Shown: in pieces, positions 1-46,013 of the stretch
Position numbering within the stretch: position 1 is the first letter of the stretch
Layout: every line of letters begins with the position of its first letter
Assembly: GCA_900315885.1 (NCBI GenBank)
Contig: ONAT01000010.1
Coordinates: forward strand, 1-46,013
DNA: 46,013 nt
Source: an uncultured Erysipelotrichaceae bacterium
GTDB taxonomy: Bacteria; Bacillota_I; Bacilli_A; RFN20; CAG-826
Reading direction: 5' to 3'
Position numbers and translations under genes: made by a program
Notes under the pieces: model-generated
The model's database searches: none
Told to the model about the DNA's origin: nothing
Seen by the model: the letters and a program-made list of their open reading frames with translations, nothing else

Positions 1-425
1 AATGTTTCTATATCGTTTCATTTGACCCTTTTTATTGCTTGTTTTTTTGTTTTATTCTTTTTTTCCCTTTATTTGTCGCATTTACTTGTTCCACTAACAT
101 TTTTGTTGCTCTTTGTTTAATAGCTTAAATACTGTTTTTGTTATAATCAAACATTTATACAATAAAAATGGAGTCGTTCGGCTATATAGTCTTTCAATAT
201 GCCTATCTCCGTGATTCACTTGTGAAATCGGCTAATAGTTATCAAACACAAATTTTAATAAAAATAAAGTTTAAATTACGCAATTTTCATTAAGTTTCAA
301 CTATAAAAAATAACACTTTCTTTACTAAATAAACGATTTTCTTTGACAACCTTTCTATAAGTAATTATGAATAGAGCAATATTTATTGCTAATACATAAT
401 TTGCAAATTAGAAAGAAATTTTTAT
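1..425. other. Intergenic region, possible structured segment
   Basis: No convincing gene. Positions 168-240 are less AT-rich than their surroundings and contain short complementary arms (GGAG at 170-173 with CTCC near 207-210). A 41-codon open frame (168-293, plus strand) runs through it, but it has no ribosome binding site and I do not call it. A plausible promoter for the next gene lies at 343-371 (TTGACA, 17-base spacer, TATGAA). Confidence 0.4.
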
Positions 426-905
426 ATGTTTGGTAAAAAGAAGAAAAAAGCATTAACTAAGCAGGAGCGAAGAATTGCTTCATCTGTTAATACAAAACCT
501 AAAAAATCATTTAAACAAAATAAAGTAAATAAAACTAAGGTTAATGATTCTAAAAATAAAACTAATTATTTTGAAAAACCTATACAAGGATTTTATGTTG
601 ATAAAGTGGCAACAAGCCCTAATAACAAAAAGCAACATATTTCATGGCAAATTAGTGCCGATGATAAAACTTGGACACGTATAGGACCATTGACACATAA
701 AAATAGTAAAGGTCAAAGATATTTTAAATTACGAGCCAATCATAATCCATTAGATTCTGAGCCATCATATTTGCGCAAGTATGTTCTTTCAAGTCCTTTA
801 GGTACTCGTGGAAAATATATGTCAAATTATAAATTATCTAATGATGATTACAATAACGTTATAGATTATATAAATCGTAAACAAAATAATAAAAAAAATA
901 CATAG
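426..905 (+). CDS. Basic protein of unknown function
   Basis: A 159-residue protein not recognised from any family. The first 50 residues are very lysine-rich and probably disordered. The rest (from about residue 52) alternates short beta-like segments and ends in a helical stretch with Asp/Asn repeats, so it may be a small folded domain with a basic tail, perhaps binding nucleic acid. There is no signal peptide and no membrane segment. It is preceded by a candidate promoter (343-371) and only a weak Shine-Dalgarno (AGAAAG). It stands alone between a structured leader and a possible structured RNA, and converges on the GH84 gene. Size and composition resemble small orphan genes carried by mobile elements, but no integrase is adjacent, so that is only a guess. 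Confidence 0.6.
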   Translation: MFGKKKKKALTKQERRIASSVNTKPKKSFKQNKVNKTKVNDSKNKTNYFEKPIQGFYVDKVATSPNNKKQHISWQISADDKTWTRIGPLTHKNSKGQRYFKLRANHNPLDSEPSYLRKYVLSSPLGTRGKYMSNYKLSNDDYNNVIDYINRKQNNKKNT

Positions 906-932
906 TTTAATCAGAGCTATGTAATAAAAACA

Positions 933-996
933 AGTCGGTGTAAGTCTCCTTTTGAGAGTCTTGTCCGTTTCCGTGGAAAACGTTAGCACCAACTAT
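933..996 (+). ncRNA. Candidate three-way-junction RNA
   Basis: Just after the 159-residue gene is a segment richer in GC than its surroundings. An outer helix can form between GTCGGTGTAA and TTAGCACCAAC (one bulge, one mismatch). It encloses two hairpins, CTC/GAG and CGTTTCC/GGAAAACG. No uridine run follows, so it is not a simple terminator. It matches no riboswitch class I know. Strand is assigned from the upstream gene only. Confidence 0.3.
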
Positions 997-1084
997 CAAT
1001 TAATATATCAAAATCAAATAATAAGTCAAGAATGAATAGTCTTTGTCTCAAATGTTGAGATAAATGATATTGAATTTAATACGA

Positions 1085-1117
1085 ATAAAAAGAGAATCAA
1101 TGTTTCATGATTCTCTT
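1085..1117 (-). terminator. Rho-independent terminator of the glycan operon
   Basis: Nine-base perfect stem (1091-1099 with 1108-1116), eight-base loop, followed on the minus strand by a T run. It lies 8 bases past the GH84 stop and probably ends the 21-kb operon. Confidence 0.85.
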
Positions 1118-1124
1118 TACCTAA

Positions 1125-3851
1125 TTATTCAATTACAAGTTCACGGATACAAATGCCCGCAACATTTTCAATATTAGATACAATCTTAACATATCTTGCT
1201 TTGACATTTTGATTAGTTAAATCAATAACTATTTCATCTTGTGAAAGATAATTTTCTTCGCCAACTCTAGTATAATTTGTGCCCTCTTCTGATACATAAA
1301 TTGAACAGTTTTCGAATAAGTCTCCTGGATGTTCACTACTATTTTGGTAAAGTTTAATCTTATTAACATCTTTTACTTTACGCATATCTAATAAGACATA
1401 TGCACCAGTTTTACATTTCCAGTCGAACCAAACGTATGTTGATAAATCATTATCAAGCATTAAGTTTAAATCGCTATGTGCAGCATTACCAAATCCATTT
1501 GGGAATCCATCAAAAGTAACCGTAGGTTCATCTTCTGCAAGAGTATTATAAGCAACTTCTTTAATAGAAACCCATGTTTGAGTATCAGTGTTCTTTAACA
1601 TGATAAATCTTGCTTTAACTGGATTATCACGTAAATCCAATAATGTTTCAGCACCCTTTAAACTACCAACAAGAGTGTAGTTTTTAGCATCTAAAGATGT
1701 ATAAACATTACCAACCATGTAGTCTGTTGGACCATTCGCATTACCAAAGAGAACTTTAATATCGTGAATGTCTTCAACTTCTTCTAAATCAATTCTTACA
1801 TATGCATCTTTTGCTGGATTAGATCCAAACCAGCAATATGTTGATTCATCACCATCTATAATATTATCTAAAGTTCCTGAATAAATGCTATCAAAGCCTT
1901 CATAAACAACCCCCGTTGGAAGTCCTAATTTGATTTTAACTTCATCATTCGCAGACTGTTTAATCTTTTGCATGAATGGTTTTAAGACTTTTACACCAAA
2001 GTCTGCATATTTGTAATCAACATTATAAGTAATTACATTTAAAACTGGTTCTTTATGAAGTTTAGAAGCTTCTTCGTAATTGTTTGCCTTTTCAAGCATT
2101 GTTTTCAATTCTTCATTTGAGTAAGAATCAAAATCTTTTAAAATACTCAGATAATTAATCATTGCATTACCAGCATCTTTTAATGCTTCTACCCATGGTA
2201 ACATTGATTCCACTAATTTTCTATTACTCGCATTATTAATAAAATCATTTGATTTAGACACTAATGCTTCAAAATATTCAATAAGATATTGATAACGAGC
2301 ATTGACATTTGCGTTATTAATCTTTGCTTGTTCTAAGTTATTAATTAATAATGCTAAGCTCTCTGATTCTTCAAAATATTTACCTTCATAAAGATTTGCG
2401 TTTGTTAAATGTGAAGAAATAAATTTAAATGAGTCGTAAACTGTTTCTTCAATATATTTAAATGATGCTTCATAACTCTTATCCATATCAAATTCACGAG
2501 GATTCCAAGCATAATCACAAATTGCCACTATTGATAATTTTGATGGTTCTGCTTGTTGCATTGGGTTAGTAACGATACCTTCAAATGCAGGTTCATCTTC
2601 ATAATTAATATTTAATACTTCGCCTTTACCCATAAGTAAGTTAGTAGGTAAATAGTCATTAACTGGCCAGTTTAACCAGAAAAATGGTTTCTTATTTGTT
2701 AGAGATTTAAATTCTGTGAAACGACCTGTTTCCATAGAGGAACAAACATCATCACCTGTCCACATAATGTGAATTGATTCATCTAAGCCATTCATCAATG
2801 TGGAATAATATTGATTTAAATCTACTCTCAAACGGGTTTCAGCTCTGTAACAATAAGCGCTAGGGACAAAAACTAAGTCTTTGCAACCTTCTTTTGTTTT
2901 TAAATAATCCGCTAAATCATTAAGGAGTTGACGGTGGAGTGAACCATCTTTAAGCAAACCTGTTTCAACTGCGACGTCATCCGCGGATACGACAAATTGT
3001 CTTACTCCTGCGCCATATATTTGATCAAATTTTGCTTTAATAACACTCAAACTATCATTGTAGTTACTAGAAGTAATGGCTTGTGATAAGAATGGGTGAA
3101 TTGCCCAAGCAAGACGTGTTTTAGTCTCTAAGCCAACTTGAATTTGTTCTTTTAATATTTCAAGGTCATTTTCAGTATATAATCCACGCCAATTTGAACT
3201 ATGATATGCATCATCTTTTGGTGCATAAATATAAATGTTTGACTTGAATTTTGAACCAAAACGCATTAATTCTTTTCTTTCTTCGCTTGTCCAAGGGATA
3301 CCATAATATCCTTCGATAAATCCACGATATAAAGAAGCTGAATAATCTTTAATTGTTAAAGATCTAATTGAACTAGTCGTTTGCTCAAAAATCATATCTA
3401 AAGTTGATAAGCCATAGAAGACACTATCAGAGTCTTTACCTAAAACAATAATTTTGTCTGTGGTAATTTTTAAATAATAGGAATCAATATGTGTGTTTAT
3501 AAAACTAACATCTTCTGTGACATAGTTATCAACAACTTCTTTGCTACCATAAATTCCTAGCATTAAATTTGTGCGGGAATCAACAATAGAATTAGTAATT
3601 GAAGTTTTAATGTTTTTAGTCGATAAAACATCAATTGCTTTAGTTTTGGTATATTCATCAATACCATCTTCGTAAATTACATTAAATTTTTTGTTTAAAT
3701 CTAATCTTGTCGATTCATAAGAAATGCTTTGTACTGTTGGATAAATATCATATTTTTCTTCAGATGTATCGGCATTAACATTCTTTAAGTTTCCACTTAA
3801 ACCAACGGTTAAGCCCATCATCACTAATGATAATACTTTAATCTTTTTCAT
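1125..3851 (-). CDS. Secreted GH84 beta-N-acetylglucosaminidase with two CBM32-like domains
   Basis: Hydrolyses terminal beta-linked GlcNAc (family activity: O-GlcNAcase/NagJ/hyaluronidase type, substrate-assisted mechanism). An N-terminal signal peptide is followed by a GH20/84-type beta domain and the GH84 barrel. The signature RGFIEGYYGIPW starts near residue 176, and the catalytic Asp pair is in VSADDV. Two F5/8-type C (CBM32-like) domains follow at roughly residues 660-780 and 790-908, each with a W-x-D/W-F patch. No sortase motif or C-terminal anchor is visible. ATG at 3851 is preferred over GTG at 3860 because AGAGGTG sits 6 bases upstream of it. Last gene of the operon, 12 bases after the LRR lipoprotein. 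The exact glycan (mucin, hyaluronan fragments, chitin oligomers) cannot be told from sequence. Confidence 0.93.
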   Translation of the reverse strand: MKKIKVLSLVMMGLTVGLSGNLKNVNADTSEEKYDIYPTVQSISYESTRLDLNKKFNVIYEDGIDEYTKTKAIDVLSTKNIKTSITNSIVDSRTNLMLGIYGSKEVVDNYVTEDVSFINTHIDSYYLKITTDKIIVLGKDSDSVFYGLSTLDMIFEQTTSSIRSLTIKDYSASLYRGFIEGYYGIPWTSEERKELMRFGSKFKSNIYIYAPKDDAYHSSNWRGLYTENDLEILKEQIQVGLETKTRLAWAIHPFLSQAITSSNYNDSLSVIKAKFDQIYGAGVRQFVVSADDVAVETGLLKDGSLHRQLLNDLADYLKTKEGCKDLVFVPSAYCYRAETRLRVDLNQYYSTLMNGLDESIHIMWTGDDVCSSMETGRFTEFKSLTNKKPFFWLNWPVNDYLPTNLLMGKGEVLNINYEDEPAFEGIVTNPMQQAEPSKLSIVAICDYAWNPREFDMDKSYEASFKYIEETVYDSFKFISSHLTNANLYEGKYFEESESLALLINNLEQAKINNANVNARYQYLIEYFEALVSKSNDFINNASNRKLVESMLPWVEALKDAGNAMINYLSILKDFDSYSNEELKTMLEKANNYEEASKLHKEPVLNVITYNVDYKYADFGVKVLKPFMQKIKQSANDEVKIKLGLPTGVVYEGFDSIYSGTLDNIIDGDESTYCWFGSNPAKDAYVRIDLEEVEDIHDIKVLFGNANGPTDYMVGNVYTSLDAKNYTLVGSLKGAETLLDLRDNPVKARFIMLKNTDTQTWVSIKEVAYNTLAEDEPTVTFDGFPNGFGNAAHSDLNLMLDNDLSTYVWFDWKCKTGAYVLLDMRKVKDVNKIKLYQNSSEHPGDLFENCSIYVSEEGTNYTRVGEENYLSQDEIVIDLTNQNVKARYVKIVSNIENVAGICIRELVIE

Positions 3852-3863
3852 ACGTTTCACCTC

Positions 3864-5333
3864 TTATTTCATGATAATCGCATAGCTCACATTATCTAAT
3901 GTGTCATTTTGCGCTTGAACATCTACTTGTTCAAAGTTTTCTTCTTTGCCTAAATACCATATTGTTTCAATCTCTAAATCGTAAAATGCACCCGTTTTAA
4001 CTATCTTTAAAGATTTTGGTAAAACTAATTCTGAAATTTTAATATTTTGTTCTTCGCTTGCATTACTAAACATTAAATTACTTGGAATTGTAGTTACACC
4101 TTCTAAGAAAGCGACTTGTAATTTAGAGTTCTTAGCAACATTAGCAAAGACATTATTTCCGTATTTTAAATCACTAATTTTTGAAGAATCTATATATAAT
4201 TTTTCTAAGTTTGTAGCATTAGAAAATGCATAATCTTCTAGTGTTACTAATTCCTTATTTAAATAAATAGATTTCAAATTTGTGTTATCCATAAATGCTT
4301 TTAAGCCAATAGATTTTAACATCGTTGGAGCATAGAATTGTCTAAGTGCTTGGCAAGATGAGAATGCTTCTTCCTTAATGCTTGTGACATTATCAGAAAG
4401 TAAAGCAATTTCTAAATTGGTGCACTTTTTAAATGTAAAATCATTAATAACTGTCACTTGAGTATTACGTAAATCGACATCACTTAAGTTATAGTTATAC
4501 GCAAATGCACCTTCGCCAATAGTTTTTAAATTAGCGCTTGTTTTAACATGACTTAACTTAGAAAAAGCAAATGCGTAATCTCCAACATTTTCTACATTTT
4601 GTAAATCTATTTCTGTAATTGCACTTTCATAGAAAGCATATTTACCAATAGATTTAACCGTACTTGGTAAGGAAATTGATGTTAAATTGCTTAATTTATA
4701 AAATGCATAATCTCCAATACTTTCAACCACGGAATCAGTTGCAAAATAAACATTATTTACAACACATGTCACACTAGGATCAGTAGCTAATGGGAAGAAC
4801 AAACGACTTGGGACACTTTTAACATGCTTACCAAAATAAATATCAATGCTTTGGTCAGCATCAGCTTTATAAAATACCCAGTTTTTGGCATTTAATTCTT
4901 CAATTTCTACTGCGTCATAATAAACAGTTTTTAAAGCACTACTATTAAATGCTCCTGCACCAATTTTCGTAATACTTGAAGGAATTGCTACACTTATAAG
5001 CCAGTTTTTATACGCAAATGCTTCACTAGCAATCTCTTTAACTGGCAAATTGTTATATTCACTTGGAATTACAAGGTTTGGAGTATTTAAATGTCTATCA
5101 TTATCTGAAACAATATAATAAGTTCCATCTTCACTTAAATCGAAAGTTAAAAGATTGGCATCAGTAGGAGTTAAATCTCCTTGATAGTCTTTAAAATTTG
5201 CCTTTTGAAATTCATGAGTGCTTGGAGTCTCTTGATTAATTTTACCATTAAACTCATAAACTGAAGTCTCTACTTTTTTGTTACAACCCACTAGTAAAAA
5301 AGGTAATAATATCAACAGGTAACTTTTTTTCAT
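3864..5333 (-). CDS. Leucine-rich-repeat (BspA/LRR_5-like) surface lipoprotein
   Basis: A 489-residue lipoprotein: hydrophobic signal with lipobox LVGC (Cys16), then a short linker and tandem LRR_5 repeats of about 23 residues. Repeat units such as SIGDYAFYKLSNLTSISLP and TIGEGAFAYNYNLSDVDL recur from about residue 90 to 470. BspA-like LRR proteins of gut and oral bacteria bind host or matrix proteins or other cells. There is no enzymatic motif. Its start overlaps the nagA stop by 4 bases, so translation is probably coupled. Being inside the glycan operon suggests a role in adhering to the glycan-bearing surface (inference). Confidence 0.88.
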   Translation of the reverse strand: MKKSYLLILLPFLLVGCNKKVETSVYEFNGKINQETPSTHEFQKANFKDYQGDLTPTDANLLTFDLSEDGTYYIVSDNDRHLNTPNLVIPSEYNNLPVKEIASEAFAYKNWLISVAIPSSITKIGAGAFNSSALKTVYYDAVEIEELNAKNWVFYKADADQSIDIYFGKHVKSVPSRLFFPLATDPSVTCVVNNVYFATDSVVESIGDYAFYKLSNLTSISLPSTVKSIGKYAFYESAITEIDLQNVENVGDYAFAFSKLSHVKTSANLKTIGEGAFAYNYNLSDVDLRNTQVTVINDFTFKKCTNLEIALLSDNVTSIKEEAFSSCQALRQFYAPTMLKSIGLKAFMDNTNLKSIYLNKELVTLEDYAFSNATNLEKLYIDSSKISDLKYGNNVFANVAKNSKLQVAFLEGVTTIPSNLMFSNASEEQNIKISELVLPKSLKIVKTGAFYDLEIETIWYLGKEENFEQVDVQAQNDTLDNVSYAIIMK

Positions 5334-6484
5334 AGATTCTCTCCTTTTTTATAAACAAGTTTTCCTTTAACAAATGTTGCATAAACATTAAAATCTTTAT
5401 CTACAATTGTAAAATCCGCATCTTTTCCAAGTGCAATTGAACCTTTTTTATCAAAAATTCCTAAGTTAATTGCAGGATTTTTACTTGCCATATCAATGGC
5501 ATCTTCAAAAGAAATATTGAGTACTCTTTTAATATTGCGTATAGCTTCGTTCATATGTAAGACTGAACCAGCAAGAACACCATTTGCTAAAGTAGCTACG
5601 CCATCTTTAACAAATACTTTTTGTCCACCTAATTCATATTGTCCATTAGGTAAAAATCTTGCTTCCATTGAGTCAGTAATAAGAACAACATTATCTTTGC
5701 CTTTACACTTATATAAAAGTTTGATTGCGTCCGCACTTACATGATGTAAATCACATATTAATTCAGCTTTAACATTGTCATCTAAAAACACTTCACCAAC
5801 TACACCAACATCACGATGGTGGATGCCTTTCATAGCGTTATATGTGTGTGTTGCACATCTAACACCTCTTTTAAAAGCACATTTTGTTTCTTCAGAAGTT
5901 GCATTAGAATGTCCAATACTTGGGACAATATTTTCCGCTAACAAATAATTAATAAATTCTTCATCGGCGTGTTCAGGAGCAAAAGTAATCATTTTTACAT
6001 TATCGTTTGAAGCTTTGACGAACTTTTTCAAAATTTCAATATTTGGTTCGATAATGTTTATTGGATCTTGTGCCCCACAGAAAGTTTTACTAATAAATGG
6101 TCCTTCTAAATGGATTCCTAATATCGTGGCATATTCTTGCCTTTTTTTAATATAATCATTTATTGCTTCCACAGCTTTTAATATGTCTTCTTCAGACATA
6201 CTCATCGTAGTAGCAAGTAATGAAGTTGTGCCATCTTGCGCAACTGAACGAGCAATGTTTTTTACACTTTCAACTTTGCCATCCATAAAATCGCTACCAT
6301 TCGCACCATGAATATGTTCTTCAATAAATCCTGGAACAATAAAGAGATTTTCTGGTAACTTTTCTAAGTTTTCATTTTCTTCAAAAGAGGTAAAGACACC
6401 ATCTTTGAATTGAATGCTAGATTTAACAACTCCACGATTTTCAATATAAATATTGACGTTATTAAATCCTAAATATTTTTTCAT
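5330..6484 (-). CDS. nagA: N-acetylglucosamine-6-phosphate deacetylase
   Basis: Cytosolic amidohydrolase converting GlcNAc-6-phosphate to glucosamine-6-phosphate and acetate. It has 384 residues, normal for the family. Metal and substrate motifs are visible in order: EEHIHG (HxH-type), GIHLEGPF (metal Glu), GHSNAT (His), THTYNAM (His) and LITDSMEA (catalytic Asp). Start overlaps the nagB stop as ATGA, preceded by GGGAG, so coupled translation is likely. It feeds NagB directly and fits with the GH84 enzyme that releases GlcNAc. Confidence 0.97.
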   Translation of the reverse strand: MKKYLGFNNVNIYIENRGVVKSSIQFKDGVFTSFEENENLEKLPENLFIVPGFIEEHIHGANGSDFMDGKVESVKNIARSVAQDGTTSLLATTMSMSEEDILKAVEAINDYIKKRQEYATILGIHLEGPFISKTFCGAQDPINIIEPNIEILKKFVKASNDNVKMITFAPEHADEEFINYLLAENIVPSIGHSNATSEETKCAFKRGVRCATHTYNAMKGIHHRDVGVVGEVFLDDNVKAELICDLHHVSADAIKLLYKCKGKDNVVLITDSMEARFLPNGQYELGGQKVFVKDGVATLANGVLAGSVLHMNEAIRNIKRVLNISFEDAIDMASKNPAINLGIFDKKGSIALGKDADFTIVDKDFNVYATFVKGKLVYKKGENL

Positions 6485-7209
6485 TCATCTATCACTCCCT
6501 CTGCTGCATCTTTATCACAATAAATTTCAACATTTGGATGTAATTTTAAAACTGAAACTGGTAAAGTCTCATCAATACCATGTTCATCAAACAACGCCTT
6601 AATTGCGTGATTTTTATTCTTTCCTTTAGCAATTAAAATAATGCGCTTTGCTTGCATGATTGAACGTAAGCCCATGGTAATTGCTCTAGTAGGGACTTCT
6701 TCAATTGAACTAAAGAAACGAGAATTATCTTTAATTGTTGATTCTTTTAAATCTACAAGATGAATAAATGAATCAAAATCAGTTCCTGGTTCATTAAAAG
6801 CAATATGTCCGTTGCTTCCAATACCTAAAATTTGTAAATCAATTCCTCCCGCTTTTTTAATCTCGTTATCGTATGTTTTTAAACAATTTTCATAATTGAT
6901 ACCATCTGGCACATGAACATTATTTGGATTAATATCAATGTGATCAAATAAATTATGATGCATAAAGTAAAAATATGATTGATCATTATCATGTTTTAAT
7001 CCAACATATTCATCTAAATTGAAGGAACGAACATTTTTAAATGACACTTCTTTATTTTCATATTTTTTAACTAAATTTGCGTAAACTCCTAAAGGTGTGC
7101 TGCCTGTAGCAAGGCCTAAAACACAATTAGGTTTTTCTTTAATTAAAGTCACTATTTCGTTTGCGACTTCTTCATCTATTTTGTTGCTTTCTAATACTTT
7201 TAATTCCAT
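6481..7209 (-). CDS. nagB: Glucosamine-6-phosphate deaminase
   Basis: Converts glucosamine-6-phosphate to fructose-6-phosphate and ammonia, linking amino-sugar catabolism to glycolysis. It has 242 residues, the length of the short Gram-positive NagB type without the allosteric C-terminal extension of the E. coli enzyme. Signatures: LATGSTPLGVY, FNLDEYVGL (catalytic Asp) and GIGSNGHIAFNEPG (active-site His). It lies 12 bases after the phosphorylase gene and overlaps nagA by 4 bases. Confidence 0.97.
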   Translation of the reverse strand: MELKVLESNKIDEEVANEIVTLIKEKPNCVLGLATGSTPLGVYANLVKKYENKEVSFKNVRSFNLDEYVGLKHDNDQSYFYFMHHNLFDHIDINPNNVHVPDGINYENCLKTYDNEIKKAGGIDLQILGIGSNGHIAFNEPGTDFDSFIHLVDLKESTIKDNSRFFSSIEEVPTRAITMGLRSIMQAKRIILIAKGKNKNHAIKALFDEHGIDETLPVSVLKLHPNVEIYCDKDAAEGVIDE

Positions 7210-7221
7210 AAAATATACCTT

Positions 7222-9741
7222 CTAATCATTAATTTGAATGTAAATAACCTTGTTGTTTTTCAAGTCCTCTTCTTCAAATTCAAGAGTATTGTTTGTAACT
7301 TTTTTATCATTAACAGTAATTGTTCTTTGTTTTAAATTATTGTTTGCGTAATCAATTACGAATTTTGTGCCTTTAATAGTAATTTCACATTTTGCTTTCT
7401 TACTTGGAAAGTAATCTCTAATGTTAATTACTACTTTATCTAAGTTAACACTTATACCAAAAGCACCACGTACAAGTGTTTTAATAAGCGTATTTGCTGA
7501 ACCCGTATACCAATCGGACATCGATTCTCCATCCATGCCTTCTTCTAAGTTATAAGAATAAGAATTTGGCATAACAAACGATGAAGTTGTCAATATTTTA
7601 TGCGTAATTGGTAATAATTTTTCAATTTGTTCATAAGCAAATTTTGGTTCATCAAGCATAAATAATGACATGACACCAAATAAAGATCCATGAATATATG
7701 TTGCACCATTTTCCGCACAACCTTTAGGTAAATTAACGATACGACCTACGCCAGGCGCATCTTCTTTAAAATAAGGGTTAAATGTTCTTAAGCCATATTT
7801 TGAATCTAAATTTTTGTACGCTTTTAAGATATTTTCTTTATCTAAATAATTTCGTTTATATAAGCCTGAAATTACGTAGAACGCATTAGCAGTCAACGAA
7901 TCACGTGACTCACCATCACTATCTAAGAAACTACCAACATAATAGCTTTGATGGTCTCCCCATCCATGAACTATCTTTTTGTCGTTTCCTTTTTTAACAA
8001 TTGCGTATTCTTTTAAACCATTTGCTAAATCTTCTCTCACTGAGATATATTGTTTAACTAAATCTTCATGTTTTCCAATTTTAGTCAAGATTTCACGCAT
8101 TTGATCTAAGACTTGATAAAGTTGTAAACTTGCCATGACAGACACGCCATCGCCATATTCTTTGCCTTCATCTTTTGTAATACCTAAACCATCTAAAGCA
8201 TCGTTCCAATCACCATACATTGCACGTAAGCACTTGGTTTTTGGATCAATATGTGTAATTAAATAGTTAGTTACTCTTAAAATGTGCGCAAGAACATTAT
8301 CGCGAGTGGAAGATAAAACTACTCCACCTGGTACACGGTTATAATAACCAATAACTTCTTTTAAAATTGAATAATCATTGGTGAATGCTAAATAGTTATA
8401 AATTGTATTAATAATCCACACACCTTGGTCAATAAAATCACGCAAATCCATAGCTGGAGTTCCACCAACTGGAGGAATAGAATATTGACGTGGAGGATTA
8501 CCCGACTCATCAATAAAACTTAAAGTCTCTAAAATTTTTTTACGGCAATCACGTGGATTCCACATTAAAGCCGCCTCAACTTGTTGCATTACATCTCTTA
8601 CACCTAAGAACATTGCGCCAGAGTTTTTAGCTAATCCGCAATATTCTGTTTGATATAAGACATAATCTAAAAATGTATTTAACACATTAGTGTTAATTTT
8701 ATTATTATTCCAATTATCAAATGAAATCTTAAGCATTTTCTTGGCTTTTATATTGTTACTAGTGACCGCTTTTTTGATTAATTCATTTGTTTGAGCATAA
8801 CTATAAATATCTTGTTTTAAATTATTAAATTCCTCTAATTCGTGGGTAAAGCCTAATGAATAATGAACAATACATTCTTCGTGACCTTTTAAATGATAAT
8901 GTGACATGTCACCCATAATTGAAGTATCAGTGAAATGTGTAATTAATTTGCCTTCTTTAAAACTTCCGTTTATTAAAGATTCCGCATTAATTAATTGATT
9001 TTCTGTCTTACCAAAATAGTCTTTACGTGAAGTTGTGTTTTGGCATGAATATGGATCATTCTTGACAAATTCACGTTTAATTACACCAAAATTCAAAATG
9101 TGTACTTTACGATTGATATCTTCTGGGCATTCAAACGCAAATGTATCATTTTGATATGTACATTTCTTGAACCATTTGGTTTCAATGCATTCCCCGTTTG
9201 CGTATTTTAACAAGCAATTCATATAACTTGATAGATATACTTCTTTTTCTTTGCTTGTTTTGTTATAAGCATAAACATCAAAGCATACTTTTTTATCATC
9301 AGTTACAAATATTCTTGTCGCATAACGCATTAATTTTGTTTCCACTAAATAGTAGACATATTCTTTAGCGTATACACAGAATCTTTTGACATCACTTTCT
9401 AAAGGATTCTTTCCCTTACCAAGTAAGGAAATTGGAACGTATTTATCCTTAACTTTTTCACCAGCATAGAAAGCAAGATAAGGGTCTTTTCCTTCATCTG
9501 CCGGTAAAACTACATAAAATGTTGATTCATTAATGGAAATATATCCAGAAGAGTATGCCCATAAAGTAAAGCCATCTTTACCATAAGGAAAACGTGATAC
9601 ACCGTTTGAGCGGTCCATACACAATACTTTTTTATCATCCAAGAAATACGAATTTTCAATAATGTAATTTTCTTGTTTTCTTGCATTAATTTCTTTAAAG
9701 AGATGCTTAACTTCCTTGCTAATCTCTAAATACTTATTCAT
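7222..9741 (-). CDS. GH94-like oligosaccharide phosphorylase
   Basis: Large cytosolic inverting phosphorylase of about 839 residues, cleaving an imported beta-linked di- or oligosaccharide with phosphate to give a sugar 1-phosphate. It shows an N-terminal beta-sandwich region (roughly residues 1-290), then an (alpha/alpha)6 barrel with GDWNDALD, the expected general-acid Asp motif of GH94 and related GH149/GH161 enzymes, and a small C-terminal beta domain. No signal peptide. Start ATG at 9741 has GGGTG upstream; a GTG at 9753 is less likely. Specificity is open. With NagA/NagB and GH84 beside it, a chitobiose phosphorylase giving GlcNAc-1-phosphate is plausible; with GH16 glucanases, a beta-glucan phosphorylase giving glucose-1-phosphate is equally so. 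The neighbouring mutase would serve either. Confidence 0.8.
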   Translation of the reverse strand: MNKYLEISKEVKHLFKEINARKQENYIIENSYFLDDKKVLCMDRSNGVSRFPYGKDGFTLWAYSSGYISINESTFYVVLPADEGKDPYLAFYAGEKVKDKYVPISLLGKGKNPLESDVKRFCVYAKEYVYYLVETKLMRYATRIFVTDDKKVCFDVYAYNKTSKEKEVYLSSYMNCLLKYANGECIETKWFKKCTYQNDTFAFECPEDINRKVHILNFGVIKREFVKNDPYSCQNTTSRKDYFGKTENQLINAESLINGSFKEGKLITHFTDTSIMGDMSHYHLKGHEECIVHYSLGFTHELEEFNNLKQDIYSYAQTNELIKKAVTSNNIKAKKMLKISFDNWNNNKINTNVLNTFLDYVLYQTEYCGLAKNSGAMFLGVRDVMQQVEAALMWNPRDCRKKILETLSFIDESGNPPRQYSIPPVGGTPAMDLRDFIDQGVWIINTIYNYLAFTNDYSILKEVIGYYNRVPGGVVLSSTRDNVLAHILRVTNYLITHIDPKTKCLRAMYGDWNDALDGLGITKDEGKEYGDGVSVMASLQLYQVLDQMREILTKIGKHEDLVKQYISVREDLANGLKEYAIVKKGNDKKIVHGWGDHQSYYVGSFLDSDGESRDSLTANAFYVISGLYKRNYLDKENILKAYKNLDSKYGLRTFNPYFKEDAPGVGRIVNLPKGCAENGATYIHGSLFGVMSLFMLDEPKFAYEQIEKLLPITHKILTTSSFVMPNSYSYNLEEGMDGESMSDWYTGSANTLIKTLVRGAFGISVNLDKVVINIRDYFPSKKAKCEITIKGTKFVIDYANNNLKQRTITVNDKKVTNNTLEFEEEDLKNNKVIYIQIND

Positions 9742-9752
9742 ATTTTCACCCA

Positions 9753-11168
9753 CTAATTGTCAATTTTTTTGACATATTCATTTAATATTTGCAGATATCT
9801 TTCTGCTTTTTCTTTATTTTCCATTTCAACAAAGATTCTTAAAACTGGTTCAGTCCCTGAGCAACGTAACAAAACCCAAGAGTCATTCGCGAAAATATAT
9901 TTAATGTTTCTATTTATGACTTTCTTTTCTAGAACTGGTTCATCGAAAGTAATAGCCTCATTATGTAAAGCATTCAATACTTTTTTATCATCTTTATAAG
10001 CAATTGAACTTTCAATGACATAATGATGGAAATTAGCAAAATCACGTACTTCTTTAACAATTTGTGAGATTGGTTTTTTCATCATTGTAATCATCTCTAA
10101 AAATAAGGCAAAAGCGAAAGAGGAATCTTTACCATATAGATATCCGCGCATTGTTAATCCACCTGATGATTCTCCGCCTAATAAAGCATCAACTTCTTTA
10201 ATCTTTGAAGAGATATTTTTAAATCCAACATCAACTTCATGACATTTGAAGCCTAATTTTTCTGTTACTTTATCAAGTAAATTTGATGTAGCTAAGTTTT
10301 TCACACTGTCGCCTTGCATATGACGATATTTAACAAGGTAGTAATATAAACAGGAAAGAATCTCATTACTATCGACATAATTTCCCGCTTCATCGAGAAT
10401 ACCTAATCTATCGCCATCTGAGTCAATTCCAAAAATACAATCATATTTCTTTTTTGCTAAGAATTTACGGTCAATTTCCATATTTGCTTTCGTAGGATTT
10501 GGTAAGGCAAAGCCAAAGAAGGCGTCGTGTCTTTTTCCTACAACTTCAAAATTTTTCAAATGCAATTCCTTAGCAAGGATTGATAATGATTTAATACCTA
10601 CACCATGAAGATTATCAAATAGTATTCTAGCTTCACTACCATCAACTTCTGGTAAGATAAATGATTTAATTGATAAAACATACTCTTTCAAGAAAGAAAT
10701 ATGTTCAATCTTTTTTTCTTTAATAGCTTCATCAAAGTCCATATTTTTAACTTTACGAACTTTTTGAATATCTTGTTCTATGCGGCTAGTTAAGGCTACA
10801 TCAGCATCCATACCTTCCTTTTGGAATACCTTAATACCATTAAAGTAATAAGGATTATGTGATGCTGTAATCATTACTCCAAAATCATTGTTCATTTGTT
10901 TAGTTTTAAACATAACTGCAGGTGTTGGTGTTGCCTCACTAGACAATAAAACCTTTATTCCATTTTTAGCAAAAACGGATGCCATCCATTCGCTCGCTTT
11001 ATCCGATAAAAAACGATAATCGTAACCAATGACAACTGGTGTTTTTGATTTTTCTTCTTTGATAATATCAGAGATTGCTTGCGCCACTAATTCAATATTT
11101 TCTTTATTGAAATCTTCGCCTATAACACCTCTAAAACCACCAGTGCCAAATTCAATTTTGTTTTTCAT
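9753..11168 (-). CDS. Phosphohexomutase (phosphoglucomutase/GlcNAc-phosphate mutase family)
   Basis: Interconverts sugar 1- and 6-phosphates in the cytosol. Alpha-D-phosphohexomutase signatures are in order: FGTGGFRG near the N terminus, TASHNPYYFNGIK (phosphoserine loop), GIDSDGDRLGI (Mg2+ loop), GGESSGG (sugar-binding loop) and RCSGTEPVLRI (phosphate loop). It has 471 residues from the ATG at 11168, chosen because GAGAGGAG lies just upstream; a start 18 bases earlier lacks this. It directly precedes the phosphorylase gene, so its likely job is to turn the phosphorylase product (glucose-1-P or GlcNAc-1-P) into the 6-phosphate for glycolysis or NagA. Confidence 0.93.
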   Translation of the reverse strand: MKNKIEFGTGGFRGVIGEDFNKENIELVAQAISDIIKEEKSKTPVVIGYDYRFLSDKASEWMASVFAKNGIKVLLSSEATPTPAVMFKTKQMNNDFGVMITASHNPYYFNGIKVFQKEGMDADVALTSRIEQDIQKVRKVKNMDFDEAIKEKKIEHISFLKEYVLSIKSFILPEVDGSEARILFDNLHGVGIKSLSILAKELHLKNFEVVGKRHDAFFGFALPNPTKANMEIDRKFLAKKKYDCIFGIDSDGDRLGILDEAGNYVDSNEILSCLYYYLVKYRHMQGDSVKNLATSNLLDKVTEKLGFKCHEVDVGFKNISSKIKEVDALLGGESSGGLTMRGYLYGKDSSFAFALFLEMITMMKKPISQIVKEVRDFANFHHYVIESSIAYKDDKKVLNALHNEAITFDEPVLEKKVINRNIKYIFANDSWVLLRCSGTEPVLRIFVEMENKEKAERYLQILNEYVKKIDN

Positions 11169-11186
11169 TTTTTTAACTCCTCTCAT

Positions 11187-11756
11187 CTAATCAAAACTCT
11201 TATATTCAAACGAATACACAATCATTTCCGAAAAATTATTTGTTTTTTCTCCTGCCCAAGATGGACACCATGCTCCAATCCAAACTTTCATTGGATGATC
11301 TGGAACATTTGTGGTAATGACTGCTTGTAATACATCATCGATGTAATATTCGACCTTTTCACCACGGTACCAGTCGAAACGATATACATGCTGAACATTG
11401 TCATAGATTTGATAATCGACGTTGCCATTAACGTGTGTGGCATCATTTTCTGATGTGTATGAAGAATAAATCACATTGTTTTTACCGAATAATTCGATAT
11501 CAATTTCATGATTTATGTTTCCTCCATTGCCATATAAGAATGTCCAAAACGCCATAGTAACGCCACTCCTCGCATTCGTGGAAGCCTTAAATACGAAACT
11601 CCCTTGATCGTAATAATCTTTTGATTCTAATGCTCCACCAATACGATTTTCCCCATCAACCTTAATCTTTACAAAATCACTATTGAATGTGACATTGTCG
11701 GCACTTACTCCATTATTTCCATCGTTTCCCCAAGATCGCGATACCGCTAGAAAGCT
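11187..11756 (-). CDS. GH16 catalytic domain in the -1 frame of the upstream gene
   Basis: About 189 codons of a GH16 beta-glucanase/laminarinase-type domain with no start of their own. The catalytic EIDIE motif (NHEIDIELFG) and the N-terminal SRSWGNDGNNGVSADNV stretch both align by eye with the second GH16 protein at 20849-22234 (NSSWGGSNGGVSPKNV and NHEIDIELPG). The frame opens at an A7 run (11756-11762) inside the last codons of the repeat lipoprotein; slipping back one base there joins the two exactly. It is either a homopolymer frameshift mutation/assembly error or a programmed -1 frameshift. An isolated start at 11555 would remove the N-terminal third, so the domain is not a separate gene. 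Confidence 0.7.
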   Translation of the reverse strand, partial: SFLAVSRSWGNDGNNGVSADNVTFNSDFVKIKVDGENRIGGALESKDYYDQGSFVFKASTNARSGVTMAFWTFLYGNGGNINHEIDIELFGKNNVIYSSYTSENDATHVNGNVDYQIYDNVQHVYRFDWYRGEKVEYYIDDVLQAVITTNVPDHPMKVWIGAWCPSWAGEKTNNFSEMIVYSFEYKSFD

Positions 11757-13591
11757 TTTTTTAATGCGTTACCACTATCTCTTTCAGCGATTCTAAACCA
11801 ACGGAATGCGGATGTTTCGTTATATTTATCATCAGCATTAACTTTGACGTTATAAGCATAAGTTCCTGGAGTAGTTGGCATTTCTGAGCCTAAATTTACT
11901 GCTCCTTCATCTTTTGTAAAGAAGATAGTTACTTGAGCATCGGCAGGAACTTCATAAGTAAATGAAGGTAAATCATCAACATAGAATGTTGTGCCATTTT
12001 CTTCAGCAGTGAATTCTACGCCATTAGCCTTAATAACTATTGTTGCATCTTGTTTATTGTTATCATCTTCAAGATAAAACCAGAAATAGTTTTCGACTTC
12101 GTTAAATTGACTGTTTGCTTCTACTTTAACGTGATAAGAATATACGCCTGGCACACTAGGAATTGTCGTACCAATATTTTCTTCTGTTTCGTTATTAACA
12201 AAGAACGCTGTTGCCACTGCTCCATCACTTACATCATAAGTAAACGAAGGTAAATTATTTGTTTTAAATGGTGTGACTAATCCTGTTTTTGGTTCTTTTG
12301 CTTCACCATTTACTTTAATAGTAATTGTTGGAGTGATTTTATTTCCTGCTTCTAAATAGAAATAGAACCATTTGTCCACAGCATTAAATCTCTCACTTGC
12401 TTCGACTTTAACGTGATAAGCATAAGCTCCTGGTTCACTTGGAATTCCATCAATAACTTGTTCTGTTTTGTTATTAACGAAATATGTTGTTGCGGTTGCA
12501 CCATCACTTATTTCATAATCAAATGTTGGAACTGTGGTATAAGGTTTAGTTTCTCCATTATTAGCTTCTCTTCTTTCTCCATTAACAATCATTGTAATTG
12601 TCGGAGTGATTTTATCTGCGGATTCTAAGCTATACCAGAACCAGTTTTCTACTCCATTGAAGTTATCATCTTCAATGACGTTAACGTGAATTGCATAACT
12701 TCCTGGTGTAGTTGGTGCACCATCTAATCTAGATTCATCAGTTGTGTTAACATAAAATACATCAACATTTGCACCTTCTTCACTCACTTCGTAAGTAAAT
12801 ACTGGGAGATTATTTGTTTTAAATGGTACTGATGTGCCTGTTCTAGGATCTTTGGCTTCACCATTTACTTTAATAGTAACTGTTGGTGTCACTTTAGAAG
12901 TTGCGTCAACAATTTTAAACCAACGGAACATTGAAGAAGCGTTGTAACTGTCATTTTCTAAGACATTAACAATGTAACTATAAGTTCCTGTTGTCGTTGG
13001 CATTGTATGTCCTAAATTTTCATAAGTATCATTACCTAAATCTTTTGAAAAGTAAAAATCTGCGGTCGCACCTTCACTAACGGAAAAACTAAATGTTGGT
13101 AAATTAGTAACATCAAATGTTGTTCCGTTCATATCTTCTGAAAATTCTGAACCATTTACCATAATCTTAATTTGGGCATCGACTTTTGGACCTTGTTTGT
13201 TTTTTACAATATATTGGAATGTTGTTTGGAATCCATTGTAATTAACATGCGCAGTTTTTGTACCACTTGTTGTTAAATCAACACCTGTTAACATTTCCAT
13301 TGTCATTGGTATGACTTCACTTTGTCCGCCTTCATAAGAAACACGGATTGTTGCATTATTGAGGTTAAAGGTATCTCCTACTTCATAACTTGTCACAGGA
13401 TAATCTTCAACTTCAATACTTGTGATAACCTTGTTAACACTTGTGTTCGGTGTATCAGGCGTTGACACAGATGTTGGTGTTGTACTTGGCCCAACAATAG
13501 AGCCTTGACTTGGTGTAGATGTGTTATTGTTACATCCTACCAAAGTTCCCATCATCATCGACAAAACTAATAAAATCGATTTCTTTTGCAT
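11747..13591 (-). CDS. Repeat lipoprotein, N-terminal part of a GH16 surface enzyme
   Basis: A 614-residue lipoprotein with lipobox LVGC (Cys20), a Thr/Ser/Pro linker (21-52), one bacterial Ig-like domain (about 56-130) and five tandem repeats of about 90 residues (138-601). It ends GNALKKAF immediately before TAG. The last codons TTA AAA AAA contain an A7 run from which a -1 shift continues into the GH16 domain. Intact, the protein would be about 800 residues with a C-terminal glycanase held off the membrane by a repeat stalk. Good ribosome site (GGGAGGAATTAAAA, then ATG). It lies 13 bases after the ATPase gene. Confidence 0.85.
   Translation of the reverse strand: MQKKSILLVLSMMMGTLVGCNNNTSTPSQGSIVGPSTTPTSVSTPDTPNTSVNKVITSIEVEDYPVTSYEVGDTFNLNNATIRVSYEGGQSEVIPMTMEMLTGVDLTTSGTKTAHVNYNGFQTTFQYIVKNKQGPKVDAQIKIMVNGSEFSEDMNGTTFDVTNLPTFSFSVSEGATADFYFSKDLGNDTYENLGHTMPTTTGTYSYIVNVLENDSYNASSMFRWFKIVDATSKVTPTVTIKVNGEAKDPRTGTSVPFKTNNLPVFTYEVSEEGANVDVFYVNTTDESRLDGAPTTPGSYAIHVNVIEDDNFNGVENWFWYSLESADKITPTITMIVNGERREANNGETKPYTTVPTFDYEISDGATATTYFVNNKTEQVIDGIPSEPGAYAYHVKVEASERFNAVDKWFYFYLEAGNKITPTITIKVNGEAKEPKTGLVTPFKTNNLPSFTYDVSDGAVATAFFVNNETEENIGTTIPSVPGVYSYHVKVEANSQFNEVENYFWFYLEDDNNKQDATIVIKANGVEFTAEENGTTFYVDDLPSFTYEVPADAQVTIFFTKDEGAVNLGSEMPTTPGTYAYNVKVNADDKYNETSAFRWFRIAERDSGNALKKAF
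11789..13180 (-). repeat. Five tandem ~90-residue stalk repeats
   Basis: Each unit starts with a TPTITIKVNGE-like strand, has LPxFTYEVSDGA in the middle and ends with TPGxYxYHVKVExxxxFNxxxxWFxFYLE. Units lie at residues 138-229, 236-325, 330-415, 420-510 and 515-601. The same unit occurs once more in the surface protein at 24502-26538, so it is a shared, mobile extracellular module. Confidence 0.85.
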
Positions 13592-13604
13592 TTTTAATTC
13601 CTCC

Positions 13605-14726
13605 CTATTTTAAAATGCTTTCTTCAGTTGTTTTATCAAACATATGGACACGATCAGTCTTGAATTTAATTTTGATTCTTTGATCTAAACCATATTCGAC
13701 TCTATTTTGAACTTTCATGACAAATTCGTTGTCTCCATCCATTACTAATTTGTTATCTTTATTATCAAATGTTAGATAAACTAAACATTCGCTTCCTAAA
13801 GTTTCCACAACTTTTACTGTTGCTTCTAAGGCATCAGCATCATCAGATTCATAGATGTCTTCACTACGAATTCCAAGAATTGCATCAAACTCGCGGTCCG
13901 CAAATTCATCTTTAAAATCTAAAGTAAGTTTTAATTCTTTATTTGTTCCTAATGGTGTAGCATAAGTATGCTTTGTTTTTCTTATTGCATGAACATTAAA
14001 GAAATTCATTTGTGGAGTGCCAATAAATCCAGCAACAAATTTGTTGCTTGGGTGATCATAGAGATTTGTTGGTGTATCTATTTGTTGCACTATACCATCT
14101 TTCATAACAACAATTCTTGTTCCCATAGTCATAGCTTCAACTTGATCATGAGTAACATAAATAAATGTTGTATTTAAAGTCTTATGTAAACGAATAATCT
14201 CGACACGCATTGCCGCTCTTAACTTAGCGTCAAGGTTACTTAATGGTTCATCAAATAAATAAACTTTTGCATCTCTAACAATTGCTCTACCAGCAGCAAC
14301 ACGTTGTCTTTGTCCACCTGATAAAGCTTTTGGTTTACGTTGTAAAAGATTTTCAATGCCTAATGTTTTACTTACTTCATGAACTTTTTTGTCAATTTCT
14401 TCTTTTGGTGTATGACGTAAGCGCAATCCAAACGCTATGTTTTCATAAACAGTTAGATAAGGATACAAAGCATAGTTTTGAAAAACCATCGCTAAATTAC
14501 GATCTTTCGGTTCAACGTCATTCATATATTCCCCATCAATATATAAATCTCCACTGGTAATTTCTTCTAATCCTGCAATCATACGCAAGGTAGTAGATTT
14601 ACCACATCCTGATGGTCCGACGAAAACAATGAATTCACCATCTTTAATATCCATTGTAAAATCTTTGACTGCGGTCACATTTCCTTTATAAACTTTTGTG
14701 ACATTTTGTAATAATAAACTAGCCAT
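13605..14726 (-). CDS. Sugar ABC transporter ATP-binding protein (MsmK/UgpC type)
   Basis: A 373-residue ATPase that would power the MalFG-like permease pair encoded upstream in the same operon. Walker [11 protein letters not shown]-loop VFQNYALYP, signature [18 protein letters not shown], Walker [14 protein letters not shown] and H-loop YVTHDQ are all present. A C-terminal TOBE-type domain (from about residue 240), typical of MalK/MsmK/UgpC, follows. The usual RVALGRAI is RVAAGRAI here, a minor change. In relatives one such ATPase may serve several carbohydrate importers; its presence in the operon suggests a dedicated one here. Confidence 0.95.
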
Positions 14727-14751
14727 TTTTAATCACCTTTCCTTTTGTCAT

Positions 14752-15903
14752 TTATAATAAGATTCTTTCACTATGGTTAATTGAACTATCCACAGATACT
14801 GTGATTGCGCCATATAAAGTTGAGCGCTTTGATAGTTGTGTGAATTTAATCTCACATGGATTTCTTGTTGATTTTAATTCTTCTTTTAAACAGTTGAGGT
14901 AGTCTTCACCAAATAGTGAGACACGACCTGCTAAGACGATATGAGAAATATTTAATAATTCTACGATGTCTCTTAGTTTTTCACCTAGAAGATGAGCGGT
15001 TTCATTTACATATTCGTAAACTTCACCTTTTTTCTTATATTCTTCGCTAAGCAAAGCAACATTGTAGTGCTTACCATTTTTCTTTGAGAAATATTCTTTA
15101 ATACTTCTTAAAGAAACAAATTCATCAAGCACATTTTTCTTATTTTTAAATGTGGTAGTGATTAAGCCAATTTCCCCAGCGTAACCACAATCGCCACCAT
15201 AGAACTTGCCATTTAGCACCATAGCTCCACCTAAACCATTATCAACATAAGCTAATAAGGCATTACGAACATTTGCTAAGCATCCATATTTCATTTCACC
15301 AATAATTGATAAGTTAATATCATTTTGCATGGAAACTGGAATAGAGAAGGCATTTTCAAATATTGACTTAATATTATTCTTTCCATCAAATAAATCACGA
15401 TCAAATTGTTTTGATAATTGCAATTCTCCTGTTTGGGAATTAACACATCCTGGAACCGCTACAATAATTTGACGAAGAGGAATATCGCGATATTCTAAAC
15501 TTGCTAATGTGTCTTTAATAAATAAAACAATTTCATAAATTATCGCAATATCATATTTATCAATTTCTTTTTCGGCTTCTAATAATATTTCTTCTTTAAT
15601 ATTAGAAATCGTAATGTGATATCTATTGTCTGATAAAGAAACAACAATAATTAATCCAAACTCCTCATTAAGTGTGTAACGAACTTGTTTTCTTCCTTTA
15701 CCCGCTTTTGAAATATAGCATGACACTTTGATTAAACCATCATTAATAAGGCCTTTAAGAATTGAAGACATCGCCGCATTTGACAAGCTAAGAAAATCTG
15801 CTAATTCAGTCGCGGAATAGTCACCATTTCTTAATTCTTTTAATACAAGTTCATTGTTGAGTGTTCGTGCATAACTTTGATCTCTTCCTTGCATTTCATT
15901 CAT
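14752..15903 (-). CDS. ROK-family transcriptional regulator
   Basis: A 383-residue protein with an N-terminal winged helix (ELVLKELRNG through LSNAAMSSILKGLINDGLI, about residues 18-60) joined to a ROK sugar-kinase fold (from about 85). It resembles NagC/XylR-type regulators that bind a sugar or sugar phosphate. The ROK glycine-rich segments VPGCVNSQTGEL and DNGLGGAMVLNGKFYGGD are seen, but the Cys-rich zinc motif (CxCGxxGC) of most ROK proteins is missing after GYAGEIG. It probably controls this operon and the divergent binding-protein gene. The palindrome inside the promoter at 22358-22387 is a candidate site. Strong Shine-Dalgarno AGGAGG. Confidence 0.9.
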   Translation of the reverse strand: MNEMQGRDQSYARTLNNELVLKELRNGDYSATELADFLSLSNAAMSSILKGLINDGLIKVSCYISKAGKGRKQVRYTLNEEFGLIIVVSLSDNRYHITISNIKEEILLEAEKEIDKYDIAIIYEIVLFIKDTLASLEYRDIPLRQIIVAVPGCVNSQTGELQLSKQFDRDLFDGKNNIKSIFENAFSIPVSMQNDINLSIIGEMKYGCLANVRNALLAYVDNGLGGAMVLNGKFYGGDCGYAGEIGLITTTFKNKKNVLDEFVSLRSIKEYFSKKNGKHYNVALLSEEYKKKGEVYEYVNETAHLLGEKLRDIVELLNISHIVLAGRVSLFGEDYLNCLKEELKSTRNPCEIKFTQLSKRSTLYGAITVSVDSSINHSERILL

Positions 15904-15915
15904 TGTTTTTTCCTC

Positions 15916-18912
15916 CTAGCCAATGATATTTTCTTCTTTACCATCATAAGTGATAAGAATTGTTTCACCCTCAAACATACGTCCAACGACTCCACTTACT
16001 CTTATGCCCTCTTCTAATGATGATACTTTGTATCCATTCGCAGATACATTTGCTTCACTAACATGGCAATTTTCAATCTTGCCATTGCTATTTAAGATTC
16101 CTATTAACGCTCCGACAAAGTTTTTGCCTTTTACTTGAACGTTACGAATGTTTAAATCATATATTTCACCAGAACAAGCCGCGAATAAGCCAACGCCATA
16201 TTCTGCTTGCGCGGTTAGATTAGATAAGACCCCTTCATTTTTGTTTATCACATAATTTGAGATTGTATGACCTAATCCATAGAACTTTCCACTAAAGTAA
16301 CGACCGCCTTCTTCAAGTGCGTAACCGATACCATATATTTCTTGTCCTTTAAAATCAATATCGTTAGTCAAAACAAATGTCTTATTGTAATTAGCGAATT
16401 TGCTTTGATCAACTTTTTCATTTTTATTAATATTGAAATAAGTAAAGAAGTCTTCTACACTACTTATCTCAATTACATCTTTTTCTAAACTCTTGACATT
16501 GTCATAAGTATATTGTTTATGGTTAAACAAATATCCCATTCCTAAATAACGACCATTATTATCTTCAATAATGAAATCTAATTTAGTGGCGTTATATTTT
16601 TTTACATCTGCTTTATCAATTGAAATCACCTTATTATTTAAAGTGTATTTAATAATTTCATTATGATACTTAACCGACAATGAAGATTTATCGACACTAG
16701 GTAATTCAAATTGGAAATTAGAGTTTGTATCACTATATAAGATTGAATCTTTAAGTCTTGTTAAAGTTTGAACTTGAATTGTTTTTGTCGCGGATTTGAC
16801 TTTTCCATCTTTACTCATCGCAAACAAATTGAAACTTGTAACATTACAATCTTGACTTATGGTAAGAGTGTTGCCTTCAATAGTAATACCGGCATAACTT
16901 GATTCTAAAATGTATTCAACTTTTTCTGTTGCATCATCTGGTATTGTGGTAACACTTAATGGATATGACATACCTGCTTTCATAACATCTGGAGTTACTA
17001 AGTTTAAACCAGTTATTTTCTTTCCTAAATTAATAGTTAAAGTATCAACAAATTTATTTTCTTCTGTTTCTAAACTAGCGGTAATTTCAATCTTCATATC
17101 TTTAGCATTTAAAGTTGAAATAATATTGTTATTAACCGTTACTCCACCATTCTTCTTGACTTCATATTTAACATTATCTTTTACAGTTTCTTTCATATCG
17201 CGAGGATAGACTTCAAAGTCAAGAGCGATATTATCACCAACATAATAGCTCTTATTAGATAATTCTTTAGCAAGAGAGAATCTTACCACTGTATGAAGTT
17301 CTTCTAAAACTTTTAAAGAAGGTAATGAACCATTAATTATATTCCAATCTTCATTTGATAACATCGAAGAAAAATCGTAATTTTTCATTTCTTCAAGAGA
17401 ATTAAAGAGAACACAGTTTTCATCTTCGCTCACGCCATATCCTTTAAAGGATGTTGAATCTTTTGTTTTCACTGTTGCACAATTTATAATCGTTCCTTCA
17501 TTAGAACCAACGAATGAACCAAAACTTGTGTCGCAATGCACATTACCAATGCTATAACAATTGGAGATTTCACCAAAGTTATTACCAACAAGACCACCAA
17601 CATAACGATAAGTCTTGCCATCTGCATAAACTTCTAAATCAACATTACTATAGCAATTAGAGATTGTTCCACTATTAGAACCAACTAAACCACCAGAATA
17701 TGATGAAACATTTACTTTTCCTGTAACACCTAAGTTTTTAATAACTGCAGAACTTGTCGTATAGCCAAACAAACCGAAATTGAATGAATATGTGTCTTTA
17801 CGATTAGCGTATAAGTTTGAAATCGTATGACCATTGCCATCAAAAGTTCCTTTGAAAGCTTTAGATGTAGCAATGTTTCCATCGACGACATCAATATAAG
17901 TTCCAATTGGTGTCCAACCTAAACCATCGTTATAAAGTTTATTACCTTTAACCAATACTTCGCTTAAATCAATATCATTCATTAATACGTAATAGCCTTG
18001 TAATGCTTCTGCACTATCATTAATGGATGCAAGATCATAAGCATCAAAGATAAACTTTGTTGCTACTTCAACATGGATTGCGACACTATTACGTGAAGTA
18101 ATAATCTTTAAAGTATTAACACCATCGAATAAAGAGTCTAAATAAGTTCCTTTAATCGTTAAGGTTTGTGTATCTTTATTATAGTCATAATATTTTCTAT
18201 CGATGAGACTATTTTGTTCATTGGTTAATGCTAAGATGCCATCTTCTTTGGAATCTGGGTTATCACTAAAATCTAAAACAAAACTTGCAGACATATTTGA
18301 GTTACGCTCCACAATTTGACGTGCTTTAGTAACTTTAATGAAGTTAGAACGCATAGCAATAAATTCTTTTTCGCTATGAGCGTCATTATGTGTATTAGCT
18401 ACAACCACAAATTTTGTTCCATCAGCAACCGCGTTCGTATAACTTACTTTACCTGTTGTCTCATCAATTGAAACACCTTTAACATGTTCTTTGAGATTAT
18501 AAGTTATAGAGTAAGGTAATGATGCACTCGCCGTAACAAACTCACCATCAACTACATAACTTGATAAATTATTGAAACTAACCGTAGCAACTTCATAGTT
18601 ATGTAATAAAGTAACTACAACTGCATTAGAAACTTCACTTTGATATTTCGCTACTACTAATACTTGGGTAGAATTTGCTAATTCATCAGAGAAAGTAAAT
18701 ACTCCAGTTGATGAATCTAAAAATATTAGTGAAGTATCATAGTTAGAAATAATCTCATATTTTATTCCTCTTCTTGGTTTTTTCACAGAAATTGCTTCCG
18801 AAGAATAAATTTGGTATTCATCTTTTTCAAATTCTAGTTTATTGTCACCGCTACATGAAGAGAATAAGCCACAAAGCATACTAAGAGAAATTAATAAAAC
18901 TTTTTTGTTCAT
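15916..18912 (-). CDS. Large surface lipoprotein with GLUG motifs
   Basis: A 998-residue lipoprotein with a signal ending in a lipobox (LFSSCSGD; Cys20). Ig-like or cadherin-like beta repeats occupy the N-terminal third. Two regions of GLUG-type repeats follow (about 380-470 and 890-975), with sequences such as GGLVGSNSGTISNCYS and GGLVGNNFGEISNCYS. GLUG repeats occur in secreted adhesins and peptidases. No catalytic motif was recognised, so a glycan-binding role at the cell surface is the likeliest guess. It starts 1 base after the permease stop with AAAGGA in front, so it is cotranscribed with the transporter. A diverged enzyme cannot be ruled out. Confidence 0.8.
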   Translation of the reverse strand: MNKKVLLISLSMLCGLFSSCSGDNKLEFEKDEYQIYSSEAISVKKPRRGIKYEIISNYDTSLIFLDSSTGVFTFSDELANSTQVLVVAKYQSEVSNAVVVTLLHNYEVATVSFNNLSSYVVDGEFVTASASLPYSITYNLKEHVKGVSIDETTGKVSYTNAVADGTKFVVVANTHNDAHSEKEFIAMRSNFIKVTKARQIVERNSNMSASFVLDFSDNPDSKEDGILALTNEQNSLIDRKYYDYNKDTQTLTIKGTYLDSLFDGVNTLKIITSRNSVAIHVEVATKFIFDAYDLASINDSAEALQGYYVLMNDIDLSEVLVKGNKLYNDGLGWTPIGTYIDVVDGNIATSKAFKGTFDGNGHTISNLYANRKDTYSFNFGLFGYTTSSAVIKNLGVTGKVNVSSYSGGLVGSNSGTISNCYSNVDLEVYADGKTYRYVGGLVGNNFGEISNCYSIGNVHCDTSFGSFVGSNEGTIINCATVKTKDSTSFKGYGVSEDENCVLFNSLEEMKNYDFSSMLSNEDWNIINGSLPSLKVLEELHTVVRFSLAKELSNKSYYVGDNIALDFEVYPRDMKETVKDNVKYEVKKNGGVTVNNNIISTLNAKDMKIEITASLETEENKFVDTLTINLGKKITGLNLVTPDVMKAGMSYPLSVTTIPDDATEKVEYILESSYAGITIEGNTLTISQDCNVTSFNLFAMSKDGKVKSATKTIQVQTLTRLKDSILYSDTNSNFQFELPSVDKSSLSVKYHNEIIKYTLNNKVISIDKADVKKYNATKLDFIIEDNNGRYLGMGYLFNHKQYTYDNVKSLEKDVIEISSVEDFFTYFNINKNEKVDQSKFANYNKTFVLTNDIDFKGQEIYGIGYALEEGGRYFSGKFYGLGHTISNYVINKNEGVLSNLTAQAEYGVGLFAACSGEIYDLNIRNVQVKGKNFVGALIGILNSNGKIENCHVSEANVSANGYKVSSLEEGIRVSGVVGRMFEGETILITYDGKEENIIG

Positions 18913-18913
18913 A

Positions 18914-19804
18914 TTATCCTTTTAAACCTCCTGCGACTGTATTTTCAATAATCTTCTTTTGGAAGAGAGAATATAAGACAATAACTGGCACAATTGAGAT
19001 GATAATAGCAGCGAACACTAATGGATAATTACCAGTAAGTTTCAATTCGTTTTGAATTGATTGTAAGCCAACTGCTAAAGTTTTATGTGATTGTAAGAAT
19101 AAGAATGGAGTTGAATAGTCATTCCATAAAGTAATTGCTTGTAAGATACAGCAGGAAATAATAGGTCCTTTACACATTGGAATCATAACTTTAAAGAATA
19201 TTTGGAAATGTCCTGCTCCATCCATTTGAGCAGCCTCAGCGTAATTCCAAGAAATGCTTTCAAATGCCGAATGAAGTAAGATAAAGTTAAAGCCAAATGC
19301 TCCAGAATATAAGAATAATACACCAATGTATGTATCATTTAAGTGGAGAAACTCCATGAATTTAACTTGCGCTGGTAATGTACCAACAATAGGGACAACC
19401 ATTGCAAATATTGCAAGTCCATATAATATCTTCTTACCAGGGAAGTCATATTTTGCAACAGCGTAAGCTGCACAAGCTGAGAAGAAAACATTCACCACTG
19501 TGCCAAGAATTGTAAGAATCAATGAGTTAAGAATCATTGATAATAAATTGTCACCATTAATATCTGTTTTTAAAATCTTCGCATAATTTGAGAAATCCCA
19601 ATTTGTAGGAAGGCTCCAATATTGATCAAATGTTGTAATATGTTGCCATTCTTCGACGCCACGGAATGAGTTAAGTAACATCCAAATAAATGGGAATAAA
19701 AGTGAAATAGAATAAAGAGCAAAAATAACAAAGGCAATCCACACGCCAATAGAAAGGATTGGTTTTTTATTACGCTTCTTTTGTTTTGTCATTGTGTTTT
19801 CCAT
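18914..19804 (-). CDS. Carbohydrate ABC permease (MalG/LacG type)
   Basis: Inner-membrane permease of about 296 residues with six predicted membrane spans. The EAA loop that docks the ATPase is visible as YAEAAQMDGAGHFQIFFKVMIP. It ends VAGGLKG, as MalG-type proteins do. ATG at 19804 is chosen because AGGAGGTAGAAAA precedes it; an upstream in-frame TTG at 19822 would sit inside the previous gene. It forms the heterodimeric channel with the next protein. Confidence 0.95.
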   Translation of the reverse strand: MENTMTKQKKRNKKPILSIGVWIAFVIFALYSISLLFPFIWMLLNSFRGVEEWQHITTFDQYWSLPTNWDFSNYAKILKTDINGDNLLSMILNSLILTILGTVVNVFFSACAAYAVAKYDFPGKKILYGLAIFAMVVPIVGTLPAQVKFMEFLHLNDTYIGVLFLYSGAFGFNFILLHSAFESISWNYAEAAQMDGAGHFQIFFKVMIPMCKGPIISCCILQAITLWNDYSTPFLFLQSHKTLAVGLQSIQNELKLTGNYPLVFAAIIISIVPVIVLYSLFQKKIIENTVAGGLKG

Positions 19805-19815
19805 TTTTCTACCTC

Positions 19816-20838
19816 CTAGCAATCTGTATCTGAATACTTTCTTGAAATAACTTTTCTTATATAAAGAATTGCTGGTGCTAAAACAAATGAGAACAATAAA
19901 CCAAATGCTGCGTAGTAAGGATACATTGTCTTAGATCCTGAACCACTGACACCATTAAAGATTGTTCCAGCAATAGTTTCATTGTTATTCAAATCAAATA
20001 ATACTGGTTGTAAATATAAAGTTAAGATACTAGTTAGGCCTAAAACAACAAGAGTTACCACTGTTGGCCAAACCATTGGAATCATAATTTTTGTAAATTG
20101 TTTAAATGAACTTGCTCCATCCATTTGAGCTGATTCAAATAATTCGTTTGGAATTCTTCCAATCGCACCTGATAGAAGAAGGACATTGTATCCTAGACCA
20201 GCCCAAATACAATAAACTAAGACAATTAATGTCGTATTTGGCCATGTATCAATGTTGACTTTCATACCTAAAGCAGATAGAAAGTGATAAATAAGTCCTG
20301 CACTTGAGTCCACTGTTTGCATTTTGAATGCGTAGACAAGTGCAACAACGGAAATAATATTAGGTAAGAAGAATATTACTCTAAATACATTAGCTAAAGG
20401 CATCTTTTTTGACAAAAAGTATGAACAAATCAAAGCTAATGGCAAAGAAATAAATATCGTGATTATTCCATACGCAAATGAATTAATAACAATCATTAAA
20501 TTATAGGAAAGTCTTGTTCCGTTACCTAAATCAATTCCTCCACCATAATTGATATCAAATTGTTTAAAGATATCGATAAAGTTCTTCAAGCCTGCAAATG
20601 TAACTTTTCCTTCTAATGATACATTTTCAAAAGCTAATATAATTGAATAAGAATTGACAAATATCCATGTTAATAAGAATTGAATAACTGGATAAGCAAG
20701 CAAAATAGCAACAAAGATTAACTCTTTCTTGCGTTTTTTAGACATTTTCTTTTTTGCTGGTTTAGGAGATTCAGTTTTAACCTCTTCCACCTTTTCAATT
20801 GCAGTTACTGTAGATTCAGCATTATTTACTTGTTCCAT
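19816..20838 (-). CDS. Carbohydrate ABC permease (MalF/LacF type)
   Basis: A 340-residue permease with a charged cytosolic N-terminal extension (about 45 residues, Lys/Glu-rich), six membrane spans and the EAA loop FESAQMDGASSFKQFTKIMIP at about residues 238-258. It pairs with the MalG-like protein; the substrate is delivered by the lipoprotein encoded divergently at 22456. It starts 10 bases after the GH16 lipoprotein gene with AAAGGTGAG in front. Confidence 0.94.
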   Translation of the reverse strand: MEQVNNAESTVTAIEKVEEVKTESPKPAKKKMSKKRKKELIFVAILLAYPVIQFLLTWIFVNSYSIILAFENVSLEGKVTFAGLKNFIDIFKQFDINYGGGIDLGNGTRLSYNLMIVINSFAYGIITIFISLPLALICSYFLSKKMPLANVFRVIFFLPNIISVVALVYAFKMQTVDSSAGLIYHFLSALGMKVNIDTWPNTTLIVLVYCIWAGLGYNVLLLSGAIGRIPNELFESAQMDGASSFKQFTKIMIPMVWPTVVTLVVLGLTSILTLYLQPVLFDLNNNETIAGTIFNGVSGSGSKTMYPYYAAFGLLFSFVLAPAILYIRKVISRKYSDTDC

Positions 20839-20848
20839 AATCTCACCT

Positions 20849-22234
20849 TTACTTTTGTTTTAAAGAGACATTATCTATTAAAATAGAATTATCTTTTGTT
20901 GTTTCGACATTGATTCTAATATTTTGACTGCCTTTAGGAGCAACTAAATCAAGTGTATATTCACTTAAATTATCAGAATCAATATCAATAGTTTTAATAT
21001 CTAAGATTTCAGAAGTTGAAGCGCCATAATATCTGATGCTGATTTTTCCTTTTCCTTTTGCATGAATTGAGAAATCGTGTTTGAAACCTTGATATACGGA
21101 ATCAATTACTTGATAAGCAATACCTCCATCACTTACGGAAAGAGCGTGAGATTCATCAAATCCTTCGCCATCAACAACTTGAATTACTTCTTGTAGTTCT
21201 TTATTTTCGCTAAGACGTTTGGTTGCTTTCCATCCACCTATTTCTCCATTAGCCAAATTAACTTTTTCAAAGTTTCCATTTGCAACTTTATTAACAGTTG
21301 GAACAGCGACTGGAGCTTTTGGATATTCATTTTCAAAGGCAACACCACTAATAGTAGGGTTAAACTCTTCATAAGGTTGGTCTTTGAATGGAATATATTT
21401 TATATAATCAACATACATATTATCTTTTTCAAAATCAGCACTTCCGACAAAGGCACTTGTAACTGGGAACCAGTTTCCAATCCATAGACGTGCTTGTAAA
21501 TTAGGGACGAATACATCTGAAACACCAGTGACTAACCCATCAAGGTAATACACGACCATCTCAGGATCTGTATACCAATCAAAGCCATAAGTGTGCCAGT
21601 TGCCATCATTCAAGAAGACGCTTTCTTCACCAAACATATCTGAGACTTTAACATCTTGTGAGTGGCTTCTTTGTTCCGTAATGTAGTTAGTGTCTAAAAC
21701 ATTTTCAAAAGTTATAGTATCGTTACGATGTCCACCTGGAAGCTCAATATCAATTTCATGGTTACTACCATCTTCCACATTGTAAGCAAAGATCCAAAAA
21801 GCGGAACATGCGCCTAATCGAGGTAAGACTTTCATTTTTACTTCATAATGACCTGGTTGAACTAAAAACTTCGAGACAAGTGCTGCGCCAGTATAACGAC
21901 CATCTTTAATTTCTCCTACACTTTTAATGTCACCATCAACGTAATATTTGCCGTTCCCAGTCAAGACTAATTGTCCATCATCAGTGTAGTTAACATTCTT
22001 TGGTGATACACCACCATTGCTTCCACCCCAACTGGAATTAGAGATATACCAATTATCAAATGAAACCCCTTTAGAAAAATCATCAAAAAAAGCATTGTCG
22101 TAATCTAAAGTAACATCAGGCAATGTTTGTAGCTTATCGCCTTTTTTTAGAGTTAAATCGCTTGGGGCATTACATGATAAAAGACATGAACTCAAAACAA
22201 GCATGCTTGAAATACCAAAATGTTTACTTTTCAT
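20849..22234 (-). CDS. GH16 glycanase lipoprotein with C-terminal CBM
   Basis: A 461-residue lipoprotein, lipobox LLSC (about Cys21). The GH16 domain (about residues 48-290) carries the catalytic EIDIE motif in NHEIDIELPGG. A beta-sandwich carbohydrate-binding module of CBM4/9 type follows (about 318-461, beginning NKVANGNFEKV). GH16 enzymes cut internal beta-1,3 or beta-1,4 linkages of laminarin, lichenan, agarose-type galactans or mucin O-glycans; the subtype is not decidable by eye. First gene of the operon, behind promoter 22256-22284, so it may be the most highly expressed. Confidence 0.92.
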   Translation of the reverse strand: MKSKHFGISSMLVLSSCLLSCNAPSDLTLKKGDKLQTLPDVTLDYDNAFFDDFSKGVSFDNWYISNSSWGGSNGGVSPKNVNYTDDGQLVLTGNGKYYVDGDIKSVGEIKDGRYTGAALVSKFLVQPGHYEVKMKVLPRLGACSAFWIFAYNVEDGSNHEIDIELPGGHRNDTITFENVLDTNYITEQRSHSQDVKVSDMFGEESVFLNDGNWHTYGFDWYTDPEMVVYYLDGLVTGVSDVFVPNLQARLWIGNWFPVTSAFVGSADFEKDNMYVDYIKYIPFKDQPYEEFNPTISGVAFENEYPKAPVAVPTVNKVANGNFEKVNLANGEIGGWKATKRLSENKELQEVIQVVDGEGFDESHALSVSDGGIAYQVIDSVYQGFKHDFSIHAKGKGKISIRYYGASTSEILDIKTIDIDSDNLSEYTLDLVAPKGSQNIRINVETTKDNSILIDNVSLKQK

Positions 22235-22255
22235 TTAAGCCACCTCTTCCTCTTT

Positions 22256-22284
22256 ATTATAAATATGGTATGTGCTTTTTACAA
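22256..22284 (-). promoter_or_regulatory. Promoter of the 13-gene glycan operon
   Basis: Minus strand: TTGTAA (22279-22284), 17-base spacer, TATAAT (22256-22261). The leader to the GH16 start is about 15 bases and contains AGAGGTGG. Confidence 0.75.
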
Positions 22285-22357
22285 CTATTTTTTCATAAAG
22301 TTAAAAAATGGAAAAAGTTGGTTTGTTTTTTTAACCCTATATAAATAATTATAAGTA

Positions 22358-22387
22358 TTGACAAAATTCTACTAAAGTAGATACAAT
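22358..22387 (+). promoter_or_regulatory. Promoter with internal palindrome, binding-protein gene
   Basis: TTGACA (22358-22363), 18-base spacer, TACAAT (22382-22387). The spacer holds the perfect palindrome TCTACTAAAGTAGA (22368-22381), which is ideally placed for a repressor, the operon's ROK protein being the obvious candidate. Confidence 0.75.
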
Positions 22388-22455
22388 GAATTTGTATTTA
22401 TTAACTAAGTTTAATAAATGTGCGCATAATAATATTTAAGTAAAGGAGTATGCAT

Positions 22456-23868
22456 ATGAAAAAGAAATTTATTATACCTGCTTTGTTGGTATCTATTTTA
22501 GCCTTAGGTGGCCTTGCATCTTGTGACAATAATCAAAGTGATGACACACTTAATATTGTAGTAATCGATGCAGACTATGGACATGATTGGATTAACACTA
22601 TGCGCGATGATTATATCGCCGCTCATCCAGACACAAAAATTAAAGTTACAGCTTTATATGAATCCGAGTCATTAATCCAACAACATTTAGCGTCATCCAA
22701 AAATAATGATGACCTTTATATCTCCGTAGGAGCCACTTGGAAATCTAACGCTGCCACAAACAGTTTTGCTTCTTTAGATGATTTATTAGAAGAAACCGTT
22801 GATAACGTTAAGGTCAAAGATAAGGTATCTGACGAATTTAAAGATTCTATTTATTTTACAAAGAGTGATGGAAGCAAGCACTGCTACCGCTTACCATTTA
22901 CTTCTGGTTTAGGTGGTATCTTCTATAACACCAAGATGTTTGAACAAAATGGATGGCAAATTCCTACAACATTCGATGAATTACTTGAACTATGTAAGAC
23001 AATCAAAAATGCAAAGATTGCTCGTCCAGGTGACCTTGATGGCACTACCGCTGTCTCACCATTTATTTATACTGGCCGTAACACTGACTACTTTGATTAT
23101 CTAGTCTTCGACTGGTGGGCACAAATTGCCGGAAAAGAAAACATTCAAGATTTCTTAAAATACGATAGCGCTGATAACTTTGATGTAACTAAGAGTGAAA
23201 CATATAACGCTCTTAAAACAGCAACAAAACGTTGGAAAGAATTATTTGGACCTGATGCTGGCTATTGTGTTGATGGCTATAACAATAAAGATGCTGGCGA
23301 TGCACAAAAAGACTTTGTCAATGGCTATGCTGCAATGATGGTTAATGGTGATTGGCTCTACAACGCTTCATTAAATTACACAGGATTTGAAGATACATTC
23401 GAATTAGGAATTATGAAAACTCCTGTATTAAGCGAAGCAAAAGCTGAATACGCTGACACATCTTACATTATTGGTGAAGACCAATACATTGCTATTCCAG
23501 CAACAAGTAAAAAACAAGATTTAGCAAAAGACTTTATCAAATATATGATTTCTGATGAAGGATGTAAGACTTTCGTTAAAAAAGCTCATGGTTTCTTAGC
23601 TTATGATGCTGATTATAGTTCAATTGAAATTACAGACAAATTCCTATTAAGTGAAATTGAATTAAGAAATTCATATACTTCTAAATTCACTAACTTCTCT
23701 TCTGATCGTAAATATCTCTGTAACAACATTGATATTTGGGGAACATCTGCTAATCGTCCATTCTTAAGTGTATTAAATGGCGCTCAAGCAAATCTTGATA
23801 CATCGTTCGTAAATATTTATTCTACTGTATCTGCACGTTGGCAAGATTGGACAGACAAATCTAAATAA
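22456..23868 (+). CDS. Carbohydrate ABC transporter solute-binding lipoprotein
   Basis: A 470-residue extracytoplasmic binding protein (MalE/UgpB type): signal with lipobox GGLASC, then the two-lobed fold. Typical segments include GGIFYNTKMFEQNGW and PTTFDELLELCKTIK. Closer to the C terminus are YAAMMVNGDWLYN and IPATSKKQDLAKDFIKYM. ATG at 22456 is preferred because AAAGGAG lies 7 bases upstream, while the ATG at 22450 is too close to it. Divergent from, and presumably partner of, the permeases and ATPase of the minus-strand operon. Separate transcription ending at its own terminator allows higher dosage than the membrane parts. Confidence 0.96.
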   Translation: MKKKFIIPALLVSILALGGLASCDNNQSDDTLNIVVIDADYGHDWINTMRDDYIAAHPDTKIKVTALYESESLIQQHLASSKNNDDLYISVGATWKSNAATNSFASLDDLLEETVDNVKVKDKVSDEFKDSIYFTKSDGSKHCYRLPFTSGLGGIFYNTKMFEQNGWQIPTTFDELLELCKTIKNAKIARPGDLDGTTAVSPFIYTGRNTDYFDYLVFDWWAQIAGKENIQDFLKYDSADNFDVTKSETYNALKTATKRWKELFGPDAGYCVDGYNNKDAGDAQKDFVNGYAAMMVNGDWLYNASLNYTGFEDTFELGIMKTPVLSEAKAEYADTSYIIGEDQYIAIPATSKKQDLAKDFIKYMISDEGCKTFVKKAHGFLAYDADYSSIEITDKFLLSEIELRNSYTSKFTNFSSDRKYLCNNIDIWGTSANRPFLSVLNGAQANLDTSFVNIYSTVSARWQDWTDKSK

Positions 23869-23896
23869 TCTAATTAGTTTAAACAACAATTAAATA

Positions 23897-23932
23897 GGCT
23901 AAACATTTCAATCATGTTTAGCCTTTTAATTT
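23897..23932 (+). terminator. Terminator of the binding-protein gene
   Basis: Perfect 10-base stem GGCTAAACAT/ATGTTTAGCC (23897-23923), 7-base loop, then TTTTAATTTGC. Confidence 0.9.
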
Positions 23933-24435
23933 GCTTTTTTGATTAATTCTTAACGCTTTGAATGCTTATAGGTTCGAAAAAATAATACTCATGGATTTCA
24001 ACAGCTTTAATTGTTTGAATTATAACTTTATTGAAACGTTAAAGACGTTTAGATAGTCTTTGTTGAATAATTTAATATTTTTAGTCTTAAAAAATTAAAA
24101 GCACACGCAATTTAAATGTTATTAAAAAGATTAACGCTTCTATATATCGGCTTTTATGGCAGATATAGAAGCACAATACGTCAACGCATTTACAATTCGT
24201 AACAGGCTAAATTTTTATTATAAAAGTCTTCAAAAAGCACATTAAAAGAGTTAATCATTCCTCACGATTAACTCTTATTATTTTCTTTCAACCCCACAAG
24301 AATTCAAAGCTTTGCAACGTTTGCTTTCTTTACGGCTCTTTGACATCTTGAGTGGACAAGTTTTTCTAATTCCACTCCAAATGTCATAGTTTTAGGACTT
24401 CTCCTAAGCATTCCATAATATTATACCTAAGTCCC
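23933..24435. other. Gene-free region with two further hairpins
   Basis: No supported gene. A long hairpin (about 24136-24171, GCTTCTATAT with ATATAGAAGC arms) is followed by an 11-base perfect stem at 24246-24276 (AAGAGTTAATC/GATTAACTCTT) with a T-rich tail, which could terminate a plus-strand small RNA. A 35-codon minus frame at 24304-24411 without a ribosome site looks like debris. GAGTGGA/TCCACTC arms (about 24348-24377) form another hairpin. Confidence 0.45.
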
Positions 24436-24476
24436 ATATAAAAAGGCCAAATGCCGTGATAGACATTTAGCCTTTA
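24436..24476 (-). terminator. Terminator of the anchored surface-protein gene
   Basis: Imperfect 12-base stem (24442-24453 with 24464-24475, one mismatch) followed on the minus strand by TTTTTATA. Confidence 0.8.
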
Positions 24477-24501
24477 GTTAGTATTTTAATTGTTTTAGCG
24501 A

Positions 24502-26538
24502 TTATTTATTAATTGCTCTTTTTTTGTTTAATACAAAGTAGCCAACAAGTGAAGCAATTCCTAATACAGCGATTAATGCAATTCCTGCAACGCTATAATT
24601 GTCCTTTTCTAATGTAACAACAACGTTGTTAACTTCATTAGTTGCATCAAGTTTTTCGTTAATCCAACTACGAGCACTAGCGATATATTTTAAAGTTTCG
24701 CCAATTGTTACATCGCCATCGTCAATTTGAGTTTTAACCCATTCTTTTTCTTCTGCAGTTAATGTATTGTAGTTATCTAATACTTTTGCTAATGCACTAT
24801 TTGCATCATTCAAGTAACCACAAATACCATTTTCTCCACCATCAGCACGCAATTTTGCCCATTCATACATAAATGATTCTTTTGTGTATTTGATTGTGAA
24901 GACAACCCAGTGACTATATGAATTATATTCATCTGTTTCAGAAGTTACATAAACAAGTGAATATGTTCCAATTGCTGTAGGTGCTTCATTAAATATTTTG
25001 TCATTTTGTTCAAAGTGATATGTATAAGTTACGCCTTCAGGTACTACTAATTTTGGCATGTGAGGATTATCATCATATGAGAATACTGTATCACCATCAA
25101 CTGTAACTGCAGGATCTACTTTTGTTGTAGCAGCTTTAATTTTGTACCAGTAATAGTTAAATGTTGCATTAAACTTATCATTAGTTTCTACTTTTACGTT
25201 ATAAGAATATGTACCTGGAGTAGTAGGTGCTGTTGTACCCAAATTTTCTTCAGTATCATTGTTTTGATAATAATAAGTTGCTGTTGCACCATCACTTACT
25301 TCAAATGTGAATTCTGGAAGTGCATCAGTTGTAAACTCTTGGCCACCAGTTTTTTGTTCTTGAGCAGCGCCATTAAGGCTGATTGTAATTGTAGGAGTTA
25401 ATTTTCCACTTATTTGGAATACTTTCCAATGTTGACCGGCAAAGTTTGCATAGATATCATTTTCTTCAACATTGATAACCATTGACCAGAAAGCAGGTTT
25501 AATAGCTTCTGTTTGTCCATATAATTTTAAACCCTCTGATTCGTATGTGACAACATATGGAACGCCATATGAAACAGTAACTACTGGGGAATGAGCTTTA
25601 CCATCATATTCAAATAAAGTATCACCACTAAATGTATAATTTGGAGTGAATTTACTTAAATTTGCTCCAAATTCACGAATTTGTAAACCTTCAGACGATT
25701 GACCTGTGAGTACAGGTGTCATCTTAATATAACGAGCTTCCACAGGCGCAGCACTTAAATCTGCATAAATATTAATTCCTGTATAAGTACCAATATCGGT
25801 ATAAGTTGTACCATCTAACGAATAACTGAGTACTGCTGTACCAAGTTCATTAAGTGGGTGATCATAGTGACCTGTTAGTAACATAATATTATTGACAGTG
25901 ATATTTTTACCATAATCTAAGACAACGTTGTTTTCTGATGTATAATGCCAGTCAAACCATGTATATGTATCAATATCATTATCAACCATGTTTCCTAATG
26001 TATTTACTAATGTAAAGCCATTGTTAATAACTTTTGCAGTATACATTGTTTCAATTTCATGTATCTTTGCCCAAACACCACGGCCATTAGTAACTGTCAT
26101 TCTGATAGCAGTTGTGGTAACAGCTTCATTAAATGAAGCAACACCCTCGCCACCATAATCAATTTCTGAAGTAGCATCAATCCAGTTCGAATTACTTAAA
26201 TATTGAACTTTAAACACAAAGTAGTCACCAGCATGATCTCCAGTATCAAATACATACTTAAGATAGTTCATTTTTTTTGGAGCAGTATAAGTGATTTGAA
26301 TATAATTTCCTACCTCAAGTGGTTGAGCGAACCAAATACCAGTTGTATTGTCCCCATCGACAATAGCATTCATATCAGTCCAACCAGCTGCTCCTGTGTA
26401 GAGGTTAGTAACATCGGATTCAACGCTACTAACATTAGTCTCTTGCGCGGCGGCAGTTTCAACATTTTGACTAACTGTTAAAGTGGTGCCTACCATTGCA
26501 AGAAGGGATAAACCCAAAGCAAACAATTTTTTCTTCAT
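24502..26538 (-). CDS. Membrane-anchored surface protein with CBM32-like and Ig-like repeats
   Basis: About 678 residues from ATG 26538 (AGAGGTAAATATT in front; earlier in-frame starts give no signal peptide). After a signal peptide come two F5/8-type C (CBM32-like) domains. The second contains DNDIDTYTWFDWHY, very like the GH84 protein's second CBM. Beta domains follow, including one copy of the 90-residue stalk repeat of the GH16 lipoprotein and two MBG-like domains (FEYDGKAHSP and FSYDDNPHMP). A helical segment, one membrane span and a basic tail NKKRAINK end it. No catalytic motif. Probably a glycan-binding display protein. Single gene with its own promoter, cre site and terminator. Confidence 0.85.
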   Translation of the reverse strand: MKKKLFALGLSLLAMVGTTLTVSQNVETAAAQETNVSSVESDVTNLYTGAAGWTDMNAIVDGDNTTGIWFAQPLEVGNYIQITYTAPKKMNYLKYVFDTGDHAGDYFVFKVQYLSNSNWIDATSEIDYGGEGVASFNEAVTTTAIRMTVTNGRGVWAKIHEIETMYTAKVINNGFTLVNTLGNMVDNDIDTYTWFDWHYTSENNVVLDYGKNITVNNIMLLTGHYDHPLNELGTAVLSYSLDGTTYTDIGTYTGINIYADLSAAPVEARYIKMTPVLTGQSSEGLQIREFGANLSKFTPNYTFSGDTLFEYDGKAHSPVVTVSYGVPYVVTYESEGLKLYGQTEAIKPAFWSMVINVEENDIYANFAGQHWKVFQISGKLTPTITISLNGAAQEQKTGGQEFTTDALPEFTFEVSDGATATYYYQNNDTEENLGTTAPTTPGTYSYNVKVETNDKFNATFNYYWYKIKAATTKVDPAVTVDGDTVFSYDDNPHMPKLVVPEGVTYTYHFEQNDKIFNEAPTAIGTYSLVYVTSETDEYNSYSHWVVFTIKYTKESFMYEWAKLRADGGENGICGYLNDANSALAKVLDNYNTLTAEEKEWVKTQIDDGDVTIGETLKYIASARSWINEKLDATNEVNNVVVTLEKDNYSVAGIALIAVLGIASLVGYFVLNKKRAINK

Positions 26539-26568
26539 AATATTTACCTCTTTTTCATCTTCAATTTT

Positions 26569-26597
26569 ATTATATTTAAGGAAAATATTATATGCAA
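26569..26597 (-). promoter_or_regulatory. Promoter of the anchored surface protein
   Basis: Minus strand TTGCAT (26592-26597), 17-base spacer, TATAAT (26569-26574). Confidence 0.75.
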
Positions 26598-26607
26598 GCG
26601 TTTCCAT
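26592..26607. promoter_or_regulatory. Catabolite-responsive element (cre)
   Basis: ATGCAAGCGTTTCCAT matches every position of the WTGNAANCGNWWNCAW consensus for CcpA and covers the -35 hexamer of the surface-protein promoter, a position typical of repression by CcpA. Confidence 0.75.
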
Positions 26608-26888
26608 TTTTTAACATAAGTAAAAAAAATAATTTGTCGTTTCTAAGGGCTTAAAAAAGTAAAAAACTAGGATTTTTTCTCTACTTTTTGGCTTCAAAAA
26701 TATATAAATTAAACAAAGTTAAATTATTTTTTATAATCTTCTAGTCTTTTCAAATAACTTCTTTTTACTCTTTTTAAGAGTATTTAAAATTTTATAAAAC
26801 GAAAAAATGTTATTTTTAAATTTAGTTATGCAAAATAAAAAACTTGATGTTCAACCAATTTTTTTGTCCTTAAATTTCAATTTAATAA

Positions 26889-27389
26889 TTATTTTTTCTT
26901 ATAGAAATGGAAATCACAACAATCTCCACCATAGCCTAAAGTCTTGGTACGAGTAAAGCCGATTTTCTTAAGTCCTCCATAAGTCACATCAAAATGATTT
27001 TTATAATGATTTTGTGTGCTTTTTTGTAAATCTGTTTTACATATGATTTTGAGGAATATTTTGCTATAAATAGAATAAAAACCTGGTACTTTTTCCATTT
27101 TTACAATCGAAGCATGCTTCTTAGCTGCGATTGTCTCAAGCATATATTTTTTCACATACTCATTTGCTTTTTCCTTTAGAATAATTACTATCGATCAATG
27201 TTTTGCATAATGCAATACGTGGAAGGATTGTTTGAACAAGCGTTTTCATTTGATTCTTTGATTTATCCGTTGTATTTTCAATAAGTTCATTTAAAAGTTT
27301 TTCTTCTTTGTCAAAAAGTTTAAGAGCTTGTTCTTTTCCAAATTCTTCAATAAAAATGTTTTTATTAGTTTTTGTTGTTTGATTTTCAT
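26889..27389 (-). pseudogene. Frameshifted ATC-hydrolase-like gene
   Basis: Pieces of one protein lie in successive frames. A start at 27389 with TTGAGG upstream gives only about a dozen codons before the reading moves to another frame (FIEEFGKEQALKLFDKEEKL, then LVQTILPRIALCKTLI). A second shift at an A5 run near 27168 leads to the last 88 codons, ending in LGYGGDCCDFHFYKK. The PRIAL and C-terminal GGDCCDFxF patterns resemble the L-2-amino-thiazoline-4-carboxylate hydrolase-like family. Two disruptions in about 500 bases argue for real decay rather than a single sequencing error. Confidence 0.6.
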
Positions 27390-27469
27390 AAATAAAACCT
27401 CAACTACTCAAGCAGTCATTTATAATATAGCAATACTTTTTGTTTTTGTATCAAAAAAAGTTCTAAATT

Positions 27470-27501
27470 TGTAAAGAAAAAGCACCAAAACTTGTGCTTT
27501 A
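27470..27501 (-). terminator. Terminator of the DUF1292 gene
   Basis: Stem AAAGCAC/GTGCTTT (27479-27500) followed on the minus strand by TTTTTCTTT. Confidence 0.75.
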
Positions 27502-27511
27502 TCACTAAAAA

Positions 27512-27790
27512 TTATTTTGATTGCTCATCTAAAAGACGATTGTATTCTTTGAAAACCGCATCAATAATGTCATCATCAAGTTCAATTTCGAATTTATCTT
27601 CTCCGTCAGCGCCTCTACTAACTTTAAAAACTAAAGCTTCATCGTCATCCATTCCATCTAGTAGTTCTACTGGTTGTAAAATCACATAAAAATTGTTGTT
27701 ATAAGCAATACCTGCAACTTCTATGAAATCTACAGATTCGCCATTCGCAGTTTGTAAAGTAATGATATCATCTTCATTAGTGTTATTCAT
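27512..27790 (-). CDS. DUF1292 (YrzB-like) family protein
   Basis: A small acidic cytosolic protein of 92 residues. The opening strand pattern (DIITLQTANGESVDFIEVAGI) and the later YVILQPVELLDGMDDDEALVFKV resemble the DUF1292/YrzB family of Firmicutes, often encoded near ruvX and alaS in relatives but alone here. Function unknown. Shine-Dalgarno AAAGGAG before ATG 27790. Confidence 0.75.
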   Translation of the reverse strand: MNNTNEDDIITLQTANGESVDFIEVAGIAYNNNFYVILQPVELLDGMDDDEALVFKVSRGADGEDKFEIELDDDIIDAVFKEYNRLLDEQSK

Positions 27791-27888
27791 AAATTTCTCC
27801 TTTTGTTTGTTATTTAAGTCAATATTACTTTTTATTGAAAAGTTTTACAATTTTTTTCCATTATCAAATCTTAAAAATTACTTTTATA

Positions 27889-27922
27889 AAAGAAAAAGAA
27901 GTAAAACAAACACTTCTTTTTT
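27889..27922. terminator. Bidirectional terminator, original tRNA-Thr terminator
   Basis: Stem AAGAAGT/ACTTCTT (27896-27918) with T runs on both sides. Before integration it would have followed the tRNA-Thr gene on the minus strand by a few bases. Confidence 0.65.
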
Positions 27923-27928
27923 AGCATT

Positions 27929-27974
27929 ATGGTGCCGGCTAGAGGACTTGAACCCCCGACCCACTGATTACGAT
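27929..27974 (-). repeat. attL: displaced 3' half of tRNA-Thr
   Basis: A 46-bp exact copy of 42020-42065. On the minus strand it runs from the anticodon loop to the CCA end plus one base, with no 5' half, so it is not a working tRNA gene. Confidence 0.95.
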
Positions 27975-27979
27975 GGGGT

Positions 27980-28255
27980 TTAAAACCTATCAGCTGATGG
28001 ATTATTACCTATGTAATCAGTGTTGACATAACACCTGTAGATACGATTTTTTCTATCATAATAAAGATCTAGATAAAAAAAATCAAAGTCAAAAATAATG
28101 GTCTTTATGAGAGACATGTATCTATACATTGTCAAAGAACTAAGATTGAATTTATTCTCTATATCAATTGGATCAATATAGCCATCAATCAGTAAAGTAA
28201 TTACTAAATACACCAAAATATCGTTTTTGTTTCTATTATTTTTCCCGTAAAACAT
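27980..28255 (-). CDS. Small winged-helix protein, possible excisionase or regulator
   Basis: A 91-residue protein: an N-terminal helix (about 8-26), then a helix-turn-helix (IDPIDIENKFNLSSLTMYRY, about 28-47) and a beta-hairpin rich in aromatic residues, as in DeoR/HTH_11-type winged helices. It is the first gene inside the left att site, with its stop 5 bases from the repeat. This is where excisionases or dosage regulators often sit. The nearest Shine-Dalgarno (GAGGTGG) is 12 bases from its ATG and better placed for an overlapping 8-codon frame starting ATGAATTATG, hinting at translational coupling. No family assigned. Confidence 0.55.
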   Translation of the reverse strand: MFYGKNNRNKNDILVYLVITLLIDGYIDPIDIENKFNLSSLTMYRYMSLIKTIIFDFDFFYLDLYYDRKNRIYRCYVNTDYIGNNPSADRF

Positions 28256-28362
28256 AATTCATTTTTACCACCTCACAAAAAAATACTAACACATGCGATA
28301 TTCAGTTGACGGATAGTTCAAAAAATTATTTTAAAATTTTTATTTAATTTGTTTATAGCACT

Positions 28363-28402
28363 AAAAAACCACGGGCGCTAAACCGCTCTACCCGTGGATT
28401 TT
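28363..28402 (-). terminator. Strong terminator after the nuclease gene
   Basis: Perfect stem CCACGGG/CCCGTGG (28369-28397) with T run on the minus strand and a near-T run on the plus strand. Outer arms TAGCAC/GTGCTA extend the structure on both sides. Confidence 0.8.
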
Positions 28403-28456
28403 TATTACGTGCTATGTAATCAAACTTATATTATTAATGCTATTCCAACTAAACAG

Positions 28457-29233
28457 CTATTTATTGCCTTTTTGTATTTCTTCAATTAACAAAGAATCTT
28501 CCTTATTTGCAAAATTTATCTTACCTTCCTCAATATGAACTTTATTTAACTTCCTTTTAAGTGCTGCAGCTATATTAGAAAAATCCGTTTTATAAAAACA
28601 AATCAAAGTAATTTCATTCTTTACATACCATATAAGTTTAAATTTTTTTCTATCATAATATTCTTTATTATCATTATCATAACCAAAAAACTCGATATAA
28701 ACATCTTTTCTATCTCCTAAATAGTCGAACAAACAAAAATCAGGTTCTACGTATTCATTATCTTCTTTGCCATAATACCACTGAGGCTCATAAGTAAAAG
28801 GAATATTTTGTTCATCTAAGTAATTCAAAATTTCTAACTCACCTGCGCTTTTTACAACATGCCCATCTTTAGTTTTATATCGTCCTGAATACTGTTCATG
28901 AAGCAGTTGAACGTTACAACCATTTGAAATTTTAAACAATAAATCTTTATTTTTATATTTTTGATAACAATGTGGACAAAATAAAAGACCATCAGTTGGA
29001 CTACCACAAGTCAAACAACGTGATCTATTGTTCGAATCGATGACAATGACATCATTATCTTTTTTTATTTTGCATGAACAAACTTCATCAACACTATGCC
29101 ATTTGCCACAATCCTCACATTGGACTATTAATCCTTCCATGAACTCAAAAGCATGGTGACCACATAATTTATCTTTTCGTTCACGACCATATACTTTGAA
29201 TGTTTTTTCGCCACAAATTGGACAACTACTCAT
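28457..29233 (-). CDS. Zinc-ribbon protein with PD-(D/E)xK nuclease domain
   Basis: A 258-residue cytosolic protein. Three Cys/His clusters form zinc ribbons: C4-C7 with C24/H27, C39-C42 with C52/C54, and C73-C76 with C86-C89. The C-terminal half (about 110-240) has the restriction-endonuclease-like pattern SAGELEILNYL, then EPDFCLFDY, then VYIEFFG and YDRKKFKL, a PD-(D/E)xK arrangement. It is cargo at the left end of the prophage, with its own terminator, away from the replication and virion genes. Superinfection exclusion, defence against other elements or DNA repair are possible; none is shown. Confidence 0.75.
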   Translation of the reverse strand: MSSCPICGEKTFKVYGRERKDKLCGHHAFEFMEGLIVQCEDCGKWHSVDEVCSCKIKKDNDVIVIDSNNRSRCLTCGSPTDGLLFCPHCYQKYKNKDLLFKISNGCNVQLLHEQYSGRYKTKDGHVVKSAGELEILNYLDEQNIPFTYEPQWYYGKEDNEYVEPDFCLFDYLGDRKDVYIEFFGYDNDNKEYYDRKKFKLIWYVKNEITLICFYKTDFSNIAAALKRKLNKVHIEEGKINFANKEDSLLIEEIQKGNK

Positions 29234-29508
29234 ATATTACTACCTCTTTCTTTTTTATAGTCTATCACAAATACAATAATTGTTTTATATTTTCTTTTTT
29301 TTGTTCCTATATTGTATTACGAAAACTGCAGTCGTCAATCGCTGCCCTAACGGCGTATCGCAAGGAAGCTTGTCGACCGGCATTGACTTTAAAAAAGCCA
29401 ATGCCTTTGACTACTTTGTTTTCTTCCATTTATTTTTTTATTGTCCTCAAAAAAGAAAAAAAATGATAATTATCGCTACGCTTAAACAACGACAAAAAAA
29501 GCCACAAC
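29234..29508. other. Structured GC-richer segment between cargo genes
   Basis: Positions 29327-29414 stand out as GC-rich in AT-rich surroundings. On the minus strand a hairpin GGCATTGGCTTT/AAAGTCAATGCC (29381-29407, one G-T pair) is enclosed by GTAGT/ACTGC and CAA/TTG arms at 29328-29340 and 29406-29414, giving a branched fold. Open frames across it on the plus strand show no ribosome site. Candidate packaging signal, minus-strand origin or regulatory RNA of the element. Confidence 0.45.
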
Positions 29509-29877
29509 TTAACATTGTGACTTCTCTTCTAATGAATTTGTAACTACATTCCAATCAAAACCTCGATGAGGCATACCATAATTAGCAAAATCTTTATAAG
29601 CTGCTACTACTTTACCATCAAGCAGTGCAAATTTATCTGACTCAACTTCTAGTATCTCATCTACCAAGTCTTCAATATTGTCAGAAGTCTTTTCAACATC
29701 AATTTCCTCTCGCCAATATGTGTCGTCATCAAAAACAGAATCATAATCCCAATAATCAAAATAATATTTCCCATCTTCCATATCTATTGATTCTTGATGG
29801 GCTGAACCCCAAGTTTTAAAACCGAAAAATTCAATATCAAATATTTTTTTATCTTTAGTTAATATAAATCTTGCCAT
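29509..29877 (-). CDS. Highly acidic small protein, possible DNA mimic
   Basis: A 122-residue protein, family not recognised. About 30 residues are Asp/Glu against roughly 13 Lys/Arg, with a dense acidic/aromatic stretch YYFDYWDYDSVFDDDTYW. Small acidic proteins of phages and conjugative elements often mimic DNA to block restriction or repressors, but this is only compositional reasoning. It has a good Shine-Dalgarno (AGAAAGG) and lies upstream of the structured region and the nuclease gene, so the pair could be a cargo module. Confidence 0.55.
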   Translation of the reverse strand: MARFILTKDKKIFDIEFFGFKTWGSAHQESIDMEDGKYYFDYWDYDSVFDDDTYWREEIDVEKTSDNIEDLVDEILEVESDKFALLDGKVVAAYKDFANYGMPHRGFDWNVVTNSLEEKSQC

Positions 29878-29936
29878 AATTTTTTACCTTTCTTTATTTG
29901 ATTTTTAAAGTTTTTAAATTTTTTTCATTTTTTTTG

Positions 29937-30027
29937 TTTACTTTTGCTTTGAATTGTATATAATAATAGTGAAATTGGGGGCGAGGTCTCCCGAGGTCGT
30001 AGTTAAAGGACTACGACATTTTTTTTG
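29937..30027 (+). ncRNA. Candidate small plus-strand RNA with own promoter and terminator
   Basis: Promoter-like TTTACT (29937-29942), 16 bases, TATAAT (29959-29964). About 35 bases after the -10 comes a perfect stem GTCGTAG/CTACGAC (29996-30017) and a run of eight T. The predicted transcript (about 29971-30027) contains the direct repeat CGAGGTC-tcc-CGAGGTC and a GGG/CCC arm. It is opposite in sense to the surrounding phage operon and sits just past the last structural gene. Confidence 0.5.
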
Positions 30028-30030
30028 TTT

Positions 30031-30402
30031 CTAGCTAATTTTAAAACCTCTAGAATATGTGTCTTTTGCAAAATTCTTTATTTTTTTGGAAGATGAACTC
30101 GACACTTTATCAATAACAACTATACCTATACTAGGATTTAATCTCTTTCCTTTAACATCAGAAACATAATTATTTTTTGTAATACCAGAATCTGCATATT
30201 TATCTATCTTTTTTAATCTTATAGGCTTTATCTTACCATTGGCCACTTGTTGATATCTAACGCTATCTTTTTTAGCAATATGCGTTAATTGAATTGCGTT
30301 ATACTTCTTATACTTTTTATTCCAATAAAAAGCATAATAATGTGTACCGTTAGGGTTATTACCACGAAACATTAATCGATTTTTAACTTTTACAATTTTC
30401 AT
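30031..30402 (-). CDS. Basic protein of unknown function, end of the structural module
   Basis: A 123-residue, lysine-rich protein without signal or membrane segment; not recognised. It has an N-terminal beta-strand-rich part (MFRGNNPNGTHYYAFYWNKK) and a Ser-rich stretch near residue 105. Strong Shine-Dalgarno AAAGGAGG. It starts 24 bases after the Zot-like gene and is probably cotranscribed. Confidence 0.65.
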   Translation of the reverse strand: MKIVKVKNRLMFRGNNPNGTHYYAFYWNKKYKKYNAIQLTHIAKKDSVRYQQVANGKIKPIRLKKIDKYADSGITKNNYVSDVKGKRLNPSIGIVVIDKVSSSSSKKIKNFAKDTYSRGFKIS

Positions 30403-30426
30403 AAAATTACCTCCTTTCTTAATAAA

Positions 30427-32607
30427 TTATTTATCCTTATCATCATTTGAGTTATTTTTTATTTTTACTAAATCATTAAAGAAATAGGAATTCTCTTTTA
30501 ACATTTCTTCAAAGCTTGCTTTTTCTTTTTCAAATGATGGTAAATCATCCAAGCCAAATTCACTTCTCAAAGCTTTTTCGGTAAAGAAATCCGAAAAACA
30601 ATCCGTCGAGAATCTTTTTGAGTATATTTTCTTAAACATTAAAAAGTATTTTGCCTTTTTAGGTTCTTCATCCATTGTTCCTTTTTCGACATTCATTTTC
30701 ACATGATAAAATCCATATTTGTTATAAATACGTAATCTATAGTTATGTAAAAATGCTATAAAACGATGATATAAATACATTAATAATGTATTATCACCAC
30801 GCTCAAATCTAAAATTGTAATAGTGATCAGAAAACTTATCAACGAAGAATGATATAATTAAATCTTCTAATGAAAAGAATGGCATTGCTAGTTGCATGTC
30901 AGAACATTCATCAATATAAACTATTTCGCATAAATCACGAGCGTCCGCACCCCAAGATTCAGGACGTTGCTCATCAGCGATAACTTTCACGAAAGGAAAA
31001 TTATCAACTGTTGCTGAATGTCTAACCATTTTAAGCCAAGAATTAAATAAATCATTTTTTTGATTCGCAGTTAAATCATTTTTCTTAACTGAATTATTTT
31101 CTAAAGAATTACCTCGTTCTTTACCTATTTCCGTAATATTAATTACTCCAAACTCGAACGAGTCAGACAACTGATTATTTTCTAATACTTTCTTACCCAA
31201 TCTTAATGAATCAAAATCTAAAATATGAGAATGATTGGATTCTTCTATATTAATTGACTCCTTTGTAAATAAATCATTATTCCATAATGGAAAATTACCT
31301 AGATCCATTAACTCGTTGTCACTTCTAATCGAATAATTACTGATTATCAATGAACTTTGAATTAAATATATAAAATACAATTGACAATATGTGGATAAAG
31401 TATCCCAAATATTTTCAAGATACAAATTATTATCATATTCTAATTTATATTTATTTATATCATAACCAAATATAAATCCAGGAGATGGAAAAGCGTCAAA
31501 ATACGTTTTTTGCTCTTCTATCCATTTTTTAGCAGTAGCTAAATTGTAAATCTTATGTTCCTCAATTGCTTCTTTAATTCGCAATTCAAAATTTATCCAT
31601 GGAAAATTAGGAAATTTCAAATCTTGTTCTTGTATTTTTTCAAACGCTTTATCCCTAAGCATTATTTCTTGTGATAAAGCTATATCAGTAATCATGGTAG
31701 TTTTTTTTGAACCCATTGTTCCACACAACATTAACACTATTGGACGTTCATTAATAAAGCCTCTATCCATCATTTCCATATGATTCAAATTTTTTAAACC
31801 AATTTTAGATCTAATTAAGTATAATACCAGATAGCCAATTAATATCCATATAGGTAATGGAAAGAAATCGATTACTACCGATAAATCCATCAGTAATCTG
31901 ATTAGTTCCTGGTAAATTGAAGTTCTATCAAACGAACTTACGAAATAAATATAATAATTAAAAGTATCAAATATTATTGAGAAAAAGTTAAATTGAAATA
32001 AAAATATGACTAGCCATATTTTTAAATAATAATTATTTTCTCTTAGGAAAGTTATAAACTCGTTTACCCACTTCTTTAGAGGCCACACATATTTATCTTC
32101 AAACTTCTTAAATCTTTTTAGAGCCTTTGAATCTACGTTATAGTTATTATTAGTTTTCTTTTTTCTAAGCAAATTATAAATAATGATTGCTGCCGCAATT
32201 GGAGCAATTATCATAATCACGTTACTAATAACTAATAATATATTGCCTAACAATGTAATATAACCAATAAAGTTCTCTTGTGAAATGAAAACTGTGAAAT
32301 ATTTACTAATCTTTTCCGAGAAATCTTCCCATGTAACAGGTATTCCAAGCGGCAGTCTAAATGGCTGTTTTGTAAATTGTATGACTGTTATTTCGCCTGA
32401 TAAATCTAAATTGAATAGTTTTGAAAAATAGAATTTACCAGTTGTACAGGCATTTCTAAAACACTCTAGGAAGCGAGGCATTGCATATTTAAAATAAAAA
32501 ATCGAGAATAATAGAAAGAATAGTGTTAGAGCAGTGCAGATAAAGTGGCGATAATTACTTTTATAATTTCGCCACATGTTTCTAATTTTTTCTTTAGTTA
32601 GCTGCAT
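30427..32607 (-). CDS. Polytopic P-loop ATPase, Zot/pI-like morphogenesis protein candidate
   Basis: A 726-residue membrane protein. Hydrophobic spans lie at about 24-43, 113-147, 195-223 and 243-265. A P-loop ATPase domain follows: Walker A GTMGSKKTT (296-304), a probable Walker B FGVINITEIGKERGN (486-500) and a later conserved-looking KVIADEQRPESWGADARD (541-558). Filamentous phages need one inner-membrane ATPase of the Zot/pI family (HerA/FtsK clan) to extrude virions. Here the spans precede the ATPase, whereas in classical pI they follow it, so the assignment rests on motif plus context. Start lies inside the 35-residue membrane peptide gene (14-base overlap), indicating coupling. The alternative is an FtsK-like coupling protein of a mobilisable element. 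Confidence 0.7.
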   Translation of the reverse strand: MQLTKEKIRNMWRNYKSNYRHFICTALTLFFLLFSIFYFKYAMPRFLECFRNACTTGKFYFSKLFNLDLSGEITVIQFTKQPFRLPLGIPVTWEDFSEKISKYFTVFISQENFIGYITLLGNILLVISNVIMIIAPIAAAIIIYNLLRKKKTNNNYNVDSKALKRFKKFEDKYVWPLKKWVNEFITFLRENNYYLKIWLVIFLFQFNFFSIIFDTFNYYIYFVSSFDRTSIYQELIRLLMDLSVVIDFFPLPIWILIGYLVLYLIRSKIGLKNLNHMEMMDRGFINERPIVLMLCGTMGSKKTTMITDIALSQEIMLRDKAFEKIQEQDLKFPNFPWINFELRIKEAIEEHKIYNLATAKKWIEEQKTYFDAFPSPGFIFGYDINKYKLEYDNNLYLENIWDTLSTYCQLYFIYLIQSSLIISNYSIRSDNELMDLGNFPLWNNDLFTKESINIEESNHSHILDFDSLRLGKKVLENNQLSDSFEFGVINITEIGKERGNSLENNSVKKNDLTANQKNDLFNSWLKMVRHSATVDNFPFVKVIADEQRPESWGADARDLCEIVYIDECSDMQLAMPFFSLEDLIISFFVDKFSDHYYNFRFERGDNTLLMYLYHRFIAFLHNYRLRIYNKYGFYHVKMNVEKGTMDEEPKKAKYFLMFKKIYSKRFSTDCFSDFFTEKALRSEFGLDDLPSFEKEKASFEEMLKENSYFFNDLVKIKNNSNDDKDK

Positions 32608-32701
32608 TTAAACTATTCCTAAATGTATAAAATAGATATCCCACAATGATCATTATTACTATTCCTATTATTATCGACATTAATTCTTTTCTCTTATTCA
32701 T
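32594..32701 (-). CDS. 35-residue single-span membrane peptide, coat-protein candidate
   Basis: Translated directly from the sequence: MNKRKELM, then an uninterrupted hydrophobic stretch SIIIGIVIMIIVGYLFY, then TFRNSLNAAN. The charged N terminus, single span and short polar tail are like minor coat proteins pVII/pIX or a very short major coat protein. ATG directly follows the previous gene's TAA, with GGAGG 9 bases upstream. It overlaps the start of the ATPase gene. Such small genes are easily missed by gene finders. Confidence 0.7.
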   Translation of the reverse strand: MNKRKELMSIIIGIVIMIIVGYLFYTFRNSLNAAN

Positions 32702-34060
32702 TTATTTATTCCTCCGTTTATTAGATATCGCTCTAAAGGGCCACGTTATTATTGATATGATAAATTTAATTAAATAGACAATTGCTTTAAATATGATTGG
32801 TAGAATGACCGCTAAAATAGGACTACACAAGGCTACAATTAATACTAAAACTAAAATTTGTAATATAGTTCCAATTACTTCCATAATCTTTTGCAATAAC
32901 TTCTCTAAATCAGACCAATCTTTACCTTCCTCACCTGCTGGTTTATCAGAACCAGTTTGTTTATTATCTACTACACCAAGATTATAAGATACTCCATCAG
33001 TTTGGAATTTTAATCTTAGAATTGTTACATTCGATATATCAGTCCATGTATGCGATGAATACCCATCACCAGAAAGCCAACTATTTATCGTTTCCGTAAA
33101 ACGCAATACATACTTCATTCCATCTAATTCACTAATGTATTCTTCTTTTAAATTATCACCATCAGTCTTTTTAAATTCCTCAATCGTTTGTATTCGATTC
33201 CATTTGAATTTTGCAGCGCATAATCGATTTTCATTTTCGACTGTTTCAGACGCCTTAACTACTACTTCCTCATTTACTGGTTCGTCTTCAATTGTTTCGT
33301 CATTAAGTCCCGTTGAATGAAATGTCATTTTTTGACTTATAAATGATACTTTAGCTTCTTCCAATGTATCTATTTTTCGATTAGTACTAAAAACAACAAA
33401 ATGAGAATCAGTTACAGCAGTTGTATAAAATCCAAATGACAAATATAATCCTTTATCGTAGCGAATAAATCCACACCACTTATCAGTGATTTCTATGTAA
33501 TCTCTATCTATTCTAGAATAAGCAATTGAATCTCCCGTATAGGCTGCACAAAACAAGGAACCTACAGGATAACTAATCTCATTAATTGTATAATTATCGT
33601 CAGGCTGAGTATCGTATTCTTCATTGAATGGTCTAAATATAGATACAATCTCATAATAATGAATCATGTCGTTATTAGCGACAAAATCATTTACAACATA
33701 CTTTGCAAATACACTGTTGGAATTAATAAAAGTTAAATCATAAATTGATGGATTTATATTATTATCAATTGTTAATGACATACTGATAGACGAAGCTTTT
33801 ACTTCTTTAGTTATATTTGCAGGTTGATACGTATATATCAACAATTCTTTATCAGGTGTTTCAGCGATTTGAATTACTGAAATATCGATAACACTATCGT
33901 CGACAGTGTAATAATCCTCACTAAAGTTTGTATCTTTCTTTAGGTCAGTTAAAACGTCAGAATACTTTTCCTCAGCATGTACAAATGATAGACTAGTTAA
34001 ACTTGTAAAAAATAAAGCAAATATAGATAAAATAAATAATAATAGTGTCTTTTTCTTCAT
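32702..34060 (-). CDS. Secreted protein with C-terminal membrane anchor, adsorption-protein candidate
   Basis: A 452-residue protein with signal peptide (1-29, cut likely after SFVHA). A long ectodomain of about 330 residues rich in beta-strands follows. A strongly hydrophobic C-terminal region has two close spans (about 388-440) and a basic tail SNKRRNK. An N-terminal signal with a C-terminal anchor, encoded just before the assembly ATPase, is the layout of the minor coat/adsorption protein pIII. No sequence-level family was recognised. Its last codons carry the ribosome site for the next membrane peptide. Confidence 0.7.
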   Translation of the reverse strand: MKKKTLLLFILSIFALFFTSLTSLSFVHAEEKYSDVLTDLKKDTNFSEDYYTVDDSVIDISVIQIAETPDKELLIYTYQPANITKEVKASSISMSLTIDNNINPSIYDLTFINSNSVFAKYVVNDFVANNDMIHYYEIVSIFRPFNEEYDTQPDDNYTINEISYPVGSLFCAAYTGDSIAYSRIDRDYIEITDKWCGFIRYDKGLYLSFGFYTTAVTDSHFVVFSTNRKIDTLEEAKVSFISQKMTFHSTGLNDETIEDEPVNEEVVVKASETVENENRLCAAKFKWNRIQTIEEFKKTDGDNLKEEYISELDGMKYVLRFTETINSWLSGDGYSSHTWTDISNVTILRLKFQTDGVSYNLGVVDNKQTGSDKPAGEEGKDWSDLEKLLQKIMEVIGTILQILVLVLIVALCSPILAVILPIIFKAIVYLIKFIISIITWPFRAISNKRRNK

Positions 34061-34077
34061 GTTCTCTCACCACCTTT

Positions 34078-34118
34078 TAAAAAAATTGAGCAGAGTAGAT
34101 TCTCTACTCCACTCAATT
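34078..34118 (-). terminator. Intra-operon terminator after the 314-residue gene
   Basis: AATTGAG/CTCAATT and AGTAGA/TCTACT arms separated by a symmetric 3-base internal loop, followed by seven T on the minus strand. It lies between two genes of the same module, 8 bases after one stop and 18 bases before the next start. Confidence 0.85.
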
Positions 34119-34125
34119 AAAATAA

Positions 34126-35070
34126 TTATTTAGCAATTGTAATTGAACCTTGAACTTGTGAAATGAAAGTGTCGGTTAATGATGTTAAACCACTACCATA
34201 AAATGACAGCAATACATAACTTGTTGAATTCTTGAATGTTACTTCTTTAGTTGCTGCAGTAAAAGCATTATTTGAAACTACATTGTATAATGGATCAACT
34301 TGCTTTACTTCAGCACCAGATGGCAATTTATCAAATTCATAAACTTTTAATTGTAATTCAGCTAGTCCTGCTGGAATGGTAATTGATGAATAATTAATTG
34401 TTAGTTTTTCGCCACCTTTTACTTGTAAAATAGTTGAAGCTGTAGCAGCTGAATTATTTTCACTTACGCTAGTGTCCCAATTATAAACACCATTATCAGA
34501 CTTCAAAGTAATTCCTTTTACAAATACTGTTTCGCCTACGTTTTGTACAACTTGAAGTGTACGACCTTTAAATAAAGTATATCGAGAGTTTAAATTCTTC
34601 TCGGCGTCCTTATTGACTTTCACTGTCAACATATTGGCATATTTGATTTTTTCAGTAAATGATACCTTTCCATCTTCGTCGTTTGTAGGCGTGATTTCAA
34701 TTCGAGCATATGCTCCATTTAATGGAGCGTCGTCAGAAAATCCACCTGTTAATACTTTAGTAGATGATAAATAATTATCTAAAACGTCGTAATAGAAAAT
34801 TTGATATGTAATTTCAGCGTCAAAATCTAAAGTAGCTTTTAATCCATAGCAGGCAAATTTATCTTTAGTGTAAATAGTTTCTTCAGTTTTTTCAAACTTT
34901 CCAGTAGCCTCATTTAGACCACCAATTTCATAATTTAATGCGACTTTTTGTGTATCGTCTTTTAAATTTTGAATTAAATTAGAAATACCGACTCCAGCAC
35001 CTGCTGCTAAGCCAAGTACTACAACCGCTAATCCTAATTTTTTTAAAACAAATTTTGATTTTAATTTCAT
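34126..35070 (-). CDS. N-terminally anchored extracellular protein, probable virion component
   Basis: A 314-residue protein: basic start, one membrane span rich in Gly/Ala/Val (VLKKLGLAVVVLGLAAGAG at 8-26), then a beta-rich Thr/Asn/Lys ectodomain with no cysteine pattern or catalytic motif. It has an ideal Shine-Dalgarno (AAGGAGG) and its own terminator directly behind it. This mirrors the filamentous-phage arrangement in which the abundantly made major coat gene is followed by a terminator before the adsorption gene. At 314 residues it is much longer than known major coat proteins, so it may instead be an abundant surface or S-layer-like virion protein. Confidence 0.65.
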   Translation of the reverse strand: MKLKSKFVLKKLGLAVVVLGLAAGAGVGISNLIQNLKDDTQKVALNYEIGGLNEATGKFEKTEETIYTKDKFACYGLKATLDFDAEITYQIFYYDVLDNYLSSTKVLTGGFSDDAPLNGAYARIEITPTNDEDGKVSFTEKIKYANMLTVKVNKDAEKNLNSRYTLFKGRTLQVVQNVGETVFVKGITLKSDNGVYNWDTSVSENNSAATASTILQVKGGEKLTINYSSITIPAGLAELQLKVYEFDKLPSGAEVKQVDPLYNVVSNNAFTAATKEVTFKNSTSYVLLSFYGSGLTSLTDTFISQVQGSITIAK

Positions 35071-35109
35071 ATTCTTATTCCTCCTTAAAATAACAAAATT
35101 TAATTTTTT

Positions 35110-35382
35110 TTATTTTTTAGAATTTCCTACAGACCTTAAATAATTTTCAAAGTCATTTAATTTTTTTGGAAACTCTTTTTGAACTTGTTTATATAATTTT
35201 TTCCTATTTTCAATAGGCATGATTTTATAATTTTCATATTGCCAATTTGTTACATCGTCATGATATTTTGCCTTACAATTTTCATCAATGGAATTACTAA
35301 ACGTATATTTCTCCCTAAGCCGCTCATGTGCCATTATCGAGCGAACAACATTTCTTGGATATCTTTTTTTCTTTTTTACCAT
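35110..35382 (-). CDS. Small basic protein of unknown function
   Basis: A 90-residue protein beginning MVKKKKRYPRNVVRSIMAHE; mostly helical, basic at both ends. ATG at 35382 is preferred because GGATAGG lies just upstream; an earlier TTG at 35433 overlaps the previous gene and lacks a ribosome site. It lies 10 bases after the previous gene. Not recognised. Confidence 0.6.
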   Translation of the reverse strand: MVKKKKRYPRNVVRSIMAHERLREKYTFSNSIDENCKAKYHDDVTNWQYENYKIMPIENRKKLYKQVQKEFPKKLNDFENYLRSVGNSKK

Positions 35383-35392
35383 TTCTAAATGC

Positions 35393-35593
35393 CTATCCTT
35401 TCTTTGATTTTGTTTTTTTGTTAAATCGACCAATCAATTCATCAATATCATTTTCAATTTTATTTAATAATTTATTTTTAGTTATTGATTTGTTTTTAAT
35501 TTGATTGTTAATATCAAAAACTCGTTTCTTATTTTTGCGTATTGAATCACTTATTTCATAATTAGTACGCTTACGTTTAGAGATTCTAGACAT
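35393..35593 (-). CDS. Small lysine-rich protein
   Basis: A 66-residue, very basic, predicted helical protein (SRISKRKRTNYEISDSIRK at the start, FNKKTKSKKG at the end). It could bind the ssDNA genome or RNA; no family is recognised. Packed 2 bases after the preceding gene. Confidence 0.55.
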   Translation of the reverse strand: MSRISKRKRTNYEISDSIRKNKKRVFDINNQIKNKSITKNKLLNKIENDIDELIGRFNKKTKSKKG

Positions 35594-35595
35594 AA

Positions 35596-35808
35596 TTAAT
35601 TAATCCAATTATTGCGATTATAATCCCATGTACAACGACCATTATTAGAAATAAATGTAACTAAATTACAATTACGACCTTTGTAAGTATAAACATGATG
35701 TGCTTCAGACATTCTGTTTTTTTCTCGATATCCACCTCTCAAAAACATTTTTTTCTTATCAGGTACTTTTTTCTTTGAAATACGCTTACATATAATATTC
35801 TTCATCAT
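35596..35808 (-). CDS. Small basic Cys/Trp-containing protein
   Basis: A 70-residue protein starting at the double ATG (35803-35808) with AGAAAGGTG upstream. Basic N-terminal half (SKKKVPDKKKMFLRGGYREK), then YTYKGRNCNLVTFISNNGRC and WDYNRNNWIN. The longer frame reaching back to 36069 overlaps Rep and is not used. Function unknown. Confidence 0.55.
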   Translation of the reverse strand: MMKNIICKRISKKKVPDKKKMFLRGGYREKNRMSEAHHVYTYKGRNCNLVTFISNNGRCTWDYNRNNWIN

Positions 35809-35860
35809 AATCACACCTTTCTTTTTTTTAAATTTCATAGATAACAGACCAAATTTTTTT

Positions 35861-36922
35861 CTAAAAAGGCAAATCTTCCGGAATAAATAAATCAGAAATT
35901 TTCCTTTTTGGTTTTTCCTCAGTTTTTTTATATGAGATTTCGTTAATAACTTGCTTAGGATTTCCTTTTGGATTCCCAAATTGGTCAAGTCCATCATCAT
36001 AAATCTCAACGAATTTATCACTAACTTTAATGTAAGTTCCAATTCGTCGATACAGCTGATTGAGGTCATCTTTTTGAGATAACCTCAACCATGAATACCA
36101 GTAGTTAATGGGCACTGAGGATGTAACTACTAATACTTTCCCATTAAAGACTTTGTTCGTGAATCGCGACTTCACTGAACTTTTAGTATTGTTATCAAGA
36201 ATTTTTAACAAATCTTCTAAATCAAATGTACTATCTCGCAAATCATCCAGGATAATTGCTCGCTGCCCTAAATAATCTTGAAATGGATCGTTTGAACTTG
36301 ATGATATGCAATAATCTAATTTCATTTTCTCTAAAATCTTTTTTGCATAGTAAGTTTTTCCACTTCCACCTTTACCGGTGATGAATATGACCTGCATATC
36401 TCTGTCTGACTTAAGACAGTCACTTTGACATTTAATCTGCCACGTCTTTTGTAATACACCAAATAATCTAGTCTTTTCAGGAATTGAATCTACAGTCTGG
36501 ATATAATTTAATTGCTCCGCATAACTGTATTTTTCAAAATTACCTACTATCTCACTTTCTTCAATGTCTTTTTTAATATCGAAGTTAGCGATTACATCGC
36601 TTTGGTCATACTGATATTTAAATTTTTGACTTTCATTAGCATGGGTCAAATATTTTAAGACATCAGCTTTTCGCCCTTTAACTCGATTTATAAAGTTTTC
36701 AGGAACTTGGAACCATTTAGCGACTAACTGAACAGCAACTGGATAATCAAAGTTAAGATAAATGTGATAGTGAGGTCTTGTATCATCTTTATCATGAATG
36801 ATGTAAGCCCATTGCTTAATGGTTTCGTATTTCATGAACGTTGCCTGCAGGTCAACTTTCAATTTGTCGACATCAGTAACTATTTCCATCTGACGCAATG
36901 TTAACGGCTTCTTATCACTCAT
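35861..36922 (-). CDS. CRESS-type Rep: HUH endonuclease with superfamily 3 helicase
   Basis: A 353-residue rolling-circle initiator. The nuclease domain has YIIHDKDDTRPHYHIYLNF with the metal-binding HYH at 51-53, and the nicking Tyr91 in YLTH, as in Rep_2/pMV158-type and CRESS Reps. The SF3 helicase has Walker A GKGGSGKT (183-190), Walker B IILDD (223-227), motif C VVTSS (265-269) and an arginine-finger-like YRRIG (291-295). This two-domain order is that of phytoplasma and bifidobacterial plasmids and of eukaryotic CRESS viruses. The C terminus ends EDLPF, like an SSB tail. The likely origin is 39633-39762. Confidence 0.92.
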   Translation of the reverse strand: MSDKKPLTLRQMEIVTDVDKLKVDLQATFMKYETIKQWAYIIHDKDDTRPHYHIYLNFDYPVAVQLVAKWFQVPENFINRVKGRKADVLKYLTHANESQKFKYQYDQSDVIANFDIKKDIEESEIVGNFEKYSYAEQLNYIQTVDSIPEKTRLFGVLQKTWQIKCQSDCLKSDRDMQVIFITGKGGSGKTYYAKKILEKMKLDYCISSSSNDPFQDYLGQRAIILDDLRDSTFDLEDLLKILDNNTKSSVKSRFTNKVFNGKVLVVTSSVPINYWYSWLRLSQKDDLNQLYRRIGTYIKVSDKFVEIYDDGLDQFGNPKGNPKQVINEISYKKTEEKPKRKISDLFIPEDLPF

Positions 36923-36982
36923 GTAAAAACCTCTTTAATAAATTAGGCATTTCTTTAACCACCTTCCTAATTTTATTAGTCA

Positions 36983-36996
36983 GTCAGTTAACTGAC
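36983..36996. repeat. Palindrome GTCAGTTAACTGAC between genes
   Basis: A 14-bp perfect palindrome directly behind the stop of the 134-residue gene and about 60 bases before the Rep start. Its 12-bp core TCAGTTAACTGA recurs exactly at 39077-39088 and with one change at 40930-40941. Confidence 0.6.
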
Positions 36997-37401
36997 CTAA
37001 TTAACTTGCCTTAATTTAATACCAATTAATTCAAGTTTCTCATTTAAAGGACTATCCGATGAAATATTATTAACTGCTTTAGCGTATCGACGCATTTCAG
37101 CCAAAATATTATCATATAGATTTGATAATCTTTCAGATTCAGCACGAAGCTGAACAACCGTCATTTTTGAATAGTCTTTTTTCTTAATTTCACAAAGAAC
37201 ATCATAATTTTGCGATTTAGCAATCATAGTTTTTAATTGATTAACAGTGACTTGAAAAGCTTTTAAAAGTTCACTATTACCAACTTCAACGACTAAATCA
37301 AACAAATATATAAACGGATAAATCACTTCTTCTATTTTTTTACAATTACTTTTTAATTCGTTAATATCCGCTACGGATAATTCATCTTTATTTTTTCTCA
37401 T
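36997..37401 (-). CDS. Helical protein of unknown function
   Basis: A 134-residue, predicted all-helical, possibly coiled-coil protein with no signal or membrane part. ATG at 37401 (MRKNKDEL) is chosen since GGTGGTGATT lies upstream; it overlaps the previous gene by 14 bases, so coupling is likely. Upstream of rep, perhaps a replication accessory. Not recognised. Confidence 0.6.
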   Translation of the reverse strand: MRKNKDELSVADINELKSNCKKIEEVIYPFIYLFDLVVEVGNSELLKAFQVTVNQLKTMIAKSQNYDVLCEIKKKDYSKMTVVQLRAESERLSNLYDNILAEMRRYAKAVNNISSDSPLNEKLELIGIKLRQVN

Positions 37402-38122
37402 TTGAATCACCACCATTTATATTTAAAAAACTTTTAATATCAAAACTTGCATACGCATTTTCTAAATAAATAGGTTTGCGAAACGAATCACAAACAGCAT
37501 AACGAACAAAATCATAATCAGATAGCCTACTATTAGTTAAAAAACATTTACAAAAATCAAAACCTAATAAATTCGAAATCGAATAAAAATTATAAGGCTC
37601 AAAAATCACAAGAGAAAAGCCATACACTGTCTCAACCGAACCAACACGTCGGTAAAAAAACCAACGGTCAATCCAGTCACAACTTTTCAATAAATCTATT
37701 AATTTATCAACACCAATATAGTGCAAAGCTGCTTCACAAATATCAAATTGATATAAAACCTTTTTACCTTCCTGGAATTCATTACAATTTACTTTTGAAA
37801 GACTTAAATCACATAAAAATGAATTTTTTAATTCGATATAAAAGCAACTATCACAACAATAACAACTAACAACACCAGGAAATTCACTTAAACATTTATC
37901 AACTAATTTACATAAAGCTTCATGATCACTCAATTGAAGACTTAATCCTAATTCTTCTTCAAGGTCTAAATATGGATAAGTAAAACTAAAAACATCAGTA
38001 TTACTATCAAAATAAATTGAATCAGAAAGCACTAAATTAGCATAAATATATGAAGCAATTTTATTACTAAGACACTCAAATTTTTTTATATCATAATTAA
38101 TAACCTCACGTAACATACGCAT
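37388..38122 (-). CDS. Cysteine-containing protein of unknown function
   Basis: A 244-residue protein with several cysteines, including the cluster CYCCDSC near residue 92 that might bind metal, and many aromatic residues. No signal peptide or membrane span. It begins 2 bases after the previous stop, with GTGAGG in front. Part of the early/replication segment between the origin and rep. No family recognised. Confidence 0.6.
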   Translation of the reverse strand: MRMLREVINYDIKKFECLSNKIASYIYANLVLSDSIYFDSNTDVFSFTYPYLDLEEELGLSLQLSDHEALCKLVDKCLSEFPGVVSCYCCDSCFYIELKNSFLCDLSLSKVNCNEFQEGKKVLYQFDICEAALHYIGVDKLIDLLKSCDWIDRWFFYRRVGSVETVYGFSLVIFEPYNFYSISNLLGFDFCKCFLTNSRLSDYDFVRYAVCDSFRKPIYLENAYASFDIKSFLNINGGDSNEKK

Positions 38123-38124
38123 AA

Positions 38125-39606
38125 TTAAATTTCCTCACTTTCATCATCATCATTATCTTCATCATCACAATCATCTTCATCAAATTCTTCATGATTAGAT
38201 CTATTGTTATATTCTTCTTCCGCCCACATCTTTGCAAAATAATAGAACATCGAAAATACAGAATTAAATAGTTCAGGTTCAGCTACATTAGAAGTATTTA
38301 TTTGCAAATACTTATCTAAATCGACAAGATTAAAAGTTTCATAATAAGAGTCATTCCAATAAAGTTTGAAATATAATCCATTATAGCCACTAATAACTAA
38401 CTCTAAAGTATAATTTGGATTATTACCATTAGGACTGTTATCAAAAAGAACTTTTTTAAGTTTAAAACCGTAATAATCAAATTGAATCAATTCAAAAACT
38501 TGCTTAAATAAAACATTTGGTATAAAACGATAATTACAAAGTTTATCTTGTTTTTCAATAAAATTATCTAAATTATTATCTCTAGCATATTTATAAAATT
38601 CAAAGAAATCACCAGTAATAAAATCAGTTAAATCCATCATTGTACCAATATACTTATCAATTCTTTGTTGAATCATCTTAGAGAGAACACTAGATGGCGA
38701 TACTGCACTATTTTTTGAAGTTACATTTTTTTCAATGTATTTGTAACAATCATTATTAATAAATTTAATAATATCATCTACACAAGACAAATAATCTTCA
38801 TTAAATTTACAATAAAAAGTTTCATAAACAATAGGATATGATATTCTAGGTGATTCAATATAGATAGAAAAATCATTACTTTTAATAAAAGATTGAATTT
38901 TAAGAATAATATTCTTGCCTAAACAAGGTATATTGAACGAATATGAGCCATTACCATCTAATATAAATTTCATATCATCAATTTTATTCTTTGTTTCAAA
39001 ATTTAAAGATTGATATACTTTACCCCAAATTTCCAAAAATGCTTTTTTTACTTTGCTATAAAAATCACTTTCGAAATCAGTTAACTGACCAATTTTTTTT
39101 AAAGCTCTAATATCTTTGCAAGTCATATCAGGAGTAAATTTATCAAAGTCTTCATCAGGAACTGGTAATAATTCAACAAGTTGTGACATTGAAAAATCTT
39201 TAAATTCTTCCTTTAATGAAATAAAATGCATCATATAATTTGGTGAGTAATTAACATCATTATAATTAATAACACCAAATTTTTTATATACATTAATAAA
39301 GTTCTTTGTTGATGTAACTCCTAAGTCAAAGTTCTCTTTCGAAAAATCATAAATAGAATCACATCCTAATTCTTTTAATTTTTCATCAGTTATCGAACTT
39401 AATAAATAACCAATTTTTAAATAATTATTAACAGTGTCATGCAATAATCCTCTTATTGCGTTAACAATATAACTAAGTTGATTATAATTATCTTTTAAAA
39501 GAACATAATTATTTAAATCGATTGATTCAGGAGCAGTTTTAACTTCTTCGACTACTTCCGCCTCAATTACTTCAACTTCTTTTTTCGCTTTTTTCTTTGC
39601 AGCCAT
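38125..39606 (-). CDS. Large cytosolic protein, weakly DUF3102/ParB-like N-terminal part
   Basis: A 493-residue protein: Lys-rich start, then a helical segment (LKIGYLLSSITDEKLKELG, then FDLGVTSTKNFINVYKKFG). Its plan resembles DUF3102-type DNA-associated proteins of phages and plasmids. A long middle part was not recognised, and the tail is extremely acidic (the last 25 or so residues are nearly all Asp/Glu). The acidic tail suggests protein or DNA-mimic contacts. It directly follows the candidate origin, with good GGAGG before the ATG. A role in replication or maintenance is inferred from position only. Confidence 0.6.
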   Translation of the reverse strand: MAAKKKAKKEVEVIEAEVVEEVKTAPESIDLNNYVLLKDNYNQLSYIVNAIRGLLHDTVNNYLKIGYLLSSITDEKLKELGCDSIYDFSKENFDLGVTSTKNFINVYKKFGVINYNDVNYSPNYMMHFISLKEEFKDFSMSQLVELLPVPDEDFDKFTPDMTCKDIRALKKIGQLTDFESDFYSKVKKAFLEIWGKVYQSLNFETKNKIDDMKFILDGNGSYSFNIPCLGKNIILKIQSFIKSNDFSIYIESPRISYPIVYETFYCKFNEDYLSCVDDIIKFINNDCYKYIEKNVTSKNSAVSPSSVLSKMIQQRIDKYIGTMMDLTDFITGDFFEFYKYARDNNLDNFIEKQDKLCNYRFIPNVLFKQVFELIQFDYYGFKLKKVLFDNSPNGNNPNYTLELVISGYNGLYFKLYWNDSYYETFNLVDLDKYLQINTSNVAEPELFNSVFSMFYYFAKMWAEEEYNNRSNHEEFDEDDCDDEDNDDDESEEI

Positions 39607-39632
39607 ACTAATTCCTCCATTTTAACTAAAAA

Positions 39633-39762
39633 TTACTACATTTACTACATTAATCAAGTGACTCCGGACAAGCCCTCCGGAGTCACGGGTTATATATTAT
39701 TTTATAATATATAAATACTAGGATTTTCTTTATGCTTTACTACAATTACTACATTTAATCAA
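39633..39762. other. Candidate rolling-circle origin
   Basis: In the only gene-free gap of the early module. Two near-identical direct repeats (39633-39657 and 39737-39762), each holding two TACTACA boxes, flank two perfect hairpins. One has an 11-bp GC-rich stem, GTGACTCCGGA/TCCGGAGTCAC with loop CAAGCCC (39658-39686); the other is AT-only, TTATATATTA/TAATATATAA (39690-39714). TACTACA resembles the TACTACG nick site of pMV158-type Rep proteins, and the Rep here has a related nuclease domain. Confidence 0.7.
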
Positions 39763-39788
39763 ATATATTAATTTTTCTTGCATAAGCA

Positions 39789-39977
39789 TTAAAATTCACC
39801 TAACAAATTATTTAAACGTTTCATAAAATTTGGAAATTCTTCATCAAGATTAAATTCATTACCTTGATTATCAAAGATAACAGCATTACCTTTTCGATTG
39901 GATGTCACAAAATTTATTTGGCTTACATTTAAATAAATGTTTTTACCATGATCAGTAAACGAAATGAAATAACTCAT
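39789..39977 (-). CDS. Small protein of unknown function
   Basis: A 62-residue acidic, beta-rich protein (SYFISFTDHGKNIYLNVSQI, ending in FMKRLNNLLGEF). The start is 2 bases after the SSB-like gene stop and has no good Shine-Dalgarno, so translation is probably coupled. Not recognised. Confidence 0.55.
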   Translation of the reverse strand: MSYFISFTDHGKNIYLNVSQINFVTSNRKGNAVIFDNQGNEFNLDEEFPNFMKRLNNLLGEF

Positions 39978-39979
39978 AT

Positions 39980-40399
39980 CTAAAATGGTAAATCATCTTT
40001 AGAATCTTTTTTTGCTGCTTTAGGACCAGTACCTACTGGTGCAGCAGATTCAGTGACTGCATTTTTTGTTTTTGGATGTAAATAAAGATCTTCCACTTTA
40101 TGTACATCAGTACCAGGAATTAATTCAAAGCGATCAACAAAAGCTTTTGCAGTTGCTTCATTAACGCCATAAAAGACTTCTAATAAAGCACCTGGCTTTA
40201 CTGAACGGAATTGTTCAAATGTTTGTGGTTTTTCTGAACGACGAACAACAATGTTTACTAATGATTCATCCCTTTTTGGAAACCACAATAATCCTTTTGA
40301 AGTATAAGTTGGCATTTTCCAACAAGTCAGGTATAAAACACTATCATGTGTTTCCTTATCTTCTCCTACTCTACAACTACAAACTAACACTCTACTCAT
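39980..40399 (-). CDS. SSB-like single-stranded DNA-binding protein
   Basis: A 139-residue protein with a beta-rich core (MSRVLVCSCRVGEDKE, then LYLTCWKM and LLEVFYGV), a flexible Lys/Ala linker and the acidic tip SKDDLPF. That tip is the hallmark of bacterial SSB (DDIPF), which recruits replication and repair partners. The core is not a typical OB-fold match by eye, so it could be a phage-type ssDNA-binding protein analogous to pV of filamentous phages. ATG at 40399 has GGAGGAAAAAGAAA upstream; a start at 40447 has no ribosome site. First gene of the leftward module. Confidence 0.7.
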   Translation of the reverse strand: MSRVLVCSCRVGEDKETHDSVLYLTCWKMPTYTSKGLLWFPKRDESLVNIVVRRSEKPQTFEQFRSVKPGALLEVFYGVNEATAKAFVDRFELIPGTDVHKVEDLYLHPKTKNAVTESAAPVGTGPKAAKKDSKDDLPF

Positions 40400-40707
40400 T
40401 TTCTTTTTCCTCCTTTTACCGACGGGTGTTAAATTATTTGCCGGCAACTAAAATGATAAAGTCCATCATTTAATCAAATGGTGGAAGTGACTATTTGTAT
40501 ACAACCGCCACTCACGGTTGTAATCTACTATTGCAACAAAAATTGTGTTATACTAAATCTTGGCAATAAATTAGTAAATACTGTGCGTACGGGCATGGCA
40601 CTTTTTGTTGCTTTTATGTAAAGAAGTTTCTTTACACTTAAAAGATACCACTGTTATCAATTTATGTAAAGTAATTTCGTTACATTTTTTAAAAAGGAGA
40701 GATAAAA
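40400..40707. promoter_or_regulatory. Divergent control region of the prophage
   Basis: Separates the leftward replication/structural module from the rightward regulator and integrase. Contains the two operators (40615-40687), a hairpin ACAACCG/CGGTTGT (about 40501-40521) and a small palindrome around CATTTAATCAAATG (40468-40481) in the leftward leader. I could not define a clear leftward promoter: a TATAAC at about 40546-40551 on the minus strand lacks a good -35. Confidence 0.5.
40615..40687 (+). promoter_or_regulatory. Two 25-bp operators around the regulator promoter
   Basis: Sites at 40615-40639 and 40663-40687 share TATGTAAAGWARTTTCKTTACAYTT (4 differences in 25), each with TGTAA...TTACA dyad symmetry, 48 bases apart. 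A promoter TTTACA (40631-40636), 18 bases, TATCAA (40655-40660) lies between them: site 1 covers its -35 and site 2 its start. This is the geometry of an autoregulated phage repressor. Confidence 0.8.
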
Positions 40708-40917
40708 ATGAATTATTTTACAAAAAACTTAAAATTTTTAACAAAAACAAAAATTAATCAAAATCAATTAGCACATTTAATGAATACTACAAGGCAAGCT
40801 ATTACTTCATTGTTAAAAACAAATGACCCGCGAGCTAATACATTGATTAAAATTAGTGATATTTATAATGTATCTATCGATGATCTTCTTAGAAAAGATT
40901 TAGAAGAATCTAATTAA
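40708..40917 (+). CDS. Cro/CI-type (XRE family) regulator
   Basis: A 69-residue protein that is a bare HTH_3 domain. The core QNQLAHLMNTTRQAITSLLK (about residues 23-42) is the helix-turn-helix, and IKISDIYNVSIDDLLRKDL the following helices. No dimerisation or cleavage domain, so it is Cro-like in size. Shine-Dalgarno AAGGAGA. It probably binds the two operators directly upstream and controls the lysogeny switch between integrase and the leftward operon. Confidence 0.9.
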   Translation: MNYFTKNLKFLTKTKINQNQLAHLMNTTRQAITSLLKTNDPRANTLIKISDIYNVSIDDLLRKDLEESN

Positions 40918-40993
40918 TTTTTTTGACTATCAGTTGACTGACTATTGCATAGTGTAGAATCATTTTCAAATTATTAAAGGAGATTTTATTACT

Positions 40994-41926
40994 ATGAATC
41001 AAATAGACACTCAACAACTTATTAACTTTTTATTAGGACAACAACAAGTTGAAAAATCAATGGAAATTAAAACTTGCTATAAACTTTTTATGAATCATTT
41101 ATCTATTCATAATCGTGATGGAACTATTCATTCTTACCAGTCGACTCTAAAACCACTTCTTAATTATCTTGATAGATCCAATGTTATAACAACAGCTCAA
41201 TTAAACAATGCCATAATAGATAAATATATATTATGGAGAAAGCCTGTTGTCAAACCTGTTACTATTAACAAAGAAATTAAATCTTTAGAAATTATGCTTA
41301 GACTCATGATTCGTTATAATTACATTGATAAGATTAATTTTAAATTCAATGCTTTAAAAACTGTTAAAACCACTATTCCTCAAATATCTAAAGAATCTAT
41401 TGAAAAGATTATTAAATACTTTGAAACCGCTACTGTGAATAAAAATAACAAATTAATGTTTCTTCTTATACTAACAACTGGAATTAGAACATCAGAAGTC
41501 ATTAATTTAAAAAACAAGAATATTGATTTAACAAATAATACAATAAAACTTGATTTCACAAAAAATGGCGAACCTAGATATATTTATATAGTTGACCAGA
41601 TAAAGCCTCTTTTGGAAAGCATTATGAATAAAAAAGAATATCTTTTCTATGATTCGCACGGAAACCAAATGACTCCTAATGGAGTAAGAAAGTTTTTTAA
41701 GAGATTAAAGCAGGTTTTAAATATAGAGATATTAAGTCCTCATAAGCTTAGACATTATTACGCAACTACAATTTATAAAAAATCTTTGGATTTATACCTT
41801 GTAAAAGAATTACTGGGACATAAATCACTTTCTATGACTCAAATATATCTAGATATTGATAACAAAGAAAACCAGAAGAGAAATAATGTTTTTAATCCAC
41901 TAAATGACTTTATGCCGACCCACTGA
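40994..41926 (+). CDS. int: Tyrosine recombinase (phage-type integrase)
   Basis: A 310-residue site-specific recombinase. SAM-like N-terminal core-binding domain (about 22-115), then the catalytic domain with R165 (TTGIRTSEV), K190, H250-x-x-R253 (SPHKLRHYYAT), H276 (LLGHKSL) and nucleophile Y285 (MTQIYLDI). No N-terminal arm-binding domain. Its stop (TGA) is 94 bases from the attachment repeat and 95 from the tRNA. It integrates the element into tRNA-Thr. Shine-Dalgarno AAAGGAG. Cotranscription with the small regulator is likely. Confidence 0.96.
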   Translation: MNQIDTQQLINFLLGQQQVEKSMEIKTCYKLFMNHLSIHNRDGTIHSYQSTLKPLLNYLDRSNVITTAQLNNAIIDKYILWRKPVVKPVTINKEIKSLEIMLRLMIRYNYIDKINFKFNALKTVKTTIPQISKESIEKIIKYFETATVNKNNKLMFLLILTTGIRTSEVINLKNKNIDLTNNTIKLDFTKNGEPRYIYIVDQIKPLLESIMNKKEYLFYDSHGNQMTPNGVRKFFKRLKQVLNIEILSPHKLRHYYATTIYKKSLDLYLVKELLGHKSLSMTQIYLDIDNKENQKRNNVFNPLNDFMPTH

Positions 41927-41955
41927 CTGAAGAAAATTTATGGGTCGAAAAGATA

Positions 41956-41986
41956 TAAAAAAAAAGAGAACCACAAGGCGATTCTC
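41956..41986 (-). terminator. Terminator brought in behind tRNA-Thr
   Basis: Stem GAGAA(CC)/(GG)TTCTC, 41966-41986, followed on the minus strand by nine T. It belongs to the element side of att and would now terminate the tRNA-Thr transcript, replacing the host terminator stranded at 27889-27922. Confidence 0.65.
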
Positions 41987-42019
41987 ATAAAAATAACCGA
42001 TTACTTCGGATTTTCTAAA

Positions 42020-42065
42020 ATGGTGCCGGCTAGAGGACTTGAACCCCCGACCCACTGATTACGAT
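42020..42065 (-). repeat. attR: 46-bp repeat within tRNA-Thr
   Basis: Exact copy of 27929-27974, from the anticodon loop through the CCA end. The element side therefore rebuilds the tRNA 3' half. Confidence 0.95.
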
Positions 42066-42096
42066 TCAGTTGCTCTACCAACTGAGCTAAGCCGGC
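42021..42096 (-). tRNA. tRNA-Thr (anticodon CGT)
   Basis: A 76-base cloverleaf with encoded CCA. Acceptor GCCGGCT/AGCCGGC, D stem GCTC/GAGC, anticodon stem ACTGA/TCAGT with loop ATCGTAA (anticodon CGT, reads ACG), T loop TTCAAGT. Serves as integration site; the gene is kept intact by the element. Confidence 0.97.
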
Positions 42097-42109
42097 ATTA
42101 CACTTGTTT

Positions 42110-42139
42110 ATATTAAACAATTATTATATTTTATGCAAG
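42110..42139 (-). promoter_or_regulatory. Promoter of tRNA-Thr
   Basis: Minus strand TTGCAT (42134-42139), 18-base spacer, TAATAT (42110-42115), about 14 bases before the tRNA 5' end. Confidence 0.55.
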
Positions 42140-42228
42140 AAAAGAAAGACAAAAAACCATTTTTTTGGGCGTTTTCATTATGTCGATAATTATATTTTGA
42201 ATAAAGTATCATTAGAGGGGGAGATTTG

Positions 42229-42654
42229 ATGTATTATCAATCATTTTATCAACCTTTTCAACAAGTTGGGGAAGATGAATTTGTCACAAGAGCTACAACA
42301 ACTAGCAAATTCACTACTGTTGAAGAGGGATTCTTAAGTGGAAACATTATAAGAAACGAATATCGTCCTTATAAAAATTATAAAGTTCCCGCACTTAACC
42401 CAACAAACGATAAAGAAACTAGATTATATAAACTAATGTCTTTATACAATTATCTTCATGACTTAAATCTTTATTTAGAAATTTATCCTACCGATAAAGA
42501 AGCGTTAAAACTATTTTTAGAAACTAAGCCATTATATTTAAAGGCTCGTGAGGATTATGTAAGCAAATATGGCCCATTAACCGCTACAGATTCATTAGAT
42601 GCTAATGGAACATATTCTTATGTATTAGTCCCTAGCCCATTTTTAGGAAAGTAG
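42229..42654 (+). CDS. cotJB: CotJA-CotJB fusion protein
   Basis: A 141-residue protein. The N-terminal part contains VEEGFLSGNIIRNEYRPYKN, similar by eye to the end of CotJA (EALxxGTxFPxLxxPY). The remainder is a complete CotJB: LMSLYNYLHDLNLYLEIYPT, DKEAL and YVSKYGPLT. In Bacillus these are separate inner-coat proteins encoded by cotJA-cotJB-cotJC. Here the first two appear fused, followed 8 bases later by cotJC. Start ATG 42229 with GAGGGGGAG upstream. Either spore-related or a retained oxidative-stress role; no other sporulation gene is in the window. Confidence 0.8.
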   Translation: MYYQSFYQPFQQVGEDEFVTRATTTSKFTTVEEGFLSGNIIRNEYRPYKNYKVPALNPTNDKETRLYKLMSLYNYLHDLNLYLEIYPTDKEALKLFLETKPLYLKAREDYVSKYGPLTATDSLDANGTYSYVLVPSPFLGK

Positions 42655-42662
42655 GTTGTAAT

Positions 42663-43226
42663 ATGTTTCAATATAATAAATATCTTTTATATCCTATTAA
42701 TATAAAAAGTAAAGATTTAAAAATGGCTAATACCATAGTAACGCAATATGGTGGTCCATATGGTGAATTAGGTGCAGCACTTCGCTACCTCAATCAACGT
42801 TACACTATGCCTGATGAACGTGGAAGAACATTACTTACCGATATCGGTACTGAAGAATTAGGTCACGTTGAGATGATTTGTACCATACTTTATCAACTCA
42901 CAAAAGGAGCATCTTTACAAGAACTTGTTAATGCTGGATTAGAAAAACATTACGCTCAACATGGATTAGGAATTTTCCCTACAGATGTAAATGGTGTTCC
43001 ATTTTCAATGGCTAATGTTGGAGCAACAGGAAATTATGAAGCTGATCTAACAGAAGATTTAGCGGCTGAAGAAAAAGCACGTCTAACTTATGAACATTTA
43101 ATAGATTTGGCAAAAGATCCTGATTTAATCAATCCATTACTATATTTAAGACAACGTGAAGTTGTTCATTATAATCGCTTTAAAGATTTGTTAGATGTCT
43201 ATAACAAAGAATTTGAAGGCAAATAA
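42663..43226 (+). CDS. cotJC: CotJC, manganese-catalase-family protein
   Basis: A 187-residue, full-length CotJC. The start MFQYNKYLLYPINIKSKDL and then VTQYGGPYGELGAALRYLNQ match the CotJC pattern. Ferritin-like metal ligands are visible in TEELGHVEM, EEKARLTYEHL and REVVHYNRF, so a dimanganese site and catalase activity are plausible. Second gene of the pair. Confidence 0.93.
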   Translation: MFQYNKYLLYPINIKSKDLKMANTIVTQYGGPYGELGAALRYLNQRYTMPDERGRTLLTDIGTEELGHVEMICTILYQLTKGASLQELVNAGLEKHYAQHGLGIFPTDVNGVPFSMANVGATGNYEADLTEDLAAEEKARLTYEHLIDLAKDPDLINPLLYLRQREVVHYNRFKDLLDVYNKEFEGK

Positions 43227-43228
43227 AA

Positions 43229-43262
43229 AAACTGGTTCAAAAACGAACCAGTTTTCTCTTTT
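43229..43262. terminator. Bidirectional terminator between cotJC and the SPFH gene
   Basis: Perfect stem AACTGGTTC/GAACCAGTT (43230-43253) with T runs on both strands. Confidence 0.9.
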
Positions 43263-43264
43263 TT

Positions 43265-44188
43265 TTACTTCTTTTCGCTAAGTGTATCTTTAATAGCACC
43301 AAGTAAACCTGTAACATTAGCAATTTCAGTTGGAACTACAATCTTAGTTGATTGTCCATCTGCTAACTTTTGTAATGCTTCAAAACCTTTTAATGTGACA
43401 TAAGCTGCGTCTGGCTTTGCTTCATTAATTCTACGAATACTTTCTGCTTCAGCTTCTGCTAAACGAAGAATGGCTTCAGCTTTACCTTCTGCTTCTTTGA
43501 CCACTTGAATACGAGATGCTTCGGCATTTAAAATTGCTGATTCTTTATGACCTTCGGCAGTTAAAATAGTTGCTTGTTTTACACCTTCCGCAGTTAAGAT
43601 AGCTTCACGTTTTTGTCTTTCAGCACGCATTTGCTTTTCCATCGCTTCTTGGATATCTTTAGGTGGTAAAATATTTTTCAATTCAACACGAGTAACTTTA
43701 ATTCCCCATGGGTCAGTTGCTTCATCAAGAATTAAACGCATCTTTTGGTTAATTGTATCTCGACTTGTAAGAGTTTGGTCTAATTCTAAGTCACCAATTA
43801 AGTTACGTAATGTGGTAGCCGATAAATTTTCGATAGCGTTCATTGGATTATCAACACCATATGTATATAACTTTGGATCAGTTATTTGGAAATAAACAAC
43901 AGTATCAATTTGCATTGTGACGTTATCTTTTGTAATAACTGGTTGCGGTTTAAAGTCCGCGACAGTTTCTTTTAGCGAAACTACTTTTGCCTTTGAATCA
44001 ATGATAGGCGCTAAAATATGCAAACCTGCTTGTAAAGTTTTATGATATTTTCCTAAGCGTTGTACAACTACAGTATGCGCTTGTGGAACAACAACGATAC
44101 ATTTTGCTAAAACGATAATAATAAATATAAGGACTACTGCTAAAGCAATAATTAAGAACACTAATCCTGGATCTGTGTATAAAAACAT
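43265..44188 (-). CDS. SPFH/band 7 membrane protein (QmcA/paraslipin type)
   Basis: A 307-residue membrane scaffold protein: one N-terminal span (GLVFLIIALAVVLIFIIIVL), a band 7 domain (VVVPQAHTVVVQRLGKYHKT through LDEATDPWGIKVTRVELKNI) and a long coiled coil with AEG/AEA repeats. Members organise membrane microdomains and chaperone other membrane proteins. ATG 44188 with AAGGAG upstream. It directly follows the NfeD gene, the usual partner. Confidence 0.95.
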   Translation of the reverse strand: MFLYTDPGLVFLIIALAVVLIFIIIVLAKCIVVVPQAHTVVVQRLGKYHKTLQAGLHILAPIIDSKAKVVSLKETVADFKPQPVITKDNVTMQIDTVVYFQITDPKLYTYGVDNPMNAIENLSATTLRNLIGDLELDQTLTSRDTINQKMRLILDEATDPWGIKVTRVELKNILPPKDIQEAMEKQMRAERQKREAILTAEGVKQATILTAEGHKESAILNAEASRIQVVKEAEGKAEAILRLAEAEAESIRRINEAKPDAAYVTLKGFEALQKLADGQSTKIVVPTEIANVTGLLGAIKDTLSEKK

Positions 44189-44189
44189 A

Positions 44190-44651
44190 TTATTTTTTCT
44201 CCTTTGACATAACAATTAATTTGTTACCTTTAATTTCTTTTACAATAGCGAATTCATCTTTTTCAATTGTTTCGTCGCTTGCTATTGTCCAAACAACGTC
44301 ACGTACTCTTCCTTCTCCAATACTTGTTGGTGTTACACGCGATATAACTAATATCTCGTTTCCTACCAACGAATCCGCATTAGTGGCACTACTATTTATC
44401 TTGATTCTCTTTTTTAAGAAAATTTGTGATAAAACGAATGCTATCGCAGACACGACCGCAAAAGTGCCTAGTTGCCACCAAAAAGATAACCCAAAAGCGG
44501 CTAAGATTATCGCGGGTATTGCTCCAACGCTAAACCAAATACTGACTAATTCTTGTGTAGATATCTCCACAACAATGGCAATAATGAATACAAGAATCCA
44601 TACAGTTAAGTGCAAAGCGTTGATTCCTTCTGCTACTAAAAACAAGAACAT
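44190..44651 (-). CDS. NfeD-like membrane protein
   Basis: About 153 residues: several membrane spans (about 8-75, including ILVFIIAIVVEI) and a C-terminal OB-fold domain (SLVGNEILVISRVTP through LIVMSKEKK). It works with the SPFH protein encoded next, 1 base downstream. Start uncertain: ATG 44651 is close to its GAGGTG, and a TTG a few codons later is spaced better. Confidence 0.88.
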   Translation of the reverse strand: MFLFLVAEGINALHLTVWILVFIIAIVVEISTQELVSIWFSVGAIPAIILAAFGLSFWWQLGTFAVVSAIAFVLSQIFLKKRIKINSSATNADSLVGNEILVISRVTPTSIGEGRVRDVVWTIASDETIEKDEFAIVKEIKGNKLIVMSKEKK

Positions 44652-44752
44652 CACCTCACAATTTATATTTTAGCAAAAACATATCATATTTTCTATAAAT
44701 AGCATAATATTTATGTTATAAAAAAATGTTTTATGTTGTTTAAAACTAAATA

Positions 44753-44768
44753 TGATATAATTCAGTCA
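44753..44768 (+). promoter_or_regulatory. Extended -10 promoter giving a leaderless mRNA
   Basis: TGATATAAT (44753-44761) is an extended -10 element. The ATG of the nuclease gene begins 7 bases after it, where transcription should start, and no Shine-Dalgarno exists. Confidence 0.65.
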
Positions 44769-45868
44769 TGAAAACAAAATTTTTATTACTACTTACTATA
44801 CCTTTAACACTTGCTGCACTCACAGGATGTACAGCAAATAATTTAAGTGTTATCAATCCTATCGATAGCTCAACAAGTAACATTAACTCAAATACACCTT
44901 CAATTATTGATGATAAATCTATTGGATCATCAATAAATCACCCTAGTGTATCAACTAGTGTCTCAGTAAGCACATCTAACAAGCCTTCTAGCACTAGTGT
45001 ATCTAATAACACATCATTAACTATTGAAAACATTTTAAAAAATGGTTATGACACAACAAGTTACTATCAAAATGTTACTAATCTTACAGGGGATAATTTA
45101 AAAACTGCTTTAAATAAGTTAATCTTTAATCACACAAAACTAAATTATGACAATTTAGAAGAATATATGCGTATAACAGATCGTAATTGGGAACGCTCTC
45201 CAAATATAGATGATGAAAACCCTTATATGGTCTTACTTTATTACACAGCAAATAACGATACTAGTAAGCAGCAACTTTGGAATCATTATCACACATCATC
45301 ATCAAAATTTGGTGTTCCAACTAGTGAAATGTCTTGGGATAAAGAACATATTTGGGCAAAATCTAATGGATTTAATTCCAAAGGTAATCCTGCTTATAGT
45401 GATTTACATCACTTACGTGCGGCAGATATGAGAAATAATAACACTCGTAGTTCCTTACCATTTGCAGAACTCGACACTGTCAAGAAAGAAGTTAAAGATT
45501 TCTCAGGAAATACAAGTGGAAAAACCGGTACTGCAAGTGGAGTAAGCGCTTATGAACCATTTAATAGTTATAAAGGAGATGTCGCAAGAGCACTTCTTTA
45601 TATGGCTACATGCTATATCTCTGGTTCTCCATCTTTATCATTAACAACTGGAACTAATTCTAGTGGTAGCAAATGGGGTTTCTTACATACATTATTAAAA
45701 TGGAATTTAGAAGATTTACCTGATGACTTCGAAATAAGACGTAATTCATTAGTGCAATATTATCAAGGAAATAGAAATCCTTATATTGATCATCCGGAAT
45801 TTGCTTGCAAAGTATATAATACTTCAAATGCTGATGCTAAAATTAGATCAGCCTGTGGTAACAAATAG
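44768..45868 (+). CDS. Secreted endonuclease I-family lipoprotein nuclease
   Basis: A 366-residue lipoprotein: signal and lipobox (LAALTGC, Cys21), a Ser/Thr/Asn-rich linker (about 25-90), then an endonuclease I domain. The active-site signature is WDKEHIWAKS (catalytic His), followed by NPAYSDLHHLRAADMRNNNT and RSSLPF, as in EndA and Bacillus extracellular nucleases. It degrades extracellular DNA/RNA for nutrients or competence (family knowledge). No ribosome site; see the leaderless promoter. Confidence 0.93.
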   Translation: MKTKFLLLLTIPLTLAALTGCTANNLSVINPIDSSTSNINSNTPSIIDDKSIGSSINHPSVSTSVSVSTSNKPSSTSVSNNTSLTIENILKNGYDTTSYYQNVTNLTGDNLKTALNKLIFNHTKLNYDNLEEYMRITDRNWERSPNIDDENPYMVLLYYTANNDTSKQQLWNHYHTSSSKFGVPTSEMSWDKEHIWAKSNGFNSKGNPAYSDLHHLRAADMRNNNTRSSLPFAELDTVKKEVKDFSGNTSGKTGTASGVSAYEPFNSYKGDVARALLYMATCYISGSPSLSLTTGTNSSGSKWGFLHTLLKWNLEDLPDDFEIRRNSLVQYYQGNRNPYIDHPEFACKVYNTSNADAKIRSACGNK

Positions 45869-45898
45869 AAAAAAGAATGCAAAATGGAGTGCTAGGAT

Positions 45899-45937
45899 AA
45901 AAGTGGACAAGGGTAAAAAACACCCATCCACTTTTTT
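45899..45937 (+). terminator. Terminator of the nuclease gene
   Basis: Stem AAAAGTGGA/TCCACTTTT with an inner GGGT/ACCC helix, then T run; 30 bases after the stop. The AAAGTGGACAA sequence also resembles IS3-family ends (see findings). Confidence 0.8.
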
Positions 45938-45968
45938 CTTTGTTATTCTAGTAAAAGGAGGTTTTATA

Positions 45969-46013
45969 ATGCGAACAAAAAAGAAAAATGTAATGCGAAC
46001 TCCAGAAGAAAAA
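45969..46013 (+). CDS. Start of a gene cut by the window edge, possible IS3-type orfA
   Basis: An ideal Shine-Dalgarno (AAAGGAGG) and ATG open a frame reading MRTKKKNVMRTPEEK to the edge. RTPEEK after a basic start is like the beginning of IS3-family orfA helix-turn-helix transposase subunits, but 15 residues cannot prove it. Confidence 0.5.
   Translation, partial: MRTKKKNVMRTPEEK

Follow-up and report, generated by a model that had tools for sequence, protein, structure and literature searches.

The window, i.e., the whole stretch of 46,013 nucleotides analyzed here, harbors on its minus strand what appears to be a beta-glucan-type operon, in which a lipoprotein stalk and a GH16 catalytic domain are encoded in two different reading frames. 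The features to which the text refers are as follows.

7222..9753, minus strand: GH94-type phosphorylase (PF17167, 2e-29)
9753..11186, minus strand: phosphoglucomutase-type enzyme, the next gene of the operon (profile match)
11187..11756, minus strand: GH16 catalytic domain in the -1 frame, 189 aa, with EIDIE (PF00722)
11749..11747, minus strand: TAG closing the stalk frame, separated from the A7 run by 6 nt (sequence)
11762..11756, minus strand: A7 run, which the stalk frame reads as the slippery heptamer A_AAA_AAA (sequence)
13591..11747, minus strand: lipoprotein stalk, 614 aa (signal peptide with lipobox LVGC, Big_3, five repeat modules)
13605..14726, minus strand: ABC transporter ATPase of the sugar type (TOBE_2; MalK OB fold under its cut-off)
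14752..15903, minus strand: regulator gene with orthologues in relatives (translation), which we take, from its sequence, to be a putative member of the ROK type
20849..22234, minus strand: second GH16; this lipoprotein is intact and carries a signal peptide of its own (PF00722, 6.1e-12)

Structure of the split gene

The stalk ORF has a Shine-Dalgarno (SD) sequence of -10.8 kcal/mol, and its N-terminal region (MQKKSILLVLSMMMGTLVGC) is followed by Big_3 (PF07523, 2.5e-05) and by five repeat modules, for which no Pfam match over the cut-off was obtained. At its 3' end the minus strand reads TTA AAA AAA GCT TTC TAG, where the A7 is the sole run of seven or more adenines within the ORF. The initial annotation had described a lipoprotein/GH16 gene split at this run, and our results agree: the TAG stands 6 nt past the A7, and the -1 frame leads into GH16. 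Read as one product, the two parts would form a lipoprotein of the cell surface, with a beta-glucanase at the tip of an Ig-like stalk.

After the A7, the -1 frame continues as AGC TTT CTA GCG ... for 189 aa up to a TAG at 11187. The full-looking GH16 domain with EIDIE that had been noticed in this frame proved to be genuine, with EIDIE present and a match to Pfam Glyco_hydro_16 (PF00722) at 1.2e-14. Its AlphaFold model (pLDDT 72.8) has a TM-score of 0.77 to lichenase 1mac, and the profile match and the model together show the beta-jelly-roll fold of GH16. The catalytic ExDxE motif is kept in all four genomes compared, as EIDIE in the window and as EIDFE in the relatives G001, G002 and G269 described below; the NCBIfam beta-glucanase models match far under their cut-offs. 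We assign the domain to the GH16 beta-glucanases, the activity being predicted.

No signs of decay were seen in the -1 GH16 frame, nor was accelerated change (dN ratio of 1.86 vs 1.51-3.69 for eight neighbor genes). Upstream of the slip point this frame is open for 12 nt only, and since its earliest ATG, GTG or TTG codon, at 11555, already lies within the catalytic domain, the whole GH16 domain cannot be made from such a start. Across the junction, the -1 reading ALKK-SFLAVSRSWG aligns without gaps with G002 (ENLVNNFEAVSRVWG; judged by eye).

An in-frame TGA ahead of GH16 in the relatives

The same operon was present in two of the three other genus genomes examined (G001 and G002), where the gene is split by an in-frame TGA located one repeat module upstream of GH16 and followed directly by ATG. 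For the G001 stalk, one tabulated frame ran to 811 aa with no stop, but the sequence itself contains the TGA and was given precedence. In G269, which belongs to another family, a TGA occupies the same module boundary, and the next codon is CTA, which is not a start codon. An in-frame stop is thus kept at one boundary in three genomes of divergent species (dS 1.16-1.77), and the phosphoglucomutase-type gene comes after the GH16 part in all three. Behind the TGA, the second ORF opens with a surface-stalk module. This repeat module and the TGA are absent from the window genome, and G272 carries an intact lipoprotein-stalk-GH16 fusion. In trees of four proteins from five operons, in which the GH16 tree was unresolved (supports 28 and 68), the operons of G001, G002 and G269 form one clade; therefore, the TGA represents a single retained event and not three.

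Across the order, 7 of 279 genomes gave a match at E up to 1e-20. Two of the seven, G221 and G039, were set aside, since their matches are different GH16 proteins whose frames, of 494 and 696 aa, are intact. In the class-level profile search (395 genomes sampled evenly from a larger group, E up to 1e-25), the sole matches were G272 and the genome of the window itself, and this sample is to be regarded as partial because it did not recover G001, G002 and G269. No relative was found in viral contigs.

Is the part behind the TGA still maintained as a protein? Between G001 and G002, dN/dS is.177/1.157 behind the TGA and.406/1.167 in the stalk, and the comparisons with G269 give.340/1.77 and.289/1.35 behind the TGA. 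Judged by these substitution rates, the protein behind the TGA is under purifying selection (dN/dS of about 0.15-0.21). Within the first 30 aligned codons after the TGA, 12 of 18 invariant-residue codons are identical in all three genomes vs 39 of 114 later; as a point on the other side, the G001/G002 synonymous identity is 0.71 in the first 30 codons but up to 0.83 elsewhere. An AlphaFold model across the UGA with tryptophan inserted reached a mean pLDDT of 49, and its quality in the two stalk modules was too low to assign the UGA to a linker, so alignments alone were used.

RNA folding behind the TGA

In all three relatives, stretches of 75-90 nt behind the TGA fold more stably than codon-shuffled controls. 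For 75 nt, z is -4.48 in G002 (0 of 1000 shuffles as low), -3.5 in G001 (2 of 1000) and -2.09 in G269 (13 of 400), and for 90 nt in G269 it reaches -3.45 (1 of 400). Three paralogous modules subjected to the same test gave z values of -0.51 to -0.98. At shorter range, folding is ordinary, with z of -1.48 for the first 60 nt in G002 and of 0.23 (45 nt) and 1.13 (60 nt) in G269.

A shared stem starts 33 nt behind the TGA; with G269 added, only its inner five pairs are in register (read by eye). Changes on both sides were found in 3 of 24 pairs, one in the shared stem (in two sequences) and two in a stem further down. Strict covariation was rejected for the stem on these thin numbers, so the argument for RNA structure rests on folding energy.

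Possible decoding of the UGA

Several other ways of decoding UGA were set aside. Selenocysteine insertion was rejected (selA in 0 of 4 genomes and in 0 of 2), and the three TGA loci gave no Rfam matches at E up to 1. Reassignment of UGA (code 4) was rejected because prfB (RF2) scores over its cut-off in all four genus genomes and TGA serves as a stop elsewhere; in the five loci it is otherwise rare in this role, ending 5 of 83 other ORFs of at least 150 aa. Among the 64 loci read in the genus genomes, tRNA-Trp(CCA) is present, and a UCA anticodon is absent. The idea, taken from PMC13092985, that a special tRNA-Trp has an anticodon stem of only 4 bp was also discarded, as all three tRNA-Trp have 5 bp (read by eye).

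The A7 run as a possible slip point

The heptamer A_AAA_AAA sits in the correct phase for -1 slippage. Folding behind it is no better than that of codon-shuffled controls (z of 0.52 for 60 nt and -0.66 for 90 nt, in a comparison of pseudoknot-free folds). The small GCG-GTAT-CGC hairpin mentioned in the initial annotation does exist but is unremarkable, since its region folds like these controls; it was rejected as a stimulator. The SD-like stretch upstream of the A7 is weak (-4.5 kcal/mol). In the 23 window ORFs checked, there are 19 A7/A8 runs, 18 of them away from the stalk site (three being A8), and 9 of these 18 share the A_AAA_AAA phase in intact ORFs. With no 3' RNA structure and 18 other such runs, the A7 by itself proves little.

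The run is not conserved either: at the same locus, the frames of G001, G002 and G269 read on without an A-run, the outcome that the initial annotation had named as counting against its reading. The caution expressed at the outset, that programming was not clearly supported at the A7, agrees with the lack of both 3' structure and conservation. The suggestion of a programmed frameshift survives in one part: the slippery run fails in the relatives, but the idea that one gene yields an enzyme-free stalk and an enzyme-bearing form gains indirect support because three relatives break the gene before GH16 with a conserved TGA. For E. coli heptamers above threshold without stimulators, PMC4066793 gives a general range of 2.1-10x a background of ~ 0.055%. 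That ribosomes slip on the A7 of the window is conceivable, although we place it on the doubtful side of even.

The A7 could instead mark a plain indel at a mutable run, through which the enzyme domain either was lost recently or is switched on and off reversibly (phase variation), with the UGA of the relatives being a separate matter. Such an origin is in keeping with the singularity of the run in the stalk ORF, with the missing stimulators and conservation, and with the dN ratio of 1.86, as a recent indel would leave no amino-acid excess; as a precedent, the reference list of PMC3711429 names a mycoplasma lipoprotein of an ABC-transporter operon that is phase-variable through localized frameshifts. 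However, the break falls between stalk and enzyme, just where the relatives interrupt the same gene by TGA, so random loss would have to be a coincidence, and the 18 other A7/A8 runs of the window lie in ORFs that continue unbroken. We therefore treat an indel as a serious possibility in which we have limited belief.

Does the second ORF start on its own?

Termination at the UGA followed by reinitiation would give two proteins, the second starting from the ATG behind the UGA, with GH16 acting in the cytosol on imported oligosaccharides. The TGA-ATG of G001 and G002, a pair kept amid variable codons, would suit this course too, and in G269 a GTG lies 11 codons past the TGA with GGAG two bases ahead of it. 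In G269, however, CTA follows the TGA, the first ATG comes only 166 codons on, and the residues between the TGA and the GTG are conserved. No SD sequence was found before the codon after the TGA (-0.9, 0.0 and -0.1 kcal/mol in the three relatives), which leaves the ATG of G001 and G002 without one; weak SD sequences also occur elsewhere, 8 of 54 other mechanical ORF starts scoring weaker than -3. Moreover, the second ORF begins with a surface-stalk module. No clear signal peptide was seen at its N-terminus in the three relatives, where N-terminal hydrophobicity is 0.58-1.73 vs 2.09-2.9 in exported window proteins; the values of G001 (1.73) and G002 (1.68) are above those of six cytosolic proteins (0.17-1.53). 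The window lacks a comparable start, and there is no usable ATG start for the enzyme in either the window or G269. On balance, reinitiation is improbable.

RNA polymerase slippage on the A7, through which an mRNA fraction with altered run length would give the same fusion without ribosomal slippage, is very improbable. Its product would be identical to that of ribosomal slippage, and, according to PMC1088944, some bacteria may show slippage even where runs are shorter, but selection against slippage is evident at length nine in a large proportion of genomes, and the 18 other A7/A8 runs checked in window ORFs also speak against it. An assembly or consensus error in the A7 is the least credible of all: although the source is a draft genome of 39 contigs, eight operon neighbors align to their orthologues without a break, and the ORFs with the 18 other A7/A8 runs are likewise unbroken.

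Proposed mechanism

We propose that the point between the stalk modules and the enzyme may be a recoding point in this operon family, at which most ribosomes would release an enzyme-free stalk and a few would go on to produce the enzyme-tipped form. In the three relatives, an in-frame UGA together with the stably folding region behind it would allow low-frequency readthrough, for which tRNA-Trp(CCA) is the probable decoder. A_AAA_AAA would stand in its place in the window genome, and a small fraction of ribosomes would slip back one base and complete the enzyme. We infer readthrough and slippage, their rates, the surface display and its purpose from the patterns described above, which suggest that bare stalks are numerous in these bacteria and enzyme-carrying ones few. 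UGA readthrough in G001, G002 and G269 is probable; the recoding explanation as a whole, with UGA readthrough in the relatives and an A7 slip in the window, we put forward tentatively, at just under an even chance. It is rather unlikely that the dose of the enzyme on its stalk is set by recoding and that one recoding device was exchanged for another in evolution, with a conserved UGA element and its 3' RNA structure in one operon lineage (two families), whose sister lineage has a -1 slippery run instead.

If readthrough is true, these bacteria would degrade polysaccharides at the cell surface by a gag-pol trick, with many structural molecules and few enzymes; orthologues would reach the same end by different recoding devices; and uncultured Bacilli would offer a compact, testable UGA element. 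To our knowledge, recoding of cellular genes has been little explored in uncultured Bacilli, and all four genes would probably be labeled as broken or split by gene-finding programs and by filters for pseudogenes. In E. coli, UGA readthrough is reported to rise under carbon starvation and also with excess glucose (PMC11126739), so enzyme display could respond to nutrition.

Comparison with known systems

Among the papers listed for the part of the literature that was searched, none dealt with a bacterial glycoside hydrolase gene subject to stop-codon readthrough. The window domain resembles the Bacillus GH16 lichenases (1mac, 1gbg) in fold and in sequence-profile match and differs from them in being carried on a lipoprotein stalk, with 22% identity in the structural alignment. 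A similarly split glycoside hydrolase is fucA (alpha-L-fucosidase) of Saccharolobus solfataricus, whose reading frame breaks at an A-run heptamer, A-AAA-AAT, and continues in the -1 frame, the gene being expressed by -1 programmed frameshifting (PMC8037382). However, fucA is archaeal, there is a 40-base overlap between its two ORFs, and a putative stem-loop has been described for it, whereas the window gene links an enzyme domain to a stalk and shows no conspicuous stem-loop at its A7.

In retroviral gag-pol, an enzyme is appended to a structural protein by UAG readthrough in some of the related genes and by -1 frameshifting in others (PMC5009743). That system is viral and experimentally established, while the present one concerns a putative bacterial surface protein known from sequence. 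Low-level UGA readthrough in bacteria is comparable in that UGA is leaky in some of them, tryptophan usually being inserted: the figures cited are 6% for catA86-TGA in prfB+ Bacillus subtilis (PMC7918605) and, for reporters, 12% in E. coli but 0.08% in Pseudomonas putida (PMC9481147). Those cases concern mutant or reporter codons, whereas here the UGA has been retained between species and its 3' side is structured.

Stalk and GH16 domain in the window

A draft genome of 39 contigs (1.32 Mb) includes the window as contig C31, in which the interrupted gene begins with the following feature:

13591..11747, minus strand: lipoprotein stalk of 614 aa, Big_3 and five repeat modules

The stalk frame ends in TTA AAA AAA GCT TTC TAG, and one base back the reading continues into a GH16 domain (189 aa with EIDIE; PF00722, 1.2e-14), as the initial annotation had described for the run of seven A (A7). 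The GH16 structure predicted from a two-sequence alignment (pLDDT 72.8) matches Bacillus lichenases (TM-score 0.77 to 1mac). Since the -1 frame is open just 12 nt ahead of the slip point and its earliest ATG, GTG or TTG falls within the domain, a whole GH16 can be obtained only via recoding, via an altered A-run, or never.

Judged by fold, SD and run counts alone, the A7 would be unremarkable. The RNA 3' of it folds ordinarily, anti-SD pairing upstream is weak (-4.5 kcal/mol), and the 23 window ORFs checked contain 18 further A7/A8 runs, of which nine share its phase. Slippage on unstimulated heptamers in E. coli is small (PMC4066793).

Translations and Pfam place the stalk gene in a sugar operon with a second, intact GH16 lipoprotein, ABC permeases and ATPase, a regulator, a phosphoglucomutase-type enzyme (PGM), a GH94-type phosphorylase, and NagB- and NagA-like enzymes; the names of the permeases, the regulator, NagB and NagA are those we presume from their sequences. 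We infer that the operon is used for beta-glucan. Close to the NagB- and NagA-like genes lies a NAGidase-type beta-N-acetylglucosaminidase with F5/8C domains (1125-3860). Several large minus-strand ORFs occupy 30427-39606; of these, the four tested were without a Pfam hit (E up to 0.001). A phage-type integrase (40994-41926) adjoins tRNA-Thr (42021-42096), and therefore an integrated element is likely.

In the window's genome, a second protein (G000:C27:79-1122, L019) has a hydrophobic N terminus followed, in a single frame, by a stalk-like module fused directly to a GH16-like domain; it carries EITIE where ExDxE is expected and, from its sequence, is possibly a binding-only relative. A 363-aa paralogue in the related genome G001 (L037, G001:C23:66273-66563) combines two stalk-type modules with a signal-like N terminus and a hydrophobic segment at the C terminus, and has no GH16.

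Interruption of the gene in relatives

The genus sample comprised four genomes, including that of the window. The operon is syntenic in G001 and G002 (CANQQL010000007.1, uncultured Bacilli bacterium), while in the remaining genome, G003, neither the stalk-GH16 gene nor the GH94 gene was matched. An order-wide search (279 genomes) yielded two further orthologues, G269 (another family) and G272, and no more emerged from 395 genomes sampled at class level.

At the same locus the gene proved to be interrupted in G001, G002 and G269 as well, but by an in-frame TGA, with reading through the place of the A7. The sequences are INA-TGA-ATG-QQVTLVPDVV (G001), ESD-TGA-ATG-TQVTIVPDVV (G002) and TAAS-TGA-CTA-TQVTIVPDG (G269, where the phosphoglucomutase gene is again next). 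The second part in G001 and G002 consists of one stalk-type module and GH16, with no break where the window has its A7; the window's own break lies one module nearer the enzyme than the UGA. G272 has a single open frame of 1385 codons from the lipoprotein start through GH16 and beyond, containing a stretch of N. Among the five operons found, one carries an intact fusion; the other four are interrupted by two different devices, each time after complete stalk modules and ahead of the enzyme domain.

In a tree of three operon proteins, G001, G002 and G269 form a group (support 100) that excludes the window and G272. In GH94 and ROK, though not in PGM, G269 lies nearer to G001/G002 than does the window, which shares their genus. 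This suggests transfer between families; the operon has probably moved in this way, and the UGA is probably a single innovation, kept since. The window represents a sister lineage with a last module of another subtype; the UGA was either absent from this lineage throughout or lost together with that module.

Is the UGA used?

Purifying selection acts on the enzyme part downstream of the UGA (G001/G002 dN.177, dS 1.157; likewise in comparison with G269). Synonymous sites are near saturation, and therefore an unneeded stop should have mutated; to judge from these sequences, the UGA site looks used.

The second part is served by no good start. SD pairing is absent (-0.9, 0.0 and -0.1 kcal/mol across the three genomes), although 8 of 54 other mechanical ORF starts are likewise weaker than -3, and in G269 ATG is absent for 166 codons, yet GTG occurs after 11. 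N-terminal hydrophobicity of the second parts (0.58-1.73) falls short of the values for five exported window proteins (2.09-2.9), though in G001 and G002 it exceeds those for six cytosolic proteins (0.17-1.53).

Against codon shuffles, the RNA behind the UGA is unusually stable at 75 nt (z -4.48 in G002, -3.5 in G001) and 90 nt (-4.09 and -2.83), compared with -0.51 to -0.98 for 75 nt of three paralogous modules of the same type. G269 gives -2.09 (75 nt) and -3.45 (90 nt), but the 45 and 60 nt directly behind its TGA are ordinary (0.23, 1.13). In gene scans, windows as extreme as the site numbered 1/77 (G002, 90 nt), 1/79 (G001, 60 nt) and 2/78 (G001, 90 nt), but 10/78 for G002 at 60 nt; in G269, those at 6 and 36 nt from the TGA ranked third and second of 78. 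Invariant-residue codons are identical in the three genomes at 12/18 positions within the first 30 aligned codons after the UGA versus 39/114 later (Fisher p 0.017), with 1/18 in columns 31-100. Against this, codon sharing between G001 and G002 alone reaches 0.83 in stretches of the GH16 domain, compared with 0.71 in the first 30 codons. At one Glu position of the stem all three genomes use GAG, although it makes up 7-18% of the Glu codons of these loci.

RF2 was found in all four genus genomes, each with CTTTGAC near the start of the best prfB locus (L021-L024), which we take to be the typical motif of the prfB +1 frameshift. Selenocysteine and UGA reassignment were unsupported in the genomes looked at; tRNAs were examined with ARAGORN on 64 loci from 123 tRNA matches, a sample outside which G269 falls. 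UGA is described as the leakiest stop (PMC4989110), and readthrough is cited as 6% in prfB+ B. subtilis (PMC7918605) but given as 0.08% in Pseudomonas putida (PMC9481147).

Proposed recoding and known parallels

Readthrough is the likely reading for the UGA lineage. For the window, slippage at the A7 is a tentative reading, and a plain or reversible indel is only slightly less probable. Amino-acid change in the window GH16 is ordinary (dN ratio 1.86; eight neighbours 1.51-3.69), which is compatible with a recent indel and tells against long decay.

If the two parts are recoded, the most economical function would be a fixed ratio of many stalks to few enzyme tips. In the literature searched, no surface glycoside hydrolase of a bacterium was described as recoded. 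Parallels appear in three papers: Saccharolobus fucA, a glycoside hydrolase, is produced through -1 frameshifting at an A-run (PMC8037382), retroviruses use readthrough in some cases and frameshifting in others (PMC5009743), and dnaX orthologues vary in recoding mechanism (PMC3711429).
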